A stretch of 64,000 nucleotides of DNA, taken from positions 1 through 64,000 of the forward strand of contig DASTAW010000058.1 in the NCBI GenBank assembly GCA_035712365.1, in the 5' to 3' direction. Position 1 is the first letter of the stretch. Each line of letters begins with the position of its first letter. The translations under genes and the position numbers were made by a program. The DNA comes from Terriglobia bacterium (GTDB lineage: Bacteria; Acidobacteriota; Terriglobia; UBA7540). Below, in pieces: positions 1-64,000 of this stretch. The notes under the pieces are model-generated. The model was given only the letters and a program-made list of their open reading frames with translations, was not told the origin of the DNA and ran no database searches.

Positions 1-73
1 TTTGCAGTCCTCAAAAAGCCATTTTTCGCGCTGGTTTTGAGGCAAATGGGACAAAAAACACGTTTTTTGAAAA

Positions 74-257
74 ACGAACCGGAGAGGTTGTTGAAAACAA
101 AGGGAAATTGCCAAAAAACGAACCGGAAACGAACCTAAAACAAAGCGGAGAAGTTGTTGAAAACACGTGCCTGTGGAAAAAACGAACCGGAACGAAGCTA
201 AAAACGAACCGGGCTATCTTGTTGAAAATAGGGAAGAGCTTGAAAAAACGAACCGGA
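74..257 (+). repeat. Degenerate AACGAACCGG / GTTGTTGAAAAC repeat array
   Basis: The core ACGAACCGG occurs at 74-82, 118-126, 182-190, 204-212 and 248-256. A diverged copy is at 129-136 and a weaker one at 192-199. Between them GTTGTTGAAAAC appears at 87-98 and 153-164, with a shorter form near 221. Spacing is irregular (about 20 to 60 bases), and units carry A-rich leaders. All copies share one orientation. It is neither a CRISPR array nor an iteron set with fixed spacing; function is unknown. Confidence 0.75.
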
Positions 258-337
258 CACGCACCCCGAGATTCTTGCCGGCCTGTGGCGCACTCTTGCT
301 GGCCTACATCCTTGCTCGGCAGACGGCTTCAATGACG

Positions 338-500
338 TATGAAGTGCGAAGCATGAAGGATGAAAGCGACGGATCAACTGAGTGGTGCTTGTGACGAGTG
401 ATGAGTCCTGAGTGACGGGTCCTCAGTTTACTGGCGGAAGCCGGTACAACCTCAAAACCTGAAACCGCCCCACTTCATAATTCATCCTTCACACTTCATA
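338..500. repeat. Imperfect inverted repeat arms
   Basis: A tgaagtgcgaag...gaaggatgaa segment at about 338-366 is answered on the other strand by a cttcataattcatccttcacacttcata-type segment at about 473-500. The arms match imperfectly and are built from short tgaag/gatgaa units. They could fold into a long stem upstream of the amidase gene or simply be degenerate microsatellite-like DNA. Confidence 0.4.
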
Positions 501-560
501 CTTTATTGGGTTGGAGTATGATGGGCGGGCAATTCCAACGCAGCAAAGGACACAACCATC

Positions 561-2219
561 GTGAACCCGAAAAAGTCATCAAACTCGGGAGCGCCACAAA
601 TTGACCGCAGGCGGTTTTTGAAGCTTGGCGTTGCGGGCGGCGCCACAATGGCCGTGCCACCTTCCACTCCCGCTGCAGAATCGTCAGCTTCGCCTGGCCA
701 GGGCGTCCGCAAATTCGACCTGCAAGAAACCACCATTGCCGCGCTCCAGCAGGCGATGAAATCCGGCAGGCTGACGGCGCACTCGATTACGGAAAAGTAC
801 CTGACGCGAATCGAGCAACTCGACCGGCGCGGGCCGTCCTTGCATTCCGTTATTGAAGTCAACCCCGATGCCCTTGCCATCGCCCGCGACCTTGACCGCG
901 AGCGCAAGGCCAAGGGTCCTCGAGGTTCCCTGCACGGCATTCCCGTGCTGGTGAAGGACAACATCGGGACGGCGGACCGCATGACCACTACGGCCGGCTC
1001 GTACGCTCTTGAGGGTTCGATTCCGCTGCGTGATTCCTTTGTGGCGGCGCAGCTTCGCAAGGCCGGAGCCATCATCGTGGGCAAGGCCAACTTGAGCGAG
1101 TGGGCCAACGCCCGCTCGTCGCACTCCACCAGCGGGTGGAGCGGGCGCGGCGGCTTGGCGCGCAATCCCTATGCGCTTGACCGCAATCCCTGTGGATCGA
1201 GTTCCGGTTCCGGCGTGGCCGCCTCCGCCAATCTGTGTCCGGTGGCCGTGGGCACCGAAACCAACGGATCGATTGTGTGCCCGTCATCCATCAACGGCCT
1301 TGTGGGCATTAAGCCGACGGTGGGGCTGGTGAGCCGCAGCGGAGTGGTTCCCATTTCGCACACCCAGGATACCGCCGGCCCCATGGCGCGAACTGTGGCC
1401 GACGCGGCAATTCTGCTGGGCGCGATGAGCGGCGTCGATTCGCTTGACAAGGCGACACTCGGGAGCCGCGGCAAGTCTCTGACGGACTACACAAAGTTCC
1501 TGGACGCGCGCGGGCTGCGCGGAGCCCGCATCGGCGTGGTGCGGCACTTGTTTGGTTACAGCGACTTTGTCGATAAGCTGGCGAACGCCGCCATCGCTGT
1601 CATGAAGGAACATGGTGCGGTGATCGTAGACCCGGCGGAAATCGAGACGCTCAAGGAGATGGGCGATGGGGAATCTGACGTGTTGTCATACGAATTCAAA
1701 GCTGACTTGAACGCCTACCTCGAATCGCTCGGGCCAAAAGCTCCCGTTCATACGCTGAGGGAGATCATCAAGTTCAACGACAAGCACGCTCGCGAAGAGA
1801 TGCCTTATTTCGGCCAGGACATCTTCATCAAAGCGGAAGCCAAAGGGCCGCTCAGCGATCCCACGTACCAGAAAGCGCTCGAGAAATGCCGCACGCTCTC
1901 GCGCGACAAGGGCATCGACGCCACTATGGAAAAATACAAGCTGGATACGCTGGTGGCGCCCACCGCAGGGCCGGCCTTTACCACGGACCTGGTGAACGGC
2001 GACCACGATACGGGCGGAAGTTCCAGCCCCGCCGCCATCGCCGGCTATCCCCACGTGACGGTGCCCGCCGGGTTCGTCTTCGGGCTTCCCGTCGGCATTT
2101 CGTTCTTCGGCCGCGCCTGGAGCGAGCCTACGCTGATCAAGCTGGCATATTCTTTCGAGCAGGCTACAAAATTTCGCAAGCCGCCGAAGTTCCTGCCCAC
2201 GGCGGATTTGAGGGTGTAG
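561..2219 (+). CDS. Amidase-signature family hydrolase, Tat-exported
   Basis: Predicted amide hydrolase of the amidase signature (Ser-cisSer-Lys) family, 552 residues. The GTG at 561 is taken as start because it leads into a twin-arginine signal with an RRRFLKLG motif at residues 16-23 followed by a hydrophobic Ala/Gly stretch, implying export as a folded enzyme. The signature lysine sits in LVKDNIG (K132), the Ser-rich CGSSSGS segment at 211-217 supplies the bridging serine, and S237 in the TNGSIVCPS segment is the expected nucleophile. The LSEWANARS and NPCGSSSGS segments resemble secreted Bacillus-type amidases more than GatA. The substrate cannot be told. It stands alone: the next gene is on the other strand. 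A role in scavenging amides or peptide-like compounds outside the cytoplasm is inference. Confidence 0.9.
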   Translation: MNPKKSSNSGAPQIDRRRFLKLGVAGGATMAVPPSTPAAESSASPGQGVRKFDLQETTIAALQQAMKSGRLTAHSITEKYLTRIEQLDRRGPSLHSVIEVNPDALAIARDLDRERKAKGPRGSLHGIPVLVKDNIGTADRMTTTAGSYALEGSIPLRDSFVAAQLRKAGAIIVGKANLSEWANARSSHSTSGWSGRGGLARNPYALDRNPCGSSSGSGVAASANLCPVAVGTETNGSIVCPSSINGLVGIKPTVGLVSRSGVVPISHTQDTAGPMARTVADAAILLGAMSGVDSLDKATLGSRGKSLTDYTKFLDARGLRGARIGVVRHLFGYSDFVDKLANAAIAVMKEHGAVIVDPAEIETLKEMGDGESDVLSYEFKADLNAYLESLGPKAPVHTLREIIKFNDKHAREEMPYFGQDIFIKAEAKGPLSDPTYQKALEKCRTLSRDKGIDATMEKYKLDTLVAPTAGPAFTTDLVNGDHDTGGSSSPAAIAGYPHVTVPAGFVFGLPVGISFFGRAWSEPTLIKLAYSFEQATKFRKPPKFLPTADLRV

Positions 2220-2263
2220 CTTTGGTTATCCGTGAATTTGGACGCACGCCACTGGGCCAACCA

Positions 2264-3667
2264 TCAATTCTTCTCGCGCAGCCCGAGTTCTTCAGGAGTT
2301 GCAGGGCGCCATTTGCCCTTGTCGCAGCGCAAGTGTCCCTTTCCATCTACTGTGTAAACGATGGCCCCAAATCCAAACGTGCTCGGCCCCGAGTCCATTT
2401 CGCAGGCGCAATACTTTGGAGAAGGCGACGACGCGGGCTTACAAAATACAGGGGGCGGGCTGGGAACAATGATCACATGCTGGCTCCGCTGGCGGGCCTC
2501 TGTGTTGGTTCGAACCCATAAAGGGTGGCCGTTTGGGTCCTCGACGCACATTTGCTGGGCCAGAAACCCCCCGTTTCGGGTTTTTACTTGGATTACAGTG
2601 CCCATGGGATAATCCTTGCTCTCAGAAGTGCAAGTAATTGCCCGCCCTGAAATTGCCGTTCCAGAAAGTGGTTTGTGGGCATTAGTGTCCTGCGCATAGG
2701 CAACCGGCGTGGCCAAAAGCCCCATGCCCAGCGGGACAACTGTCACGGCCGAAAGCAGTGTGCCGAGCAGGAGCCGGGGCGCGTGCTGGTTAAGGTGGTT
2801 AAGTTTGAAAGACATGATTGCCTCCAATCGATTTTTCAGATTCGAACCGGCAAATCCACATGTGCTCGCTCCGCTTTCCAGGAGGTGGAACCGGCAAACC
2901 TTGAGAAGGCCCGCTGCGTACTCCTCGCTGGTCGGCCCATTGCGAAGCACGAATTCATCGCAGGCCAGTTCCTGCTCTGCGATTAGCCGCCGCTCTATCC
3001 ACCACAAGAGCGGGTGAAACCAGAACAGGCAGACCAGAGTGTGGACAAAGCTCATGGTCAAATTGTCGCGGCGGCTGGCGTGCGCCAGCTCGTGGAGCAG
3101 TACAGATTCAAACTCCCGGAGTGCAAGTAATGTTGAAAGACCCTTTGGAAGGGTGATCGTCAGCCGCCAGACACCCCGGACGGCCGGCTCGGCATTCGAT
3201 TCTATGGAGCGCAAAGCAACCTTCCTGCGCAGCCCGATCTGCTTTCGCATTCGGGCCAGCACTTCGGTTTCTGAATCCGGGGACGGCGCAGAATGGCCAA
3301 TTGGGGCCAGGAAGCTGCGGAGCCAGAGCGCCAGCATCAATGTGGAGCCTCCGAACCATGCAGCCAGAATTAGACCGTCGATCCACCCCACCGTTCCGCT
3401 GCTGATTGGCGCCGGAGCCGCTGGAACGAGGACGCGTGGCAACACAGTGGAGCTTGCAAGGAACACCTCGTGAGCAGGGAAAAAAGACCGCAACTGAATG
3501 CCTGCCGCTGAAAACAATGCTACCGGGAGAGCAAACTTTGAAGCTGCAAGAAGCCATATGGTATGCCGGGCTGCAGCCCCGCGCTTTTTCATCAGGATTG
3601 GGAAAAGTGTCACGAGGGCTGCGAAGACGGTCGATTCAATCAAGTGCCGAACCAGCGCCGCGATCAT
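2264..3667 (-). CDS. BlaR1-type M56 family membrane metallopeptidase
   Basis: Zinc membrane peptidase of the M56 (BlaR1/MecR1) family, 467 residues. Hydrophobic segments lie at about 5-27, 36-56 and 94-120. The catalytic HELAH is at 192-196, with downstream acidic residues in EQELACDEF (231-239), and further membrane-embedded stretches follow at about 205-225 and 300-325. In the beta-lactam systems the homologue cleaves BlaI after sensing a signal. Here the C-terminal 130 residues are not a penicillin-binding domain; they form a Cys-containing region of unknown fold, so the sensed signal is unknown. It overlaps the upstream blaI-like gene by 4 bases (ATGA), so the two are translated together. 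Regulation of this and unlinked genes through BlaI is inferred from family knowledge. Confidence 0.9.
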   Translation of the reverse strand: MIAALVRHLIESTVFAALVTLFPILMKKRGAAARHTIWLLAASKFALPVALFSAAGIQLRSFFPAHEVFLASSTVLPRVLVPAAPAPISSGTVGWIDGLILAAWFGGSTLMLALWLRSFLAPIGHSAPSPDSETEVLARMRKQIGLRRKVALRSIESNAEPAVRGVWRLTITLPKGLSTLLALREFESVLLHELAHASRRDNLTMSFVHTLVCLFWFHPLLWWIERRLIAEQELACDEFVLRNGPTSEEYAAGLLKVCRFHLLESGASTCGFAGSNLKNRLEAIMSFKLNHLNQHAPRLLLGTLLSAVTVVPLGMGLLATPVAYAQDTNAHKPLSGTAISGRAITCTSESKDYPMGTVIQVKTRNGGFLAQQMCVEDPNGHPLWVRTNTEARQRSQHVIIVPSPPPVFCKPASSPSPKYCACEMDSGPSTFGFGAIVYTVDGKGHLRCDKGKWRPATPEELGLREKN

Positions 3668-4041
3668 TTTCTCCTCTCCTTTGCAGCCAGCTCTTCTTCA
3701 ATGGCGCGAATATCAGCAAGGGTAAGCTTACCGGTGTCGATTAGATGCGACACCAAAAGAGCGGGAGAGCCATCCAGCAACTCCAGGAGATCATTGATGA
3801 AACGTCGATAGACCGCCCGTCGAGTAAGAGCAGCTTCAAAAATGTGTGCATTCCCGATCTTCTTTACTCGACGGACCGCCCCTTTTTCTTCCAAACGATA
3901 GATAATCGTCTGGACGGTTGTGTAGGCGGGGCGTTCTTCGTGGGGGAGGCTCTGCTGGACTTCACGAACGGAGGAGGGCCCCAGGTCCCAAAGCTTTTGG
4001 AGTAGTTGAAATTCGAATTTGGTGACTCGTGGGTTTGACAT
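3664..4041 (-). CDS. BlaI/MecI/CopY family transcriptional repressor
   Basis: Winged-helix repressor of the penicillinase repressor family, 125 residues, close to the usual 120-130. The N-terminal half (about 5-75) has the typical FEFQLLQKLWDLGPSSVREVQ and TTVQTIIYRLEEKG helices of the DNA-binding domain. The C-terminal third is the dimerisation region where the partner peptidase would cleave. A CCTAC-N7-GTAGG dyad lies 21 bases upstream of the ATG, overlapping the likely promoter, which points to autorepression. It is the first gene of a two-gene operon with the M56 peptidase. Such pairs are abundant in Acidobacteriota and are mostly not resistance determinants. Confidence 0.93.
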   Translation of the reverse strand: MSNPRVTKFEFQLLQKLWDLGPSSVREVQQSLPHEERPAYTTVQTIIYRLEEKGAVRRVKKIGNAHIFEAALTRRAVYRRFINDLLELLDGSPALLVSHLIDTGKLTLADIRAIEEELAAKERRK

Positions 4042-4059
4042 TTCCTAACCTCGTCGTCC

Positions 4060-4088
4060 AACCTACTACTCTTGTAGGAGGTTGTCAA
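4060..4088 (-). promoter_or_regulatory. blaI promoter with embedded BlaI-type operator
   Basis: On the minus strand a perfect TTGACA (-35, 4088-4083) is followed after 17 bases by TAGGTT (-10-like, 4065-4060). The dyad CCTAC/GTAGG at 4062-4066 and 4074-4078 fills the spacer and touches the -10. It resembles the TACTACA-type BlaI/MecI operators, so repressor binding would block RNA polymerase at its own promoter. Confidence 0.65.
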
Positions 4089-4159
4089 GCCAAATTCGCA
4101 AATTTTCGATCCCTGGCTTCCTGTCGTATAATCCTGCGAGTTTCGCGGGAGAAACCTTG

Positions 4160-4396
4160 ATGGTGCGAAAGCCAACCTGGCCTGCCTTGCTGCTGGGGCT
4201 GATTCCGTTTGTGGGTGTGTGCTTTACGGTTGCGCTCTGGGACCGCATTGACCCTTTTGTGCTGGGGCTTCCCTTCAACTTCTTCTGGCTAGTCTTGTGG
4301 ATACTGTTGACGCCGCTCTGCCTTTGGGGCGCATATCATTTTGAAAAGCGCGCTGACCCCGAGCATTCCGGCGGGCCGCAGAGCGGAGCACGATGA
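4160..4396 (+). CDS. DUF3311 small membrane protein, symporter partner
   Basis: Small inner-membrane protein of 78 residues with two hydrophobic helices (about 7-27 and 36-60) and a charged C-terminus, as in DUF3311 proteins that sit directly before sodium:solute symporters. The ATG at 4160 is preferred to a frame opening at 4082 because a GGGAGA sits about 7 bases before it and the upstream codons overlap the blaI promoter region. It overlaps the symporter gene by 4 bases (ATGA). The family is thought to act as a small accessory subunit; its exact role is not established. Confidence 0.8.
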   Translation: MVRKPTWPALLLGLIPFVGVCFTVALWDRIDPFVLGLPFNFFWLVLWILLTPLCLWGAYHFEKRADPEHSGGPQSGAR

Positions 4397-5859
4397 ATTC
4401 ATCCGTCATCGCACTTTTGATTATTCTTGCCATTATCGGAATTGGCTCGTTTATTGGCTTTCGCGCGGGCTCTCGCCAGGCGATGAACCTTGAGCAGTGG
4501 GCAGTGGGCGGCCGGGGCTTTGGACTGGTGCTCGTCTGGCTGCTGATGGCGGGCGAGGCTTATACCACCTTCTCGTTTCTCGGGGCCAGCGGCTGGGCCT
4601 ATTCACGCGGCGGTCCGGCGCTTTATATTCTCGCCTACATTTCGCTGGCTTACGTGGTGTCATTCTTTATTCTTCCGCCGCTGTGGGAGGTCGGCCGCGC
4701 GCGCGGATTGCAGACACAGTCTGATTTTTTCGAGAAGCGATATGACAGCAAGTTGCTGGCGGGCCTGGTGGCCGTCATCGGAGTGGTGTTCATCGTTCCC
4801 TATCTGCAACTGCAACTGAAGGGAATGGGCATCATCGTGGAAGTGGCCAGCTTTGGTGAAATCAATCGCACGGCGGCCATGGCGATTGCGGGCGCGCTGG
4901 TGGCCGGATTTGTGTTTACCAGCGGCATCCACGCCGTCGCGCGCGTAAGTATCCTGAAAGACCTGCTGCTGCTGGGGGCTGCGGTGGTGATTGGCATTGC
5001 TGTTCCATACCACTGGTTCGGCGGGATTGGCCAGATGTTCAAGGCGCTTGCCAGCGCTCATCCCGCGCACCTCACCATGCCGGGCGCCACCAGGAACATG
5101 GGACACGCGTGGTACCTTTCCACCGTCCTGCTGACCGGACTCGGCGCCTACATGTGGCCCCACCTCATCGGGAGTTGCTTCACCGCCAAGAGCGCCGACA
5201 CGCTGCGGCGCAACGCCATCGTGATGCCGCTCTACACGCTGACATTGCCGTTCATTTTCTTTGCGGGCTTTGCGGCCGTGCTGATCGTTCCGGGGCTTCG
5301 AGACGGCGACCTTTCACTCCTGACGGTGGTGCAGAAGACGTTTCCGCCGTGGTTTCTCGGGATTGTGGGCGGCGCCGGAGCGCTGACGGCCATGGTGCCT
5401 TCCGCCATTCTCATCCTGACGGCAGCTACGTTGTTCGCCAAGAATTTCTACCGGCCGCTCATTGCGCCTTCGATGACTGACGACCATGTTGCCAGACTGG
5501 CCCGGTGGACTTCCGTGGCGCTGATGGCGGTAGCGCTGTTCTTTACGCTGACAAGCGGGAAGACGATTGTCGCGCTCCTTTTGATCGGGTATGCGGGAGT
5601 TTCGCAGTTCTTCCCCGGCATCGTTCTCGGGCTCTTCTGGAATCGCGCAAGCCGGGCGGGAGTGTTCTCGGGACTTGTCGTGGGAATCGTCGCCGTCGCG
5701 CTCCTCATCCTGAGTGGCCGCGACCCCTTCGTGGGATTGAACGCGGGCTTCGCCGCACTCATCCTCAATTTTGCCGTGACGGTTGTCGTCAGCCTGGCGA
5801 GCCGCTCGCCAGCGCGTGGCATCAATTCACCCTGGATGCCAGCCGCAGAGAGGCGCTAG
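4393..5859 (+). CDS. Sodium:solute symporter (SSS family)
   Basis: Integral membrane symporter of 488 residues with about 13 hydrophobic segments. The N-terminal region has the GEAYTTFSFLGASGWAYSRGG segment typical of the family's first helices, and the GAYMWPHLIG segment sits near the middle. It should import a small solute (sugar, amino acid, organic acid or similar) with sodium; the substrate cannot be assigned. Start overlaps the stop of the DUF3311 gene, showing translational coupling. The gene ends 40 bases before mazE, which has its own putative operator, so the toxin-antitoxin pair is probably separate. Confidence 0.92.
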   Translation: MNSSVIALLIILAIIGIGSFIGFRAGSRQAMNLEQWAVGGRGFGLVLVWLLMAGEAYTTFSFLGASGWAYSRGGPALYILAYISLAYVVSFFILPPLWEVGRARGLQTQSDFFEKRYDSKLLAGLVAVIGVVFIVPYLQLQLKGMGIIVEVASFGEINRTAAMAIAGALVAGFVFTSGIHAVARVSILKDLLLLGAAVVIGIAVPYHWFGGIGQMFKALASAHPAHLTMPGATRNMGHAWYLSTVLLTGLGAYMWPHLIGSCFTAKSADTLRRNAIVMPLYTLTLPFIFFAGFAAVLIVPGLRDGDLSLLTVVQKTFPPWFLGIVGGAGALTAMVPSAILILTAATLFAKNFYRPLIAPSMTDDHVARLARWTSVALMAVALFFTLTSGKTIVALLLIGYAGVSQFFPGIVLGLFWNRASRAGVFSGLVVGIVAVALLILSGRDPFVGLNAGFAALILNFAVTVVVSLASRSPARGINSPWMPAAERR

Positions 5860-5876
5860 ACAACGGGCCTCGAGAG

Positions 5877-5899
5877 GTGTATATTCTTTGTAGATACAC
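5877..5899. promoter_or_regulatory. Inverted repeat abutting mazE start (candidate operator)
   Basis: GTGTAT at 5877-5882 and ATACAC at 5894-5899 form a perfect 6-base inverted repeat with an 11-base spacer, ending directly at the mazE ATG. TATATT at 5880-5885 could serve as a -10, which would make the mRNA nearly leaderless. Toxin-antitoxin pairs of this family usually repress themselves through such palindromes. Confidence 0.5.
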
Positions 5900-6154
5900 A
5901 TGAAAACCGCAAGCGAAACACAGCTCGGTAAGTGGGGCAACAGCCTGGCAGTGAGAATCCCGAAGACGGTGGCGGAGAGCGCCCGGCTTGCAGAAGGTGA
6001 TCCGCTGACCGTGAGTCTGGGCCGCGATGGAGCTATCGTGATTAAACCCAGTCGTCGCAGGCACAGCCTCGGCGAGCTGGTCGGCAGGATCACCGCCAAA
6101 AACCGCCACGGCAAAACGGAATGGGGCGGGCCGGTCGGGAAGGAGACATGGTAG
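5900..6154 (+). CDS. mazE: MazE-type antitoxin (AbrB/SpoVT fold)
   Basis: Antitoxin of 84 residues. The N-terminal half (about 8-55) has the swapped-hairpin pattern GKWGNSLAVRIPKTVAESA...GDPLTVSL typical of MazE, which binds DNA. The C-terminal tail is expected to wrap around and block the toxin. It overlaps mazF by 7 bases, fixing the pair as one operon. The inverted repeat at the start codon is the likely autoregulatory site. Confidence 0.93.
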   Translation: MKTASETQLGKWGNSLAVRIPKTVAESARLAEGDPLTVSLGRDGAIVIKPSRRRHSLGELVGRITAKNRHGKTEWGGPVGKETW

Positions 6155-6492
6155 CGCGTGGCTACGTTCCCGATGCTGGCGACCTAATCTGGCTGACCTT
6201 TGATCCGCAAGCAGGGCGCGAACAGGCAGGACGTCGGCCTGCCCTGGTTCTCTCGCCCCAGCTTTACAACGAAAGGAGCGGGCTGGCTCTGGTCTGCCCG
6301 GTTACCAGCCGCGTAAAAGGCTACCCCTTCGAAGTTGCTTTGCCAGAAAATATGCGCATTGGGGGAGTGATACTTGCCGACCACCTGAAGAGTGTGGATT
6401 GGAAAGAACGGCGAGCGGAAGTTGTCGGCCGCGTGCCACAAGAAGTCCTTGATGAAGTCCTCAGCCGCCTGTCGCCGTTGCTCGGGATTTGA
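6148..6492 (+). CDS. mazF: MazF/PemK-type endoribonuclease toxin
   Basis: mRNA-cleaving toxin of 114 residues, near the usual 110-118. The order PDAGDLIWLTFDPQAGREQAGRRPALVLSP, followed by VCPVTSRVKGYPFEV and GVILADHLKSVDW, matches MazF/ChpB/PemK closely, including the Arg and Thr/Ser active-site positions in the RPALVLSP and CPVTSR segments. The ATG at 6148 is chosen over an in-frame ATG at 6121 because AGGAG precedes it at 6141 and the homologous proteins begin at this point. Its antitoxin is immediately upstream. It appears intact and therefore probably functional. Confidence 0.94.
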   Translation: MVARGYVPDAGDLIWLTFDPQAGREQAGRRPALVLSPQLYNERSGLALVCPVTSRVKGYPFEVALPENMRIGGVILADHLKSVDWKERRAEVVGRVPQEVLDEVLSRLSPLLGI

Positions 6493-6675
6493 CCTGGAAG
6501 GCTGGTGCTGCCGCTCCGCCGGCTTGCCGATGAAGCACTCGATGAGCATCGCCAGGGAAAGACCCGTCCGCTGGACGATCTGCTTTGATCGAGTCCGGGA
6601 CTGCGCGCTCGTTTTGAGATACAACTCTTCGGGCGCAAAGTGGCAGCGACACACAAGGCGCAGTCGTCGATTGCC

Positions 6676-7518
6676 TTATTCCTCGCCGTGAGTGCGCGCG
6701 GCTTCCCAGGCAAGCATGGCGCGTTTGCGATTGACTCCGCCGTGATAGCCGCCCAGTGCTCCCACGGTTCGAATGACTCGGTGGCAGGGAATGATGAAGG
6801 CAATGGGGTTTTGCCCGACGGCCCCGCCCACGGCACGGGACGCTTTGGGATTGCCCACGCGCACGGCCAGTTCTCGATAGGGTACGACGGCGCCGGGGGG
6901 AATCTCCAGCAGCGCCTGCCACACCTTGATCTGGAAATTGGTTCCGCGCAGGTCAATGGGTAGTTTTCCCGGACGGCCGTTTCGAGGGAAGATCCGGTCG
7001 AGGTATTGGCCCGTCGCTTTGGAGTCTTCGACGAAATCGGCTCCGGGCCAGCGGTGGCGCACCTCGTTCACCAGGTCGTCGCGCTTGCTGGTGACAAAGT
7101 ACATGGCGCAGATTCCCCGATCGGTCACGGCCAGCAGGCATTCGCCGAACGGGCTGGGATGGAACCCGTAACTGATGCGAAGGCCTGCGCCCCGCTTCTT
7201 GAATTCGCCGGGAGTAACGGCTTCCACGCTGACGAACAGGTCGTGCAGCCGGCTGGGGCTTGAGAGGCCAGCGGCATACGTAGCGTCGAGAACATTTCCG
7301 GACTGGTCGAGTGCGTGCTTTGCGTAGTCCAGCATCAGGAACTGCAGAAAACGTTTGGGGCTGATGCCGGCCCACCGCCGGAAGAGCCGTTGAAAGTGAA
7401 AGGGACTGAGGTTGATGCTCTTCGCAACCTCAGCAAGGTCGGGCTGTGCAGGAAAGCGTTCATCGAGATAGTGGATTGCCTTCTCGATCCGCGAGTAATC
7501 GTTTTGCATTGTATGCAT
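6676..7518 (-). CDS. AraC-type HTH / O6-alkylguanine-DNA methyltransferase (Ada-like)
   Basis: DNA alkylation repair and regulatory protein of about 280 residues. Residues 10-110 form an AraC-type double helix-turn-helix (INLSPFHFQRLFRRWAG and ATYAAGLSSPSRLHDLF). Residues 115-275 form the methyltransferase, with the acceptor cysteine C245 in PCHRVIR and a downstream GGYHGGVNRKRAML segment. The N-terminal zinc/phosphotriester domain of E. coli Ada is absent, so methyl-dependent activation, if any, must work differently. The start at 7518 is favoured by a GGAG 8 bases upstream; ATG codons at 7533 and 7509 are alternatives. The frame remains open further upstream, but that part lies opposite the 5' flank and overlaps the next gene. 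Confidence 0.88.
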   Translation of the reverse strand: MHTMQNDYSRIEKAIHYLDERFPAQPDLAEVAKSINLSPFHFQRLFRRWAGISPKRFLQFLMLDYAKHALDQSGNVLDATYAAGLSSPSRLHDLFVSVEAVTPGEFKKRGAGLRISYGFHPSPFGECLLAVTDRGICAMYFVTSKRDDLVNEVRHRWPGADFVEDSKATGQYLDRIFPRNGRPGKLPIDLRGTNFQIKVWQALLEIPPGAVVPYRELAVRVGNPKASRAVGGAVGQNPIAFIIPCHRVIRTVGALGGYHGGVNRKRAMLAWEAARTHGEE

Positions 7519-7663
7519 CTCTTTATTCTCCATGCATCCATCTTGCGGCGGATACGTTGCCGAGGCAATCCGATTCTTGCTATGAGAGGCTGAGTTGCGG
7601 AATGGTGGCCGGTATCGCAACGGACCGCCACCCGGACATGGATTTTCCGCGTAGATCTCTGTG

Positions 7664-8686
7664 TTACAGCGGCAGAGAGACGGGCCGGCGTTCGCGCGCT
7701 GAAATTTCTGAGGCGAAGCAGATTTCGTGGGTGAGCGCGGCGTCATCGAGATTGGCGTGCGATTCCCGATCTTCCAGGATGCAATCAATGAAATGACTGA
7801 CCTCCTGCGGGAAGGGATGATGTGCCACGTCACCGCTGTCAGGAAGAACGGTGGGAATGGCCGCCCAGTTTTTCTGGCCGGGCCAGCGCTTGCTGAAGAT
7901 CTCGTTGTTGCGGATGGCTCCCTGATCTCCCAGCAACTGGATGCGGAAAACATAGGGCATGATGGACTCCACTGAAGAGGCCACCTTGCCGATGGTGCCA
8001 TCTTGAAAACGGACCAGCGTGACGCTGTTAGGCTCATACTCATAATGCAGAGGGTTGTCCGGGCTGGTGTTGGCGTAGGCAAAAACCTCCACGGCCTTGC
8101 TGCGTACAAACCAGCGGAGACCGTCGGCAGCGTGGCACCCTCCCGTCAGCAGGCTGCTGCCGGCCATGTCCTTTTTGATGTTCCAATAGTACTGGGCGTA
8201 CCAGGGCCCAATGCCGTGCAGGTAATCAACTTCGGCGGCAAAGAGCTTTCCAATGAATCCGTCGGCCAGCATCGCTCGAATGGTCTCGAACAGCGGGTTC
8301 CAGCGCAGCACAAAACTGACCACGGTCTTGACTTTCGCGGCATGAACGGCGGCCTGAAGGTTCCTCATCCCTTCCAGGTCGAGGGCCACTGGCTTTTCAA
8401 TCACCAGGTGCTTGCCTGCATTTGCTGCAGCGATGCCTTGCGGGACGTGCAGATGATGAGGCGTTGCCAGTACGACGATGTGGATTCCGGGGTCGTCGAG
8501 CATCCTTTCGAGATGTTCATAGGCCCGTGCGCTCCCCAGCTTGAATTCTTCCGTCTTTTCATGGGCGCGATCTTTGTCCCGGCTGACGATAGCGCGCACC
8601 TCCGTGCGAGGGTCGGCTTCAAACGACCGGATGTATTCGCCCGAAACCCATCCCGTTCCCACGATCGCCACACCCAGTTTGTCCAT
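7664..8686 (-). CDS. Gfo/Idh/MocA family oxidoreductase
   Basis: NAD(P)-dependent sugar or cyclitol dehydrogenase-like protein, 340 residues, the normal family size. The N-terminal Rossmann fold begins with VAIVGTGWVSGEY at about 6-18. The family motif EKPVAL lies near residue 96-101. The C-terminal half is the alpha/beta substrate domain with the GGCHAADGLRWF segment supplying the conserved His. The same-strand Ada-like gene lies 145 bases downstream; functional linkage is doubtful. The substrate is unknown. The nearest candidates are inositol or uronic-acid derivatives, but nothing in the context decides this. Confidence 0.9.
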   Translation of the reverse strand: MDKLGVAIVGTGWVSGEYIRSFEADPRTEVRAIVSRDKDRAHEKTEEFKLGSARAYEHLERMLDDPGIHIVVLATPHHLHVPQGIAAANAGKHLVIEKPVALDLEGMRNLQAAVHAAKVKTVVSFVLRWNPLFETIRAMLADGFIGKLFAAEVDYLHGIGPWYAQYYWNIKKDMAGSSLLTGGCHAADGLRWFVRSKAVEVFAYANTSPDNPLHYEYEPNSVTLVRFQDGTIGKVASSVESIMPYVFRIQLLGDQGAIRNNEIFSKRWPGQKNWAAIPTVLPDSGDVAHHPFPQEVSHFIDCILEDRESHANLDDAALTHEICFASEISARERRPVSLPL

Positions 8687-9022
8687 CTGAACCCTCCGTT
8701 CGATGCTTTATGGTGTCTTCCTCTTTGGCTGGCGGCTATTCTATCAAGGAGCGCGCGGAAATGGTCTTCTTTTGAAGACGCGCGGGCTTCAGAAGCCGCA
8801 GAGGCGGTTTGCCCAACTCGTTTGGCCTCCGAAGACCGCGGACGAATAAATATTCTGATCTTAATCACGCCTAACTGGAGGCATTCACCGGCGGCGATTC
8901 GGCGGGCAGTTTTTTGGACGCGGCGGCGTTGCCGCAGCAATGGCAGTTCCGTGCGGGGGTTCTATAGCGTTTGTCAGAAGAAACAGGAAAACCAAAGCGG
9001 CGTGCCGCTGAACCGAAGGTCC
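8687..9022. other. Intergenic stretch with tandem hairpins
   Basis: No gene is supported. A perfect hairpin GTCTTC-TTTT-GAAGAC lies at 8764-8779, and a second imperfect GC-rich one (GCGGGCTTC/AGAAGCCGC) at 8782-8799. The rest is unremarkable and probably contains the promoter of the oxidoreductase gene and the 3' end of the Rsb operon transcript. Confidence 0.5.
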
Positions 9023-9436
9023 TTATACCTGCTGGGCGACCAGATGGGAAAGCGCGTCACTGACAAAGACTTTGCCCTCGGCGACCTGTCGAACTCCGCG
9101 GACCAGCTCTCCTACCGCACGATCTTTGAGAATGTAACCGTGGGCCCCAGCCTCCAGAGCTCGCCGAACGTAGTGGTAGTCGCGGTGGATGGTCAGGATG
9201 ATGGTGCGCGCTTCAGGAATAGACTTCCGGATCCGGCGGGCAGCTTCGATGCCGTTCAGGTGCGGCATTGAAAGGTCAAGCAGAATGACGTCAGGCCGGT
9301 GCTGAAGGGCAAGGGAAACCGCCTGTTCTCCATCGGCAGCTTCAATAATGACGTTGAGACCAGCCCGTTCAAGCAGGTTCCGCAGACTTCGGCGGACAAG
9401 CTCGTTGTCGTCGGCGAGCATGAGTCGCAGCGTCAT
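9023..9436 (-). CDS. Stand-alone response regulator receiver protein
   Basis: Receiver-only protein of about 137 residues. It has the acidic pair D9-D10, the phosphoacceptor D54 in LLDLSMPHLNG, T82 and the switch lysine K104, closely matching the NarL-type receiver of the neighbour at 9773. It ends at LVAQQV about where a linker to a LuxR helix-turn-helix would begin, and no HTH follows in any frame. It may therefore be a decayed NarL regulator, or a single-domain receiver acting as a phosphate sink or partner for the adjacent histidine kinase. The ATG at 9436 is chosen because the receiver fold begins there; the frame is open to 9640 but the extension looks non-coding and no good ribosome site is seen. 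Confidence 0.75.
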   Translation of the reverse strand: MTLRLMLADDNELVRRSLRNLLERAGLNVIIEAADGEQAVSLALQHRPDVILLDLSMPHLNGIEAARRIRKSIPEARTIILTIHRDYHYVRRALEAGAHGYILKDRAVGELVRGVRQVAEGKVFVSDALSHLVAQQV

Positions 9437-9772
9437 CGGCGATTTAAAGACTTCCCGATACTCCGGCCTGTTGGGGCGTTCTGATCGCAAGACCGTTCGA
9501 TTCCCCCCTGGGGTAATGCGGACGCTACCACCGGCCTTCACCTGGCTTGGCTCAATCCTGTGGCTGATCGGCCTTGTCCGTCCCGGATGTCCCAAGGTCT
9601 CTAGCCTCGGCTTGACATGCCAGCCTCGCGGGCCCCGCAACTCTGGCGCGGAGAACGACTCCCGGCGAGTTGCATCGTATCCGTCCGAAGGGCTACGGTC
9701 AATCCGGTAAACACCTTAGGAAATTGCCACGACTGCCGTATTGGGCAGGGCCTGTAAGGCGGCGGCAGAGGT
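9437..9772. other. Gap between two response regulator genes
   Basis: About 336 bases between the stand-alone receiver and the NarL-type regulator, both read on the minus strand. No gene, tRNA or obvious palindrome is supported. It probably carries the terminator of the Rsb operon and a promoter for the receiver gene, so the receiver may be transcribed separately. Confidence 0.4.
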
Positions 9773-10405
9773 TCAGGGTTGGACCAGGCCGCGTCGGATA
9801 GCATAACGAACGAGGCTAGCGGTTTCATGGATGTCGAGTTTCTCCATGATCCGGGTCCGGTGCGATTCGGCGGTTTTCACGCTGATATTCAGAAGGGAAG
9901 CCACCTCTTTGGTTGTTTTTCCTTCGGCGACGAGCTGCAAAACCTGAAGTTCACGCGGGCTGAGACTGTCGCTTGGAACATCAACCTTGTTCAGGTAGGC
10001 GTCGACAACTGTATCTGAAATATCAGAACTCAGGAAAGTCGAACCTCGCGAAACTTCGCGAATGGCCTGGACCAGTTCGCCAGCGGCGCGGCTTTTCAGA
10101 ACGTAGCCCCTGATTCCTGCGCGCAGAGCTTCCAGTACGTACTGGGCTTCTGTGTGCATGGTCAGGACGATCAATTTCGTCTGGGGACTTATCTGGCTGA
10201 TGGCCTTGGCCGCGCCGATCCCGTTCATCAAAGGCATTGCAAGATCAAGGATGGCAATGTCAGGCAACAATTCCTGTGCCAGGCGGGTGGCCTGGTGGCC
10301 GTCGGCGGCTTCGCCGACGACCTTGAAGCCCTCCTGCTCAAGAAGGGCCTTCAGTCCCTGGCGCACCATCTGATGGTCATCTGCCAGAAGGATACGTATA
10401 GGCAT
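9773..10405 (-). CDS. NarL/FixJ family response regulator
   Basis: DNA-binding response regulator of 210 residues. The receiver domain (1-120) has D9-D10, phosphoacceptor D54 and K104. A LuxR-type helix-turn-helix occupies about 148-208, with LSPRELQVLQLVAEGKTTKEVASLLNIS. The gene overlaps the 3' end of the histidine kinase gene by 29 bases, so the two form a coupled two-component pair. As the last gene of the Rsb operon it is the probable DNA-level output of the stressosome, replacing the sigma-B output known from Bacillus. Target promoters are unknown. Confidence 0.95.
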   Translation of the reverse strand: MPIRILLADDHQMVRQGLKALLEQEGFKVVGEAADGHQATRLAQELLPDIAILDLAMPLMNGIGAAKAISQISPQTKLIVLTMHTEAQYVLEALRAGIRGYVLKSRAAGELVQAIREVSRGSTFLSSDISDTVVDAYLNKVDVPSDSLSPRELQVLQLVAEGKTTKEVASLLNISVKTAESHRTRIMEKLDIHETASLVRYAIRRGLVQP

Positions 10406-11708
10406 CTTTTCCCTCCGATGGAACCTGAACCAAGATTTCCGTGCCTTTACCGGGACTGGAGTTGATTATACATTCCCCGCGCAAAGGAATCAGCCGTTCC
10501 CTGATTCCGATCAGTCCCAGGCCGGACCTTCCTTTCTGTCCCAGGACGGACTGGACGTCAAAGCCGGCGCCATCATCTGTAATGGTCAGATGGATTTTGT
10601 TCTGCTCCTTTTGGATCCGAATCGAAACATGAGCAGCCCTGGCGTGCTTATTGATATTACTGAGGGCTTCCTGAATGATGCGATAGAGCGCGACCTCCAC
10701 CTGGGGTGAAATCCGCCCGGCGGTGTCTCCCTCGACGGTGATTGGAATTCCGAACCGCTTTGAGACGCCCTGAGTCAGGAACTCCACTGCAGGAACCAGT
10801 CCGAGGTCGTCCAGAATGGTAGGCCGCAGTTCATGGGAAAGCCGTCTTAACTCTGTTTCAATCCGCTCAATGAGCCGCTTGATTTCTCCGATGGTCTGCT
10901 GGCCGGAAGGTGGCAGGTTATTCATCATCCCGTCGATTGCGATGTGGACCGACACCAGGAGCTGGCTTGCCTCGTCATGAAGCTCGTGGGCGATATGTTT
11001 CGCTCGTTCTTCGAGGGCTTCATTCAGCCGGTGCAGGGCTTGTTCGGCGCGCTTACGTTCTGATACGTCGCGAGCAATGCCCTGGATTCCGACGACTTTC
11101 CCCCCATTCAGTATCGGTCGAGCGCTAACCTCGATGGTAAGGGAGTGCCCATCTTTCGTCAGAATCTCGAGCTCACGCGTCAAGGGATCGCCACCGGCCA
11201 TCAGGTGCTGGAAAATCCTGGCAGCTTCCTCGATATGCTCCATCGCCAGCAGGTTGACGGGGATGGGAGGAGGCTCGTCCCGCCGATACCCAGTAAGCCT
11301 TTCGCCGGCCCTGTTGATGGACGTCAGCCTGCCTTCGGCATCAGCGGTGAAGACGATGTCATTTGCGTTTTCGAACAGCTCGCGGTAGCGTTCCTCGCTG
11401 GCCTGCAGGGCGGCGTTCGTTTCCCGATAGCCGCTGATCGTCATCTCATAGGGAGTGAGGGTTTCGATCAGAAACCTTTCGGACGCCTTCATAGCACCCG
11501 ACTTATCCCCAGCCTCGGGCAATTTTGGAAGGGAGCAGTTGAAGGCATCGCTATGAAGCGTGACCATTTCGATCAGGCTGATCTCCAGCCGCAGAGCGCG
11601 GCGCCCCAGTTCATAGGCTTCTTCCAGGGCCATATCGTCCTTCTTCTCCAGATAGGTCCGCAGGGCGGACTCGTACTGGCGCATGAGTTCACGCTGGCTG
11701 GCTTTCAT
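10377..11708 (-). CDS. PAS histidine kinase with RsbU-like N-terminal domain
   Basis: Cytoplasmic sensor kinase of 443 residues without membrane segments. Residues about 8-100 resemble the N-terminal RsbT-binding domain of RsbU: a helical segment with YESALRTYL, RRALRLEISLIEMVTLHSDAF and TPYEMTISGYRETN. A PAS/PAC domain follows at about 103-222. The HisKA_3 segment has the phosphorylatable histidine in AHELHDEASQ (H244). The ATPase domain at about 330-430 shows EALSNINKHA, DDGAGFD and GLGLIGIRERL. It overlaps the upstream phosphatase gene by 4 bases and the downstream regulator by 29. The simplest reading is that RsbT released from the stressosome binds the N-terminal domain and switches the kinase. 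The domain resemblance is by eye; a profile search would decide it. Confidence 0.9.
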   Translation of the reverse strand: MKASQRELMRQYESALRTYLEKKDDMALEEAYELGRRALRLEISLIEMVTLHSDAFNCSLPKLPEAGDKSGAMKASERFLIETLTPYEMTISGYRETNAALQASEERYRELFENANDIVFTADAEGRLTSINRAGERLTGYRRDEPPPIPVNLLAMEHIEEAARIFQHLMAGGDPLTRELEILTKDGHSLTIEVSARPILNGGKVVGIQGIARDVSERKRAEQALHRLNEALEERAKHIAHELHDEASQLLVSVHIAIDGMMNNLPPSGQQTIGEIKRLIERIETELRRLSHELRPTILDDLGLVPAVEFLTQGVSKRFGIPITVEGDTAGRISPQVEVALYRIIQEALSNINKHARAAHVSIRIQKEQNKIHLTITDDGAGFDVQSVLGQKGRSGLGLIGIRERLIPLRGECIINSSPGKGTEILVQVPSEGKDAYTYPSGR

Positions 11709-12322
11709 CGCGCCCTCCCCTGAAATTTGGCGACCAGCACCAAAGCGTCATCTGTGTCCAGTCCGTCACGCCTGAGAATGCTTTCTGCGGTCTTTTGAGG
11801 GCTCGCGGACAGGACCAGTCCGTCTTCAAATCCCTGCCGGATGCCATCCGTTGTAAGGACAACAGTGTCCCCGGAGGAGATCTTCAAGGCGGAGGCACGC
11901 AGCGGAGGCAGCTTTCCGCCGATGATCCCGCTGGACAACAACAGGCACTCCGTCACCGCTTTGCCGCCAGGCATCGAACGCACCAGAACTCCCTTAACAT
12001 TGCCCACGCCGAGCCATTCCATGGAGTTGTCGAGCGCGTTGAGCATGGCCACGGTCATGACGACACCGCGCGTCTGGTGCAGTTTCTGATTGCAATTTTC
12101 GAGCACCTGGGCCAGCGGCTGGTGAGCACACGCTTCTACTGTCTCCAAAGCGAGCCGGGCAGCTTCCGCGGCCGCCGCGCCATGGCCCAGCCCGTCAGCG
12201 ACGGCAAGCAGGACACTATCTCCTAGCGGCTTCACCACGTGCAAGTCACCCGACAGCGTTTCACCGGCCATACGCCTTTCCGCCACGCCCCATTCGACGA
12301 GGTTGGAATTCATGACTTCCAT
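11705..12322 (-). CDS. SpoIIE/RsbX-like PP2C phosphatase
   Basis: Small PP2C-type phosphatase of 205 residues, close to RsbX (about 200). Metal-binding acidic motifs are visible: GDSVLLAVADGLGHG at about 34-48, TTDGIRQGFEDG near 157-168, and TDDALVLVAKF near the C-terminus. In Bacillus RsbX dephosphorylates RsbR and RsbS to reset the stressosome, and the position beside rsbT supports the same job here. Translation begins within the end of rsbT (13-base overlap); an in-frame ATG at 12313 is an alternative start. The gene symbol is withheld because RsbX and SpoIIE-type phosphatases cannot be separated by eye. Confidence 0.88.
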   Translation of the reverse strand: MEVMNSNLVEWGVAERRMAGETLSGDLHVVKPLGDSVLLAVADGLGHGAAAAEAARLALETVEACAHQPLAQVLENCNQKLHQTRGVVMTVAMLNALDNSMEWLGVGNVKGVLVRSMPGGKAVTECLLLSSGIIGGKLPPLRASALKISSGDTVVLTTDGIRQGFEDGLVLSASPQKTAESILRRDGLDTDDALVLVAKFQGRAR

Positions 12323-12720
12323 TTGATTGTGGTCACCGTCGTCCCGCGGCCCTTATGGGAGACGATGGCAAATTCATCCATCATTCGACGTACGCCCGGC
12401 AAGCCCAGGCCCAGTCCTCCCGAAGTGGAATACCCATCCTTCAGGACGGCCTCGACATCCGGAATGCCTGGACCCTCGTCTGTCGCCTGGATAACAATGC
12501 CTTTCTTCGGTTCCCTTTCGATTGCCCAACAGATGAGGCTTCCATTTCTTGCATAGAGCAGAAGGTTGCGCGCCAGTTCTGAGATAGCTGTGGCGATCAT
12601 GGCCAGTTCTGACGGGCCGAAGCCGAGGCGGACGCCCAGTTCCCGCCCTTCCTGCCGGGCAGAGAGGATGTCCTCATCCGATTTGATCGACACTCGGACT
12701 TCATTTTCCGTGCTGGCCAT
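12310..12720 (-). CDS. rsbT: RsbT serine/threonine kinase (stressosome switch)
   Basis: GHKL-type protein kinase of 136 residues, the usual RsbT size. The N-box ELARN is at 48-52, the G1 box DEGPGIPD at 81-88 and the G2 loop GGLGLGLPG at 101-109. In known RST modules RsbT phosphorylates RsbS and RsbR, leaves the complex on stress and activates a partner. Here no rsbU or sigma-B lies nearby; the histidine kinase two genes downstream carries an RsbU-like N-terminus and is the likely partner. The gene overlaps rsbS by 20 bases and the phosphatase gene by 13. Confidence 0.94.
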   Translation of the reverse strand: MASTENEVRVSIKSDEDILSARQEGRELGVRLGFGPSELAMIATAISELARNLLLYARNGSLICWAIEREPKKGIVIQATDEGPGIPDVEAVLKDGYSTSGGLGLGLPGVRRMMDEFAIVSHKGRGTTVTTIKWKS

Positions 12721-13081
12721 GGTCCATCCGTTTCGTCCTTCGGCTCATATACTCGAGCCCTTCTTCCAGATCGAGAGCAGTTGCAACTCCTTCCAGTTTG
12801 AGACCGAGCTGGACCATCGAAAAAGCAACCTCCGGCTGGATACCGACGATGACCGTCCGCGCTCCCCGTAGCCTTATCATGGTGGCAATGTCGCTCAGTG
12901 TCCGGCAAGCGAATGAGTCGAGAACGTCCAGGGCGGTGACATCGACAATCACCCCTCGGGACCGGTATGTCCCGACTTTTTCTGTTAAAGAATCCCGCAA
13001 ATTGATCAGGTCAGCGTCCCGCAAGGCCGCCTGCACAGAAGCGATCAGATACTGTCCCTGCTTCAGGATTGGAACCTGCAT
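12701..13081 (-). CDS. rsbS: RsbS STAS-domain stressosome scaffold
   Basis: Single STAS-domain protein of 126 residues. The conserved phosphorylation site is S56 in LDVLDSFACR, matching the DSF motif of Bacillus RsbS, and the GIQPEVAFSMVQLG segment follows at 80-93. It should co-assemble with RsbR into the stressosome core and hold RsbT. It begins 3 bases after rsbR ends and overlaps rsbT by 20 bases. The C-terminal tail with RRTKRMDHGQHGK extends a little past the usual domain end. Confidence 0.94.
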   Translation of the reverse strand: MQVPILKQGQYLIASVQAALRDADLINLRDSLTEKVGTYRSRGVIVDVTALDVLDSFACRTLSDIATMIRLRGARTVIVGIQPEVAFSMVQLGLKLEGVATALDLEEGLEYMSRRTKRMDHGQHGK

Positions 13082-13084
13082 GGC

Positions 13085-13996
13085 TTAGTTTCCTTCCCCC
13101 TGCTCATCCTGTTCAGATAAGTCGTCCACCCGGATTACTCGATAACCCAACAACCGGTCAGCCTCCTCGATGCCGCCCCGCAGATCGCAGACCGTGTGCA
13201 TTTTGTTCAAGTCAACACTGATGGTGACTAGCGTCTGGGCAATCTCAGGTGACAACCCCGTAACGATCGCCGTTGCCCCCAGCAGGCGGGCGGCTTCGAC
13301 CGTGAGTACGAGATGGTTGGCCACGGTTGAGTTGATGGAGGGAACGCCCGTAACATCGATCACCACCACCTTGGCGCGGTTGGCGCGGATGCCACGCAGG
13401 AGTTGGCCGGTCAACTGGTGCGCTCGCTGCGGATCGATCACGCCGACGATGGGCAGGATGAGCAATCCCTCCCGGACCGGCAGGACCGGGGTTGAGAGCT
13501 CCCTGATGGCGGCCTGTTGCTGGTGGATGATTCTCTCGCGTTCGTGGACGAATCCTGCTGCCACCGTCACGGTTATGCGACGGGCCGCCGGCTCAAAGGC
13601 GTCCAGCATACGCGTGAGCAAATCCACACGGGATTGGTACGTTGCCAGGAGCGAACGCAGCAGGACGTCGCGGAGAAGAAGGACGATTCCTATCACTTCG
13701 TGAGTTTCCACGCCTCGCGGAATAATCCGTTCCGAGAGGTTGCGCGCATAGGCCTCCAGAGCTTCAACGGCGCCGGTTTCCAAAACATCAATGTAGTTAT
13801 CGTAGATGGACGCCGTCTCAGTCAGTATCTCATCCTCGCTCATCGCCGTTAGAAGCTGCGCTTCGGTAATGCGGCGCGCCCATGCTGCGCGCAAGCCGGT
13901 TCTGTTTTTGCGGAGATGGTCAACGAGTTCAGTGAAGACGCCAGAGGGCCCATTTTGGGACCGGGGGCCTGATTTCCTTTTCCTGGACGCAGGCAT
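13085..13996 (-). CDS. rsbR: RsbR-type stressosome sensor with C-terminal STAS domain
   Basis: Stressosome sensor protein of 303 residues. Residues about 20-155 form an all-helical N-terminal sensor domain of the RsbR kind. Residues 170-283 form the STAS domain. The two phosphorylation positions of Bacillus RsbR map to S223 in PSINSTVA, where the usual Asp-Thr is Asn-Ser, and to T255 in PEIAQTLV. The Asn before the first site is a departure that could alter how phosphorylation is sensed. It is first in the operon; a pair of overlapping palindromes lies 47-70 bases upstream. The physical signal sensed is unknown. Confidence 0.93.
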   Translation of the reverse strand: MPASRKRKSGPRSQNGPSGVFTELVDHLRKNRTGLRAAWARRITEAQLLTAMSEDEILTETASIYDNYIDVLETGAVEALEAYARNLSERIIPRGVETHEVIGIVLLLRDVLLRSLLATYQSRVDLLTRMLDAFEPAARRITVTVAAGFVHERERIIHQQQAAIRELSTPVLPVREGLLILPIVGVIDPQRAHQLTGQLLRGIRANRAKVVVIDVTGVPSINSTVANHLVLTVEAARLLGATAIVTGLSPEIAQTLVTISVDLNKMHTVCDLRGGIEEADRLLGYRVIRVDDLSEQDEQGEGN

Positions 13997-14670
13997 GGGG
14001 GTTCTCCTCCTTGCTTTCGCCTAATTCCTTGTCCTGGCTCCCCATACGTTAGGCAATTGCCGTATGCGCCGCAACGCGGCAGAGAGTGCGAAAAGCCTGA
14101 GAAACAACATGCAAGGACTCACGGTCTCCCGCACAGTCTCGCTCCCTTGCAGGCGGGTAGCAGCTCTGACGGCCTGTTTCCAAGATCCGGGCGAAATGCG
14201 GACGCCTTTGAGGGGACCCCATCCGCTGCCGCTGCCGCTGCTTCAATTTTAAGAGTTTTGCCTTTTCCGGGGCAACGTGTCAAATCCTTTTGAATTGAAA
14301 GATTCAGCCATCATCCTCGCCCTCGGCGGAACAATTGTAACGATGCCGCAGCCGATTGAGGTGAAGGGAGGATGGAGTGCCTGTTCTTTTCAGGCAGGTG
14401 GGCTTGAGAGGGGCTGCTTTAGCCGGGGCGGCTCCATTCCGGTACTGCAAAACATTTCCGCAAACGGAACAAGTTTGCATGCGGTTGGGCCCTCAAGGGC
14501 CAGGCCGGACATCCTGGAACGATCTCTGTTCCTGCGTTGCAAGCCACACAATGCCCGCAGCTTATACAAGCATTGCCCATGCCGAACCCGACACCGTGTT
14601 CACGCGCCAGGCTTTTGGAAGGCGATGTGCTCTCGAAGTCGCCCGAAGTTGGCACACAGAGGGAGCGATA
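13997..14670. other. Divergent intergenic region, Rsb operon versus EPS regulator
   Basis: About 670 bases separate rsbR (minus) from the first AAA+ regulator (plus). Besides the palindromes at 14043-14066, a small GCCTG/CAGGC hairpin occurs near 14380. The frame of the AAA+ gene is open from 14377, but codons up to about 14670 look non-coding. No tRNA or -24/-12 promoter was recognised. Confidence 0.45.
14043..14066. promoter_or_regulatory. Overlapping palindromes upstream of rsbR
   Basis: CATACG (14043-14048) and CGTATG (14061-14066) form an inverted repeat, and inside it GGCAATTGCC (14052-14061) is a perfect 10-base palindrome with a different centre. They sit 47-70 bases before the rsbR start, in the place expected for an operator of the Rsb operon. 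Confidence 0.4.
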
Positions 14671-15726
14671 GTGGCCGAAGAAATCGCGGCTTTGACAACC
14701 AGTTACGGACTACTTCCTCCGGAGCCGGTGGTTCTTGGCGTATCAAGCGCGATGAAAGAGATCCGGGATAAGGTCGAAAAGATTGCTTATACCGATGTTC
14801 CCGTCCTTATCCGTGGAGAAGCCGGCAGCGGAAAAGAAGTTCTGGCCAGGCTCATTCATAAGAAATATCCCGGTGAATTTACTCCCTTCCACAAGATAAG
14901 CCCGGCGGGAAGTGCGGGATGGCGGAAGAGCGCCAGCTTTATGTTCTCCGAGGAACAAGTCAATGGCGACAATGGAAATGCTCAATCTCTCCCGGAGGGA
15001 TCGGGAAGGCCGGGATGCATTGGCACGTTGTTCTTTGATGATGTGGCGGAGCTGAATGCTGCTTCCCAGCGCCATCTGACGCAGTTGCTACACGATGACC
15101 GGCCATCCGGCATGGGCCTTTCCGACTACTCTCCCGCGTTGTTCCGGGTGGTTTGCAGTACCGGGCATGATCTTGAACGGGAAATGAGTCTGGGAAATTT
15201 CCGCGAGGACCTCTTCTATTCCATCAATGTTGTCAGCCTGCCGCTTCCCTCCTTGCGGTCGCGGCGCGACGATATTCCTGGGTTGGCGTGGTATTTCTGG
15301 GAGACATATCGGCAGGAGCTGGGCTTAAACGCTCCCGCGCCTTCAACCCGTCTGGTCCATGTTCTTCAGGAGTACGACTGGCCGGAAAATATCAGCGAAC
15401 TCGCGGGCGTCATGAGGCGCTACGTGCTTCTGGGTTCCGTGGACGAAATTGCCGAGGCCCTGGCTGCAAAGGTATCGCTGCCGGCGGGGTGCGAAGCCCC
15501 CTCGATGCGAGGCATTTCCCTGAAAAGACTGGCGAAGCAGGAGGCGCAGGAACTTGAGCGGAAGATCATTTTCAAAACACTCCGCGAAACCCAGTGGAAC
15601 CGGAAGCAGGCGGCGCGAACGTTAAACATTAGCTACCGAACTCTGCTCTACAAGATCAAGGAGGCCGGAGTGCCGCCGAAAAGAATCGTGATGAAGCGGG
15701 AGAAAACAATTGAAGAACCTTACTGA
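14671..15726 (+). CDS. Degenerate sigma-54-activator-like AAA+ protein (GAFTGA absent)
   Basis: AAA+ regulator of about 351 residues related to bacterial enhancer-binding proteins. It has Walker A GEAGSGKE at 49-56, a Walker B-like TLFFDDV at 119-125, the FREDLFYSINVV segment near 177-188 and a Fis-type helix-turn-helix at the C-terminus (WNRKQAARTLNISYRTLLYKIK). The GAFTGA loop that contacts sigma-54 is missing: the space between Walker A and B holds an unrelated Gly/Ser-rich stretch. It also has no N-terminal sensor domain. It may bind DNA and act without sigma-54. The GTG at 14671 is preferred because GGAG lies 5 bases before it and the paralogue has a similarly short N-terminus; ATG at 14551 is the alternative. 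Confidence 0.8.
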   Translation: MAEEIAALTTSYGLLPPEPVVLGVSSAMKEIRDKVEKIAYTDVPVLIRGEAGSGKEVLARLIHKKYPGEFTPFHKISPAGSAGWRKSASFMFSEEQVNGDNGNAQSLPEGSGRPGCIGTLFFDDVAELNAASQRHLTQLLHDDRPSGMGLSDYSPALFRVVCSTGHDLEREMSLGNFREDLFYSINVVSLPLPSLRSRRDDIPGLAWYFWETYRQELGLNAPAPSTRLVHVLQEYDWPENISELAGVMRRYVLLGSVDEIAEALAAKVSLPAGCEAPSMRGISLKRLAKQEAQELERKIIFKTLRETQWNRKQAARTLNISYRTLLYKIKEAGVPPKRIVMKREKTIEEPY

Positions 15727-16111
15727 GCCGAAACGCCCGACGACGGACCGGGGCCAACTGGATGCATCGGAGTTGAAAAGGCGTGCAGTAGAGGACGCTT
15801 TCAAGGATGCCGATTCTTATGCCGTCGCCGCAAGATCACACGCCAACACGACCTTTTCAGTTAAGCGAGTCAACCCGGTTTCTTATTTGATGAAGACGAA
15901 ACAATCGCCGGTGTCTGTCGGTTCACAGGAAGGGATTGATGGTGTTCTGGTCCACGCGAATGACAGCCAAGCCACCCTGGTTCTTTCAGACGAGCTGTTG
16001 CAAGTCTCCCTCGCGGATGAGGCTGCCGCTCTGGTGGATGAGCCGATAAGGATATTCCGCGTTTGGGGTCCCTCGCCCTGGGTGGAACAGGTGCTAGCGG
16101 GCAAAGCGTGA
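15710..16111 (+). CDS. Hypothetical protein with TTG start, coupled to AAA+ regulator
   Basis: A 133-residue protein of unknown function. The TTG at 15710 has a strong GGGAG seven bases before it and lies inside the last codons of the AAA+ gene (17-base overlap), which suggests translational coupling. The N-terminal third is charged and probably helical; the C-terminal part (about 75-125) reads as alternating strands with a GVLVHANDSQATLVLSDELLQVSLADEA pattern. No signal peptide, membrane segment or metal motif is seen. No family is recognised. The overlap and ribosome site are the main reasons to regard it as real. Confidence 0.6.
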   Translation: MKNLTEPKRPTTDRGQLDASELKRRAVEDAFKDADSYAVAARSHANTTFSVKRVNPVSYLMKTKQSPVSVGSQEGIDGVLVHANDSQATLVLSDELLQVSLADEAAALVDEPIRIFRVWGPSPWVEQVLAGKA

Positions 16112-16777
16112 GAGTGCGTGGCCCACAAGCGAGACCGTTGCTGGATCGCAGTATTGAGACCTCCTTATTTTACCTGAGTCCGTATCGGTTGATTTCCTTA
16201 CGAGCGCTCACTACCCGATGATCAGTCGTTGAGTAGCATGAGCACGCCAGCAAGCGCCGGTCGAATGATCTGCAAGCAGATGCAAACTGTTTCACCCACT
16301 TTTACTTGCCATTCTCTTCTCGGATCAGAGGCAGAGTATTAGGCGCCATGAGCTTACAGCCGTCGATCATCTCGCGTGCCATGGACATGGAGTGCAATGC
16401 AATTCTCAGGCATGAATGAGTTTGCATGATGTGAAGTTCGCCTCCGGATTCGACCGGCGAGCTCCAGAGGCATTTGTCGATCGCAACCAGCGCCTAAGTT
16501 ACCGCAACAGAGCGGGATAGAAGCGTGGCTCGCCCCAAGGTTTCGAGCGCGGTGCTTTTCGGAAGCTGGCCAAGGTTTGGCAAGTCATGTGCGAGTAGAT
16601 AACTGCACACTTCTTATCGGGTTACCGAGACAGGAGTGGGGCGTTGGGTCTTCCTTCCGAAGAGTTCCCATCGAAGGTCGGGTTCCTTCAGGAATTCTAG
16701 GGCGGAAATCACCTGGCTAGATCGGAAAAAGTCCGACACTTGCTATGCGATCCGGAAGCGAAGAAGAGGAATCACGT
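16112..16777. other. Long non-coding gap before second AAA+ regulator
   Basis: About 666 bases without a supported gene; all frames are short and interrupted. No tRNA, no strong terminator hairpin and no -24/-12 (TGGCAC-N5-TTGC) promoter is visible. The stretch is less GC-rich than its neighbours and probably contains the promoter for the regulator/UpxY/EPS operon. It could also encode a small RNA, for which there is no direct evidence. Confidence 0.4.
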
Positions 16778-17845
16778 ATGGGAACTACGTTGAAGACTTT
16801 TGATGGCTGTCTAACTGCTGGTCAGCCGCTTCCGTCCAGAGGAACTATTGTTGGCCACAGCGAAGGAATGCGGCGGTTATGGCAGATTGCAGAAAAGGTC
16901 GCCGGCGCCAGCGTGCCAATCCTGATCGTGGGAGAAAAAGGAACCGGAAAAGAAGTCGTTGCGCGATTTATCCACAGTTGCAGCCCCGGCGCCAATGCCC
17001 CATTCCTTAAATGGAGTTTGCCGGCTCCGGATGGACCCGCCAGCGACGAAATTGCGTTTCGCCTGGAACCCGAGGGGCTTGGTGACCAGGAAGAGATGAG
17101 CGGGAACGGAAAGTCCCGCCGACGGTTGTGTACCCTCTTTGTTGATGAAGTTCCCGAGTTGGAACCCGAGCGGCAATCGGAGCTGTTGCAGTTGATTGAG
17201 GGATCCCGGCCCTTCATTTCCAGCGATGGCAGAAGCGTTCTGGTTTCGTTGCAGGTCATCGCCACAAGTGCCCGCGATTTGGAGCAGGAAGTGGCCGCCG
17301 GGAAGTTCCGTGCCGACCTTTTTTCCGCCCTCAGCGCGGTGACGTTGCGGTTGCCTCCGTTGCGGGAACGCCGAGAGGATATTCCGCAGCTTGCCGCTTA
17401 TTTCTGGCGGATTTACAGCGAGAGGTTTGGCCGCCAGCCGGCGCCCCCGGACTCTCGCCTGGTCGAACGTCTTCAGCAGCACGCGTGGCCAGGAAATGTT
17501 CGCGAACTGGAAAACGTGATGAAGCGCTACGTGGTTCTGGGGGTCGACGGAATCGAGGGGGCCGGGTCGGCCGAGCCACAGAGGGCGTTTGCCTTCGCAC
17601 CTTCTAACGGCCATTCCGTTTCTTTGAAGCAGGTAAGCCGTGAAGCGGCCCAGGCGCTGGAACGCAAGATCATTCTCCGGACCCTGCAGGAGACTCAATG
17701 GAACCGCCGGCGTACGGCGCGAGCGCTGAATATCAGCTATCGTGCGCTTCTTTACAAGATCAAGGCGGCTGGGCTGCTGCCGGAAGAGTCGAAGGTTGGC
17801 GCACGCAACAGGGAATTTCTGAAGACGAGTGACAAGGCAGCGTGA
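16778..17845 (+). CDS. Second GAFTGA-less AAA+ regulator with Fis-type HTH
   Basis: Paralogue of the protein at 14671, about 355 residues. Walker A GEKGTGKE is at 52-59, Walker B LFVDEV at 120-125, and the arginine-finger region reads FRADLFSALSAVTLRLPPLRERREDIP. The Fis-type helix-turn-helix is at about 285-325 (WNRRRTARALNISYRALLYKIK). As in its paralogue the GAFTGA loop is absent, so classical sigma-54 activation is unlikely. The ATG at 16778 has GAGGA seven bases upstream and is preferred to the in-frame ATG at 16745. Its stop overlaps the UpxY-like gene by 4 bases, tying it to EPS expression. Confidence 0.85.
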   Translation: MGTTLKTFDGCLTAGQPLPSRGTIVGHSEGMRRLWQIAEKVAGASVPILIVGEKGTGKEVVARFIHSCSPGANAPFLKWSLPAPDGPASDEIAFRLEPEGLGDQEEMSGNGKSRRRLCTLFVDEVPELEPERQSELLQLIEGSRPFISSDGRSVLVSLQVIATSARDLEQEVAAGKFRADLFSALSAVTLRLPPLRERREDIPQLAAYFWRIYSERFGRQPAPPDSRLVERLQQHAWPGNVRELENVMKRYVVLGVDGIEGAGSAEPQRAFAFAPSNGHSVSLKQVSREAAQALERKIILRTLQETQWNRRRTARALNISYRALLYKIKAAGLLPEESKVGARNREFLKTSDKAA

Positions 17846-18501
17846 CAGAGGATTGGGACATGGCCCTTTGCAACACTCCTTTTGACAGCAGTGCAGTTTC
17901 GGCGACGAGCAGCATGTGGTACGCGGTACACACTCGTCATCAGCACGAAAAACTGGTTGCCGATATGCTGGCCAACAAAGGGTTTGAGGTATTTCTCCCT
18001 CTTTACTCGGATGTCCGGCAATGGCGGGACCGGACGAAGATGGTGGAATTGCCGCTCTTTTCCTGCTACGTCTTCCTCCGCGGCGATCTTGACCGCAGGC
18101 TCCCCATCCTCACTACGCCCGGAGTTCACGGAATGTTGGTGACGGCGGGCAAGCTGGCAGGAATTCCTGAAGAAGAAATCCAGGCGGTGCGGAGCGTGGT
18201 CGAGAACCGCGTCAGCGTGGAGCCGCACCCATTTCTCAAATGTGGTGACCTCGTCCGGGTGAAGTATGGAGCGCTGCGAGGCATGGAGGGGTTCCTGGTG
18301 CGAAAAAAGGGGCAGACCCGGCTGATTATTTCGGTGGCTCTGCTGGAGAGGTCGGTTGCAGCGGAGGTCGACGCGAGTGCTGTTGAAGCAGTCGCAGGGC
18401 CGCAGGCCGGGACGACGGCCCGATTGGCCCCGGCACGGTTGGCCAGAGGTTGGGGATTCGGAAATGCCTTTCCGGAGCCAGCGCACACGGGCTCTTCGTA
18501 G
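17842..18501 (+). CDS. UpxY-type transcription antiterminator (NusG paralogue)
   Basis: NusG-family elongation factor of about 219 residues. The NGN domain covers about 25-125, with WYAVHTRHQHEKLVADMLANKGFEVFLP and the FSCYVFLRGDLDRR segment. A KOW-like region follows near 150-185 (GDLVRVKYGALRGMEGFLVRKKGQTRLI). Such paralogues prevent premature termination in long polysaccharide operons, which fits the 40 kb of genes that follow. The GTG at 17842 overlaps the preceding stop (GTGA); an ATG at 17860 with GAGG eight bases upstream is an equally good start. The last 40 residues past the KOW region are Ala/Arg-rich and unusual. No ops-like recruitment site was identified. Confidence 0.9.
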   Translation: MTEDWDMALCNTPFDSSAVSATSSMWYAVHTRHQHEKLVADMLANKGFEVFLPLYSDVRQWRDRTKMVELPLFSCYVFLRGDLDRRLPILTTPGVHGMLVTAGKLAGIPEEEIQAVRSVVENRVSVEPHPFLKCGDLVRVKYGALRGMEGFLVRKKGQTRLIISVALLERSVAAEVDASAVEAVAGPQAGTTARLAPARLARGWGFGNAFPEPAHTGSS

Positions 18502-18569
18502 CAGTCTGCAGGCCGCAATTGATGATTTCAATATTCAAGGGTTTTTCGATGCGCGAAGGGAGGCAGGAT

Positions 18570-19691
18570 ATGTCAAGGATATGGGTGTGCCTCGTGGCCC
18601 TCGTGGCTGCGGGGACCCTGAACGCTTCGGCCCAGTCACCCGGCCCTGCCAGCCAGGCGCTCCTAACGTCCGGCATCAGCAATACCAAAATGGAAACCAC
18701 TGACGACTGGAACCGCCGCCTCGATAGCTTGGTCCATTCGGCCCTCTCCAGCGGTCAGAACAGCCCGTCACCGGGTGATTATCGGATCGGACCGGACGAC
18801 CAGCTTCAAGTTACCGTATTTGGCGCGCCCGATCTCAGCCAGGCCGTCCGCGTCGCAGCAGACGGTGATATTTCACTGCCGCTGCTGGGGACGATCAAAG
18901 CCGCTGGACTGACGCCGCGCGAACTCGAGCTGGTCCTGCAGGCGCTGCTTCGCCGCACCTACATGAAGGACCCCCAGGTGACCGTCACAGTCACTGAAGT
19001 GCAAAGCCATAGCGTTTCTGTAATGGGGGCCGTCAAAGCGCCGGGGGTGTTTCAGATTCGCGGGACGAAGACGCTTCTCGAAATGCTCTCCATGGCGCAG
19101 GGACTCTCGCCAGACGCTGGAGACGCAGTGCTGGTAATGCGAGGTGCAGGACTTGACGGGGTTTCACGTCCCATGACTACGAATGCCGGGAGAAAAGCGG
19201 ACTCCACGGGCGCGACTTCGGACGCCCCGCCCTCCGCCGAATCTGCGAAGGCTGGAATGGGGGACACCATTGAGGTCAGCCTTAAGCGCCTGCTTGATTC
19301 GGGAGACTCCAAGTACAACGTCGCAGTCTATCCCGGAGACATCGTCAAGGTCAAAGCCGCGGGAATCGTCTATGTCGTTGGCGACGTCATGCGGCCGGGT
19401 GGATTCCCCATACAGGCCAACGGACACATTACGGTGTTGCAGGCGATTGCCCTCGGCGAGGGGATCGGCCCCGATGCTGACAAAAAGAAGGCCAAGATCA
19501 TTCGGATCGCAGAGAATGGACAGCAAATCGAACTGCCTGTCCGTCTGAACGAGATTCTTAGCGGAAAGACGCCCGATCCCGCGCTCCAGCCCAAGGATGT
19601 TTTGTATATCCCCAAGAATGGAGCAACGTCGGCCGGCAAGGCGGCACTCAGGACGTTCTCACAATGGATCGTTTGGCGCGCAGTTCCATGA
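18570..19691 (+). CDS. Wza-like polysaccharide export protein (SLBB domains)
   Basis: Outer-membrane polysaccharide export protein of 373 residues. The ATG at 18570 follows GGGAGG by six bases and begins a signal peptide (SRIWVCLVALVAAGTLNASAQ). No lipobox cysteine is seen, unlike E. coli Wza. The Poly_export domain starts at about residue 68 (GDYRIGPDDQLQVTVFG), followed by SLBB domains (about 150-220 and 285-345; VVGDVMRPGGFPIQANGHITVLQAIALGEG). It should form the periplasm-spanning and outer-membrane channel together with the Wzc-like kinase encoded 40 bases downstream. Confidence 0.93.
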   Translation: MSRIWVCLVALVAAGTLNASAQSPGPASQALLTSGISNTKMETTDDWNRRLDSLVHSALSSGQNSPSPGDYRIGPDDQLQVTVFGAPDLSQAVRVAADGDISLPLLGTIKAAGLTPRELELVLQALLRRTYMKDPQVTVTVTEVQSHSVSVMGAVKAPGVFQIRGTKTLLEMLSMAQGLSPDAGDAVLVMRGAGLDGVSRPMTTNAGRKADSTGATSDAPPSAESAKAGMGDTIEVSLKRLLDSGDSKYNVAVYPGDIVKVKAAGIVYVVGDVMRPGGFPIQANGHITVLQAIALGEGIGPDADKKKAKIIRIAENGQQIELPVRLNEILSGKTPDPALQPKDVLYIPKNGATSAGKAALRTFSQWIVWRAVP

Positions 19692-19731
19692 GCGAGACGG
19701 TGAATTCCGGGCAGCACTTGGAGACTTTGAT

Positions 19732-22173
19732 ATGACCGAAGAGAATAAAATTCAACTCTACAGAGGCGGAGTCTTGTCAAAGGTCCGGAGGCTTTCGGCG
19801 ACGGTCGTGAACTCAAGCTCGCCAAGCCCCGACGGGGACATTGACCTGAGCTACCTCTTGCGGGTGCTCCGTGACCACTACCGCACAGTCCTGGCTTCCG
19901 GCATTTCAGTAATGCTCTTGGCTCTGCTGATTTCGCTCTGCATGACGCCGGTCTATCGCTCTCAAGCGACCATTGAGGTCAAGGAAGCGACACCAGACAT
20001 CGAGAGTCTGGACCAGTTGCAAAGCCGGAGTGCTGCTCCCAATAACGTCGTCGTGACCGAGGTTGAGACGGAGATCGGGATCCTCAAGAGCGATACTCTG
20101 GCCCGGCAGGTCATCAATCAGGTCCTGCTGGCGAAGGACCCCAACCAGAATTCTGCAGATATTTTCCGCAGCATCTGGCATGGGATCGTCCACTGGTATA
20201 CGGGGTCTGATTCCGACGCTCCCTCCAATCAGGGCACCAGCCCTGCCGCTCAGGCCGGACCGCAGGTTGCTGATGCTGGTTCAGACGCCGCTTCACCCGC
20301 GTCTGCAATGGACCCGAAAGCCTACCAGCGCATCGTGGACCATTTTGAAGCTTCGCTTGCAGTTTCACGCATTGGGAGCAGCCGGCTGGTGACGATCACC
20401 TATGAGGGCAGCGACCCTCGCCTCACGGCCAGGGTCGTAAATGCCGTGGTCGCCGACTACATGCAGTTGCACGAACGCGCCACTGAGAAGTTCACCAAAA
20501 TGCTGGCCCAGCAAGTCCAGGAAGCGAAGGACGAATTGGAACAGTCAGAGCAGAAGATGACGCTCTACGCGCGCCAACACGATCTGCTCTATCTGGAGAC
20601 CAATACGGGCAATACACAGAATATCGTCAGTGAGCGCCTCCGGCAGATTCAGGACCAGTTGACCCAGGCGCAGTCAGACCGCTACCAGAAGGAGTCGCTC
20701 TACAACCTTGTGCAGAAGGGAGACTATGGCTCGCTTCCGGGTGTCTTTGACGACAAGCTCCTCGAGATCCTTACGGAGAAGGTGGCGGACCTCAAGACCC
20801 AATATGCCCAACTGTCGTCTACGTTCACGGACAGCTATCCCAAAGTCAAGGAACTCAAGAGCCAGCTCGCGGTGGCAGAGCAGACCCTGGCTCGTGAGCG
20901 CCAGCGCGCCGCTGGAACGATCACCAACGATTACCTGGCGTCCGTTCGGCGTGAAGCTCTTCTCGCCCATGCGTACCAGGGACAGAAGGATGCTGCCATT
21001 TCGGTGGCCGATCGGTCTACGCAATACAACATATTGAAGCGGAACGCGGATTCCGACAATGCGCTTTACGAGAGCATTCTGCAAAAGGTTAAAGAAGCCA
21101 GCCTGGTTGCCCGGATCAAATCGAACAATGTGAACGTCGTTGATCGTGCTGTGCCGCAATTCCTGCCCGTCAAGCCAAAAATTGTGTTCAATCTGGCACT
21201 GGGCCTCATCCTGGGGCTGGGGCTGGGTCTTGGAATTGCTTTCTTGCGGACGCATTTTGACACTACCTTGAAAACTGTGGAGGAAGTTGACCGCTTCCTG
21301 GGTCTGCCGGCCCTGGCGATGATTCCGGCGGTGGATTCGCTTTCCGAACTCGTTGTGGACGGCAACCATGATAACGGCCACGGTCTGGTGCTCCCTGGGA
21401 TTCTCGATACGACGCAGATGTCAAAGGCCGAGGCTCCCTGGTACCGGATTGATAAACAGATTCAGCAGAAATACTCGCCCTTGGTGGAGGCTTTCCGGAC
21501 CCTCGGAAGCTCCGTGATGTTGGAAGCCGCTGGACGCAAGAGAGTGCTCCGCAGCATCGTTGTCACCAGCTCCCAGCCAGGCGAGGGGAAAACCACGGTT
21601 TCGGTGAACCTGGCGATCGCGCTGGCCCAGCAGGGAAGCCGCGTCATCCTCGTTGACGCTGACCTCCGCCGCCCTGCGGTCCACCGGGCGCTTGGATTCA
21701 GGAACCTACGCGGGCTCTCGAGCTACCTTGGAGGAATGAGCGAGTGGGCTCCCTGCATTTTGCCGGGACTCTCGCCTGGACTTGACACCCTGCCTGCCGG
21801 GCGCTCGGCCAAGAACCCGATTGCTCTGCTTTCTTCGACGCGAATGAGGATCCTGATCAGTGAGCTGCTTGAGGAATACGACTATCTCGTCGTTGATTCT
21901 CCAGCGTTGATGCCTAACCTGATGGACGCCCGCATTCTGGCCGGCCTGGTTGACGGCGCCCTGATGGTGGTTCGAAGCGGCATGGCCCCTCGGGACTATG
22001 TCATCAGGGCGCGCAAGCAATTGAACAACATCATCGGTGTGGTCCTGAACAGCATGGATGTGCGGGCCATGGAGGACTACTACGGCTATGACTCCTACGG
22101 ATATGGCAGCAGCAGCGGAGAAGGCGAGGAAGGTTCCGACCGCACTCCGTATGAGAAGCGCGTAGCCGGATAG
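19732..22173 (+). CDS. Wzc-like polysaccharide copolymerase / tyrosine autokinase
   Basis: Inner-membrane chain-length regulator fused to a BY-kinase, 813 residues. The Wzz domain runs between membrane helices at about 45-70 and 485-505, with a long coiled-coil periplasmic region (about 235-430). The kinase has Walker A SSQPGEGKTT at about 614-623, Walker A' VILVDADLRRP near 641-651 and Walker B YDYLVVDSPAL. A C-terminal tyrosine cluster (EDYYGYDSYGYGSS) provides autophosphorylation sites. The ATG at 19732 has GGAG eight bases before it. Phosphorylation cycles are known to control polymer length and export; a dedicated phosphatase gene is not seen in this window. Confidence 0.95.
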   Translation: MTEENKIQLYRGGVLSKVRRLSATVVNSSSPSPDGDIDLSYLLRVLRDHYRTVLASGISVMLLALLISLCMTPVYRSQATIEVKEATPDIESLDQLQSRSAAPNNVVVTEVETEIGILKSDTLARQVINQVLLAKDPNQNSADIFRSIWHGIVHWYTGSDSDAPSNQGTSPAAQAGPQVADAGSDAASPASAMDPKAYQRIVDHFEASLAVSRIGSSRLVTITYEGSDPRLTARVVNAVVADYMQLHERATEKFTKMLAQQVQEAKDELEQSEQKMTLYARQHDLLYLETNTGNTQNIVSERLRQIQDQLTQAQSDRYQKESLYNLVQKGDYGSLPGVFDDKLLEILTEKVADLKTQYAQLSSTFTDSYPKVKELKSQLAVAEQTLARERQRAAGTITNDYLASVRREALLAHAYQGQKDAAISVADRSTQYNILKRNADSDNALYESILQKVKEASLVARIKSNNVNVVDRAVPQFLPVKPKIVFNLALGLILGLGLGLGIAFLRTHFDTTLKTVEEVDRFLGLPALAMIPAVDSLSELVVDGNHDNGHGLVLPGILDTTQMSKAEAPWYRIDKQIQQKYSPLVEAFRTLGSSVMLEAAGRKRVLRSIVVTSSQPGEGKTTVSVNLAIALAQQGSRVILVDADLRRPAVHRALGFRNLRGLSSYLGGMSEWAPCILPGLSPGLDTLPAGRSAKNPIALLSSTRMRILISELLEEYDYLVVDSPALMPNLMDARILAGLVDGALMVVRSGMAPRDYVIRARKQLNNIIGVVLNSMDVRAMEDYYGYDSYGYGSSSGEGEEGSDRTPYEKRVAG

Positions 22174-22191
22174 GCGATTCGGTTTGGGCCG

Positions 22192-22226
22192 GCAGGCAAG
22201 CCTGCAACCCCATGCAAGGGGTTGCA
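22192..22226 (+). terminator. Overlapping stem-loops after the tyrosine kinase gene
   Basis: GCAGGC-AA-GCCTGC (22192-22205) overlaps a stronger stem TGCAACCCC-atgcaa-GGGGTTGCA (22203-22226; 9 pairs, 6-base loop). The two share bases and are mutually exclusive. No T-run follows, so it is either a Rho-assisted terminator, an RNA-stability element or an attenuator that the UpxY antiterminator could override. Confidence 0.45.
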
Positions 22227-22277
22227 GCAAGGCCCTCGCGGGTAAAAACAGGGTAAGGACCCAGGGCGCTTTATAGG

Positions 22278-22367
22278 GCCACAAGCGGTGTGGCTCAGAG
22301 GGCGGAGCTACGCGCCAGAGGCGCAAGAGCAATCTTTGAGTTCCAGGTCCACTGCCATCCGTGGCAG
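22278..22367 (+). promoter_or_regulatory. Further hairpins in leader of the sugar transferase gene
   Basis: GCCACA-agcgg-TGTGGC lies at 22278-22294 and CTGCCA-tccg-TGGCAG at 22352-22367, with a GGCGC-rich stretch between. Together with the stems at 22192-22226 they make the 260-base gap before the sugar transferase unusually structured. A 5' leader that controls readthrough is plausible but unproven. Confidence 0.4.
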
Positions 22368-22433
22368 CAATCAGCCTGTGCCATTTTCTGCGGGGAGTAG
22401 GACGACCCAAGCTCTTTTTCCCAGGTGAGGCTT

Positions 22434-23576
22434 ATGCCACTTCGTGCTATGCGCAATCAATGGAATCCCGGGGGTACGACTCCATCGTTGCCGGAGGTTC
22501 TCCCGGTTATCGGCGACGGACCTGTCCCCAGTGAAACACGATTCGGAGAACTTCTTTGCTTAGAGCGGAGAAGGGCGGAGCGGTCGCGAAAGCCTTTCCT
22601 GCTGATGCTCCTTGACCTGCGCAAGGTCTTGGTGAACGGCAACAGCGAAAAGGTTGTCGAGAATGTCTGGGCTTCGGCGTGTTCGGCCTCGCGCGAGTCG
22701 GACATCCGCGGATGGTATTTGCAGGGTGCTGTTCTCGGCATCATATTCATTGAAGTGAAGGCCGACGGACCCGTGCCGGTCAGCGACATCATCCATGCCA
22801 AAGTTGTCGCAGCCCTTTCCAGCCGCCTCGAAATCCATGACGTTGAGCGTATCGACATCCGGATGTACCTGCAGCCGGACAGCGCCTCCAACTGGGAAGA
22901 TTGGTCGGGACTCTACCGTGACTTGCGTGAAAGGGATTCAGACAAGAAATTGCATCGCATCGTCAAGAGGGGTCTGGATATCATCGGAAGCGCGACAGCT
23001 CTCCTGGCGCTTGCCCTTCCCATGGCGGTCATTGCCCTGCTCATCAAGTTGACGTCCAAAGGGCCCATTCTGTTCCGGCAATCGCGGGTGGGTTACCGCG
23101 GTGTGCCGTTTACCTTTCTGAAGTTCCGGACCATGCGTCACAGCAATGACGGCGCCGTCCACAAGGAATTCATTCAGAGGTTCATTGCCGGCGAGATGAA
23201 TTCAGCGGGTCAGGCGCCCGTTTACAAGATCACAGACGATCCCCGTATTACTCCGGTCGGAAAGCTTCTGAGGAAGACCAGTCTGGATGAATTGCCGCAG
23301 TTCTGGAATGTGCTGACGGGAGAAATGTCACTGGTGGGACCGCGGCCTCCAATTCCCTACGAGGTTGAATACTACGACATATGGCACAGGCGACGGGTTC
23401 TCGAGGTCAAACCCGGCCTGACGGGTTTGTGGCAGGTCAAGGGACGCAGCCGCACGACGTTCAACGAAATGGTTCGGCTTGACTTGCAGTATGCGAAACA
23501 ATGGTCGGTATGGCTCGACCTGAAGATCCTGTTTGAGACGCCGATCGCCATGATCTCTGGCGACGGAGCTTATTGA
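22434..23576 (+). CDS. Polyprenyl-phosphate sugar transferase with N-terminal extra domain
   Basis: Initiating glycosyl-1-phosphate transferase, about 380 residues. The catalytic part (about 170-380) has one membrane helix ([24 protein letters not shown]), KFRTM, the [22 protein letters not shown] segment and [13 protein letters not shown], all typical of bacterial sugar transferases. It lacks the usual multi-helix N-terminus. Instead residues about 25-165 form a soluble domain with a [23 protein letters not shown] pattern, reminiscent of GGDEF-like folds without the GGDEF signature. The ATG at 22434 is chosen; a GTG at 22425 is in frame. It should transfer the first sugar phosphate onto undecaprenyl phosphate for the repeat unit built by the downstream genes. 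Confidence 0.9.
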
Positions 23577-23765
23577 AGATAAATCTTTCCAGTCGGCTGA
23601 ATAAACCTGCAGGTTCCAAACGCACGTGCATCTGGTCCTGGCGTTGATGCAGGCAATGGCAAGCCTGTTTGGTGGCAGGAAGACTGAAGGACCCGCGAAA
23701 TTGACGGAAGGCTCCCTTGAGTTTTCCCTCGGTTCAGCCGGTTCGGACAAAACGGGGGTGTAAAC

Positions 23766-24767
23766 ATGGTTGGCGTTGGAGTAATTGGTTACGGCTATTG
23801 GGGACCCAACATTGTCAGGAATTTGCTGACCCTCGCTGGAGCGAAGGTGGTTGGGATTTGCGACAAGAATCCCGCGGCCCTGCGGCGCGCGGCATCAATC
23901 AATCACGGCACACGGCTGCTGACGGACCCGCAGGAGCTTGTCAGTTCATCTGACGTAGACGCCGTTGCGGTGATTTCGCCGGTTTGGACGCATTATGCGC
24001 TGGCCAAGGCGGCCCTGGAGAATGGGAAGCATGTTTTCGTGGAAAAGCCCTTCACTCGCACGGTAGCTGAGGCTGAGGAACTCATCGAGATTGCTCAGAA
24101 GAAAAACCTGAGGATCATGGTGGACCACACGTTCCTGTTTACGGGCGCCGTCCGAAAAATCCGTGAGTTGATCGACCAGGGAACGCTGGGCACTCTTTAC
24201 TATTACGACTCAATGAGAGTCAACCTGGGGCTGTTCCAGCACGATGTCAACGTCGTCTGGGACCTGGCTCCCCATGACCTCTCCATTCTGGATTACCTGA
24301 TCAGGAAGAATCCCGATGCGATCATCGCTACGGGTGAGCAGCACCTCAACGGCTTTGAGGATGTTGCTTTTATTACGATCTATTTCCCGGGAAACGTGAT
24401 CGCGCATGTCAACGTGAACTGGCTTTCACCCGTCAAGATCCGGACCACCCTGATCGGCGGAGAGAAGAGAATGCTGGTATGGAACGATCTGGAGGCGGAT
24501 GAAAAGATCAAAGTTTACGACAAGGGAGTCGAGATGGGTAACCACGAGGGGGTTTACAACCTGCTTGTGAGCTACCGGTCGGGCGACATGTGGGCGCCCA
24601 AGCTTGAGCAGTGTGAGGCCCTTCGCTCGGAGCTGTCTTATTTCATCAACAGTATCGAGAGCGGCGAAACCCCCTTCAATGATGGAGAGGCCGGCCTGAG
24701 GGTTGTCAGGATGCTCGAGGCGGCAGAGACGTCGCTGAAAAACAAAGGAAAGGCCGTTTATCTATGA
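23766..24767 (+). CDS. WbpB/WlbA-like UDP-sugar 3-dehydrogenase (Gfo/Idh/MocA)
   Basis: NAD-dependent oxidoreductase of 333 residues. The Rossmann motif VIGYGYWGPNIVRN is at about 5-18, EKPFTRT near 95-101, and the WDLAPHDLSILDYL segment carries the catalytic His. The gene is followed with overlap by an acetyltransferase and an aminotransferase, the same trio that oxidises, aminates and acetylates C3 of UDP-N-acetylglucosaminuronic acid in WbpB/E/D pathways. That context makes the 3-dehydrogenase assignment likely, although the superfamily is broad. It shares a 4-base overlap with the next gene. Confidence 0.85.
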   Translation: MVGVGVIGYGYWGPNIVRNLLTLAGAKVVGICDKNPAALRRAASINHGTRLLTDPQELVSSSDVDAVAVISPVWTHYALAKAALENGKHVFVEKPFTRTVAEAEELIEIAQKKNLRIMVDHTFLFTGAVRKIRELIDQGTLGTLYYYDSMRVNLGLFQHDVNVVWDLAPHDLSILDYLIRKNPDAIIATGEQHLNGFEDVAFITIYFPGNVIAHVNVNWLSPVKIRTTLIGGEKRMLVWNDLEADEKIKVYDKGVEMGNHEGVYNLLVSYRSGDMWAPKLEQCEALRSELSYFINSIESGETPFNDGEAGLRVVRMLEAAETSLKNKGKAVYL

Positions 24768-25267
24768 ACGACTTTGTCTGTATTTCCCCTGATGTCAAGC
24801 TCGGATCGGGCGTCAAGCTTTCCAAATTTGTCAACCTGTACGGCTGTGAGATCGGCGACGAAACCAAAGTCGGCGCCTTTGTCGAAGTCCAGAAGAATGC
24901 CAGGATCGGCCGGCGCTGCAAGATTTCGAGCCACACCTTCATTTGTGAAGGCGTAACCATCGAAGACTGCGTGTTTGTCGGGCACGGAGTAACTTTCATC
25001 AACGATAGTTACCCACGGGCGGTCAATCCGGATGGAACGCTGCAGACAGAAAACGACTGGAGGGTTGAGCGAACGCTGATTAAGAGGGGCGCATCAATCG
25101 GTTCAGGCTCAACAATCCTCGCGAATGTGACGGTCGGCGAAAACGCCATCGTCGGGGCCGGGGCCGTCGTAACCAAAGACGTTCCCGCCAACACCATTGT
25201 GGTGGGCAGTCCCGCACGGTTTTTGAGATCAATAGCAATGGGAGGACATAATGGGCACGGCCAATAA
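24764..25267 (+). CDS. WbpD/WlbB-like N-acetyltransferase, left-handed beta-helix
   Basis: Acetyl-CoA-dependent N-acetyltransferase of 167 residues built of hexapeptide repeats: IGDETKVGAFVEVQKNARIGRR, VTIEDCVFVGHGV, and after an insert, ASIGSGSTILANVTVGENAIVGAGAVVTKDVP. The loop with FINDSYPRAVNPDG carries the family's substrate-binding part. It should acetylate the 3-amino group of a UDP-2-acetamido-3-amino-uronic acid. It overlaps both neighbours (4 and 17 bases), so the trio is tightly coupled. Confidence 0.88.
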   Translation: MNDFVCISPDVKLGSGVKLSKFVNLYGCEIGDETKVGAFVEVQKNARIGRRCKISSHTFICEGVTIEDCVFVGHGVTFINDSYPRAVNPDGTLQTENDWRVERTLIKRGASIGSGSTILANVTVGENAIVGAGAVVTKDVPANTIVVGSPARFLRSIAMGGHNGHGQ

Positions 25268-26477
25268 GGTACCGTTTCTCGATTTGAATGGTTTGCACGC
25301 CGAACTTGAAGAAGAACTCGTGGCGGTTTTCAGACGGGCGCTGAAGGCTTCAGCGTTTGTGGGTGGTCCTGAAGTTGAACAGTTTGAAAACGAATTTGCG
25401 CAGTTTTGCGGCGCGGGCCATTGCGTAGGCGTCAACAGCGGCACGGATGCGTTGAGGTTTGCGCTGATCGCTAAGGGTGTCGGCCATGGTGATGCCGTCG
25501 TCACGGTACCCAACACCTTTATTGCTACTGCGGAGGCGATTTCGCAGGCAGGAGCGGTCCCCAGATTTGTTGACGTCGATCCACGGACTTACAACATGGA
25601 TGCTGACCGGTTGCAAGATTATCTGGCGAACAAGTGTTTTGTGGACCGCGCGAGCGGACGGCTGTTTGACTGTGCGACCGGAAACGTGGTGAAGGCCATT
25701 ATCCCGGTACATCTCTATGGCCAGCCCGCGGACATGGATCCTATTCTTGAGGCGGCAGAAAATTATCATCTGACGGTGATCGAAGATGCGTGCCAGGCCC
25801 ACGGCGCGCAGTACTTCTCAAGAACCACCAAGCAGTGGAAAAGGGTAGGATCGATGGGGAGTGCCGCAGCATTCAGCTTTTACCCGGGCAAGAACCTGGG
25901 CGCCTGCGGTGAGGGCGGAGCTGTAACCACGAATGACTCTGAAGTGGCGCGTAAGGTCCGCATGTTGCGCGACCATGGTCAGCCCAGGAAATATTATCAC
26001 GATATGGAAGGCTACAACGGCAGGTTGCATTCCATCCAGGCCGGAATCCTGCGCATCAAGCTGAGGCTGCTCTCCGGCTGGAATGAGAAACGCCGCGAGG
26101 CCGCCAGCCGCTATTGGGAGCTGATGGGCGACGCCAGTGAAGCGATTGTCATGCCTTATCAGCCGGAATGGGCCAGGGCTGTTTATCACCTCTTCGTCGT
26201 ACGAGTGCCGGAACGCGATGACGCGATCGACTTCCTCTCCCAGGCGGGCATTGGGACCGGGATCCATTATCCCATTCCCCTGCACGTGCAAAAGGCCTAC
26301 AGCCGTCTCGGCTATAAGGCCGGCGATTTCCCGGAGGCGGAAAGCGCAGCCGCGGAGATCCTTTCGCTTCCGCTCTTTCCGGGAATCACGATCGAGCAGC
26401 AGAAGCTGGTTGCCGCCGAGTTGCGAGAAGTCATCAGCAGGCTGTCCGGCGACGAGGCCCGCGAGGCTGCGGCCTAG
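25251..26477 (+). CDS. WbpE-like DegT/DnrJ/EryC1/StrS aminotransferase
   Basis: PLP-dependent sugar aminotransferase of 408 residues. The cofactor lysine is K214 in FSFYPGKNLGACGEGG; the EDACQAHGA segment near 179-187 gives the Asp that contacts the pyridine nitrogen. GTDALRFALIAKG near 64-76 is the phosphate-binding turn. GGAGGA precedes the ATG at 25251, inside the end of the acetyltransferase gene. An insertion at about 120-145 (CFVDRASGRLFDCATGNVV) is longer than in most relatives. Expected role: transamination of the 3-keto sugar made by the WbpB-like enzyme, giving UDP-2,3-diamino-uronic acid. Confidence 0.9.
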   Translation: MGTANKVPFLDLNGLHAELEEELVAVFRRALKASAFVGGPEVEQFENEFAQFCGAGHCVGVNSGTDALRFALIAKGVGHGDAVVTVPNTFIATAEAISQAGAVPRFVDVDPRTYNMDADRLQDYLANKCFVDRASGRLFDCATGNVVKAIIPVHLYGQPADMDPILEAAENYHLTVIEDACQAHGAQYFSRTTKQWKRVGSMGSAAAFSFYPGKNLGACGEGGAVTTNDSEVARKVRMLRDHGQPRKYYHDMEGYNGRLHSIQAGILRIKLRLLSGWNEKRREAASRYWELMGDASEAIVMPYQPEWARAVYHLFVVRVPERDDAIDFLSQAGIGTGIHYPIPLHVQKAYSRLGYKAGDFPEAESAAAEILSLPLFPGITIEQQKLVAAELREVISRLSGDEAREAAA

Positions 26478-26693
26478 AAATGCGCGCCGCTGGGCCAGCC
26501 CCATTCCCAATCGGCGGAACGCCTCGACGGCTCCGCCAGGGAAAAGCGTCCGGTCGCCATTCGCGCCAGGCGCTGTCGGGATCGAGTTTCTTCAGGAATT
26601 CCGCATCCCGGTGGAATCCCACGGGTAGGGAAGTTTTGCAGCCCGACATGGCCGGTGGAATCTTAAGCTGAAGAGCAGATTTGGGATCACATT

Positions 26694-27554
26694 TTGCGAG
26701 ACGGATCGTTGGTGCGCAACCTGACAGCCTTTCCTGTGGCGAGCGAGCCGGTAGCGGACGAGTCGGCGGACCCGCAAGTCCTGCACGGCGCCAGCAGGCT
26801 TCTGATCATTAATGCGGACGACTGGGGACGCGACCACCTCACTACCAATCGGACGCTGGAGTGTGTTCTTCGCGGGGCCGTTTCGTCTGTCAGCGCGATG
26901 GTCTTTATGCAGGACTCAGAGCGGGCCGCCGGCGTCGCTCGTACCCGAAGGATTGATGCCGGTCTTCACCTTAACCTTACGACTCCATTTTCATCGCCGC
27001 GGTGCCCTGACGATCTTGCAGCGCGCCAGGAGAAAGTCGCCGCGTACCTGAGCAGGAACCGTTACGCTCAGGCGATCTTCAATCCCTGGCTTGCTGCATC
27101 GTTCGGCTACGTCGTGAAAGCACAGATAGAAGAATATTGTCGCCTCTATGGAACCCAGCCCGAACGGATTGACGGCCACCATCACATGCACCTTTGTGCC
27201 AATGTGCTCTGGAGTGGGTTGTTGCCGTATGGCATTACGGTGCGGCGGAGCTTCTCGTTTAAGATCGGCGAGAAGAGCCTATGGAACCGCGGCTACCGGC
27301 AGGCGACTGATCGCAGGCTAGCGCGGCGCCACCGTGTCACTGACTTCTTCTTCTCCCTCGCTCCACTCGAACCTCTGGACCGTTTGCAGCGGATCTTCTC
27401 GTTGGCTCGCCGGCACGTGGTGGAAGTGGAAACGCATCCGGTGAACGAGGAAGAATATCGCTTCCTGGCGGGCGGTGAGATCTTTCGCCACGCCGGGGAC
27501 CAGCAGATTGCCTCCCGCTACCTGGCAAGGCTGAACGGGCATGCGAAGGGGTGA
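26694..27554 (+). CDS. ChbG/HpnK (YdjC) family deacetylase
   Basis: Carbohydrate deacetylase-like protein of about 286 residues. The metal-site motifs NADDWG (about 41-46), DAGLHLNLT (about 84-92) and DGHHHMH (about 161-167) are intact. Family members remove N-acetyl groups from chito-oligosaccharides or hopanoid-linked sugars; here an EPS intermediate is the likely substrate. The start is uncertain: TTG at 26694 with GGGA upstream, or GTG at 26712. About 216 bases separate it from the aminotransferase gene, with no strong signal between. Confidence 0.88.
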   Translation: MRDGSLVRNLTAFPVASEPVADESADPQVLHGASRLLIINADDWGRDHLTTNRTLECVLRGAVSSVSAMVFMQDSERAAGVARTRRIDAGLHLNLTTPFSSPRCPDDLAARQEKVAAYLSRNRYAQAIFNPWLAASFGYVVKAQIEEYCRLYGTQPERIDGHHHMHLCANVLWSGLLPYGITVRRSFSFKIGEKSLWNRGYRQATDRRLARRHRVTDFFFSLAPLEPLDRLQRIFSLARRHVVEVETHPVNEEEYRFLAGGEIFRHAGDQQIASRYLARLNGHAKG

Positions 27555-27850
27555 CTTCCAGATTTTCGTCGCGGGAAAGTGTAAGTTTTACGCGATGCTC
27601 CAGAATTGAACGCATTTTCTTTTTTCGCATTTTCCAGAGGCCATAGGAATTTAATAAGTCTTTTATTTTAAGCAATTTATAAATCTGGAATTTTTGAGGC
27701 CTCAAAATCCCATACGTCCCACAGATGCCCGAAAACGGGGTTGAAGTAGCCTAGATTGCAAAGCTAGTCAGCGCGGCCGGCGCCCTTGCAGCGCCCCAGA
27801 CGCCGCGCGGCGCCCCCCAAGGCGCCTCTCAGAAAAGGATTCTTGACCCA
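27555..27850. other. AT-rich gap, likely internal promoter
   Basis: This gap of 296 bases includes an AT-rich patch at about 27610-27695 (runs such as ttttattttaagcaatttataaat) inside otherwise GC-rich DNA, followed by a perfect palindrome at 27692-27707. No coding frame is credible. It is the best candidate for an internal promoter/operator restarting transcription for the FemAB-like and downstream EPS genes. Confidence 0.5.
27692..27707. promoter_or_regulatory. Perfect 16-base palindrome TTTTGAGGCCTCAAAA
   Basis: TTTTGAGG and CCTCAAAA meet with no spacer, giving a perfect 16-base dyad about 145 bases upstream of the next start codon and just after an AT-rich patch. This is a candidate dimeric repressor site. 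The same half-sites occur as an inverted repeat with a wide spacer at 9-16 and 35-42. Confidence 0.45.
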
Positions 27851-28744
27851 ATGGAAGTTTGCGGCAAACAGATTGTATTTCGCGGAAGGCTGGTCCGCGT
27901 TGCCTACCTTGATGCTGAAGGTTACCAGTTTCTGGACGATCCGGAGGCGGCCCGGACGCTGCTGCTCAAGTCCCGGCCTCGCGCGGACCTGTTAACGTTC
28001 ATCCAGAGGCTTTCCAGCCGCTCGCCCGTTTACAGTTATCCGATGGAATGGGACAACTTTGCCGTTCTCCCGGTTTCCACCTACGATGAATGGACCGCAA
28101 ACCAGGTGAATAACAAGACGAGGAACATGATTCGGAAGGCTGAGAGGAAGGGCGTCACGCTACGGGAGATACCGTTTGACGAGGCCCTCATTCGCGGAAT
28201 TCACGCCATCTACAATGAGTCGCCCATCCGTCAGGGCAGGCGGTTCCGGCATTACGGCAAGGACCTCGACACCGTGCGGAGGATGACGGCGACTTACCTG
28301 GACCAGAGCATCTTCATCGGGGCGTTTTTCCAGGATGAGATGATCGGCTTTATAAAGCTTGTGACCGACGAGAACCGGACGCAGGCGGGCCTGATGCATA
28401 TTGTTTCCATGAGCGAACACCGGGACAAGGCTCCGACGAACGCGGTGATTGCGCAGGCTGTGCGGTCGTGCGCCGAGCGGGGCATCCCCCAACTATGGTA
28501 CGCAAACTTCTCCTATGGCAGGCGGGAAGGCGACACTCTGGCCGACTTCAAGAAGCACAACGGGTTCCAGAAAGTCGAAGTTCCCAGATACTACGTTCCG
28601 CTGACGCTTGTGGGAAGCGCCGCCCTCCGGCTGGGCCTCCATCACAGCCTTCTGGAGCTGGTCCCCGCTCCGGTGGTCGTGCGATACCGCAAGATCCGGA
28701 GTCTCTGGTACGCAAGAAAATTTGCCGGCCAGGAAAACGCCTAG
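27851..28744 (+). CDS. FemAB/GNAT-like acyltransferase, EPS-associated
   Basis: Protein of 297 residues with the double-GNAT architecture of FemAB-like transferases. The central segment (about 80-125) with NQVNNKTRNMIRKAERKGVTLRE is the typical helix pair, and FIGAFFQDEMIGFIKLV followed by PTNAVIAQAVRSCAERG is the acetyl-CoA-type strand and helix. In cell walls such enzymes add amino acids from aminoacyl-tRNA; many EPS loci contain relatives of unknown substrate. A second FemAB-like protein is encoded at 37223. Modification of an amino sugar in the repeat unit is the best guess. The start follows from the ATG at 27851; no better upstream codon exists. Confidence 0.8.
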   Translation: MEVCGKQIVFRGRLVRVAYLDAEGYQFLDDPEAARTLLLKSRPRADLLTFIQRLSSRSPVYSYPMEWDNFAVLPVSTYDEWTANQVNNKTRNMIRKAERKGVTLREIPFDEALIRGIHAIYNESPIRQGRRFRHYGKDLDTVRRMTATYLDQSIFIGAFFQDEMIGFIKLVTDENRTQAGLMHIVSMSEHRDKAPTNAVIAQAVRSCAERGIPQLWYANFSYGRREGDTLADFKKHNGFQKVEVPRYYVPLTLVGSAALRLGLHHSLLELVPAPVVVRYRKIRSLWYARKFAGQENA

Positions 28745-28818
28745 ACGCGGGCCGCGGGCGGGGAACGCCGGCCCTGCGCAGCCGCATGCGAATTCGAAAG
28801 CCAAGGTCAGATACCGTT

Positions 28819-30642
28819 ATGCCTGGAATAGTCGGTTTCATCACCAAAGCGCCGCGCCAAAGTGCCGGGCCGCATCTTCACCGGATGGTCGAGGCCATCA
28901 ACCACGAGTCCTTTTACTCCACCGGAACCTGGATTGAAGAGTCTCTGGGCGTTTATGTGGGCTGGGCCGTGCAGAAGAATTCCTTTTCTGACGGACAACC
29001 TCTGATTAATGAGCGGCAGGACGTTGTTCTGGTGTTTTCGGGTGAAGAGTACCCCGAGCCGGGAACGGCCGGCCGCCTCATCAGCCGCGGACATCAGTTC
29101 GATGCCAAAGGCCCTTCCTACCTGGTCCACGTTTATGAAGACGATCCCAAGTTTCCGGCGGGTTTGAACGGCCGGTTCCACGGGCTCTTGATTGACCGGC
29201 GGCAGGGGAAGGCGCTGCTCTTCAACGATCGCTATGGAATGCACCGGCTCTATTTCCACGAAGCGCAGGACACCTTCTATTTTGCCGCGGAAGCCAAGGC
29301 AATCCTGGCCGTCCGCCCGGAGCTGCGCAAACTCGACCTGCAAGGGGTTGGAGAGTTTATCTCGTGCAGTTGCCCGCTTGACAACCGGACGATGTTCGAG
29401 GGCATCAGCCTCGTGCCGGGCGGGGCCGCCTGGGAATTCCGGAACGGGCCAGTTCCTCGAAAGCGCTCGTATTTTGATGTCCGTGAATGGGAAGAGCAGT
29501 CTCCTCTGAGCGCCGAGGAATACTATCAGCAACTGCGGGAAGCTTTTACCCGCAACCTGGGCCGCTACTTCAACGGCCGGCAGAAGGTAGGTGTTTCTCT
29601 CACTGGCGGCATGGACACGCGGGTGATCATGGCCTGGCGAAAGGCCGAAGCCGGCTCACTGCCCTGCTACACCTACGGCGGAATGTTCCGCGACTGCCGC
29701 GACGTGCAGGTGGCGCGGGAGGTGGCGGGCATCTGCCATCAGTCCCACAGCGTGGTGGAAGTGGGCAAGGATTTCCTTTCGCAGTTTCCGCGCTATGCGG
29801 AACGCAGCGTTTACCTGAGCGACGGCAGCGTGCACGTCAGCCGCGCCGCAGACCTTTACGTCAGTGAAAAGGTGCGCGACATAGCGCCCGTGCGGATTGC
29901 AGGCACTTACGGCAGCGAAGTGCTCACCCAGGCGCCCATGTTCAAGCCCGTTGACCCCATGCCCGGCCTGTTCCAGCCGGAACTGAGCGCCGGCATCGAG
30001 CAGGCAAAGGCGACTTATGCGAGGCTTCGCCGGCGGCATCCCGTCACCTTCGCCGCATTTCTGCAGTCGCCCTGGTGGCACTATGGAGTTCTGGCGCTCG
30101 AGCAGAGCCAACTGAGCGTCCGTTCGCCTTATCTTGACAATGATTTCGTGCGCGTTGTTTACCGCGGGCCGAAGGCGCTGGACATGACGCGCGACGTCCG
30201 CTGGCGGATGATCTCGGACGGTAATCCGGCGCTGGCCCGGGTGCCCAGCGACCGCGGCGTCAATGGTCTCAAAGGGCAGGTGACAACCATGCCCTCGCGC
30301 CGCTTCCACGAGTTCACCTTCAAGGCGGAATACGCTTACGACTACGGCATGCCCCAGTGGCTGGCAAAGCTCGATCATATCTTCTCGCCGCTGCACTTCG
30401 AGCGGCTTTTCCTTGGCCGGCACAAATTCGCGCACTACCGGGTCTGGTACCGGGACGGCCTCTCGAATTACCTCCGGGAAGTGCTGCTGGACCCGCGCAG
30501 CCTTGCCCGGCCCTATGTGAAAAAGAAAGCGCTGGAAGCCGTGGTCGACGGCCACCTCAAGGGAAACCGCAACTATACGCTTGAGCTGCACAGACTGCTG
30601 AGTCTGGAGCTTCTGCACCGCCAGTTTATTGACGTGCACTAG
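28819..30642 (+). CDS. Asparagine-synthase-like amidotransferase lacking the glutaminase Cys
   Basis: Two-domain protein of 607 residues resembling asparagine synthetase B. The N-terminal Ntn-hydrolase-like half (about 1-190) includes the RFHGLLIDRRQGKALLFNDRYGMHRLYF core. The second half has the ATP-pyrophosphatase loop LTGGMDTR near 260-267. The mature protein begins Met-Pro-Gly-Ile; the catalytic Cys normally at position 2 is replaced by Pro, so glutamine hydrolysis should be lost. It may use free ammonia or another amine, or form acyl-adenylates in EPS modification. The frame is open from 28468, but the ATG at 28819 aligns with the family start and the upstream codons overlap the FemAB-like gene. 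No strong ribosome site is visible. Confidence 0.88.
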   Translation: MPGIVGFITKAPRQSAGPHLHRMVEAINHESFYSTGTWIEESLGVYVGWAVQKNSFSDGQPLINERQDVVLVFSGEEYPEPGTAGRLISRGHQFDAKGPSYLVHVYEDDPKFPAGLNGRFHGLLIDRRQGKALLFNDRYGMHRLYFHEAQDTFYFAAEAKAILAVRPELRKLDLQGVGEFISCSCPLDNRTMFEGISLVPGGAAWEFRNGPVPRKRSYFDVREWEEQSPLSAEEYYQQLREAFTRNLGRYFNGRQKVGVSLTGGMDTRVIMAWRKAEAGSLPCYTYGGMFRDCRDVQVAREVAGICHQSHSVVEVGKDFLSQFPRYAERSVYLSDGSVHVSRAADLYVSEKVRDIAPVRIAGTYGSEVLTQAPMFKPVDPMPGLFQPELSAGIEQAKATYARLRRRHPVTFAAFLQSPWWHYGVLALEQSQLSVRSPYLDNDFVRVVYRGPKALDMTRDVRWRMISDGNPALARVPSDRGVNGLKGQVTTMPSRRFHEFTFKAEYAYDYGMPQWLAKLDHIFSPLHFERLFLGRHKFAHYRVWYRDGLSNYLREVLLDPRSLARPYVKKKALEAVVDGHLKGNRNYTLELHRLLSLELLHRQFIDVH

Positions 30643-30687
30643 CAGCCGGTTTTGTTGCTTTGCGACACCCGCAAAGCATGGAAATGG

Positions 30688-30749
30688 CCCCTCACCCGCC
30701 CTTCTTCGTCGGTGGTCCCGCCTTGCGGGATAGCGAGCCAGGTGAGGGG
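30688..30749. repeat. REP-like nested inverted repeat
   Basis: CCCCTCACC (30688-30696) and GGTGAGGGG (30741-30749) are perfect arms around an inner hairpin TCCCGC-ctt-GCGGGA (30716-30730). The nested palindrome lies in the short gap before the O-antigen ligase gene and resembles dispersed REP-type elements. It may also slow or stop transcription. Confidence 0.6.
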
Positions 30750-30765
30750 TATTTATGGGAATTTT

Positions 30766-32172
30766 ATGAGTTCCATGGCCACACTTGCTGTCGGGTTTGG
30801 GATTCTGGCGCTTTTCGCGCTTTACTGGGACCCCAAGTCGCGGACCTCGCCGGCCCTTTGGATTCCCACGGCCTGGATCCTGCTGGCAGGGTCGCGGATG
30901 GTCTCCCTGTGGTTCGAGAATCCCACCGACGAAATGATGCGGACCGCGAGCCAGGCTGGGGAAGGCAGCCCGCTCGACCGCCTGGTCCTTACCGGCCTGC
31001 TGATGCTGGGGATCATCGTGCTGATGTGCCGGGTGCACCGGGTGGCGCGGCTGCTGAAAATGAACTGGCCCCTGCTGGCCTTTTTCGGTTACTGCGCTCT
31101 CAGCGCCTTCTGGTCCGCCACTCCCGACCTGGCCCTGAAGAGATGGTTCAAAGCGATTGGCGACGTGGTGATGGTCGTCATTATTCTCACAGACCGGAAC
31201 CGGACAGAAGCGATCAAGCGAATCATCACGCGGGTGGCCTTTATCCTGATGCCGCTCTCCGTGCTGCTGATCGAATTCTATCCCAGCATCGGGCGCGCCT
31301 ACGACCTTGAAGACGGGTATGTCACCAACATCGGCGTCACCACCAACAAGAACATGCTGGGGGTCATCTGCCTGGTTGCCGGGCTTGGCTGCGTGTGGCT
31401 GTTCATCAAGGCGATGCGCGACAGCCGGCGAAGGAACCGCCAACTGCTGGCGCTCGGGGCGGCCCTGGCAGTCATCGCGTGGCTTTTTGCGGTAACCAAT
31501 TCCATCACCCCGCTGTTCTGCTTTGTGACGGGAGCGATGCTGATTGTGATGGTGAACCTGCCCGGCACCCGCAAGCCGTCCAACGTGCACATCGCGGTTG
31601 CGGCAATGCTTTTCGCGGCCTGCCTGGTTTTCGTTTTTCCGGAAATATTCACGTCCATCATTCACCTGTTTGGACGCAACTCGACGCTGACCGGCAGGAC
31701 CGATCTCTGGAAGGCCCTGACGGGCATGGATACCCACCCCTGGCTTGGCGCCGGATTCGAGAGTTTCTGGCTGGGGAACCGGCTGGAACAGCTTTGGAGC
31801 ATTTTCTCCTGGCAGCCTAACGAGGCGCACAACGGTTATCTGGAAGTTTACCTCAACCTGGGATGGGTGGGAGTGCTGCTGCTCGCCAATCTGCTGGTGA
31901 CGGGTTACCGGCACCTGATTGAGGTCTATCGGCGCGACCCGATGGCCGGCAGCCTCAGGCTGGCCTATTTTTCCGCCGCTGCCGCCTACAACCTGGCGGA
32001 AGCAGGCTTCAGGATGCTCGATCCCATGTGGATTTTTCTTCTGCTTGCCATCATGGCGGTGCCCGACACTACCACTCGTGAGGTATGGGAACTTCCGCTC
32101 GATGAATCACAGGTGCTGGTTCCCGTGGGCTATCCGGATGACGATGAACAGGTTTTTGCGAGGAGCTATTGA
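30766..32172 (+). CDS. O-antigen ligase/polymerase family membrane protein (Wzy/WaaL-like)
   Basis: Multispanning inner-membrane protein of 468 residues with about 11-12 hydrophobic helices. The large periplasmic loop between about 300 and 350 contains LTGRTDLWKALTGMDTHPWLGAGFESFW, the pattern of the Wzy_C domain. It should polymerise or ligate the repeat unit. The ATG at 30766 has GGGA five bases before it and begins a membrane helix; the frame is open from 30652 across the REP-like element, which argues against a longer protein. It overlaps the flippase gene by 4 bases (TTGA). Confidence 0.88.
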   Translation: MSSMATLAVGFGILALFALYWDPKSRTSPALWIPTAWILLAGSRMVSLWFENPTDEMMRTASQAGEGSPLDRLVLTGLLMLGIIVLMCRVHRVARLLKMNWPLLAFFGYCALSAFWSATPDLALKRWFKAIGDVVMVVIILTDRNRTEAIKRIITRVAFILMPLSVLLIEFYPSIGRAYDLEDGYVTNIGVTTNKNMLGVICLVAGLGCVWLFIKAMRDSRRRNRQLLALGAALAVIAWLFAVTNSITPLFCFVTGAMLIVMVNLPGTRKPSNVHIAVAAMLFAACLVFVFPEIFTSIIHLFGRNSTLTGRTDLWKALTGMDTHPWLGAGFESFWLGNRLEQLWSIFSWQPNEAHNGYLEVYLNLGWVGVLLLANLLVTGYRHLIEVYRRDPMAGSLRLAYFSAAAAYNLAEAGFRMLDPMWIFLLLAIMAVPDTTTREVWELPLDESQVLVPVGYPDDDEQVFARSY

Positions 32173-33791
32173 GGCCCTTCGACGCGCAGGGAATGTTCCA
32201 TCCCGTGGCCGGCGGCCACGACGAACTGCGGCGCCTTGCCGTGCGCGGCGCCGGGGCCTCGATTTCTGCCCAGGGCCTGTCTCTGGGTGTCCAGGTGGTG
32301 GCCACCGTGGTGCTGGCCCGCCTGCTGGCACCAGCGGACTTCGGCATCGTGGCGATGGTCACCACCTTCAGCCTGCTGGTGATGAATTTCGGGCTGAACG
32401 GTTTCACCGAAGCGGTTGTCCAGACCGAGGAGATCAACCGGGCGCTGGCCAGCAATCTGTTCTGGATCAATCTGGGCGCCAGCCTTCTGCTGACCCTCGC
32501 GTTTGCGGGCGCAGGCTCGCTGCTGGCGTGGTTTTACGGCGACCCGCGCGTAACGGCCGTCAGCATCGGAGTTTCACTCACCATTTTTATTACCGGCGCC
32601 TCGGTGCTGCACCTGGCGCTGCTGAAGCGGGCCATGGAATTTCCGGCGATTGCCGTCCTCAACATTGCGGCCCGCGGCGTTTCAGTCGCCCTATCGATCG
32701 TGCTTGCCTGGATGGGGTGGGGATATTGGGCGCTGGTGGCCGGGACCGTGGCCCTGCCGCTCAGCACCACGGTTGGCGCATTTTTTCTTTGCCCGTGGGC
32801 GCCCGGGCTTCCGCGCCGCGCCGCCGGGACGGCCAGGCTGGTGCGCTACGCCATCAACGTTTACGGCCATTTCACCGTGAATTATTTCGCCCGCAACATG
32901 GACAACGTGCTGGTGGGATGGCGCTTCGGAGCGGGGCCGCTCGGCTTCTACAAGAAGGCTTATGACCTTTTCGCGCTCTCTTCCAACCAACTCGTCTCAC
33001 CGCTGGCCGTGGTTGCCGTCGCGGCCTTGAGCCGGTTGAAGGACGACGTGCTGCAATACCGGCGGTACTTCCTGAGGTCGCTGGCGCTGCTGGCTTTTGT
33101 GGGAATGGGAATTGGCGCGGACCTCTGCCTGGTGGGCAAAGACCTCATCCGCGTGGTGCTGGGGCCGGGATGGGACGAAGCGGGCCAGATCTTTGTCTAC
33201 TTCGGGCCGGGCATTGGCGTGATGCTGCTCTATTACACGCATGGCTGGATGCATCTTTCGATTGGAACGGCGAACCGCTGGTTTCGCTGGGGCTTGATCG
33301 AGTTTGGCGTCACCGCCCTGCTGTTTGTCCTCGGGCTCCGGTGGGGGCCGGTTGGAATTGCGATGGCGTGGACGGCCTCATTCTGGATCCTGATGCTCCC
33401 CTCGTTCTGGTATGCGGGCAAGCCCATCGGCTTCGGAATCAGGCCCGTGCTGGAAACCATCTGGCGGTACATCGCCGCCTCGGTGCTGGCGGGCTGCGCC
33501 TCCGGCTGGCTGGCGTGGCATTTCCATCCTTTCGGCACGGCTGAGGGCATTGGCGACGCGCTGGCGCGGATGACGACGGTTTCTCTTCTGTTCGGCGCTC
33601 TTTATCTCATGGCGGTGGTGGCCCTGTTCCGAAGCTTCGAGCCTCTGTATCAGTTGCTCAAGCTTTTGCCCGACCTGCTTCCTTCGCGCCGCTCTCCGAA
33701 GCCGGCTGCCGCTACCGCTTCCAGCGGGCTCCGCGAGGGTGGGGTGCTCAGGCCCGCCGGCGAAGAAATTCCAGAATTGAGCGGGAGGTAA
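32169..33791 (+). CDS. Wzx-like oligosaccharide flippase (MOP superfamily)
   Basis: Lipid-linked oligosaccharide flippase of up to 540 residues with about 12-14 membrane helices. It starts with the family's ISAQGLSLGVQVVATVVLARLLAPADFGIVAMV and has the FARNMDNVLVGWRFGAGPLGFYKKAYDLF segment near 240-268. The TTG at 32169 overlaps the stop of the ligase gene and has AGGAG just before; an ATG at 32193 is an alternative. It should move undecaprenyl-linked repeat units to the periplasmic face for the Wzy-like polymerase. The Pro/Ala-rich C-terminal 40 residues are cytoplasmic and variable. Confidence 0.92.
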   Translation: MRPFDAQGMFHPVAGGHDELRRLAVRGAGASISAQGLSLGVQVVATVVLARLLAPADFGIVAMVTTFSLLVMNFGLNGFTEAVVQTEEINRALASNLFWINLGASLLLTLAFAGAGSLLAWFYGDPRVTAVSIGVSLTIFITGASVLHLALLKRAMEFPAIAVLNIAARGVSVALSIVLAWMGWGYWALVAGTVALPLSTTVGAFFLCPWAPGLPRRAAGTARLVRYAINVYGHFTVNYFARNMDNVLVGWRFGAGPLGFYKKAYDLFALSSNQLVSPLAVVAVAALSRLKDDVLQYRRYFLRSLALLAFVGMGIGADLCLVGKDLIRVVLGPGWDEAGQIFVYFGPGIGVMLLYYTHGWMHLSIGTANRWFRWGLIEFGVTALLFVLGLRWGPVGIAMAWTASFWILMLPSFWYAGKPIGFGIRPVLETIWRYIAASVLAGCASGWLAWHFHPFGTAEGIGDALARMTTVSLLFGALYLMAVVALFRSFEPLYQLLKLLPDLLPSRRSPKPAAATASSGLREGGVLRPAGEEIPELSGR

Positions 33792-33796
33792 TAGAA

Positions 33797-35059
33797 GTGC
33801 GTATGTCAGTTCTGAAGGCCGCGCCAGATCGTAAGATAGAAAGCCCCGGCAGCCCCAGCCAGGCGGCCGGGCTTCGAACCAAACCAGTGGAGGCGGCCCT
33901 TCTTACCGGCGGCACCGACAGGCACTACGCCTATGGTCTGGCCATGTCGCTGGCCTCCTCGGGAGTATGCCTCGACGTGGTCGGCGGCGCCGACATTGAC
34001 GGCCCGGAAATGCGCTCGACCTCCGGGTTGACCTATCTGAGCCTGCGGAAAGGATGGCCCCCCGGCGCCCGGCTGCCGGAGAAAATCGCGAGTTTGGCGG
34101 CTTATTACATCCGCCTGATCGCCTACGCCTGGACGGCGCGGCCAAAGATATTCCATATTTTGTGGAATAACAGGTTCGAACTCATCGATCGAACTCTGCT
34201 GATGCTTTATTACAAGTCTCTGGGGAAGAAGATTGCGTTCACGGCGCACAACGTTAATGCGGGCCGGAGAGACTCGAATGATTCGCTGCTCAACCGGCTC
34301 ACCCTGCGGGTGCAATACCGCCTTGCCGACAAAATTTTTGTCCACACGGCGAGAATGAAGCACGAATTGATCGAAAGCTTTGGCGTGCGCGAACAGGCGG
34401 TAACCGTGATACCTTATGGGATCAATAATGCCGTCCCTTGCACAAGTCTCACCCCTGCCGAAGCAAAAGAGCAACTGGGAATCAGCAAGGATGAAAAAAC
34501 AATCCTGTTCTTTGGAAATCTGCGGGCCTCCAAAGGGCTCGAGTTTCTGGTTCGCGCCTTCCAGAGAATCTCGAGCATCGACGCGCGCTACCGGCTGATC
34601 ATCGCCGGCCGCCGGTTGAAAGGATATGAAGAATACTGGGCGCAGATCGAACCTGAAATCAGTTCTCTGGTCCGCCGGGGGCGGATCACGCTCAAGGCCG
34701 ACTTCATCCCGGATGAAGAAGTGGAGTTGTATTTCAAAGCAGCGGACGTCCTGGCTCTTCCTTATACAGAAATTTTTCAAAGCGGCGTGCTCTTCCTGGG
34801 ATTAAGTTTCGGCGTCCCCGTCATTGCGACGGACGTGGGATCGCTCAGGGAGGAGATCGTCGAAGGGCGAACGGGATACGTCTGCAAACCACGAGACGCG
34901 GTTGACCTGGCCAGGGCAATCGAGACTTATTTTGAGAGTAAGCTGTTCAAAAACCTGGATAGCCGGCGAAACGAAATACAGGATTATGCGAACGCTTCCC
35001 ACTCGTGGGACTCGGTAGCGGAAATCACTCATCGGGCATATTCAAGCCTCGCAGGATAA
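33797..35059 (+). CDS. Glycosyltransferase family 4-type protein
   Basis: GT-B fold glycosyltransferase of 420 residues. The donor-binding C-terminal domain has ILFFGNLRASKGLEFLVRAF near 235-254, and the GT4 signature lies near 325-345 (LPYTEIFQSGVLFLGLSFGVPVIATDVG), with the Glu of the E-x7-E region partly altered. The GTG at 33797 has GGAGGT seven bases upstream and is preferred to ATG at 33803. It should add one sugar of the EPS repeat unit; donor and linkage are unknown. Confidence 0.9.
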   Translation: MRMSVLKAAPDRKIESPGSPSQAAGLRTKPVEAALLTGGTDRHYAYGLAMSLASSGVCLDVVGGADIDGPEMRSTSGLTYLSLRKGWPPGARLPEKIASLAAYYIRLIAYAWTARPKIFHILWNNRFELIDRTLLMLYYKSLGKKIAFTAHNVNAGRRDSNDSLLNRLTLRVQYRLADKIFVHTARMKHELIESFGVREQAVTVIPYGINNAVPCTSLTPAEAKEQLGISKDEKTILFFGNLRASKGLEFLVRAFQRISSIDARYRLIIAGRRLKGYEEYWAQIEPEISSLVRRGRITLKADFIPDEEVELYFKAADVLALPYTEIFQSGVLFLGLSFGVPVIATDVGSLREEIVEGRTGYVCKPRDAVDLARAIETYFESKLFKNLDSRRNEIQDYANASHSWDSVAEITHRAYSSLAG

Positions 35060-35296
35060 AGCCCAGTTCGGGACCCCTTGAAACGACGTTTACGATCGAG
35101 GAAGCATTGACGGAACAAGCGGATGGCTACCCTGGCTTGCCGCCGGGAGCAGCCGAATATCCCTGACCTTTTTCTGGCCGCCTGTCCAGTAGATTGGATA
35201 GCTTGCGCGTCCATATACTGTTCATGCTGCGGGAACATCTGCGAAGACTCGCATTACGCGGGTGCCCCGGTAATTAACAGAAGAGGCATAGGGAAA

Positions 35297-37138
35297 ATGG
35301 ACCGTAAACTGTCCGTATTATTTTTTGTCATCGCGATTGGGTTTCCCGTTTATGTACGAGCTCAGAGCGCAAGCGGGATTATCGCACCCAGCAGAATGAT
35401 CAACTGGAGCAACGCCGGCGTCGACGGAGGCATTCAGAATCGCACTTCCGTTTGCGCCACACTGAGCCCCGGCGCCAGCCCTTCCGAAATCAACAGCGCC
35501 ATCGCCTCCTGCGCAAGCAATGGAGTGGTTTATTTGAACGCCGGCACTTATAACCTGTCTGCAGGGATAGATTTTGGGGGTCAAAGTAACGTGACCCTTC
35601 GCGGCGCCGGTTCCGACAAAACCTTTCTCGTGTTCACGGGCGATACCGGATGCAACGGACTTGGCGCTGACATCTGTATTTCCGGCAGCAATAGCTGGCA
35701 GGGTGGGCCGCAAAATGCCGCCAGTTGGACCGCCGGATACTCCCAGGGAACAACGCAAATCACCCTGAGCAACACCAGCAACCTTCATCCCGGCTCGAGC
35801 GTTATCGTCCTGGATCAAGCGGATGACTCTTCCGATAATGGGAATCTATTTGTGTGCAGCGCCCAGGGCGTGTGCTCGACGGAGGGACCGGGAGGAGCCG
35901 GCCGTTCCAACCGCTCCCAGCAGCAGCTCGTAACGGTTACGGCGGTCAGCGGAAGTACGGTGACGATCTCCCCTGGACTCTATATGCCGAACTGGCGGGG
36001 GTCACAGAGCCCGGGAGCGTGGTGGGCGAGCCAGATCGCCTCGGGAGACGGCATCGAGGACCTTTCCATGGACCACACGAATAGCAACGACACGGCCGGG
36101 ATCGGGTTCAACAATGCCTCTAATTCCTGGGTCAGCAACGTCAGATCGATTACTCCCAACCGGAACCACGTCTGGATGTACATCGCAAGCCACATTTCGA
36201 TTCAGAACAGTTATTTCTACGGAACGAAGAACGGCTCAACCGAAAGCTACGGTGTCGAGGCCTATCAATCTTCCGATTGTCTGGTCGAAAATAACATTTT
36301 CCAGCACATCGCGAGTCCGCTGCTTCCCACCGGACCGGATGCCGGAAACGTCTATGCGTATAACTATACGATTGACGACTATTACCCCGTGTCTTCCAAT
36401 TGGATGATGGATGGATATCAGCCCCATGGCGCGGGTGAAAACATGACTCTGTTTGAGGGCAATACGGTTGATGGAGTTCGATCCGATGCCATTCACGGCA
36501 CCCGTGATTTTCTCACACTGTTCAGAAATCGTATTCTGGGATGGCAGTCCGGCTCATCGAATAACACAAAGGTAATCGGCATCGAATCGTTTAGCCGCTA
36601 TTTCAACGTCATCGGCAACGTGCTCGGGAATCCGGGGAGTCACACCCAGTACCAGGACCTCGCTCCGAGCGGCTCCAATCCCAATCAAACCATCTATGTA
36701 TTGGGATGGGGAGGCAATGATGGAACGTCAGCAAATATCCCCAACGATCCTCTGGTTGCCGCTACCCTGATGCGCTGGGGCAATTATGACGTCGCCACCG
36801 GCAACGTGCACTGGGACACGTCAGAAGTGCCGAGCAGCATTTCGCAGTTTGCCAGCGCCGTGCCCACCAGCCAGTCGCTGCCCGACTCCTTTTTCCTGTC
36901 GGGGAAGCCGGGCTGGTGGTCAACTCCCTGGGGATCTCCTCCTTGGCCTGCCATCGGCCCTGATGTAACGGGCGGCCCTGGCCCGGGCGGGCACGCGTAT
37001 GCCATTCCCGCCGAGCTTTGTTACAACAACACTTCGAAGGGCACCAACGGAGTGCTGAATTTCAGCGCCAAAAGTTGCTACTCGGCGAGTTCCGCGGCGC
37101 CCACAGCGCCCGTCAACCTCGGCGCAGTCGCTCACTGA
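35297..37138 (+). CDS. Secreted right-handed beta-helix protein (pectate-lyase-like)
   Basis: Exported protein of 613 residues: a signal peptide (about 1-23, ending VRAQS), then a parallel beta-helix with an N-terminal cap pattern (SEINSAIASCASNGVVYLNAGTYNLSAGI) and successive NVTLRGAGS, SWVSNVRSI, HISIQNSYFYG and CLVENNIFQHI coils. The fold is shared by pectate lyases, polygalacturonases and polysaccharide-modifying epimerases; catalytic residues cannot be assigned by eye. Its place inside the EPS cluster suggests trimming or modifying the polymer outside the cell. The frame opens at 35123, but the ATG at 35297 gives a proper signal peptide with GGGA just upstream. Confidence 0.85.
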   Translation: MDRKLSVLFFVIAIGFPVYVRAQSASGIIAPSRMINWSNAGVDGGIQNRTSVCATLSPGASPSEINSAIASCASNGVVYLNAGTYNLSAGIDFGGQSNVTLRGAGSDKTFLVFTGDTGCNGLGADICISGSNSWQGGPQNAASWTAGYSQGTTQITLSNTSNLHPGSSVIVLDQADDSSDNGNLFVCSAQGVCSTEGPGGAGRSNRSQQQLVTVTAVSGSTVTISPGLYMPNWRGSQSPGAWWASQIASGDGIEDLSMDHTNSNDTAGIGFNNASNSWVSNVRSITPNRNHVWMYIASHISIQNSYFYGTKNGSTESYGVEAYQSSDCLVENNIFQHIASPLLPTGPDAGNVYAYNYTIDDYYPVSSNWMMDGYQPHGAGENMTLFEGNTVDGVRSDAIHGTRDFLTLFRNRILGWQSGSSNNTKVIGIESFSRYFNVIGNVLGNPGSHTQYQDLAPSGSNPNQTIYVLGWGGNDGTSANIPNDPLVAATLMRWGNYDVATGNVHWDTSEVPSSISQFASAVPTSQSLPDSFFLSGKPGWWSTPWGSPPWPAIGPDVTGGPGPGGHAYAIPAELCYNNTSKGTNGVLNFSAKSCYSASSAAPTAPVNLGAVAH

Positions 37139-37222
37139 TGTTTTCGCAATATTAGGTCATGGCGCTGCTGAATGCTCTGAAGATTTGGGGCATTCGGCGG
37201 CGCCGCTCGCAACCAGCCTCGA

Positions 37223-38260
37223 ATGATTTACCAGATCAATCCTATTCAAGACCGGCGATGGGAAACCCTTGTCGAGAGGCATCCGTATTCCTCGATCTTC
37301 CACCGATCGGAATGGCTGGAAGCCCTTCGGCGGACGTACGGTTATACGCCGGTGGTCTATACCACCTCGGCGCCACACGAAGAATTGAGGAACAGCCTGA
37401 CGTTCTGCGGTGTAAGGAGCTGGCTGACGGGCAAACGGCTGGTTTCGCTTCCATTCTCCGACCACTGTGATCCTCTGCTGGACGAGGACGGCATGGCTCC
37501 TGCTCTGCTGGATGAGTTGTCGCGAGAGCAGAAGAGCGGCAAATTCAGCCAGGTTGAATTTCGCCCGCGCCGTGATTTTCCGGGTCTCCGTTCCGGACGG
37601 GAGCCGGGCGAGAGCTACTGCTTTCACGCCATTGATCTGGCGCGGGATGAGAAGGCCATCTACTCAGGCTTTCACAAAGACTGCGTTCAACGAAAGATCA
37701 AGCGGGCTGACAAGGAAGGGCTGAAGTACGTGGAAGGCCGGTCAATCCCGGTGCTGAGGCTGTTCTACGACCTGTTTGTGCAGTCGCGGCAGCGGCAGCG
37801 GGTCCCTCCCCAGCCGTTCCGATGGTTTCAGAACCTGGCCGAGTGCCTGGGCCCGGCGATGCAGGTGCGGGTGGCGCTGCAGGGTGAACAGGTGGCGGCA
37901 GGGATCATCACACTTCAACATCAGAAAACCATGGTCTACAAGTACGGATGTTCCGACACCCGGCTTAACAATCTGGGCGGGATGCCGTGGCTTTTCTGGA
38001 AAGCCATCCGGGAGGCCAGGGACCGCGGGCTTACCGAACTCGACCTTGGCCGCTCGGGCTGGGACAACGAAGGGCTCATCGCCTTCAAAGACCGGCTCGG
38101 CGGAAAGCGAGTTCTGCTGAACTACTGGAAATTTCCGCAGCCGGCATCGCGCCCTGGCATTCTGGGGTTGCTAAAGCGGCCGGCCGGATGGGTCCTGGGG
38201 CATACGCCGCAGCCGGTCTTTATCGCCGCAGGGCGTGTTTTGTATCGGCATTTTGGCTGA
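37223..38260 (+). CDS. FemAB-like GNAT acyltransferase, second copy
   Basis: Protein of 345 residues of the FemAB/BioF2-like GNAT group found in EPS clusters (often annotated as PEP-CTERM/XrtA-associated FemAB). The N-terminal part has PYSSIFHRSEWLEALRRTYGY (about 21-41). The core has FHKDCVQRKIKRADKEGLKY near 150-170 and the C-terminal GNAT has MPWLFWKAIREARDRGLTELDLGRSGWDNEGLIAFKDRLGG near 253-293. No exosortase or PEP-CTERM protein is present in the window. Substrate unknown; amide-linked decoration of the polymer is a reasonable guess. Confidence 0.82.
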   Translation: MIYQINPIQDRRWETLVERHPYSSIFHRSEWLEALRRTYGYTPVVYTTSAPHEELRNSLTFCGVRSWLTGKRLVSLPFSDHCDPLLDEDGMAPALLDELSREQKSGKFSQVEFRPRRDFPGLRSGREPGESYCFHAIDLARDEKAIYSGFHKDCVQRKIKRADKEGLKYVEGRSIPVLRLFYDLFVQSRQRQRVPPQPFRWFQNLAECLGPAMQVRVALQGEQVAAGIITLQHQKTMVYKYGCSDTRLNNLGGMPWLFWKAIREARDRGLTELDLGRSGWDNEGLIAFKDRLGGKRVLLNYWKFPQPASRPGILGLLKRPAGWVLGHTPQPVFIAAGRVLYRHFG

Positions 38261-38417
38261 TCGTTTCTCATAAATTCTCTCACCAGGCTTTTTGGTTCCC
38301 ATTCAAATCTTCCCGAATCAATTGGCTGGCAATGTCGCCGGCCCGCCGAAATCTTTTGTGAATTACCTCAAGCGGCGGGAACAAGCCCAGGCCGGAGTTC
38401 CAGCGGCAGGAGTAAGA

Positions 38418-40106
38418 ATGCGAAAGTACATCCGATTCATCGACGGGTTCAGAAGGTTCCATAAGGTCCGCATGGGACCCGAGGAGGCGATCGCGCTTGC
38501 GCGAACGTCCCTTCAGCAACGGGTTGCAGCGCGTGAAGAGAATTTCCTGAAATTCATTGAGAAGGGGATTTTCCGGTATCCCGCCAGCCCTTACCGGCAC
38601 TTGCTGGGACCGAGGAAGATCACCTTTGACGACCTTCGCGCTTGGGTCGGAAGAGACGGACTTGAAGCGGCCCTTCGCCGGCTCGAAGCGGAAGGCGTTT
38701 ACTTCACCGTCGATGAATTCAAGGGCCGAGTGCCGGTCCGCCGCAACGGGGTCTCGTTCCAATGCAATGAAAGGATGTTTGACAACCCGTTTGTCGCGGA
38801 GTCTTACGAAGTGCGGAGCGGCGCAACCCGCAGCGCCGGCACGAGGGTCCGGATTGACTTTGACTACCTTCACCAGCGGTCGCTTTACGACGCCCTTTTG
38901 CTGGACGTTCATGGCTGCCTGACGGCCCCGGTGGCCAACTGGTTTCCGGTTTTTCCCGGCGCGCCCGGCATCAATTCCAGCCTGAGGTATGCGCACATCG
39001 GGAACCCAGTCCGGAAATGGTTTTCGCAGGTTGATGAAGACAAGTTACAGCTGAGCTGGGAACGGAGCTGGGGCAAGAAGATGATTTACCTGCTCAGCCG
39101 CATCTACGGAAACCCGCTGGCCCCTGCCGTCTATGTTGACCTTCATCACGCCGAGACAGTGGCACGATGGGCGTCACGCATGCTCGAGGAACATCCGCGC
39201 TGCGTTGTCTATACGTTTGCGGCCTCGGCGGCGCGGATTTGCATGGCAGCCTCCGACTTGAACTTGAACCTCAAGGGCGCCAGGTTCCTCGTCACGGGCG
39301 AGCCTCTCACACCGCACAAGAAGAAGGAAATCGAGGCCATGGGGGCGCATGCGGTGCCAGTTTACGGAATTTCAGAAGCCGGCGTGATTGCCGCGGGATG
39401 CAACGAATCGTATCAGGCAAGCGATCACTGCCATCTCTACGAGGACACCACGGCCATCATTCCTCACCAGTGCCGCGTTCCGTACTCGGACTCGACGGTG
39501 GACTCGTATCTTTTCACCAACATCCTCTATGAGTCGCCGAAGATGCTGCTGAACGTGGATATGGGAGACTACGGGGACGTTGACACCGGGCCGTGCGCCT
39601 GTGGATTTGGCCAGCTCGGCTTCAGGACGCACCTGTCGAACATCCGAAGCTATGAAAAGCTTACGGGAGAGGGAGTGACGTTCGTCAACACGGATTTCGT
39701 ATGGATCATCGAAAGCAAACTGCCCGAAGCTTTTGGCGGGAAGAGCACGGACTACCAGTTAGTTGAGGGCGAAAACCAAAACGGAATCCCCCATCTGCGC
39801 CTGCTGATCAGCCCCCGCGTCGGAACCATCAATGAAAGCGAGGTGGTAAAGACTTTCCTTCGGTTTCTGCGGCACGCCGAGGACCGTCTCTGGGCGCAGT
39901 CCGGCACCCAGATGTGGTCTCAGTCTGGAATGATTCGGGTGACTCGTCAAATTCCAATGCCTACGGCGAGTGGAAAAATCCTGCCTTTCTATTCTCTAAA
40001 ACCTGCACAGAAGACGCACAACGCAACAGGAGGAGTGTATGGCATTTCCAGCAACCAGAATGAGGAGACTCCGGCAGAACGGGACGTTCAGGCGGCTCGT
40101 TCGTGA
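38418..40106 (+). CDS. PaaK/CapK-like adenylate-forming enzyme
   Basis: ANL-superfamily protein of 562 residues related to phenylacetate-CoA ligase and CapK. Visible motifs are the LLDVHGCLTAPVANWF region near 167-182, YGISEAGVIAAGCNESYQ near 315-332, LNVDMGDYGDVDTGPCACG near 377-395 and a C-terminal PTASGKILPFYSLK, where the Lys fits the A10 position. CapK-type members activate acyl groups for polysaccharide modification. AGGAG five bases upstream supports the ATG at 38418. The last 68 bases overlap hemB, longer than usual, and the final 20 residues past PFYSLK look like an extension into hemB after loss of an earlier stop. Confidence 0.85.
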   Translation: MRKYIRFIDGFRRFHKVRMGPEEAIALARTSLQQRVAAREENFLKFIEKGIFRYPASPYRHLLGPRKITFDDLRAWVGRDGLEAALRRLEAEGVYFTVDEFKGRVPVRRNGVSFQCNERMFDNPFVAESYEVRSGATRSAGTRVRIDFDYLHQRSLYDALLLDVHGCLTAPVANWFPVFPGAPGINSSLRYAHIGNPVRKWFSQVDEDKLQLSWERSWGKKMIYLLSRIYGNPLAPAVYVDLHHAETVARWASRMLEEHPRCVVYTFAASAARICMAASDLNLNLKGARFLVTGEPLTPHKKKEIEAMGAHAVPVYGISEAGVIAAGCNESYQASDHCHLYEDTTAIIPHQCRVPYSDSTVDSYLFTNILYESPKMLLNVDMGDYGDVDTGPCACGFGQLGFRTHLSNIRSYEKLTGEGVTFVNTDFVWIIESKLPEAFGGKSTDYQLVEGENQNGIPHLRLLISPRVGTINESEVVKTFLRFLRHAEDRLWAQSGTQMWSQSGMIRVTRQIPMPTASGKILPFYSLKPAQKTHNATGGVYGISSNQNEETPAERDVQAARS

Positions 40107-41043
40107 AGCGACGCTGGCGGTCGACGATCTGCTTCAGCCGTTTTTCGTGGTGCCAGGCCACGGAATCAAGCAGGAGATCAGTTCGCTGCCGGGAAACTAT
40201 CATCTCTCCATCGATTGCCTGGTGGAGGAAGCCCGGAGAGCGCAGGCCCTGGGCGTGCCCGCGCTTCTGCTCTTCGGCGTTCCCGACGCGGCCGATAAGG
40301 ACCTGAACGCCACCGGGGCATACTCTCCCCGTGGCATTGTCCAGGAAGCTGTCAGGGCCGTGAAGCGGAGCGTTCCGGACATCCTGGTGACCACCGACGT
40401 GTGCCTGTGCGAATACACGCCGCACAGCCACTGCGGAATTCTTGAGAACGGCTATCTGGTGAACGACAAGTCGCTGGAACTGCTGGCCAAAACGGCCGTT
40501 TCGCATGCCGAGGCGGGTTCGGACATGGTTGCGCCCGCCGCCATGCTCGATGGCCAGATCGGCGCCATGCGCCAGGCCCTCGATGCCAACGGCTTCGAGA
40601 ATCTGCCCATCATGGCCTATTCGGCAAAGTTTGCGTCCAAGCTCTACGACCCGTTCTTCAAAGAGGGAACGCAATCCGCGCTGGCCAAAGGCGACAAGAA
40701 GACGCACCAGATGCCCGTCTTCAACTCCAACGAAGCCATGCGTGAAATCGCCCTGGACATCGAGGAAGGCGCGGACATCATTATGGTGAAGCCGGCGCTC
40801 TTTTATCTCGACGTTGTTTATCGCGCCAAGCAGCAGTTCCAGATGCCGCTGGCCGTTTACAACGTGAGCGGCGAGTGCGCCATGATCGACGCCGCAGCGC
40901 GGATGGGACGCCTCGACCGGAACAGGATCATGTTCGAGGCCCTGGCCTGCATGAAGCGCGCCGGCGCCGACGTCATCATCACCTACGCTGCCGTGCAGGT
41001 GGCGCAATGCCTGAATGGCAGGCAGCTTTGCATCGCCGCTTAA
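40039..41043 (+). CDS. hemB: Delta-aminolevulinic acid dehydratase (porphobilinogen synthase)
   Basis: Condenses two 5-aminolevulinate molecules to porphobilinogen in tetrapyrrole synthesis; cytoplasmic, 334 residues. Active-site lysines are K197 (YSAKFASKLYDPF) and K251 (IMVKPAL). The metal-site cysteines C122, C124 and C132 (VCLCEYTPHSHCG) indicate a zinc-type enzyme. GGAGGAG precedes the ATG. It starts inside the 3' end of the PaaK-like gene. Its TAA stop is the first triplet of a dispersed repeat, which also covers the following gap. hemA lies 229 bases downstream, so the pair is probably co-transcribed. A haem gene inside an EPS cluster is unusual. Confidence 0.97.
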   Translation: MAFPATRMRRLRQNGTFRRLVREATLAVDDLLQPFFVVPGHGIKQEISSLPGNYHLSIDCLVEEARRAQALGVPALLLFGVPDAADKDLNATGAYSPRGIVQEAVRAVKRSVPDILVTTDVCLCEYTPHSHCGILENGYLVNDKSLELLAKTAVSHAEAGSDMVAPAAMLDGQIGAMRQALDANGFENLPIMAYSAKFASKLYDPFFKEGTQSALAKGDKKTHQMPVFNSNEAMREIALDIEEGADIIMVKPALFYLDVVYRAKQQFQMPLAVYNVSGECAMIDAAARMGRLDRNRIMFEALACMKRAGADVIITYAAVQVAQCLNGRQLCIAA

Positions 41044-41147
41044 TGAGGATTGCATAATCGAGTGAAGGACTTCCGTAGCGCCGGCCCCGCCAAGCGGGAC
41101 CGGCCCTGAAAATTGCCGCCGGGACGGCGGCGCTACAATCGAGCTTG
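41041..41147 (+). repeat. Dispersed repeat, copy 1 (right end missing)
   Basis: Begins TAATGAGGATTGCATAAT at the hemB stop codon, continues with GTAGCGCCGG, an inner hairpin around GGGACCGGCC, and CGGCGCTACA, then diverges after about 41147. The right terminal repeat seen in copy 2 (49146-49277) is absent. Copies 1 and 2 are near-identical over about 100 bases and also share CGCT before the TAA. Confidence 0.85.
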
Positions 41148-41272
41148 TGTCTGACCGGCCCCGCCGGATGCTGCGCGGCGCTCCACACTCTCAGCCCAAC
41201 AAGGATTTACCGCAGGACCCTTTGGGACCGGGGTGAAGATTCAGGTCCAAAAACCGGGAGGGCAATTCTGAG

Positions 41273-42553
41273 ATGGAAATTGTCGTCGTTGGACTCAATC
41301 ACAAAACAGCTAGCGTCCAATTGCGCGAGCGAATGTCCTTTAACCAGGAACAGGCGTGCGAAGTCTCGTCGCAAATCCTGTCACGCGGATTGCTGAACGA
41401 GACCCTCGTGCTTTCCACCTGCAATCGCACGGAAGTGTATGGCGTTCCCAGCCGATGGACCGGGAGCCGGACCGACCTGTTGGAAAGCTTCCTGATGGAC
41501 TACCGCAAGCTGCCGCCTGGCGAGGTGAAAGGCGCCCTTTACCGGCACACCGACCGGGCTGCCGTGCGGCACATCTATCGCGTTGCTTCAGGTCTGGACT
41601 CGATGATGCTGGGGGAATCTGAAATTCTGGGTCAGGTGCGCTCGGCCTACGCCAGCGCCCACGAGCTGGGCGCCACGGGCCGCGTCCTCAACCGCCTGTT
41701 CCAGTCCGCTATCGAAGTGGGCAGGCGCGTTCGCACCGGTACGGGGATTGGCGTGCATCCCATGTCGGTGGCGTTTGCCGGAGTGAAGCTTGCCGAGAAA
41801 ACGCTGTCGTCGCTCAAGGACCGGCGAGCCATGATTCTGGGGGCCGGTATCACCAGCGAAAAGGTCCTTCGGCACCTGTGCGACCGCGGAATGCAGCAGA
41901 TACGAGTCCTGAATCGCAGGGCCGAACGCGCCGAGGTCCTGGTGGCCCGTTATGGAGGCGAGGTGGCGCCATGGGAGGACCTCCAGCAGAACCTGTCCTG
42001 GCCGGACCTGGTGGTGGCATCCGTAGCCAGTTCTGCGCCCGTGCTGACGCTGGAAATCCTCGAACAGGCCATGGCCAGACGGAAGCACCGGCCGCTGATG
42101 CTGATGGACCTGGGCGTCCCGCGCAACGTCGCGCCCGAGGTCGCCGGCCTGAAGAATGTTTCCCTCTACAACATCGACGACCTCAAAGAGATGGTTTTGC
42201 TGAACCTGAAGGCCCGTGAGCAGGAGATTCCGCGCGCTGAGGCGATTGTGGATGAGCAGATTGAAAATTTCACGCGCTGGCAGGCCGGGGTATCAGCGTG
42301 TTCCATTGTGCGGGACCTTCGCGCCGGCCCGCAAATTGACCGCGAAACATTCCTGCGGAAGCATCTGGACGCGATGTCTCATTACTCTGACCAGGAACGG
42401 GCTTATGTGATGGAACTGTTGAAGAAGTTTCTCGGCGGCGCCACTCCCGAAGATGGCGGCAATGGGCACGCAGACCTCGAGATGTGGAGCAAGGTCCGGG
42501 CGTTGAGCGCCTTCTGTACCCATTTTGATCAAGAGCTTCCGAGGCGAGGATGA
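41273..42553 (+). CDS. hemA: Glutamyl-tRNA reductase
   Basis: First committed enzyme of C5-pathway tetrapyrrole synthesis: reduces glutamyl-tRNA to glutamate-1-semialdehyde. It has 426 residues, the normal length. The N-terminal catalytic domain has GLNHKTASV (7-15) and the nucleophile C50 in STCNRTEVYG. The MMLGESEILGQVR segment near 105-117, a Rossmann domain (about 170-300) and a C-terminal dimerisation helix (about 310-415) follow. It overlaps the UbiD-like gene by 4 bases. No hemC, hemD or hemL is near; these would have to lie elsewhere. Confidence 0.97.
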   Translation: MEIVVVGLNHKTASVQLRERMSFNQEQACEVSSQILSRGLLNETLVLSTCNRTEVYGVPSRWTGSRTDLLESFLMDYRKLPPGEVKGALYRHTDRAAVRHIYRVASGLDSMMLGESEILGQVRSAYASAHELGATGRVLNRLFQSAIEVGRRVRTGTGIGVHPMSVAFAGVKLAEKTLSSLKDRRAMILGAGITSEKVLRHLCDRGMQQIRVLNRRAERAEVLVARYGGEVAPWEDLQQNLSWPDLVVASVASSAPVLTLEILEQAMARRKHRPLMLMDLGVPRNVAPEVAGLKNVSLYNIDDLKEMVLLNLKAREQEIPRAEAIVDEQIENFTRWQAGVSACSIVRDLRAGPQIDRETFLRKHLDAMSHYSDQERAYVMELLKKFLGGATPEDGGNGHADLEMWSKVRALSAFCTHFDQELPRRG

Positions 42554-43749
42554 TGACAGTAATCTCCGCAGGCGCGAAACTTCCGGAGGCCGCAATCGAC
42601 TCGGGCGCTGGCGCCCTGATGCCGCCCTTGCACGAGGTAAAGCCGGGCCGGCAGATGAATCTTCGCGCCTTTATCGACGTTCTGTCGGCGCGGGGCGAGT
42701 TGAAGCGCATCGACGACCCCGTCGATTGGCAGATTGAACTCGGAGACATTACCAGGAGCCATCAGCAGCCGCTGCTCTTCGAAAACATCAAGGGCTATCC
42801 GGGCATGCGCGTGTTCGCCAACGGGCTGAGCAATCCTTCGTCCCTCGCGCTGGCGCTCGGGCTCCAGCCGGAGAAACCCTGGAAAGAGATACTTGTTGAG
42901 GCACGGCGCAGAGCTGCAGCCCCTGTGAAGCCGGTGATGGTCGCGAGCGGGCCGGTGCTGGAAAACGTGATGGAGGGACCTGAGGTCAACCTGTTCGAAT
43001 TTCCGGTACCCCAGTGGAGCCGATATGACGCCGGCCGATACATTGGGACCTGGCACGCGAATGTGACCCGCGACCCTGAAACCGGCCGCCGGAACCTCGG
43101 CGTCTACCGGATGCAGCTTCTCGGGCGCCATCAGACCACCGTCAGCACATCTTCCGCAAGCCATCTGGGCCGCCACTTTGCCAAAGCTGAGAAGCGTGGA
43201 CAGTCGCTCGAAATGGCGGTTGTGATCGGCGCCCCTGAGGCGGTGGTCATGGCTGCCGGTTCCGGCTATCCGTCCGGCGGCGATGAGTACGAACTGGCCG
43301 GAGGATTCAGCGGCAGCGGAGTTCCGCTGGTCAGGTGCAGGACGGTAAATCTTGAAGTGCCGGCGGAAGCGGAAATCGTGCTCGAAGGTCTCATCCGGCC
43401 GGGAGCGCGGGTACACGATGGCCCCTACTTTGACTATGCCGGGGCGTCGACAGAAAATCCCGGCGCCTACCTGTTTGATGTGACGTGCGTGACGTTTCGC
43501 AGCCAGCCCATCTTTCGCGGAGCAGCAGTGGGACACCCTGCCGCCGAAGACCAGCAACTTTTTGCGCTGCTGGCGGACCTGGGACTTTTTGACTTTCACG
43601 ATTCGCGCCCGCGGCACTGGGTCCAGACCGAACTGATCCAGTGGAGGCTTTTCAGCTTGTTTCAATCGGCCGGAAGGGCGCACGCGCCGTCATTCCTGCG
43701 CAGCATGTTGAAGCGCGTAAGACATCAGGGTCCATCGCAACTGATTTAA
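42550..43749 (+). CDS. UbiD-family decarboxylase, C-terminally truncated
   Basis: Related to prenyl-FMN-dependent decarboxylases. The N-terminal (MNLRAFIDVLSARGELKRIDDPVDW) and central prFMN-binding parts are recognisable: TRDPETGRRNLGVYRMQLLGRHQTT, the AVVIGAPEAVVMAAGS segment and AEIVLEG with its acidic residues. Normal members have about 450-500 residues. Here the protein ends at about 399, soon after GHPAAEDQQLFALL, with an unrelated tail, so the C-terminal dimerisation domain is missing. It may be inactive or a divergent short form. The ATG at 42550 is coupled to hemA; a start at 42655 (MNLRAF) is also possible. No C-terminal remnant was found downstream. Confidence 0.8.
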   Translation: MMTVISAGAKLPEAAIDSGAGALMPPLHEVKPGRQMNLRAFIDVLSARGELKRIDDPVDWQIELGDITRSHQQPLLFENIKGYPGMRVFANGLSNPSSLALALGLQPEKPWKEILVEARRRAAAPVKPVMVASGPVLENVMEGPEVNLFEFPVPQWSRYDAGRYIGTWHANVTRDPETGRRNLGVYRMQLLGRHQTTVSTSSASHLGRHFAKAEKRGQSLEMAVVIGAPEAVVMAAGSGYPSGGDEYELAGGFSGSGVPLVRCRTVNLEVPAEAEIVLEGLIRPGARVHDGPYFDYAGASTENPGAYLFDVTCVTFRSQPIFRGAAVGHPAAEDQQLFALLADLGLFDFHDSRPRHWVQTELIQWRLFSLFQSAGRAHAPSFLRSMLKRVRHQGPSQLI

Positions 43750-43843
43750 CTTGATTTGGCAGATACGCACATCCCCGATCGGGGAGTGCAAATCGCACCG
43801 AGGCCGCGCACAGCGGCTGGATAATGGGAGGGACAACGAGACC

Positions 43844-44707
43844 ATGGCAACAACCAATGCAAGACCCGTGAATGTAGTACCGATCAATTCAACACCCGCA
43901 GGCGTTATGCCCAGTACCAGCGGCTACCTGCGGTTGATAGGTGTATCGAGCCTGCCGCCGCTCACCACGCCGTTCGATCCCGGCTACGATCCGGGCACGC
44001 TCGAGAGCCATCTCGACCAGAGCGCCCACCTCATGGCAGGCCTGAAGATTTCGATGGCGTGCTGGATGATCGCCGACGAAAGAGCTACGCGCCGGAAGGT
44101 CGCAGCAGCGCGGGCCCATCGCGTGCCCACCTGCACGGGAGGCGGACCTTTTGAGGTTGCTGTGGCCCAGGGGCAACTCGAAGCATACCTGGACCTGTGC
44201 GCGGACATCGGCGTTTTGCGTATCGAGTGCGGCGAGGGATTCACCGAGCTGAATCGCAAGCCCCGCGAGATCTTTCGACTGGCGCAGGAGCGCGGACTGG
44301 AAGTCCAGTACGAAATGGGAAAGAAACACGAGGGGCCGTTCAGCGAGGAATCGCTTGAAGATACCATAGCGCGGGGACACGCCTGGCTGGACGCCGGGGC
44401 GATGGAGCTGATTGTCGAAGCGCGCGAAAGCGCTTCCGGCGTGGGCCTTTTCGGGACCGACGGGTCCCTCAACGCCGCGTTCGCAGACCGCTTCGCCGAG
44501 GAATTTGGCCTTGACATTGCGACTTTCGAGGCGCCCAACAAGCCCAGCCAATTCGCATTGCTGGAGCACTTCGGAAATCGTGTGCGCCTCAGCAATGTTC
44601 GCCTGGAAGAGTTGCTGCGCGTCGAGATCTATCGCCGCGGCCTGCACTCTGATGCGTTTGAAAAGCCGAACCTTCGCCCAGCATCTCCAGGGACCCGGGG
44701 AATATAA
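43844..44707 (+). CDS. comA: Phosphosulfolactate synthase
   Basis: Expected to add sulfite to phosphoenolpyruvate, giving (R)-2-phospho-3-sulfolactate. It has 287 residues, a little longer than archaeal ComA because of about 40 extra N-terminal residues. The TIM-barrel motifs are clear: CTGGGPFEVAVAQG, QYEMGKKHEGPF, IVEAREASG-type segment (VEARESASGVGLFG) and ATFEAPNKPSQFALLEHFG...RLSNV, then RRGLHSDAF at the end. The N-terminal DKG-type motif is altered. comB follows after 4 bases. Archaea use this step for coenzyme M; in Bacillus it makes sulfolactate. The ATG at 43844 has GGGAGGG upstream at a longish 12-base spacing. Confidence 0.9.
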   Translation: MATTNARPVNVVPINSTPAGVMPSTSGYLRLIGVSSLPPLTTPFDPGYDPGTLESHLDQSAHLMAGLKISMACWMIADERATRRKVAAARAHRVPTCTGGGPFEVAVAQGQLEAYLDLCADIGVLRIECGEGFTELNRKPREIFRLAQERGLEVQYEMGKKHEGPFSEESLEDTIARGHAWLDAGAMELIVEARESASGVGLFGTDGSLNAAFADRFAEEFGLDIATFEAPNKPSQFALLEHFGNRVRLSNVRLEELLRVEIYRRGLHSDAFEKPNLRPASPGTRGI

Positions 44708-44711
44708 GGAA

Positions 44712-45428
44712 ATGGCGCCAGCAGACGGCAAGGTGGTTGTGATTGACTGCTTCCCGGAGAGTGTCGAGTCCCATCAGGATGAAGACGCGATCATCGCAGT
44801 CGATGTCATCAGGGCAACGACGGTGGTTGTGACCGCTGTTGCCCGGGGTCGAAAGTGTTTTCCGGTGCCAACCCTCGAGGCCGCCGTGGCCCTCGCCGGC
44901 GAGCTTTCCAATCCGTTGCTCGTCGGCGAACTCGGCGGCAATATGCCGTTCGGCTTCCACTTGAACAACAGCCCGGCCGAGATCGATCTCAGGACCGATA
45001 TCGACCGGCCCATGGTGCTTCTTTCGACGTCGGGTTCAAGGCTGATCTGCGCCGGAAACCAGTCGCAATCAATGTACGTAGCCTGCCTTCGCAACTGGAA
45101 GGCCGCCGCCGGCCAGTTGAGAAACCGACACCGGAAAATTGCGGTGATCGGCGCGGGGGCCAGAGGTGAGTTCCGAGAGGAGGACGAACTCTGTTGCGCA
45201 TGGATTGCCGAGGAGCTTGTGGGCCTCGGGTTCGAAGCGCAGGACAAAAAGACGGCAGATATCATCAGTAAATGGAGCGGGGCGCCTCTCGAGGAGATAA
45301 CCCGTGGCGCCAGCGCTGATTATCTGCGTCGCACTGACCAGACGAGAGATCTGGATTTCATCGTTACCCATGTTAATGATTTGGATCGGGTCTACAGGTT
45401 TGAAAGGGGAGGGGTGATCGAGGAATGA
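44712..45428 (+). CDS. comB: 2-phosphosulfolactate phosphatase
   Basis: Removes phosphate from 2-phosphosulfolactate to give sulfolactate; 238 residues, the family norm. Motifs match ComB: IIAVDVIRATTVVVTAVARGRKCFPV (about 27-52), LVGELGGNMPFGFHLNNSPAEI (GNSP changed to NNSP), a VLLSTSGSRLI turn, and a C-terminal HVNDLDRVYRF. A frame open from 44412 runs across comA and is rejected as start. AAGGA is only two bases from the ATG at 44712, so translation probably depends on coupling to comA. It overlaps the ATP-grasp gene by 4 bases. No comC- or comDE-like gene is present, so the product is probably not coenzyme M. Confidence 0.88.
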   Translation: MAPADGKVVVIDCFPESVESHQDEDAIIAVDVIRATTVVVTAVARGRKCFPVPTLEAAVALAGELSNPLLVGELGGNMPFGFHLNNSPAEIDLRTDIDRPMVLLSTSGSRLICAGNQSQSMYVACLRNWKAAAGQLRNRHRKIAVIGAGARGEFREEDELCCAWIAEELVGLGFEAQDKKTADIISKWSGAPLEEITRGASADYLRRTDQTRDLDFIVTHVNDLDRVYRFERGGVIEE

Positions 45429-46699
45429 GAGAGCAAACGGTGCTTGTAGGGCCGGTACAGGAACCACGGCCCGCCGTGAAGGCGCTTCAGCCTTCGCGGG
45501 CAATGGATGCGTTGAATACTTCGGTTCCGGCCGTCGTGATTGCGCCAGGGTATCATGGCCATGCGATTGCGCGGAGCCTGGGCCGTCTCGGCATCAGCGT
45601 GTACGGGGTCCATGGCGACCCTCGGTCACCAGCCGCGCGATCGCGATATTGGAAAAAGAACATCTTCTGGGCGCTTTCCCAGCATCCCGCGAGTGCGTCG
45701 GTTGACCGACTGCTGGAACTCAGCCGCGAAATCGGCTGTCATCCGATTCTCCTGCCCACCGATGACGATAGCTGTCTTTTTGTGGCGGACCACGCGGAGA
45801 AACTGAAACAGGGGTTCCTGTTTCCCGATCAGCCGGCAGGGCTGGCCCGCGCCCTTTCCAGCAAGGAATCGATGTATGACCTGTGTGAGCAGTTTTCAAT
45901 CCCGACGGCCCACACCACTTTTCCACATTCACGTGATGATGTCATGGAGTATCTGGAAACTGCGACCTTCCCGATCATGTTGAAGGGCATCAATACGGTC
46001 GCCCTGCTTCGCCACGCCGGCGCCAGGATGGCCCTTGTGCAAGACCAGGCGACGTTGTTGAAGCTTTACGATGAGTGGGAGACGCCTGAGTCGCGCAACC
46101 TGATGCTTCAGGAATACATTCCCGGCTCTTCGGAAATGATCTGGATGTTTAACGGATACTTTGACGATCGTTCGGAGTGTCTTTTTGCCGTCACGGGACA
46201 GAAAATCCGCCAATACCCTGCCTACAAGGGAGTAACCAGCCTGGGGATTTGCGTCACCAACGACGCGGTTATCAGGGCGACCCAGGACTTCATGAGGGCG
46301 GTTGGCTACAGAGGCGTCCTGGATATTGGATACAAGTACGATGCCCGGGACGGCCAGTACAAGCTCCTCGACGTCAACCCGCGTACGGGCGTCACCTTCC
46401 GCTTATTTGTTGACAGTGATGGGACTGACGTGGTGCGCGCCCTCTATCGTGATTTGACGGGCCAGCCGGTGCCGAGAGCGCTGCCCAAAGACGGCAGGAA
46501 GTGGATGGCAGAAAATTTTGACTTCATTTCTTCTGCCATCAGCCTGCGCGATGGCTCCCTGGGAGTGGCAGGATGGCTGCGGTCCTTGCGAAACCTGGAG
46601 GAAACCTCCTGGTTTGCTGCCGATGATCTTCGCCCCTTCCTCGCAATGGCCGGGCATTCCTTTCACTGGCTATTCAAGCGGAACTCAAATCATCGTTAA
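45425..46699 (+). CDS. ATP-grasp carboxylate-amine ligase-like protein
   Basis: ATP-grasp enzyme of 424 residues. A pre-ATP-grasp Rossmann-like domain (VVIAPGYHGHAIARSLGRLGISVYGV, about 37-62) is followed by the ATP-grasp half with a P-loop-like FPIMLKGI segment near 180-187, LMLQEYIPGSSEMIWMFNGYFD near 230-251, and the metal-binding YKLLDVNPRTGVTF near 315-328. Such ligases join a carboxylate to an amine through an acyl-phosphate. Coupling to comB by a 4-base overlap makes sulfolactate, or something derived from it, a natural candidate acyl donor; this is inference. The C-terminal 90 residues are less conserved. Confidence 0.85.
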   Translation: MREQTVLVGPVQEPRPAVKALQPSRAMDALNTSVPAVVIAPGYHGHAIARSLGRLGISVYGVHGDPRSPAARSRYWKKNIFWALSQHPASASVDRLLELSREIGCHPILLPTDDDSCLFVADHAEKLKQGFLFPDQPAGLARALSSKESMYDLCEQFSIPTAHTTFPHSRDDVMEYLETATFPIMLKGINTVALLRHAGARMALVQDQATLLKLYDEWETPESRNLMLQEYIPGSSEMIWMFNGYFDDRSECLFAVTGQKIRQYPAYKGVTSLGICVTNDAVIRATQDFMRAVGYRGVLDIGYKYDARDGQYKLLDVNPRTGVTFRLFVDSDGTDVVRALYRDLTGQPVPRALPKDGRKWMAENFDFISSAISLRDGSLGVAGWLRSLRNLEETSWFAADDLRPFLAMAGHSFHWLFKRNSNHR

Positions 46700-46817
46700 A
46701 TCCATAGGGCCGGTTTCAGCGCCGGTCTGATTTCTGGCGCATGCTGTAAATGGCGCACGGTCGATCTTGATGGGTGAACGGCCGAATGACCAAAATCGTC
46801 TTCATGAGGGACATTCC

Positions 46818-47708
46818 ATGGGCCCAGTTACCAAATTGTCGTCTGCAGCGGCGGGAAAGCGCACGCCGTCAGAAGCAGCCATTCCACTGGAAAATGAACA
46901 GAGGTCTGTTTCTGACTATTTCGACTCTGGATCATCTTACTGGCAGGGACTTTACAGCGGTAATGATGTTTTTGCGATTATTCATCAACAGCGCCGCTCG
47001 ATGGCCCTGCAATACTTTGACGGGCTGTCGCTGCCCAAAACAACGCGCGTGCTGGAAGTTGGGTGTGGCGCCGGCTTGCTGACCGTGGACCTCGCCCGGC
47101 GTGGGTATACCCTGGAGGCGCTCGATCAAGCCAAATCAATGATTGACCTGACGCGCCGCAATGCGCTCCAGTGCGGTCTGGAAGACCGCGTGAAAGCTCA
47201 TATCGGCGATATCTGCCGATTGCCCTTTGGCGATGCAACTTTCGGATGTCTGATCGCCCTGGGCGTTTTACCGTGGGTCGCGAACATCCATGCCGCATTG
47301 AAGGAGGTTTCCAGAGTCCTGGTTCCCGGTGGTTACGCAATCTTTAACGTAGACAATCGGCATCGTCTCAATCACCTCCTTGATCCCGCCGATATGCCTG
47401 CCCTGTCCTGGCTAAAAGCCAGATTGAAGAAGCCGCTTCACCGGTTCCAGTTGCGCAAGCCTCCAAGGGCGCCTGACGTGTATCGGTACACCCTTAAAGA
47501 ATTCGACCAGCTTCTCACCTCGGCTGGATTGGTGCGGGTCAAATGCCGCATGATCGGCTTCGGCCCATTTTCCTTTTTCAAGTACGAACCCTTTTCCGGC
47601 GCGATCGGGGTAAAGCTGCACCATCGATTACAGCATTACTCAGACCGGGGATTGCCGCTGTTGCGGTCAACCGGGGCCCAAATCCTGGTTGCTGGCAGGA
47701 AGTCGTAA
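46818..47708 (+). CDS. SAM-dependent class I methyltransferase
   Basis: About 296 residues with a class I methyltransferase fold: motif I VLEVGCGAGLLTVDLA near 75-90, an acidic residue in LEALDQAKSMIDL after strand 2, and IALGVLPWV as the post-motif strand. The substrate part is C-terminal, with a long basic loop and an aromatic KCRMIGFGPFSFFKYEP segment. The ATG at 46818 has GAGGG seven bases upstream; ATG at 46770 is an alternative. It sits between the ATP-grasp ligase and the LarA-like gene, so methylation of the same product (carboxyl, hydroxyl or amine) is likely. No closer family was recognised. Confidence 0.85.
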   Translation: MGPVTKLSSAAAGKRTPSEAAIPLENEQRSVSDYFDSGSSYWQGLYSGNDVFAIIHQQRRSMALQYFDGLSLPKTTRVLEVGCGAGLLTVDLARRGYTLEALDQAKSMIDLTRRNALQCGLEDRVKAHIGDICRLPFGDATFGCLIALGVLPWVANIHAALKEVSRVLVPGGYAIFNVDNRHRLNHLLDPADMPALSWLKARLKKPLHRFQLRKPPRAPDVYRYTLKEFDQLLTSAGLVRVKCRMIGFGPFSFFKYEPFSGAIGVKLHHRLQHYSDRGLPLLRSTGAQILVAGRKS

Positions 47709-47720
47709 GGGACCCTCGCG

Positions 47721-49148
47721 ATGTTGTCTGGGCCATCTGATATGAAATCAACAACAATCCTGCGGACAGCCGCGTGGTATGGAGACAGGGAGATCCGGTT
47801 GGACTTTCCTCCGTCCTGGGAGGTCAAGGTCCTGTCGCCAGATACTCCTCCGCCTCTGACCGAACAGGAAATCATTGAAAAACTCGAACACCCCGTGAAC
47901 CAGCCGTCATTTCGCAAGATCTGCGAAGGCAAATCGCGGCCGGCCATTATTGTGGATGACCTGAACCGGCCTACGCCCGCGGGTCGCGTTGTGCCGCTAT
48001 TGCTGCAGCGCTTTCGAGAAGCTGGCATCCCAGCGCAAAATGTCACGGTTGTGATGGCGACCGGCACTCACGGCCAACCCATGCCGGACGCGATGCTGAA
48101 GAAGATCGGGCCTGAAGCCGCATCGAGTTGCCGGCTTGTGGCCCACGACTGCTTCCGGGACGTGAAACGGATTGGCAGAACAACCCTGGGAACGCCGGTT
48201 TTTGTAAACCAGAACATCCTGGATTGTGACCTGGTCATCGGGGTGAGCGGAATTTATCCGAACCATACAGCCGGCTTCGGCGGCGGATCAAAGCTCGCGT
48301 TGGGCATCCTGGGTATCCGGTCCATCTACCATCTGCATTTTCGCCATCTGCCTGCCAGTTGGGGAGGCGACGCGGTTCGCCAACCTATTCGCCGGGAATT
48401 GGATGAAATTGCCGGCATGATCGGGATGAAAACGGTCATTTCGCTGATGATCGATTCCCACCGCGAAGTCATTCAAATATACTGTGGAGATCCGAGAGAG
48501 TATTTTCATGAAGCTGTGGCATACGGCCGCAACATCTTCCGCGCCTGTCATCCTCCCGATGCCGATGTCATCATTGCCAATACGTATCCAGACGATTTGT
48601 CGCTGACGATGGCGCGCATGAAGGGATTTGTCCCTCTGAGGCATCCCGGCAACGGCGCGTCAAAAGTTGCGATTGCTTCGTGCAGCGAGGGTCCCGGCCT
48701 TCACAACATCTTTCCCTTCGTGAATCTGCCGCCCCATTACCGTACGCGGCACATGCTAAGGCGCCTCTCGGTCATTTCCCTGGACGAATTGTCGGCGAAG
48801 GGCAGAAGCTATTTGAAACGAAAATTTTGGGACCGAACAGGAAAAATGCGAATTGCCGATGCCACTTCAAATGGCAACTCGCACCACACGAACCACCCGG
48901 TATGGTTGTACCGGCCTGGAAATCAAACGGAACGTCTGCCTTCCAGCGCGCCGGGAATCAATTTGGTCAACAATTGGTCCGCAGTTGTGGAGGCGGTCCA
49001 AAGAGAACAGGCCGGCAAAGATCGGCTGAAGGTCCTGCTGTACGCGTGCGCACCCCTTCAGGTGCCGGAATGCGTGGCCCAGCATGAGGCTGCGTTGCAG
49101 AGCCATTTTTGGAATTCGACTGAAACCATCGGCAGGGACGTCGCTTAA
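47721..49148 (+). CDS. LarA-type nickel-pincer racemase/epimerase (DUF2088)
   Basis: Lactate-racemase family protein of 475 residues. Residues expected for the nickel-pincer cofactor and proton shuttle can be aligned: R83 in LNRPTP, H117 in TGTHGQP, H142 in VAHDCF, H182 in YPNHTAGFGGGSK, K191 in the same motif (covalent cofactor site) and a His cluster at 204-209. Relatives racemise various 2-hydroxyacids. Sulfolactate is a 2-hydroxyacid made by the neighbouring comAB products, so sulfolactate racemisation is an attractive hypothesis. Cofactor genes larB, larC and larE are not in the window. AAGGGA eight bases upstream supports the ATG at 47721. Its TAA stop is supplied by a dispersed repeat. 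Confidence 0.85.
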   Translation: MLSGPSDMKSTTILRTAAWYGDREIRLDFPPSWEVKVLSPDTPPPLTEQEIIEKLEHPVNQPSFRKICEGKSRPAIIVDDLNRPTPAGRVVPLLLQRFREAGIPAQNVTVVMATGTHGQPMPDAMLKKIGPEAASSCRLVAHDCFRDVKRIGRTTLGTPVFVNQNILDCDLVIGVSGIYPNHTAGFGGGSKLALGILGIRSIYHLHFRHLPASWGGDAVRQPIRRELDEIAGMIGMKTVISLMIDSHREVIQIYCGDPREYFHEAVAYGRNIFRACHPPDADVIIANTYPDDLSLTMARMKGFVPLRHPGNGASKVAIASCSEGPGLHNIFPFVNLPPHYRTRHMLRRLSVISLDELSAKGRSYLKRKFWDRTGKMRIADATSNGNSHHTNHPVWLYRPGNQTERLPSSAPGINLVNNWSAVVEAVQREQAGKDRLKVLLYACAPLQVPECVAQHEAALQSHFWNSTETIGRDVA

Positions 49149-49277
49149 TGAGGATTGCATAATAGAGTGACGGACTTCTGTAGCGCCGGTCCCGCCAAGC
49201 GGGACCGGCCCTGAAAATTGCCGCCGGGACGGCGGCGCTACAAACGATCTTGCCACCATATTTTGTAATCCTCAGTA
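49146..49277 (+). repeat. Dispersed repeat, copy 2 (full length, 132 bases)
   Basis: Left end TAATGAGGATTGCATAAT and right end ATTTTGTAATCCTCAGTA are imperfect inverted repeats (13-15 of 18 positions match). Inside, GTAGCGCCGG and CGGCGCTACA form a second inverted pair around a GTCCCGCC-aag-GGGAC hairpin. Size and ends fit a MITE-like or REP-derived element. It begins at the stop codon of the larA-like gene. Confidence 0.85.
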
Positions 49278-49416
49278 AGCCATGACTCGGTGTGACGTTT
49301 TCGCAACGCAGCAGGTGTCGATCTCGACGGGGGCACAGAGGCCTGCGGGCTGTAGGGTCGTAGCACACAACAGATTGTTCACCGCACAGTTATCTTAAAC
49401 AGGAGGACCAAGGTCC

Positions 49417-50238
49417 ATGCAGAAACACAGTAGAGTTGTTGTTGTTGGACTCGGAGAGATAGGAAAACCACTTCTTGAGTTGATTTCCAAGAACCATGAT
49501 GCCGTGGGTGTGGACATCTCTCCAGTTAAGGGGACCAAGCGGGTGGACATCATGCATGTGTGTTACCCCTACCAAATCAGTGATTTTGTCGGCGAGACAG
49601 CCCGGTACATCAAACTTTTCAGGCCCAGTCTGACCATTATCAATAGCACTGTGCCAGTTGGCACCACCCGATCGATCGCTGAGCGGAGCGGTGCTGCTGT
49701 CGTGAACAGCCCAGTGCGTGGCAAGCACATTCGTATGCTGGATGACCTTGGCGCCTACACCAAGTTCGTGGGTGCCATTGATTCCTCAGCCGCCGAGCGG
49801 GCAGCAAATCACTTTGCGTCCATAGGCTTGAAGACCAGGATCCTCTCATCGCCCGAGTCGACTGAGCTGGCAAAGCTGACGGAAACAACCTATTTCGGTG
49901 TTTTGATTGCCTGGGCCCAGGAAGTCGAAAGGTATTGTGACCAGTCGGGGGTGGATTACGACGAAGTCGCCGCGTTCTATGAAGAGATCAAGTTCTTGCC
50001 GCCGGTAAAATACTTTCCGGGCGTCATTGGGGGACATTGCGTGATGCCCAACATCAAGATTCTCCAGAAGTGGACCCAATCGGCGATGCTCGAAGCCATT
50101 CAGATCTCCAATCAGGTGAAGGTCGAACGAGACGCTCAGCAAATAACGATACGGACCAACCTGGCGGCAGGGGCTGCTCCCAACAGCCTTGAGAGCGCGA
50201 AGAACACTCTGCCACGTGTTTCCCGGAGGCAATCATGA
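49417..50238 (+). CDS. Short UDP-sugar dehydrogenase-like protein
   Basis: Protein of 273 residues from the UDP-glucose/GDP-mannose dehydrogenase family. It has the NAD-binding N-terminus (VVVVGLGEIGKPLLEL, 7-22), the STVPVGTTRSIAE segment, the central helix ELAKLTETTYFGVLIAWAQEVE and the catalytic cysteine C208 in GVIGGHCVMPN. Family members have about 400-450 residues; the C-terminal UDP-binding domain is absent, and the Rossmann part is shortened. It is either a compact enzyme with a non-nucleotide substrate or a remnant. It overlaps the next glycosyltransferase by 4 bases, so the frame is maintained and coupled. GGAGG and AAGG precede the ATG. Confidence 0.82.
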   Translation: MQKHSRVVVVGLGEIGKPLLELISKNHDAVGVDISPVKGTKRVDIMHVCYPYQISDFVGETARYIKLFRPSLTIINSTVPVGTTRSIAERSGAAVVNSPVRGKHIRMLDDLGAYTKFVGAIDSSAAERAANHFASIGLKTRILSSPESTELAKLTETTYFGVLIAWAQEVERYCDQSGVDYDEVAAFYEEIKFLPPVKYFPGVIGGHCVMPNIKILQKWTQSAMLEAIQISNQVKVERDAQQITIRTNLAAGAAPNSLESAKNTLPRVSRRQS

Positions 50239-51638
50239 ACGCAACATTGGGGCATTTTCTCTCGACGCAGCCGCTGGGACACGGGCCCGGCACGACAGGG
50301 TCCAATCCTATGAATTTCACTGTTCCTTCCCCATCTGGCGGGAAGGCAGCGCCCTCGAACCTGGCAGGGAAAAGAGTGGCCATGGTAACGTTCTCGACCT
50401 TCCCAGGGGACCCGCGCCCGCGCAGGGCTGTGAATGCATTGCTTGGCCAGGGCATGACAGTGGACCTTATATGTCTTGGCAACGGAGATGCCCCGAGGCA
50501 TGAAATCCTGAATGGAATGCGCATCCTCCGGTTTCCGCTCAAGAGCCGCCGTGGCAACAAATTCATGTATGTCTGGAATTATTGTGCATTCATCTTGTTC
50601 TCGGCCTGCGTGTTGGCGCGGCGGTCCTTTCAACGCCGCTACGACATGGTCCACATTCACAACATGCCTGATGTCCTTGTTCTGAGCGCCTTGGTGCCCA
50701 AGGCGCTGGGTTCAAAAGTCCTGCTTGACATGCACGATCCCATGCCCGAACTCATGAAGACCATTTACAACCTGGACGACAATTCGTTGAGCGTCCGCCT
50801 CATCCAGTGGCTCGAGAAGTGGAGCATCGGCCGGGCCGATTTCGTGCTGACGGTTAATGCTGCTTGCAAACGTATTTTCGCCTCGCGCAGCTGTCCGCAG
50901 AGCAAAATCGAGGTTGTGATGAATTCCCCCGACGAACAGGCCATTCCGATTCGGTCTCCTCACTCGTATAAGAAGGCTGGCCATGCGCCGCCCAAACCTT
51001 TTGTGATCATGTATCACGGATCATTGGTCGAAAGAAACGGCCTGGGCCTGGCAGTGGATGCTCTCGTTCAGGTTCGTCGAAAAGTTCCCGGCGCCGAAAT
51101 TAAAATCTGCACGGTTGAAACTCCTTACCTCCATAAAGTAATGGACAAGGCACGCAGGCTTGGGTTGGAAGATCGTGTGCATTTTTTGGGATCGAAGCGG
51201 GCCGGAGAACTTGGCAAAGAAATTGAAAGCTGCGATCTTGGAATCGTTCCAAACCAGCGGAATGCCTTTACGGAGATTAATACACCAAACCGGATTTTTG
51301 AGTTCCTATCCATGGGTAAACCTGTTATTGCCCCGCGTACTCGAGGCGTCCAGGATTACTTCAGCCCAGACTCGCTGTTCTTCTTTGAAGCGGGGAACGC
51401 AGACGACCTTGCCCGAATGATTGAATACGTTGCATTTCACTCCAACGAGGCGATCGAGAGGGTTGAACGGGGTCAACAGGTTTACCTGAAACACACCTGG
51501 TCACGGGAAAGCGGAGTGTTTGTGGGCGTGGTCGAGAGGCTTTTGAACGGTCGGCGGCCACGGTTGCGCTCAGACACCGCCGTTCGTCCGGGCAACGCTT
51601 CTTTGGGAGAATCCTTACCGAACGATCGGTATTCGTAA
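50235..51638 (+). CDS. Glycosyltransferase family 4-type protein
   Basis: GT-B fold glycosyltransferase of 467 residues. An N-terminal extension of about 45 Gly/Pro/Ser-rich residues precedes the acceptor domain (RVAMVTFSTFPGDPRPRRAVNALLGQGMTVDLICLG). The donor domain has VIMYHGSLVERNGLGLAVDAL near 257-277 and TEINTPNRIFEFLSMGKPVIAPRTRGVQDYF near 340-370, where the Glu residues of the family's E-x7-E site are found. ATGA overlap with the preceding gene. It should add a sugar to the EPS repeat unit; an internal start near 50310 or 50383 cannot be excluded. Confidence 0.9.
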   Translation: MNATLGHFLSTQPLGHGPGTTGSNPMNFTVPSPSGGKAAPSNLAGKRVAMVTFSTFPGDPRPRRAVNALLGQGMTVDLICLGNGDAPRHEILNGMRILRFPLKSRRGNKFMYVWNYCAFILFSACVLARRSFQRRYDMVHIHNMPDVLVLSALVPKALGSKVLLDMHDPMPELMKTIYNLDDNSLSVRLIQWLEKWSIGRADFVLTVNAACKRIFASRSCPQSKIEVVMNSPDEQAIPIRSPHSYKKAGHAPPKPFVIMYHGSLVERNGLGLAVDALVQVRRKVPGAEIKICTVETPYLHKVMDKARRLGLEDRVHFLGSKRAGELGKEIESCDLGIVPNQRNAFTEINTPNRIFEFLSMGKPVIAPRTRGVQDYFSPDSLFFFEAGNADDLARMIEYVAFHSNEAIERVERGQQVYLKHTWSRESGVFVGVVERLLNGRRPRLRSDTAVRPGNASLGESLPNDRYS

Positions 51639-51689
51639 GGCGGCCAGGGCTGGGATCCTGTCGATTCCGATGCCCCGCTTTCTGAAATC

Positions 51690-51713
51690 TATGGGTTCAG
51701 TGCGAAACCCATA
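51690..51713 (+). terminator. Hairpin after glycosyltransferase gene
   Basis: TATGGGTT (51690-51697) pairs with AACCCATA (51706-51713) across an 8-base loop, followed by acatcttt. The T-tract is short, so termination may be weak or Rho-dependent. The deacetylase gene starts 28 bases later. Confidence 0.4.
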
Positions 51714-51741
51714 ACATCTTTCCCGCAGAATCTAATTAATT

Positions 51742-53337
51742 ATGATTGGAGTCATTGCGAAATCGGCGGATTCCGAGGTAGTCTCCGAGTTTTTCCAACT
51801 ATTTAAGACCCCCTGGGAGTGGTACCGGGACGGAGGCCGTTACGACGTTGTACTTTGTGCCGGGGACGGCGTCGTGCCCGATGGTCAGGCGGAATTAGTT
51901 CTGATTTACGGCGGCAGCACACTGCCTTTTGACGCTGAACAGGGGATCGAGACGGTTGCCCTAGGAAACCATGCAGGCGAGGTGCGCTTTAAAGATGGGC
52001 GGCTCCCAATTTATCGGGACTATATAACGTTTAAGAGTGGCGCCCGATTCCTGGTGGAACAAGAGACCGGCCATCCTTTGGTCCATATCAGCCGAGAGGG
52101 CACGAGGACGGTGGCGAGGATTGGTTACAACCTTTTCGAAGAAGCCCGGGCGCTGCTTACGGTCGGGCAGCCCGTTGCCAACGCGAGTAGCCCAGTACTG
52201 GAGTTGCATATCGGATTGTTGCGCGACCTGATCGTCAGCGCTGGCGTACCACTTGCCGAAATCCCTCCGGTCCCGGAAGGACATCGATTCATTGCCTGTT
52301 TGACTCATGACATTGACCACCCATCGATCCGGCGCCATAAATTTGACCATACCCTTCTGGGGTTTTTGTACCGCGCTGTTTTTGTCTCCCTCGGCAAGGC
52401 ATGTCGAGGACACCTTCCTCTACGCAGCTTGCTGAGGAACTGGGCGGCGGCCGCAAAGCTGCCTTTTGTTTATCTGGGCCTTGCAAAGGACTTCTGGTAT
52501 GAGTTTGATCGATATCTGCGAATGGAAGAAGGATTGCCCTCCACTTTCTTTGTCATTCCCTACAGTTGCCGTCCGGGACGGCTGGAGCATGGATCAGCTC
52601 CCAAATTTCGTGCCTCCCAATATGGTGCTGCCGATATTGCTGCGAAGATCCGGGAACTGACGTCCGCAGGTTGCGAGATCGGGGTCCATGGAATCGACGC
52701 GTGGCTTGATAGTTCCAGTGGTCGGACTGAACTGGAAGTGGTGCGCGGAATTACCGGGACGCAATGCACCGGCTCGCGGATGCACTGGCTCTATTTTGGA
52801 GAGGGATCGCCGGTTGTCCTCGAGGAGGCCGGGATTGATTACGATTCAACGATTGGCTATAACGCGACGGTTGGTTATCGCGCGGGAACCACCCAGGCCT
52901 ATAAGCCCTTGGGGGCGAAACGGCTGCTTGAATTGCCCTTGCATATCATGGACACAGCCCTGTTCTTTCCTGCCCATTTGAATTTGTCTTCTGCCCAGGC
53001 GTCCCTTAGAGTCGGCCAGATCGTCGACAACGCCATTCAGTTTGGCGGCGTCATTACGGTCAACTGGCATGACCGCAGTATTTCACCTGAAAGATGTTGG
53101 GATGAATTTTATGTCGATCTGGTTCGAAATCTGAGGAGTCGCGGAGCATGGTTTGCAACCGCGGCAAACGCCGTATCGTGGTTTAGACAACGCAGGTTGG
53201 CAGTGTTCGAATTCGACGAAGACGAACCGGATGTCCCTCGCATCAGGACTGAGGACGGCGAAGCGGTGGATTTGCCCGGCCTGCAATTGCGAGTATACAA
53301 CGCGCGCAAAACACAGCCGGGATTGTGCAATTCATGA
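51742..53337 (+). CDS. NodB-like polysaccharide deacetylase family protein, long form
   Basis: Protein of 531 residues. The N-terminal 170 residues form an uncharacterised domain; the NodB-like half begins at about 183 with CLTHDIDHPS (the metal-binding Asp pair) and has GCEIGVHGIDAWLDSSSGRTELE near 310-332, and HDRSISPERCWDEFY near 440. The second motif lacks one of the two histidines of classical HxxxH sites, so deacetylase activity is uncertain. No signal peptide is seen, implying cytoplasmic action on a lipid-linked or nucleotide sugar, or another fold use. A second related protein is encoded at 54582. Confidence 0.82.
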   Translation: MIGVIAKSADSEVVSEFFQLFKTPWEWYRDGGRYDVVLCAGDGVVPDGQAELVLIYGGSTLPFDAEQGIETVALGNHAGEVRFKDGRLPIYRDYITFKSGARFLVEQETGHPLVHISREGTRTVARIGYNLFEEARALLTVGQPVANASSPVLELHIGLLRDLIVSAGVPLAEIPPVPEGHRFIACLTHDIDHPSIRRHKFDHTLLGFLYRAVFVSLGKACRGHLPLRSLLRNWAAAAKLPFVYLGLAKDFWYEFDRYLRMEEGLPSTFFVIPYSCRPGRLEHGSAPKFRASQYGAADIAAKIRELTSAGCEIGVHGIDAWLDSSSGRTELEVVRGITGTQCTGSRMHWLYFGEGSPVVLEEAGIDYDSTIGYNATVGYRAGTTQAYKPLGAKRLLELPLHIMDTALFFPAHLNLSSAQASLRVGQIVDNAIQFGGVITVNWHDRSISPERCWDEFYVDLVRNLRSRGAWFATAANAVSWFRQRRLAVFEFDEDEPDVPRIRTEDGEAVDLPGLQLRVYNARKTQPGLCNS

Positions 53338-53365
53338 TGCCGTCCCCGCACGGTTCCACCTGGAG

Positions 53366-53404
53366 GCGGAGTGAAGCAACTCCGCGAGGTTCCGTTGGCG
53401 GAAC
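53366..53404 (+). promoter_or_regulatory. Two tandem stem-loops between EPS genes
   Basis: GCGGAGT-gaagca-ACTCCGC (53366-53385) is followed directly by GTTCCG-TTGG-CGGAAC (53389-53404). There is no T-run. They lie in the untranslated gap before the family 2 glycosyltransferase and may act in attenuation or mRNA processing. Confidence 0.45.
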
Positions 53405-53486
53405 TAAGGGTCCGCTCTCCGGAGCGGGAGGGCCCGGTAGAAATCCATACCCTGTTATCGATAGCACGGTGAGAGAAGAGATCAAG

Positions 53487-54368
53487 ATGGCCGAAAACAT
53501 GAATTGGCCTCCGAAGTATGTGGTAATAACTCCGGTGCGAGATGAAGAAGCGCACCTTGAGGCAACCATCAGGTCGGTTATCAACCAGACGATCAGGCCC
53601 GACGAATGGATCATTGTGGATGACGGATCAACGGACAAGACTCGGGACATCATTGGCAAGTATGCAGAACAACACCGATGGATGCGAGGCGTATACCGAA
53701 TCAACCGGGGATTCAGGAAGTCGGGTGGAGGGGTCGTCGAGGCCTTCAACGATGGGTTTCACGAGCTCACTTGCCGTGACTGGGCGTTTGTCGTCAAGCT
53801 CGATGGAGACCTCAGCTTTGAGCCCGATTATTTCGAGAGGATCCTCAAGCGATTCAGGGACGAACCGGCCCTCGGAATCGCTGGTGGAACGCTTCACTGC
53901 GTTTCAAATGGCCATAAGATCGAGCGCAACCCGCATTTCCACGTGCGAGGTGCGACGAAAGTTTACCGCCGAAAGTGCTGGGAGGCCATCGGCGGGTTGT
54001 GGCCGGCTGCCGGATGGGACACGGTTGATGAAGTAAGCGCCAGCATGCGGGGCTGGACCACCTTAAGCATTCCCGACATTCACGCACTTCATCATCGACA
54101 CCTGGGCGGCGCCGATGGCATGTGGTACGACAGTGTGAAGCATGGGCGGATCTGGTACACGGTTGGTTACCATCCACTCTTTGTCCTTGCCAGTTGTCTA
54201 TATCGCGCGTTGCAAAAACCTTATTTGGTCCGGTCGATTGGAGGTCTATACGGTTTTTTGCAAGCGTATTTGAACCGTGCTCCCAGGGTGAATGATTACG
54301 CTCTCATTAAATTTATGCGGAACGAGCAAATGAAAAGGCTCATGGGACAGGCAACGATCTGGAAGTGA
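53487..54368 (+). CDS. Glycosyltransferase family 2 protein
   Basis: GT-A fold transferase of about 293 residues. The nucleotide-binding start is YVVITPVRDEEAHLEATIRSVINQTIRPDEWIIVDDGSTDKT (about 10-51), the DxD-type motif is LDGDLSFEPDYF near 108-119, and the catalytic region follows in TKVYRRKCWEAIGGLWPAAGWDTVDEV near 155-181. A frame opening at 53325 overlaps the previous gene and the tandem hairpins; the ATG at 53487 fits the family start better, with a purine-rich AGAAGAG upstream. It has no membrane helices of note and should act on the cytoplasmic face. Confidence 0.9.
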   Translation: MAENMNWPPKYVVITPVRDEEAHLEATIRSVINQTIRPDEWIIVDDGSTDKTRDIIGKYAEQHRWMRGVYRINRGFRKSGGGVVEAFNDGFHELTCRDWAFVVKLDGDLSFEPDYFERILKRFRDEPALGIAGGTLHCVSNGHKIERNPHFHVRGATKVYRRKCWEAIGGLWPAAGWDTVDEVSASMRGWTTLSIPDIHALHHRHLGGADGMWYDSVKHGRIWYTVGYHPLFVLASCLYRALQKPYLVRSIGGLYGFLQAYLNRAPRVNDYALIKFMRNEQMKRLMGQATIWK

Positions 54369-54581
54369 AAAACCGGGTGATTATCTTGTTCCTGCCGGAG
54401 ACGGATGTCTACCGGAAGCGTGGCCCCTCCTTTTGATATTGTGCTCAATTGCTGATCGATGGGTGTTGCCTGGAGACAGAGTGCCGATCTTTTTTGTCTC
54501 GCAGCAGGCGTGACGATGGAGAGTTCCAACTAATCCGGTAAAGGATAGCCCTCCCGTGCAGCCCGCTTTATTAACGCGACC

Positions 54582-55976
54582 ATGACGAACGCAGCAGGTA
54601 CTTTCGACCGCACTAGCGAATCCGCGCTGAACTGCCCAGACCAAGTGATGGTTGACCACTTCCGGTGCCCGGAAGAGTTTGTGCGCCTTGACGTGCAGGG
54701 TGATTTGTCGGAGCTGGCCGGTTACTTCAAATTCGGTCCCGAATCGGTCTGCTACGCGAGGGCCTCCGCCTTTACTCCGGCTCATGGCGCCGGAGAGCCC
54801 TTGTATGATGCTCTGGCTTACGCCAGGGCCGGACGATGCGGTATAACCCTGCCGTTTGATATTGGAGAAACCGTTACCGCGCTCCGCTTTGAAAGGTATA
54901 TGCGGAACGGAAACGCTCCAGGCGCTCGCAGCATCATCCAGAAATTCATCAGGGCAGTCTACTACGCCGTCCGGCCTGTCGCGCCGGTGGCGGTACGCAA
55001 GCACCTCCAGCGGCAGTCGCTGCGCGGCTGGGATAAAAGAGAGTTTCCGCGCTGGCCGGTAGACACCAGCGTTGAATCCGCTCTCGAAACGGCATTACGC
55101 CTGAACATGACGGCGCAGGGCTTGAAAGAGGTCCCTTTTATCTGGTTCTGGCCGGACGGCGGGCAGGCCTGCGCGGTGATGACTCATGACGTCGAGACCA
55201 CCGCTGGACGGGATTTCTGCCTCCGGCTGATGGATATCAATGATTCGTGCGGCATCAAGGCGTCGTTCCAGGTTGTTCCCGAACGCCGCTACGACGTTCC
55301 GGAGTCCTACCTCCAGAGTATTCGCGCCCGCGGGTTCGAGGTGAATGTCCACGATCTCAACCACGACGGCCATCTATTCAAGCACTACAAGCAGTTCAGG
55401 CGGCGGGCAGCGAAAATCGAGAAGTACAGGCAGCAGTTCGGCGCGCGGGGCTTCAGGGCAGCGGTCCTTTACCGGAATATCGACTGGTTTGACCTGTTGC
55501 ACTTTGAATATGACATGTCGGTCCCCAACGTCGCGCACCTTGACCCCCAGCACGGCGGCTGCTGCACCACGTTTCCTTACTTCATCGGAAACATTCTGGA
55601 AATTCCGGTGACGATGGTCCAGGACTATTCGCTTTTCAACATTTTGCATAGCTATGGGCTCGACCTTTGGCAAAAGCAGATGGATATTATTCGAAGAAAA
55701 TATGGTGTGATGAACTTCATCGTCCACCCGGATTACATTATCAACGGGCGCGAGCAGGGCGTCTACAAAGGGCTTCTCAGCAAGCTTGCAGAGTTGCGAA
55801 AATTCGCCGGCCTCTGGACACCGTTGCCGGGCGAACTGAATGATTGGTGGCGCCAGCGGAGCCAGATGAAGCTGGTCAGGAGCGGGAGTGGCTGGGTAAT
55901 CGAGGGAGACGGCAAGGAGCGCGCCAGAATTGCCTGCGCGCGCCTCGAAAACGGCAAGCTTGTCTATTCACTTTGA
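54582..55976 (+). CDS. Second NodB-like polysaccharide deacetylase family protein
   Basis: Protein of 464 residues. An N-terminal region of about 195 residues without recognised fold precedes a NodB-like domain: CAVMTHDVETTAGRDF near 198-213 (metal Asp pair), GFEVNVHDLNHDGHLFKHY near 252-270 with an HxxxH arrangement, and VLYRNIDWFDLLHFEYDMSVPN near 288-309. The histidine pair is better preserved than in the paralogue at 51742, so metal-dependent deacetylation is more credible here. It is probably cytoplasmic. The preceding gap of 213 bases shows no strong signal. Confidence 0.83.
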   Translation: MTNAAGTFDRTSESALNCPDQVMVDHFRCPEEFVRLDVQGDLSELAGYFKFGPESVCYARASAFTPAHGAGEPLYDALAYARAGRCGITLPFDIGETVTALRFERYMRNGNAPGARSIIQKFIRAVYYAVRPVAPVAVRKHLQRQSLRGWDKREFPRWPVDTSVESALETALRLNMTAQGLKEVPFIWFWPDGGQACAVMTHDVETTAGRDFCLRLMDINDSCGIKASFQVVPERRYDVPESYLQSIRARGFEVNVHDLNHDGHLFKHYKQFRRRAAKIEKYRQQFGARGFRAAVLYRNIDWFDLLHFEYDMSVPNVAHLDPQHGGCCTTFPYFIGNILEIPVTMVQDYSLFNILHSYGLDLWQKQMDIIRRKYGVMNFIVHPDYIINGREQGVYKGLLSKLAELRKFAGLWTPLPGELNDWWRQRSQMKLVRSGSGWVIEGDGKERARIACARLENGKLVYSL

Positions 55977-56183
55977 ATGCACGGAATTTTTCGACCTTTC
56001 TTGTCCCCGCGGGCGCCGGATTTGAAATTCGTATCAATGAGGTTTGGGGCCCATCGCTGCTGATTACACAGTTCTGGGTTTTCAAAATCGAACCATCGGT
56101 TTCCTGGCCGAGGCGCAAGGCAACATGGTCCTGCCGGCGGTTGCCGGCGTTCGGGTAAGGGACCACCAGGAGGAATAAGAATT

Positions 56184-57602
56184 ATGGTATCCACAGCGCT
56201 GTTGGCAAAGAGTCTCGACGAACAGAACGACGTCCTGACCCGGTTCCAGGGCCGGGTCAGGCAGAGAACCGCAAAGGTGGGAGTGGTCGGAATGGGCTAC
56301 GTGGGACTCCCCATTGCGCTTCTCTTCGCCAGGAAGGGTTTCCAGACCACCGGGTTCGATATCGACCCGGCGAAAATCGAGTCCCTTCGCGAGGGCACCA
56401 GCTACATCAAACACATTCCCGACGCTGAGATTGCTCACGAGATCGAGAGAAATCAGTTCCAGGCGACGGCGGACTTTTCCCGGTTGAGCACGATGGACGC
56501 GATCATCATCTGCGTTCCGACCCCTCTTGATGACCACCGGGAGCCGGACCTCTCCTTCATCCGGGCGACCGCGGAATCCATCAGCAGCCACCTGCATCGC
56601 GGGCAGCTCGTGGTGCTTGAGAGCACCACTTATCCAGGTACCACGGAGGAAGTGGTCCTCCCCATCCTGGAAAAATCCGGCCTGCGCTGCCCGGTCTCCG
56701 ATTATTCTGCGGAACCGCACGGCGACGCCGGCACAGGCGCAGCAGGAGTGGATTTCCTTCTGGCTTTTTCTCCGGAGCGGGAAGATCCGGGCAACCGGCA
56801 ATTCAAGACGCACCAGGTGCCCAAGGTGATTGGCGGGGTCAACGCTCTCAGCGTGCTTGCAACGCGGGACCTGTACGAAACGGCCTTTGAGCGTACCGTC
56901 CTGGTGAGCTCGTCGCGGGCGGCGGAAATGACCAAGCTTCTGGAAAACATCTACCGGTGCGTGAACATCGCGCTGGTGAATGAGCTGAAGCTGCTCTGTC
57001 TGAGAATGGGGCTGGACATCTGGGAGATTATCGATGCGGCCAAGACCAAACCCTTTGGCTTTTCCGCGTTTTATCCGGGGCCAGGACTGGGCGGCCACTG
57101 CATCCCGATTGATCCCTTTTACCTGACGTGGAAGGCCCGTGAGTACGAATTCCCGACCCGATTCATCGAGCTGGCGGGAGAGATCAACGCGTCCATGCCG
57201 GAGCACGTGGTTGCAGCCACCGGAGAAGCGCTCAATCGCCGGAGGAAGTGCTTGAACAATGCGCGCATCCTCGTCCTCGGGATTTCCTACAAGAAGGACA
57301 TTGACGACCTGAGGGAATCGCCCTCGATGGCGGTCATGGAGCTTCTTCAGGCCCGTGGCGTACGGGTTGACTACCACGACCCTTATTTCCCCCATCTGGG
57401 CCGGATGCGCCGATACAATTTCCAGATGGACTCGGCGCCCTTAAGCGCGGAAATGCTCTCTCGATACGATGCCGTGCTGATCGCCACCGACCATTCGTCA
57501 TTCGATTACGAGTTTATAGCCCTTCATTCCCAGTTGGTGATAGACACCCGCAATGCAACCCGGGAAGTTACGGGGTACCCGGACAAAATTGTCCACTGCT
57601 AG
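56184..57602 (+). CDS. Nucleotide-sugar dehydrogenase (WbpA-like UDP-GlcNAc 6-dehydrogenase)
   Basis: NAD-dependent four-electron dehydrogenase of 472 residues, full length. The Rossmann motif is VGVVGMGYVGLPIALLFARKGF (32-53). STTYPGTTEEV, SPEREDPGN and KLLENIYRCVNIALVNELK mark the central domain. The catalytic cysteine is C306 in GLGGHCIPIDPFYL, and the UDP-binding C-terminal domain has VLGISYKKDIDDLRESPSMAVMELL. The SPEREDPGN form is typical of the WbpA/WecC side of the family, giving UDP-N-acetyl-hexosaminuronic acid. It would supply the substrate for the WbpB/E/D-like enzymes at 23.8-26.5 kb. It is the last gene of the EPS cluster. Confidence 0.92.
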   Translation: MVSTALLAKSLDEQNDVLTRFQGRVRQRTAKVGVVGMGYVGLPIALLFARKGFQTTGFDIDPAKIESLREGTSYIKHIPDAEIAHEIERNQFQATADFSRLSTMDAIIICVPTPLDDHREPDLSFIRATAESISSHLHRGQLVVLESTTYPGTTEEVVLPILEKSGLRCPVSDYSAEPHGDAGTGAAGVDFLLAFSPEREDPGNRQFKTHQVPKVIGGVNALSVLATRDLYETAFERTVLVSSSRAAEMTKLLENIYRCVNIALVNELKLLCLRMGLDIWEIIDAAKTKPFGFSAFYPGPGLGGHCIPIDPFYLTWKAREYEFPTRFIELAGEINASMPEHVVAATGEALNRRRKCLNNARILVLGISYKKDIDDLRESPSMAVMELLQARGVRVDYHDPYFPHLGRMRRYNFQMDSAPLSAEMLSRYDAVLIATDHSSFDYEFIALHSQLVIDTRNATREVTGYPDKIVHC

Positions 57603-57648
57603 CATTGCGGCTGGGTTAGTTTTATTCCCGTGGTCAGGCGGAGGGTGA

Positions 57649-57684
57649 GACCTTGTGCAAACTCGCAAGGGTTTGCGCAAGGTC
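57649..57684. terminator. Bidirectional hairpin between convergent genes
   Basis: GACCTTGTGCAAAC (57649-57662) pairs with GTTTGCGCAAGGTC (57671-57684) with a single G-T wobble and an 8-base loop: 14 base pairs. It sits in the 139-base gap between the end of the EPS cluster and the convergent TIG-protein gene, so it can serve both. No T-run is present on either side. Confidence 0.65.
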
Positions 57685-57741
57685 TTGCCCAACCTATACG
57701 CCGTAGGGCGAAGAGGCCGGATCCCTCCTGCCAGGGAGCTC

Positions 57742-59172
57742 CTAAGGTGACGTCGTGGCCGGGACAGGGCCGGCGGGCGCGCTTTCAGTCCCGTCCGAGT
57801 CCACCGATTTGACCTCGTAGTAATACGTGGTGCTTCCTTCCACCGTAGTATCGTTAAACGATGTGTCTGACAGGGGCGTTGATCCATTGAGTTTGCCAAA
57901 TGGTCCTGCCGACGAGTTCCCGCGGTAAATGTTGTAACCGGCGATGGTAACCGGGGAGGTAGACGGCGCGTCCCACAGCAAATCGATGCTATGGAATGTA
58001 TAGTTCTTAGCCCATGAGGCGGACTGGCCACTGGTGTTTGTTATGGTGACGGTTGCCGTTCCGGAACTGTGCTGCGGCGTCACCGCCACGATGGTGGAGG
58101 CGTTGCTGAGCGTAACCGACGCAGCGGGAAGCCCTCCAAAGGTTACCGACACGCCGACTTGAAAGTTGGCTCCGCTGATGGTGACTTTTGTTCCGCCCGC
58201 CGCAGGCCCGGAAAAAGGAGACACGCTGCTGACGGCGAGGGACGACGACGCACCAAACGTGAATCCCCCTGGCAGCGCTGCGCTGGTGCTGTCCGGGTTG
58301 GTGACGGCGACGCTGACAGATCCTGAGGCGTGCGGCGGAGTTGTGGCCGTTAGCTGGTTCGCGCTCACGAAGGAAACGCCGGATGCGGCACTGCCGCCAA
58401 AGGAGACGGTGGCGCCACTCGCAAAATTCGATCCGGTTACGGTGACCACTGTTCCTCCCGCCGTGCCTCCGGAGTTTGGAGTCACGCTGCTGACAGCGAG
58501 GGACGACGCCGTGCCAAAATTGAATCCGCCCGCCAGCATCGCGCTGGTGCTGTCGGGATTGGTGATCACCACGTTGACGGAGCCGGCGGCGTGTGCCGGA
58601 GTAACGGCCGTAAGTTGAGTCGAACTGAGGAATGAAACGGAGGCGGGAGCGCCGCCAAAGGAGACCGTTGCGCCACTCGCAAAATTCGATCCGGTTACGG
58701 TGACCACTGTTCCTCCCGCCGTGCCCCCGGAAGTTGGGGAGACGCTGCGGACGGTGGGCGACGAGGCCGTGTAGGTAAAAGCTCCCGGAACAGATGACGA
58801 CATGCCGTCGGCGGTCGTTACCTGCACGTTGACCTTCCCAGAGCTGTGTGGCGGGACCGTGGCTACCAGTTGCAAAGAACTGATCATCCTGACGTTTTTT
58901 GCCGCTACTCCGCCGAAACTGACCGAAGGCGGAGTGGCTTGGGCGCTGGATGAAAAATTGGACCCGTTAATGGTGACCGTCGCTCCTCCCGCGGGGGGAG
59001 CGATGTCGGGCACAATGGATTTGATGGTGGGCGCTGCCGCCTGTTGGGCCGTGCTCGGGTCAAGGGGTGAAGTAATATCGCTTCGGCATGCGGCAAAAAA
59101 CAGCGGGACTACTGCCGCAAGCAAAGCAATGACGCACGCGGCAAGATTCCTTTCAGATACTTTTGACTTCAT
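57742..59172 (-). CDS. IPT/TIG-repeat lipoprotein with C-terminal Fn3-like domain
   Basis: Surface lipoprotein of 476 residues. The ATG at 59172 has GGGAGA upstream and begins a signal ending in FFAAC, a lipobox. Four IPT/TIG domains of about 86 residues follow, each starting with a PxxG(P/G)xAGGTxVTVTGSNF pattern and ending in VTNPDSTSA(x)LPGGFTF-type strands. A final Fn3-like domain has LLWDAPSTSPVTIAGYNIYRG...YYYEVKSVD. Such proteins are secreted adhesins or polymer-binding modules. A paralogue lies upstream on the same strand, ending 183 bases from this start. Adjacent repeats contain long identical DNA stretches, indicating recent duplication or gene conversion. Confidence 0.88.
   Translation of the reverse strand: MKSKVSERNLAACVIALLAAVVPLFFAACRSDITSPLDPSTAQQAAAPTIKSIVPDIAPPAGGATVTINGSNFSSSAQATPPSVSFGGVAAKNVRMISSLQLVATVPPHSSGKVNVQVTTADGMSSSVPGAFTYTASSPTVRSVSPTSGGTAGGTVVTVTGSNFASGATVSFGGAPASVSFLSSTQLTAVTPAHAAGSVNVVITNPDSTSAMLAGGFNFGTASSLAVSSVTPNSGGTAGGTVVTVTGSNFASGATVSFGGSAASGVSFVSANQLTATTPPHASGSVSVAVTNPDSTSAALPGGFTFGASSSLAVSSVSPFSGPAAGGTKVTISGANFQVGVSVTFGGLPAASVTLSNASTIVAVTPQHSSGTATVTITNTSGQSASWAKNYTFHSIDLLWDAPSTSPVTIAGYNIYRGNSSAGPFGKLNGSTPLSDTSFNDTTVEGSTTYYYEVKSVDSDGTESAPAGPVPATTSP
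58412..58467 (-). repeat. Internal 56-base direct repeat, copy A
   Basis: Identical to 58670-58725. It encodes the start of a TIG domain. The offset of 258 bases is exactly 86 codons, one domain length. Confidence 0.85.
58670..58725 (-). repeat. Internal 56-base direct repeat, copy B
   Basis: Identical partner of 58412-58467, in the neighbouring TIG domain. Silent sites are conserved as well, which points to recent duplication or conversion and gives a site for slippage. Confidence 0.85.
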
Positions 59173-59355
59173 TACATTTCTCCCACGGGGTCGACACCCG
59201 CCCGGGGCGTGGAGCTGAGGGCCTGGCTGATCTGCATTCTGGCAGCGTACAGGCATGTTCCTTAGCGTCTGCTGGCCGCGCTGCGTGCTCGCGCTTCTGT
59301 CCCTCTTTCTAAACTTCGCGTTTTGCTCCGCTAGCGAAGGCCCGCGCGTGGCCTT

Positions 59356-60579
59356 TTACGGGGATGGAACGATTGCCTGCGCCTGGTTTGAGTACGAGCT
59401 CTCCACGTTGCTGGTGTTGACCGCCGTTGTTACATAAAAGTACGTGTCCCCGGCCTGCACCTTCGCATCGCTGAATGAGGTGCCGGAAATTAAATTGGAA
59501 TTGAGCCGGATGTAAGGGCCGCCGGAGGTCGAACTCCGGTAGATGTTATAACCGGAAACCGACGTGGAACTGTCTGTCCACGCCAGGCCGACGGTGTGAT
59601 AGTAAGTAAACGCTGAACCCAGCGTGGCACCCTGAGAATCCGAATTTGTCACGACGATGGTGACTGTTCCGGCCGGTGAAACAGGGCTGACAGCCTGGAT
59701 CTGGGTGGAACTGACCAGCTTCACGGATGTCGCGGCAATTCCGCCAAAGCTCACGCTCGCTCCGCTCTGAAATCCGCTCCCCGATATCGTCACGGTGGTC
59801 CCGCCCGTCACCGGCCCTGTATTGGGCGAAATCGTGCTGAGGGACGGCCCCGAACTGTAAGTGAAGCCGGAAGGAAGCGAAGCCGACTGGCCATCGGGGT
59901 TGGTGACCGTGATCGCCGCGGTCCCCGAACTTTCCGGAGGCGAAATGGCATCGATCTCGGTGGAACTGGCTACCGTGACTGTGGGGGAACTTGAGGCGCC
60001 GAATGCAACGGAAGCGCCTGCCTGAAAACCTGTGCCAGTGATGGTGACGACCGTTCCACCAGTGGTTGGCCCGACCGTTGGCGAAGCGCCGGAAATACCC
60101 ATGCTGGTTGAGCCGGTTGAACTGCCCGAACCGGTTGAGGTGTTTGAACCGCTCGATCCGGTTGAAGTGCTTGAACTGGCCGAAGCGGTGGTGTAGGTGA
60201 ATCCGCCTGGCAGCATTGCCGACCGATTGTGGGGGTTTTCCGTGATCGCGATGCTGACCATCCCGCCCGCATGCGCCGGAGTGATGGCCTGCAACTGCGT
60301 TGGGCTCATAACGATCACGGACGCCGCCGCGACGCTCCCAAAGGCAACCGAAGCTGACTGATTGAACCCCGTGCCGAAGATGGTTACTAATGTTCCTCCG
60401 GCCGCGGGCCCGCTGCCCGGTCCAATGCCGTTAATTGCAAGCTGGAGGCTTGAATGGCCCCATCCGTTGCCTTGAAACCCCGCGGCAAAGTTTATCGTGA
60501 TGGGCAATGCAAGGACGGAAAAAACGAAAAGAAGAAGATGAAGACGGCGCCTGCCTGAGTTCGACCCGAAAATACGCAT
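59356..60579 (-). CDS. Secreted IPT/TIG-repeat protein with Fn3-like end
   Basis: Exported protein of about 407 residues. The ATG at 60579 has AAGGGA eight bases before it and begins a basic N-terminus and hydrophobic signal (RRRLHLLLFVFSVLALPITINFAAG). Three TIG domains follow, separated after the first by a Ser/Thr/Gly-rich linker of about 30 residues (alternating SSTSTGSSG units). The Fn3-like end VGLAWTDSSTSVSGYNIYRSSTSGGPYIRLN closely parallels the neighbouring lipoprotein. No lipobox is seen, so it is probably released or held by another route. The linker DNA is a simple-sequence repeat that could vary in length. Likely role: adhesion or polymer binding. Confidence 0.87.
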   Translation of the reverse strand: MRIFGSNSGRRRLHLLLFVFSVLALPITINFAAGFQGNGWGHSSLQLAINGIGPGSGPAAGGTLVTIFGTGFNQSASVAFGSVAAASVIVMSPTQLQAITPAHAGGMVSIAITENPHNRSAMLPGGFTYTTASASSSTSTGSSGSNTSTGSGSSTGSTSMGISGASPTVGPTTGGTVVTITGTGFQAGASVAFGASSSPTVTVASSTEIDAISPPESSGTAAITVTNPDGQSASLPSGFTYSSGPSLSTISPNTGPVTGGTTVTISGSGFQSGASVSFGGIAATSVKLVSSTQIQAVSPVSPAGTVTIVVTNSDSQGATLGSAFTYYHTVGLAWTDSSTSVSGYNIYRSSTSGGPYIRLNSNLISGTSFSDAKVQAGDTYFYVTTAVNTSNVESSYSNQAQAIVPSP

Positions 60580-61583
60580 CTTGACTTTCCCTTTCTTATG
60601 CAAGTTCGCAATCTGCGCATCGGGCCCCCCCTCGATCGACTCAATGCCTTGTTTGGCGTCCTCCGCTGCGGCGAGTCATAGGCTCGCCCAGAAGGCAGCA
60701 GAGGTCATTTGCCATCAGTCCTCCCCGTTTGGTACTCTCTCAACACCTGCAGGCTTTCAAATGAACCATTCCGCTCAGTAATTTTTTTTGCTGCTATCCG
60801 GCTTGAAAGTCTGCCTCTTTCAGCTCTCTTGGCTGCGGCACTAAGACTACTAACGCGGGACCTTTTCCAACAACTGTACGAAGGGCTAGAAGAGGTTCAG
60901 GTTCAATCAAGAACAGGCGGACAGGTGTCCTTCGAGGCGCGAGAGATGCCTATTATCAGGGCGCTTAACATGCCTTTTGTCAATAGTTTGAAGACTTGAA
61001 AGCCACGGCCGCCAGCAGGACGGCGAGGGACCTACTGAGGATTACAAAATATGGTGACAAGATGGTTTGTAGCGCCGCCGTCCCGGCGCTACGGAAGTCC
61101 GTCACTCTATTATGCAATCTTCATTAATTTGATGGTGAAACATCGGGTTGACCTGATTGGGCTGCAAGGCCGGGATGACCCGCTCAGACCTTTTCCGGCC
61201 GCAACGATTTCGCCTCGGCGGTGATGCAGGCGAGCTTGCCTGGCATTCCCCATGCTGGAACCGGCGTCTCTAAAGCCCGCAATTCCTCTGGCAAGCTAAC
61301 ACTCGCTGTCTGTCCTGCCACCCTCTAAAGAATTTCCCGCCTTCAGCGCTTTCCCCACTTCAATTCCAAACACAGTTTGACCTTTCCAACTGGGCCTTCG
61401 AGCCACAGAGGCCGCAGTGTGCCCGTCCGTGGTGGCCGCGAAGCCGAACTGTCCGCACATTCGTGCAGAAACGAGAATGAAAATAATGCTGGAAGTCGGG
61501 AAGGGTCTCAGGTTTAATTAGGCAGGCAAAAGATCACTTTCGGTCGCTACATTTGGAAACAGAAGGAAGGAGAACACCCGCCT
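60580..61583. other. Long intergenic region with structured leader and repeat copy 3
   Basis: About 1 kb without a supported gene. On the minus strand, the leader of the TIG gene can form GGCGAG-N7-CTCGCC (60670-60688) or, alternatively, a GACTC/GAGTC pairing using overlapping bases. A dispersed repeat occupies 61033-61126. The part 61127-61583 has only short frames. Promoters for the two divergent genes should lie here but none stands out. Confidence 0.5.
61033..61126 (-). repeat. Dispersed repeat, copy 3 (short, inverted)
   Basis: Read on the minus strand it begins TAATGAAGATTGCATAAT and ends with ATTTTGTAATCCTCAGTA, the same ends as copy 2. The central part with the GGGACCGGCC hairpin is missing, leaving 94 bases with GTAGCGCCGG and CGGCGCTACA nearly joined. 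Both terminal repeats are present, which supports the element boundaries. Confidence 0.85.
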
Positions 61584-63776
61584 ATGGTTGGGAAGCGCGT
61601 GCTGCTGGTTATTGCTCTCGGTCTGATCATTGCGCCGGTCTTGTCTGCGCAGGACACCAAATACCCGCCCAAACACGAACAGATACCCGGTCCGCCCGGC
61701 TACCTCGAGCGCGGCAGCCATTGCTGCTTCAGCGCGGAGCAGCAGGAATATTCCGAAACAGCTTTTCAGGAATGGATTGCGGACATTCGGCACTTCCGCA
61801 TGGAGCGGCTGATCCGTGCGGGCTATGACGGTTCCGAGTACTCACGCCCGGAACTGAAGTGGACCGAAAGCTCTTTTATCCAGCCGCAGATGATGATGCA
61901 GGACCGCTTTTTCTATGATCCCGTCGCGCATCGCTACACGGTGGAGCGTTACCTGGATGACCTGAAGAATCGCTATGGCGGCATCGACGCTGTCCTCATC
62001 TGGCATACCTACCCGAACATCGGCATCGATAATCGCAATCAGTACGATTGGCTGCGCGACATGCCCGGCGGTGTTGCAGGCGTCCGGCAGATGATCGGGG
62101 AGTTCCACCACCACGGAGTCAAGGTGCTGTTTCCGGTGATGCTGTGGGACCAGGGGACCCGCGATGAAGGCGTGCCTAACTGGACGGCGACGGCGCGGCT
62201 GCTTGCTGACGTCGGTGCGGACGGAGTGAACGGCGATACGCTGAGCGAAGTCCCGCTGGCGTTTCGGAAGGCTTCGGATGCCACCGGCCACCCGCTCGCA
62301 TTTGAGCCGGAGGGCGCTCCTGAGAGCCCCGCCGAGGCCCTGGCCTGGAACAACATGAGCTGGGGGTACTGGGAGTATCCGTTTGAGCCGATGGTAAGCC
62401 TGTACAAATGGCTCGAGCCCCGCCACATGGTGAACGTCTGCAACCGCTGGGCGCGGGACAAGACCGACGATCTGCAGGCCGCATTCTTCAATGGCGTCGG
62501 CTATGAAAGCTGGGAAAATATCTGGGGCATCTGGAACCAGATTACTCCGCGCGACGCGGAAGCGTTGCGCCGCGTGGCCACCATCGAAAGGGCCTTCCCG
62601 GAACTGCTGACCAGCCGCGAGTGGACTCCGCACACGCCAACGCTCCGCTACGGCGTATTTGCCAGCATGTTTCCCGGCGGCAGCGAAACACTGTGGACTT
62701 TCGTCAACCGAAACCAGTACGACGTGGAAGGACGCCAGATCCGCGCGCCTTACCAGCCGGGGACGCGCTATTTCGATCTCTGGCACGGAGTCGAGCTCAA
62801 GCCGGCGGTCGAGGGCGGCACGGCCACTTTGAGCTTTGACATCGAGGCGGACGGGTTCGGTTCGGTGCTGGCCACGTCCGGCGGAACGGACCCGAAGCTC
62901 AATGATCTGCTCGCCACCATGCACCGTCTCTCGGAAAAGCCGCTCAGCTCCTTCTCGCACGAATGGCATTTTCTTCCGCAGCACGTCGTGGAAATTCAAC
63001 CGACAAAAGCCGCAGCGTCGGCGCCGCCGGGCATGATCAGGGTCCCTGGCGGCGATTTCATGTTTGATGTACACGGAATTGAAATCGAGGGAGGCAACGA
63101 CATCGGCGTAGACGTTCAGGAGCCGTGGGAAGACTCGCCGCGCCGTTATCATCATCACCGCATGGCTGTCCACGCGTTTTATATCGATCGCTACCCGGTG
63201 ACGAACGCCGAGTTCAAGAAATTCCTGGAGGCTTCGAGCTATCATCCCCAGGACGATCACAATTTCCTGCGGGACTGGAAAAACAGAACGTATCCCGACG
63301 GCTGGGGCGCGAAGCCCGTCACCTGGGTCTCGCTTGAAGACGCCCGCGCCTACGCCGCCTGGGCCGGCAAGCGCCTGCCGCACGAATGGGAATGGCAGTA
63401 CGCGGCGCAGGGTACGGACGGGCGGCTCTATCCCTGGGGCAACGATCGGGATGCGTCCGCCGTTCCGCCGCTCGACAAGGGGAGGGAACTTCCGCCGCCT
63501 TCCGCCGTTGACGCCCACCCGAAAGGCGCAAGCCCATTTGGAGTGATGGACATGGTGGGCAACGTCTGGCAGTGGACTGACGAATTTGAAGATCCGCACA
63601 CGCGCGCGGCCATCCTGCGCGGCGGGAGCCACTATCACCCGCAGGGCACGCGCTGGTATTTTCCGGAAGCGTTCAAGCTGAATGAGCATGGCAAGTTTCT
63701 GTTGATGGCTCCCGGCACAGACCGTTCCGGCACGGTCGGTTTTCGTTGTGTTGTCGATGCGGAATCGAGCCGGTAA
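61584..63776 (+). CDS. Secreted protein: TIM-barrel-like domain plus FGE-sulfatase (SUMF1) domain
   Basis: Exported protein of 730 residues with a signal peptide (about 1-22, ending VLSAQ). Residues about 45-480 resemble a glycosidase-type barrel: YGGIDAVLIWHTYPNIGIDNRNQYDW, VKVLFPVMLWDQGTRDEG, ADGVNGDTLSEVP and a beta-rich end. Residues about 490-728 form an FGE-sulfatase fold with the usual IDRYPVTNAEFKKFLEAS, PVTWVSLEDARAYAAWAGKRLPHEWEWQYAAQG, MVGNVWQWTDEF and LRGGSHY...GFRCVV segments. Only one cysteine of the active pair is evident, so it is probably a binding or other catalytic variant and not a true formylglycine-generating enzyme. AAGGAGA lies ten bases upstream. Confidence 0.83.
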   Translation: MVGKRVLLVIALGLIIAPVLSAQDTKYPPKHEQIPGPPGYLERGSHCCFSAEQQEYSETAFQEWIADIRHFRMERLIRAGYDGSEYSRPELKWTESSFIQPQMMMQDRFFYDPVAHRYTVERYLDDLKNRYGGIDAVLIWHTYPNIGIDNRNQYDWLRDMPGGVAGVRQMIGEFHHHGVKVLFPVMLWDQGTRDEGVPNWTATARLLADVGADGVNGDTLSEVPLAFRKASDATGHPLAFEPEGAPESPAEALAWNNMSWGYWEYPFEPMVSLYKWLEPRHMVNVCNRWARDKTDDLQAAFFNGVGYESWENIWGIWNQITPRDAEALRRVATIERAFPELLTSREWTPHTPTLRYGVFASMFPGGSETLWTFVNRNQYDVEGRQIRAPYQPGTRYFDLWHGVELKPAVEGGTATLSFDIEADGFGSVLATSGGTDPKLNDLLATMHRLSEKPLSSFSHEWHFLPQHVVEIQPTKAAASAPPGMIRVPGGDFMFDVHGIEIEGGNDIGVDVQEPWEDSPRRYHHHRMAVHAFYIDRYPVTNAEFKKFLEASSYHPQDDHNFLRDWKNRTYPDGWGAKPVTWVSLEDARAYAAWAGKRLPHEWEWQYAAQGTDGRLYPWGNDRDASAVPPLDKGRELPPPSAVDAHPKGASPFGVMDMVGNVWQWTDEFEDPHTRAAILRGGSHYHPQGTRWYFPEAFKLNEHGKFLLMAPGTDRSGTVGFRCVVDAESSR

Positions 63777-63803
63777 ACATTTTCGATCTGAAAGGCGCTC
63801 GCG

Positions 63804-64000
63804 ATGTTTGTTCCTTCCACTTACGCCGTTGCTCTCTTCATGATGATTCTCAGCATGGTCTGCTGGGGAAGCTGGGCGAACACCCAGAAGCTCACCAAAA
63901 ACTGGCGCTTTGAGCTTTTCTACTGGGACTACCTTTGGGGGATCCTTCTGATGACCGTGATCATGGGCTTCACGCTCGGCAATACCCGGCCGGCAAGTCC
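63804..64000 (+). CDS. Membrane transporter, N-terminal fragment (window edge)
   Basis: Only the first 65 codons are inside the window. They encode two hydrophobic helices separated by a short hydrophilic loop: FVPSTYAVALFMMILSMVCWGSW, then NTQKLTKNWRFELFYWDYLWG, and GILLMTVIMGFTLGNT. The pattern resembles the N-terminus of the GRP/DMT-type sugar or multidrug permeases found in Acidobacteriota and Bacteroidota. It starts 27 bases after the FGE-domain gene, so the two may be co-transcribed. Family assignment rests on a short segment. Confidence 0.6.
   Translation, partial: MFVPSTYAVALFMMILSMVCWGSWANTQKLTKNWRFELFYWDYLWGILLMTVIMGFTLGNTRPAS

Follow-up and report, generated by a model that had tools for sequence, protein, structure and literature searches.

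Two activator-like proteins that lack the GAFTGA loop

Upstream of the EPS export genes in the window (the whole stretch of 64,000 nucleotides that was analysed) stand two genes, here named A and B, for AAA+ proteins that resemble sigma-54 activators and lack GAFTGA, the sigma-54-contact loop. The locus thus raises the question of whether such proteins serve EPS genes independently of sigma-54, as a preliminary description had proposed, or remain part of a sigma-54-type circuit. It is common practice to discard proteins without GAFTGA as unrelated to sigma-54 (as in PMC3162934, in the part of its text available). The genes concerned are as follows.

9023..13996, minus strand: divergent stressosome-like module by family matches (RsbR-like, STAS, RsbT-like, SpoIIE-type phosphatase, histidine kinase with RsbU_N, NarL-type regulator, receiver-domain protein)
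14671..15726, plus strand: A, GAFTGA-less AAA+/Fis-HTH protein of 351 aa, GTG start, sensory domain absent
15710..16111, plus strand: orfC, small conserved protein of no matched family, overlapping the end of A
16778..17845, plus strand: B, GAFTGA-less AAA+/Fis-HTH protein of 355 aa, sensory domain absent
17842..18501, plus strand: UpxY-family antiterminator (NF033644, 119 bits; cut-off 100)
18450..23576, plus strand: export genes by family matches (Wza-like, BY-kinase/Wzc-like, polyprenyl glycosylphosphotransferase)

A and B are paralogs (39% identity), each with orthologs in two congeners, and the domain search matched PF00158 in both (97 bits for A and 88 bits for B; cut-off 20.2), together with AAA_lid_14 and HTH_8 (46 and 35.5 bits, respectively; cut-off 22). 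No further domain was matched in either protein; both are receiver-less, with nothing recognisable N-terminal of the AAA+ core. Alignment revealed no GAFTGA loop in A or B, and in the model of B residues 87–112, the place of loop L1, nearly all have a pLDDT below 50. The preliminary description, correct on these points, had also credited both proteins with Walker A, Walker B, the arginine-finger region and a Fis-type HTH; Walker A (intact in both) and the HTH are indeed present, but the arginine-finger region is only partly kept, A having Ser and B having Ala in place of the second Arg of RxDxxxR, and Walker B of A reads DD. The switch Asn is replaced by Ser in both proteins, and A reads NISEL where NVREL is expected. 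The stop codon of B (17843–17845) overlaps the GTG of UpxY (17842), which bears out the coupling to an UpxY antiterminator described earlier. Homologs of orfC occur in L049 and L050, where the stressosome-like module is also syntenic, as it mostly is in L065.

In the tree, 10 GAFTGA-less proteins from 7 genomes formed a single clade (clade 1; support 100/99), and every clade-1 locus leads into UpxY, in agreement with the suggestion of a regulator lineage dedicated to EPS operons. GAFTGA is missing from all 10 aligned proteins, none of which contains a displaced equivalent; the RxDxxxR motif has likewise lost its second Arg throughout (10/10), while the switch Asn is lost in 8 of the 10, the loss of catalytic residues differing in degree between members. 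Profile searches of 39 family genomes and 299 class genomes confined scores at the clade-1 level (at least 492 bits) to the same 7 genomes, the next best score among the class genomes being 446. The distribution is taken from these searches; the matches listed by a contig-level profile scan with alignment A1 were distant relatives (at most 38% identity) and add nothing to it. A second GAFTGA-less clade precedes another wza-like gene.

Operators and -24/-12-like elements

Footprinting upstream of A and B yielded the operator pattern TGCAA-N5-TTC-N8-GAA-N5-TTGCA, and -24/-12-like elements were scored by mismatches to the consensus. The following features were located before A and B.

14446..14479, no strand assigned: two-tier 34-bp predicted operator of A, exact pattern match, inside a block conserved in three congeners
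14615..14631, plus strand: -24/-12-like element of A, TTGGAAGGCGATGTGCT, 154.5 bp downstream of the operator centre and about 40 bp before the GTG; 3 mismatches, shuffle probability 0.0034
16393..16426, no strand assigned: two-tier 34-bp predicted operator of B, exact pattern match, conserved in congeners
16577..16593, plus strand: -24/-12-like element of B, TTGGCAAGTCATGTGCG, 169.5 bp downstream of the operator centre and about 185 bp before the ATG; 3 mismatches, shuffle probability 0.0044

Exact matches to the operator pattern occur at just two places in the whole genome, before A and before B, and both stay conserved where the flanking DNA diverges. Within one mismatch, the 39 family genomes hold 8 places, 7 of them preceding clade-1 genes, and the reversed pattern used as a control gave 0; L056, which lay outside the derivation set, has an exact match. 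No convincing operator was found before the activator-like gene in L059 or L065. Operator-like places near unrelated genes were seen at G002:C6:124403, outside the clade-1 loci, and at G000:C20:42961 (2 mismatches), and a TGCAA repeat at 22203–22226 was excluded from the count as hairpin-like.

With 3 mismatches each, the elements of A and B are weak taken singly, but they lie in a conserved place: 7 of the 8 operator-bearing genes have an element with at most 3 mismatches 153–170 bp downstream of the operator (shuffle probability 0.002–0.005 each). L052 has a 5-mismatch element only, and in L065 an element with 2 mismatches precedes UpxY. Orthologs and GAFTGA-bearing sister genes show this layout too; where the upstream DNA was long enough, the operator precedes 7/10 clade-1 genes (shuffles 0.01) and 15/50 GAFTGA sisters (shuffles 0.10), the -24/-12-like element precedes 14/50 sisters (shuffles 0.47), and receiver-type activator genes nearby have neither (0/33 for both). 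Since this layout is also seen before GAFTGA sisters and is absent from the receiver-type genes, GAFTGA was probably lost inside a sigma-54-type circuit that was itself retained. The earlier statement that no -24/-12 promoter was seen is thus probably wrong, and the proposed independence from sigma-54 finds no support. The gene rpoN, whose presence the preliminary description had suggested checking, is found in the genome; we infer from the upstream layout that the promoters of A and B depend on sigma-54.

Clade-1 operators keep the inner TTC/GAA and carry TGCAA/TTGCA as outer arms, which suggests two types of half-site, and the operators of the GAFTGA sisters have GGAA...TTCC in both inner and outer arms.

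A candidate partner and the proposed mechanism

Eleven other loci of the same genome score 211–255 bits for PF00158, as full-scoring activators. A GAFTGA-bearing activator of one clade is present in 7/7 clade-1 genomes versus 2/32 others (counts uncorrected for phylogeny), and its representative at G000:C15:73820-75004 is the likeliest candidate for a partner of A and B. A symmetric TGCAA-N4-TTGCA lies before the operon of this activator in 3/3 congeners. The partner gene lies about 6 kb (G014) and about 8 kb (G022) from the clade-1 gene and is unlinked to A and B in the genus of the window; the partner clade also occurs without clade 1 in G005 and G051, and G006, G021 and G001 hold GAFTGA sisters as well, which are possible alternatives.

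The reading we favour, tentatively and as a little less than an even prospect, is that A and B work in a sigma-54-type circuit beside a GAFTGA-bearing activator, as partners that bind DNA but cannot themselves activate. Their ancestors would have been receiver-less sigma-54 activators of EPS loci, in which the sigma-54-contact loop disappeared together with a large part of the machinery for hydrolysis, while Walker A, the HTH, the operator before their own gene and the -24/-12-like promoter were retained. A and B, ATP-loaded and oligomeric, would occupy the two-tier operators and join the partner, which would touch sigma-54 and fire the A-orfC and B-UpxY-EPS promoters, after which UpxY would aid elongation; the effect of A and B would, on this reading, be positive, and they would probably tune the sigma-54-type switch instead of standing in for it. 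The available text of PMC3419264 describes PspF substitutions at R162, D164 or R168 that leave the ATPase nearly dead and the protein constitutively hexameric, and hetero-oligomeric activators are known (PMC9542535, PMC11999139, as far as their available parts go).

A more specific proposal, which we regard as doubtful, is that of a split sigma-54 activator, in which A and B would be the DNA-binding and assembly half on GGAA-type inner half-sites, and a separate GAFTGA protein with an altered HTH would supply the motor and the sigma-54 contact on TGCAA-type outer half-sites, an ancestral operator of symmetric GGAA...TTCC dimer sites having changed into one of hybrid TGCAA...TTCC sites, for which both are needed. 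If true, one activator would be divided into two halves on different polypeptides, and its operator would have two parts to match.

The same circuit evidence, namely the operator and the -24/-12-like layout, would also serve negative feedback, in which A and B, made from sigma-54-type promoters, return to their operators, block or poison the true activator and cap EPS expression. The restriction of the operators in this genome to the DNA before A and B fits such a loop, and proteins without GAFTGA and with the Arg lost should be inactive in mixed rings. By itself, however, feedback leaves unexplained why the outer half-sites are TGCAA and why the partner clade is found together with clade 1, and two paralogs with a private operator each seem elaborate for simple repression; we consider it unlikely, though a serious competitor.

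Action of A and B at sigma-70-type promoters, whether as activators or repressors, in the manner of TyrR, Rhodobacter capsulatus NtrC or VpsR, would correspond to the sigma-54-independent class of the preliminary description and is also improbable, if well short of negligible. It draws on the missing GAFTGA, on known precedents that include an EPS regulator (PMC3162934, available part) and on the appearance of VpsR as one structural neighbour of the modelled B. Against it, a scan of 13900–16800 with an E. coli-type model, by which other promoter types would be missed, found no sigma-70-type promoter above chance (one minus-strand match against 1.4 expected), and the conserved element after the operators is of -24/-12 type, spaced as with the GAFTGA sisters. 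A last alternative, very improbable, takes A and B for the decaying remains of a sigma-54 regulator pair that has been lost: catalytic residues are gone to a degree that varies among members, but dN/dS was 0.09–0.15 for A (three congeners) and 0.10–0.22 for B, resembling the values for UpxY and the partner activator, so that both genes are under purifying selection and a pseudogene pair was rejected; moreover, the Lys of Walker A is invariant in 10/10 clade-1 proteins, as is a large part of the HTH, and the operators outlast their flanks.

Comparison with known systems

No earlier description of a system of the A/B type emerged from the literature by titles and abstract openings, a scope outside which most subscription journals lie. 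Several of the Rhodobacter and Caulobacter NtrC proteins, TyrR, DhaR and HupR carry a regulatory domain, and they act at sigma-70 promoters. With A and B they share the loss of GAFTGA and the retention of DNA binding (PMC10274813 and PMC3162934, in the parts available), which for A and B is predicted; in E. coli TyrR, from its aligned sequence, the switch Asn, DE and RxDxxxR are all intact. In the accessible text of PMC3162934, TyrR, DhaR and HupR are GAFTGA-less activator-like proteins acting with sigma-70 and VpsR is predicted to be one; since such regulators are already known, the GAFTGA-less class itself would not be new. What A and B may add is that, with GAFTGA-less proteins apparently inside a sigma-54-type circuit, whether a protein has the loop may not reveal which sigma factor its locus uses, and their short operators, candidate partner and recognisable ancestor genes offer a compact system for the role of a loop-less subunit in an activator ring.

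VpsR, the EPS regulator of Vibrio cholerae, resembles A and B as an activator-like AAA+ protein whose GAFTGA region is defective and which controls EPS genes (PMC3162934, available part), and it is a sequence and fold neighbour of B. Its match starts about 160 residues from the N-terminus, which leaves VpsR an N-terminal part that A and B lack, and it binds c-di-GMP (by the title of its PDB entry), whereas the genes of A and B lie behind -24/-12-like elements and a two-tier operator. PrsK/PrsR control of PEP-CTERM genes likewise combines a sigma-54 site with a conserved upstream motif in EPS-linked regulation (PMC1569441, from the text available), but PrsR, unlike A and B, contains a receiver domain as well as a domain for sigma-54 interaction; membership of the PrsR family (TIGR02915) was rejected for P0001 (139.5 bits) and P0002 (145.7 bits) against a cut-off of 502.6. 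Comparable to the partnership proposed here are FleQ/FleT, HrpR/HrpS and the VnfA paralogs, unequal paralogs that are believed to act within a single activator complex at sigma-54 promoters (PMC9542535, PMC11999139, within their available text). In FleQ/FleT, as described there, the odd partner is without DNA binding, whereas A and B, as odd partners, would keep a predicted DNA binding and have lost the sigma-54 loop.

Domain content and phylogeny of the two AAA+ proteins

The paralogous AAA+ proteins located before the EPS cluster, A and B, have no N-terminal sensory domain, in agreement with the preliminary description:

14671-15726, A, AAA+/Fis-HTH protein of 351 aa
16778-17845, B, AAA+/Fis-HTH protein of 355 aa

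A PF00158 search of their own genome detected 11 loci at 211-255 bits, A at 97-98 bits, B at 88 bits and four further weak matches, each below 30 bits; the genome also encodes one sigma-54 gene (PF04552, 196 bits). Alignment with nine own-genome activators (L001 and L009, which complete the 11 loci, were read separately) confirmed that GAFTGA is missing from both proteins. Neither has the switch Asn, the sensor I ATN or the second RxDxxxR Arg, and in A only, DD replaces DE and NISEL replaces NVREL. The Walker A and B motifs and the arginine-finger region had been described as present; this stood for the Walker A Lys, found in 10/10 proteins of clade 1 (A, B and their relatives), and did not stand for the Walker B of A or the second Arg. 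Inspection of the ten-protein alignment showed an intact Walker B DE in 3/10, the switch Asn in 2/10, and the first and second Arg of RxDxxxR in 8/10 and 0/10, respectively. The AlphaFold2 model of B had a mean pLDDT of 78, with most core blocks above 90 and nearly all of residues 87-112, the expected place of loop L1, below 50; its Foldseek neighbours included NtrX, ZraR, NtrC1 and VpsR.

Set against classical activators, clade 1 (10 proteins, 7 genomes) formed a single clade (support 100/99) which, in both trees, was nested inside GAFTGA-bearing receiver-less proteins, several of them from EPS loci, the fork with the nearest GAFTGA group being weakly supported (89/73 and 91/77). A and B each paired with a protein of another genus, indicating that their duplication is older than the genus, and their dN/dS was 0.09-0.22. 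A second GAFTGA-less clade (5 proteins in the tree, 100/100) precedes a shorter wza-like gene, and the loop was therefore probably lost at least two separate times. Clade-2 genes were located at L051:5694-6680, L060:17148-18191, L061:2583-3596, L064:11801-12838, L068:7509-8588, L234:2306-3349 and L237:4905-6086.

Gene order

The reported coupling to an UpxY antiterminator was borne out for B, whose stop codon and the start of UpxY overlap; downstream lie genes for Wza-like and Wzc-like proteins and a glycosylphosphotransferase. The order stressosome-like module, A, orfC, B, UpxY, Wza, Wzc is shared with two congeners (L049, L050), a single clade-1 gene precedes UpxY in four more family genomes, and in two of these four (L059 and L065) a LuxR-type gene separates it from UpxY. 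Neighbouring features were:

9023-13996 (-), stressosome-like genes: RsbR-like, STAS, RsbT-like, SpoIIE-type phosphatase, followed by a histidine kinase (RsbU_N + PAS + HisKA_3) and a NarL-type regulator
15710-16111 (+), orfC, small protein without a known family, kept in two congeners; its gene overlaps the end of A
22203-22226, repeat TGCAACCCC-ATGCAA-GGGGTTGCA, probably a hairpin, in the intergenic stretch that precedes the glycosylphosphotransferase gene

The module is syntenic in L049 and L050, and L065 has most of it; its RsbT may drive a two-component kinase rather than a phosphatase. No receiver domain was recognised in the LuxR-type HTH proteins (L059:8051-8761, L065:13731-14465), and L065 carries a 2-mismatch -24/-12-like element directly before UpxY.

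Operator and promoter-like elements

Alignment of upstream DNA from three congeners revealed a conserved block upstream of each gene, that of A being nearly invariant, and both match the 34-bp pattern TGCAA-N5-TTC-N8-GAA-N5-TTGCA (the two-tier operator), which has no other exact match in the own genome (4.67 Mb). Across 39 family genomes, the pattern with at most one mismatch occurred at 8 places, 7 of them before clade-1 genes, and a reversed-pattern control at none. L056, from another genus and outside the pattern derivation, has an exact operator about 200 bp before its gene, and L052 has one with 3 mismatches. Operator-like sites at L110:4962-4995 (2 mismatches) and L109:5404-5437 (1 mismatch) occupy the matching place in two congeners, among genes with no evident EPS link. 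The A/RsbR intergenic region holds a second invariant block, with a TTGCC...GGCAA inverted repeat (about 14250-14292).

Although no -24/-12 promoter had been seen previously, a -24/-12-like element (GG-N10-GC, scored by mismatches to the sigma-54 consensus) with at most 3 mismatches lay 153-170 bp downstream of the operator centre in 7 of 8 cases (six in the genus, L056 and L052), the exception being L052 (5 mismatches, 175.5 bp) and the best being L056 (1 mismatch). Shuffled downstream stretches gave p 0.002-0.005 per gene for an element at 150-180 bp, an interval set after the first cases and with congeners that are not independent.

Activator genes from 20 + 40 regions across the class were sorted by HTH and loop, after setting aside those whose upstream sequence was too short or whose Walker A could not be recognised (2/52 sister, 1/34 receiver-type, 1/7 other).

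Elements and operators before activator genes (shuffle means in brackets)
GAFTGA-bearing sister genes: element 14/50 (0.47), 36/50 lacking it under this strict test; operator 15/50 (0.10)
Clade 1: element 4/10 when at most 110 bp from the anchor (0.12); operator 7/10 (0.01)
GAFTGA-less clade 2: element 5/7 (0.06); operator 0/7 (0.01)
Receiver-type genes: element 0/33 (0.36); operator 0/33 (0.04)
Other activator genes: 0/6

In the B genes of the genus (n=3) the element lies about 205 bp upstream. Outer arms were GGAA-type in 14/15 sister operators and TGCAA in 7/7 clade-1 operators, which retain the inner TTC/GAA. We read the latter as putative hybrid dimer sites; the plain alternative is degenerate recognition by one protein.

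Candidate partner and proposed mechanism

The SYRxLLYK recognition helix was found in no own-genome activator except A and B. The candidate partner, encoded at G000:C15:73820-75004, has a 396 aa frame with GAFTGA, lacks a receiver and adjoins a NarL-type regulator; it clusters (99/97) with proteins of G001, G002, G014, G022, G006, G005 and G051, and a G021 member was placed by 61% identity and HTH, outside the tree. This candidate occurs in 7/7 clade-1 genomes versus 2/32 others (3 counting a partial G009 match; Fisher 2e-6 to 8e-6, kinship not accounted for), and in G014 and G022 its gene lies inside the clade-1 locus. A symmetric TGCAA-N4-TTGCA precedes its operon in 3/3 congeners, with arms kept and cores differing; genome-wide, these congeners have 5, 10 and 6 such places, and none was found in the short loci from other genera.

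Judged from sequence, the operators are most likely the binding sites of A and B, which would be unable to fire sigma-54 alone and would act with or on a GAFTGA-bearing partner at these promoters. Assistance to that partner agrees with the hybrid sites and with partner co-occurrence, while negative feedback by A and B agrees with their lost activity; a sigma-70 role is possible. In PspF, according to PMC3419264, substitution of R162, D164 or R168 drastically lowers ATPase activity and makes hexamers constitutive; if this rule carries over, A and B should be ATPase-poor constitutive hexamers.

Comparison with known systems

GAFTGA-less activator-like regulators working with sigma-70 (PMC3162934, PMC10274813), hetero-oligomeric activators (PMC9542535, PMC11999139) and sigma-54 sites in EPS-linked regulation (PMC1569441) are already known. 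A literature search of titles and abstract openings retrieved no loop-less subunits behind conserved -24/-12-like elements and a two-part operator.

Follow-up and report, generated by a model that had tools for sequence, protein, structure and literature searches.

A recurrent ComA-ComB-ATP-grasp gene cassette in bacterial surface-polysaccharide clusters that may supply a sulfolactate-derived glycan substituent

What could genes for ComA- and ComB-like enzymes be doing inside a polysaccharide cluster of a Terriglobia bacterium? The window, i.e. the whole stretch of 64,000 nucleotides analysed here (GCA_035712365.1, DASTAW010000058.1:1-64000), belongs to one of the 65 contigs that make up a genome of 4.67 Mb, and a congeneric genome carries the label Acidobacteria. 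At 43844-49148 five genes follow each other on the + strand as an operon-like run of open reading frames (ORFs), and ORFs, Pfam and modelling confirm the gene identities given in a preliminary description of the locus. The first, comA (43844..44707), encodes a ComA-like phosphosulfolactate synthase of the cassette type described below (PF02679, 148 bits at a cut-off of 25.2). It is separated by 4 bases from the gene for a ComB-like 2-phosphosulfolactate phosphatase (44712..45428; PF04029, 122 bits at a cut-off of 26.4), which in turn overlaps by 4 bases with the gene for an ATP-grasp carboxylate-amine ligase-like protein (45425..46699, start possibly at 45503). Two short gaps then set off the genes for a class I SAM methyltransferase (46767..47708, exact start unsure; Pfam 70.6 bits, cut-off 21.2) and for a LarA-like nickel-pincer enzyme whose second catalytic His is replaced by Asn (47742..49148, ORF opening at 47721; PF09861, Lar_N, 142.9 bits, cut-off 23.3). 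An ORF start for ComB at 44412 was rejected as an artefact of an open frame inside comA, as homologues begin at the residue equivalent to 44712. Promoter and terminator scans returned chance level only.

The five-gene run of the window represents one form of a mobile biosynthetic cassette with a near-constant ComA-ComB-ATP-grasp core. When an alignment of cassette-type ComA was used to scan one genome per species (about 85,000 species), 81 cassette loci were confirmed, of which the 80 listed span 13 phyla (Acidobacteriota 18, Pseudomonadota 13, Actinomycetota 11, Chloroflexota 10, the rest in nine smaller groups). ComB is found in all 77 listed loci that extend past ComA, the remaining three ending there, and in 68 of the 80 it is the next gene on the same strand at a distance of less than 200 bases. 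The ATP-grasp gene is present in 69 of the 80 listed loci, several of the others being cut by contig ends, and a methyltransferase related to that of the window in 38. LarA accompanies 16 of the 80, i.e. about one in five, in at least six phyla (Acidobacteriota, Zixibacteria, Nitrospirota, Actinomycetota, Chloroflexota and Thermodesulfobacteriota), and is thus an optional member. In seven LarA loci the methyltransferase gene directly adjoins LarA, six times on the same strand in the order of the window (methyltransferase, then LarA) and once divergently, and the two therefore form a recurrent pair. As ComB, ATP-grasp and LarA genes recur across many phyla, the grouping is not a matter of chance, and the functional unit assumed in the preliminary description is supported. 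At loci with other types of ComA, the cassette queries found nothing except weak ComA similarity. Three archaeal-labelled loci (L073, L074, L089) possibly represent mis-binned contigs and were left out as evidence.

Within the closer kinship of the source genome the cassette is patchy, as expected for a mobile trait. Among 101 genomes of relatives, source genome included, eight carry cassette-type ComA, and when 396 genomes were sampled evenly across the phylum, cassette-type ComA, like cassette-type LarA, was found in the source genome only, an observation that is consistent with this but carries no statistical weight. Judged by the 101 genomes, LarA would seem to be confined to the window, a view that the scan of about 85,000 species ruled out.

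Do ComA and ComB of the cassette look functional? The 15 polar positions that are identical in Methanocaldococcus jannaschii ComA and Bacillus subtilis YitD, and that are shared by the ComA of the window, are kept at 99-100% in 74 cassette ComA proteins, and the alignment of ComB likewise preserves the Asp, Arg, Glu, Asn-Ser-Pro and second Asp. Thus, the conserved polar residues of the characterised relatives have not been lost in either protein. As the window ComA scores 142 bits against the TIGR03849 equivalog cut-off of 280 bits, we class it as ComA-like rather than as an equivalog; ComB exceeds the PF04029 cut-off and falls below the NCBIfam equivalog cut-offs. Moreover, the loop following Lys43 consistently reads SMACW in cassette ComA versus GWGTS in the known enzymes and, because this conserved loop is rewritten, we can only presume sulfite to be the co-substrate. 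Together with the score below the equivalog cut-off, the altered loop would fit a ComA that uses another nucleophile and yields a different 3-substituted lactate without any sulfonate. Such an activity seems unlikely to us, given that cassette ComA retains each of the 15 polar positions common to M. jannaschii ComA and YitD and that the ComB phosphatase is always alongside. With sulfite as the presumed co-substrate, ComA would combine it with phosphoenolpyruvate and ComB would then remove the phosphate, giving (R)-, i.e. L-sulfolactate.

Sulfolactate made in this way is unlikely to be destined for coenzyme M, as already supposed from the lack of the downstream genes next to the cassette. No ComD was found in the genome, and matches to ComE were below cut-off and confined to long frames of the size of TPP enzymes, and coenzyme M biosynthesis was rejected on these grounds.

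By Pfam the ATP-grasp protein is a borderline case (20.2 bits, cut-off 19.8). An AlphaFold model based on an alignment of 46 sequences (mean pLDDT 91.1) predicts a full ATP-grasp ligase fold, with the L-amino acid ligase 3vot as top match in the PDB and PurK and PylC among the best structural matches. The nucleotide- and metal-binding residues are conserved, K147, K187, D316, N318 and R320 being invariant in the 46 sequences. By its modelled fold the protein is thus an ATP-grasp ligase, a fold that names no substrate. It might activate the carboxylate of sulfolactate with ATP and join it to an amine, most likely that of an amino sugar or of a short amino-acid linker, and the methyltransferase might cap a hydroxyl or amine of the resulting group.

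The role of the LarA-like protein is less straightforward. Its assignment rests on PF09861, a structural model and a table of key residues in LarA_Ip numbering. According to this table Asp70, Arg73, His107, Lys183 and His199 are kept in all 17 cassette proteins compared, and Lys298 is kept in the complete ones. Position 173, which lies in a gap-free stretch and is aligned in the same way by HMMER, is occupied by Asn (6) or Gln (11) in 17 of 17, and all five non-cassette LarA proteins in the same alignment have His there. The residue following position 173 is mostly His, with L046 (Asn) and L110 (Gln) as exceptions, and is therefore not a strict replacement. Hence, the key His, Lys and Arg residues attributed to the protein at the outset are present as far as the Arg, the first His, the cofactor Lys and the nickel-binding His are concerned, whereas the second catalytic His is not, and we refer to the protein as LarA-like instead of racemase. 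The larB, larC and larE genes, whose presence elsewhere in the genome had been raised as a question, are all there with scores above the curated cut-offs.

These findings bear on the route suggested initially, in which sulfolactate is racemised by LarA to the D-form before it is ligated and methylated. Under the CIP rules (R)-sulfolactate corresponds to the L-form, and the product of ComA and ComB is L-configured. For two other LarA proteins with Asn at position 173 it was argued in 2025 that His107 is responsible for D-substrates and His173 for L-substrates, and that such single-His enzymes could act in one direction only (PMC12611868). With His173 replaced in 17 of 17 cassette proteins and ComA/ComB delivering the L-form, the very base expected for L-sulfolactate would be missing; in addition, Tyr294 is changed to Thr and Gln295 to Phe or Met, and most listed loci manage without LarA altogether. 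On the residue table we reject a canonical racemase, and the sequences lend no support to a simple racemisation of free sulfolactate by two bases. The recurrence of LarA in the cassette across at least six phyla, the presence of larBCE and the fact that the closest characterised relatives are malate racemases, malate resembling sulfolactate, do speak for the racemisation route, as does a mandelate-racemase-superfamily gene after the ATP-grasp gene in seven other loci, and yet we consider this route quite improbable. Instead, the LarA-like enzyme, with one catalytic His and a nickel-pincer site, may carry out an optional stereochemical or redox change at a 2-hydroxyacid carbon. The LarA superfamily papers searched make no mention of sulfolactate or polysaccharide.

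The seven loci just mentioned are mainly proteobacterial and include Bradyrhizobium elkanii WSM2783; in each a gene of the mandelate-racemase/enolase superfamily lies 3' of the ATP-grasp gene (L043, 12830-13990; L052; L055; L059; L064; L071; L083). The encoded proteins are 68-79% identical to the L043 copy, which closely resembles a putative dehydratase of known structure (2poz). Read against the motifs of the family, the sequence contains the His-Asp dyad and lacks the second Lys of the KxK motif. The LarA-like and the mandelate-racemase-like protein each have a single likely base. The two genes never occur together in the 80 listed loci, although numbers are small and clumped by lineage, and a replacement of LarA by the mandelate-racemase-like gene is unproven for the same reason. 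Like LarA, the mandelate-racemase-like protein might act on a 2-hydroxyacid as an optional step.

What is the acceptor of the putative acyl group? Here, the surroundings of the cassette are informative. Upstream on the + strand, NCBIfam matches identify genes for a sugar-phosphate transferase, a UDP-GlcNAc 3-dehydrogenase-like protein, a hexapeptide acetyltransferase and a DegT aminotransferase (22425..26477), which constitute an amino-sugar route, and these are followed by genes for an XrtA-type amidotransferase-like protein (NCBIfam), an O-antigen ligase/polymerase-like membrane protein recognised by eye and a MOP flippase, again by NCBIfam (28468..33791, + strand; ORFs). On the 3' side of LarA (49417..51638, + strand) lie genes for a small nucleotide-sugar dehydrogenase-like protein, assigned by Pfam and NCBIfam, and for a glycosyltransferase, assigned by similarity to other loci and by eye. 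Because of the amino-sugar genes in this polysaccharide cluster an amine acceptor for the ligase is plausible, albeit not proven.

Directly 5' of the cassette, at 40039-43749 and still inside the polysaccharide cluster, hemB, hemA and a UbiD-family gene are located. Only the N-terminal and central domains of UbiD are matched and the protein ends where the cassette starts, and hence it looks truncated. A 604-residue protein encoded at 38292-40106 has no match in Pfam or NCBIfam and shows weak similarity to PaaK-like phenylacetate-CoA ligase (E 3e-4), making it a possible candidate for an adenylate-forming, acyl-activating enzyme.

The setting in an exopolysaccharide (EPS) cluster, pointed out in the preliminary description, extends far beyond the window. 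A seed search within 10 kb for glycosyltransferases, Wza, Wzc, Wzx, Wzy, sugar transferases and related proteins found at least one glycan gene in 42 of the 49 cassette loci that span at least 15 kb and in none of 10 control loci (152.7 kb), which carry other types of ComA or lar genes. These controls are few and come partly from the same genome. Among 116 flanking proteins from 24 loci glycosyltransferases top the Pfam tally. Some cassette loci, by contrast, have no glycan gene within reach and, as ATP-grasp ligases often make dipeptides, the cassette might alternatively produce a small free sulfonate, e.g. a sulfolactyl-amino acid that serves as osmolyte or is secreted, with the glycan setting reflecting shared horizontal transfer. 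In line with this, 15 loci contain a second ATP-grasp gene near the cassette (e.g. L085, 11466-12578), in several of them directly 3' of LarA, whose product is similar to cyanophycin and N-acetylglutaminylglutamine (NAGGN) synthetases. That 42 of the 49 long loci, drawn from many phyla, are associated with glycan genes and 0 of 10 controls are argues against a free sulfonate, which we therefore regard as a rather remote explanation, and for a cell-surface polysaccharide as the destination.

The genome itself offers a second example, as it contains three PF02679 genes. One lies on contig C16 in a second cassette copy within a second polysaccharide cluster. In syntenic relatives of this copy, genes for NusG-like, UDP-sugar dehydrogenase, epimerase and sugar transferase proteins are found 5' of the order methyltransferase-ComA-ComB-ATP-grasp, and genes for flippase-like, kinase-like, FkbM methyltransferase, glycosyltransferase and Wzy proteins 3' of it. 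On C16, the comB that would lie between comA and the ATP-grasp gene survives in fragments only (L016, 8558-8900), and thus the ComB of the window may serve both copies. A tree of ComA places the window copy with Chloroflexota (Ktedonobacter, L039; SH-aLRT 81-86, not strong) and the C16 copy with Acidobacteriota. The third gene, on contig C3 (L025, 8070-8912), has the best Pfam ComA score of the paralogues and no glycan genes around it. Of the 15 shared polar residues at least five are missing from its product, K137, R170, E171, K209 and Q212 among them, and since these are present in the known enzymes its annotation as phosphosulfolactate synthase is doubtful.

Taken together, we observe which genes are present, that they are conserved across phyla and lie in a glycan setting, and that conserved residues and the cofactor genes are there; what the substrates are, in which order the steps run and where the group is finally attached we infer. 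That the ComA-ComB-ATP-grasp cassette makes a sulfolactate-derived group which the ATP-grasp ligase couples to a surface glycan is a proposal we hold to be evenly poised. Tentatively, and with somewhat less confidence, we speculate that this is a widespread bacterial route for decorating surface polysaccharides with a sulfolactate-derived, i.e. sulfonate-bearing, acyl group, based on a new ComA clade and a dedicated ATP-grasp ligase, joined in some lineages by a new single-His nickel-pincer enzyme; such a group would be a polysaccharide substituent of a new kind. The cassette is widespread and apparently undescribed: in the non-subscription papers searched, we found neither a description of it nor a relevant paper linking phosphosulfolactate synthase or sulfolactate to polysaccharide. 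If correct, the proposal would add a third, structural use of ComA/ComB-derived sulfonates to coenzyme M and spore sulfolactate, equip the slime of bacteria from soil and groundwater with an acidic group that has a C-S bond, reveal a possible unrecognised source of environmental sulfolactate and point to a reaction for a LarA subgroup for which we found none. B. elkanii WSM2783 is a cultured host that bears the cassette.

How does the cassette compare with known systems? XrtA/PEP-CTERM-type EPS clusters have similar sugar transferase, amidotransferase, FemAB-like and glycosyltransferase genes to those in the window and other loci, although the matches in the window stay below the equivalog cut-offs and a ComA cassette is not known to be part of that system. 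The archaeal coenzyme M pathway of M. jannaschii employs the same ComA and ComB families with the same polar residues (29% identity for ComA), but the cassette has ATP-grasp, methyltransferase and LarA genes instead of comD/comE, and a glycan setting. YitD-type ComA makes spore sulfolactate in Bacillus; it belongs to the same family and has the same polar residues, whereas cassette ComA forms a separate clade (23% identity) with other operon partners. A ComA-family gene likewise lies in a bacterial gene cluster on a plasmid of Methylocystis iwaonis (L131, NZ_AP027143.1), where a different ComA is found beside genes for adenylosuccinate/argininosuccinate lyase-like and PLP enzymes, none of which occur in the cassette; we take this layout to be that of bacterial coenzyme M operons and the plasmid genes to be probably of the coenzyme M type. 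The malate racemases LarAH5/6 and Mar2 are the nearest characterised LarA proteins and have the cofactor Lys, the nickel-binding His, the Arg and the first His in common with cassette LarA, which, in contrast, reaches 178 bits against the equivalog cut-off of 500 bits and has its second catalytic His replaced. Finally, in the single-His enzymes LarA_Sp and LarA_Bw (PMC12611868) an amide also takes the place of the second catalytic His, Asn there and Asn or Gln in the cassette, but these distant relatives (E 7e-09) have Lys at the position of Arg73, which the cassette proteins keep, and their context is sugar catabolism, unlike that of the cassette.
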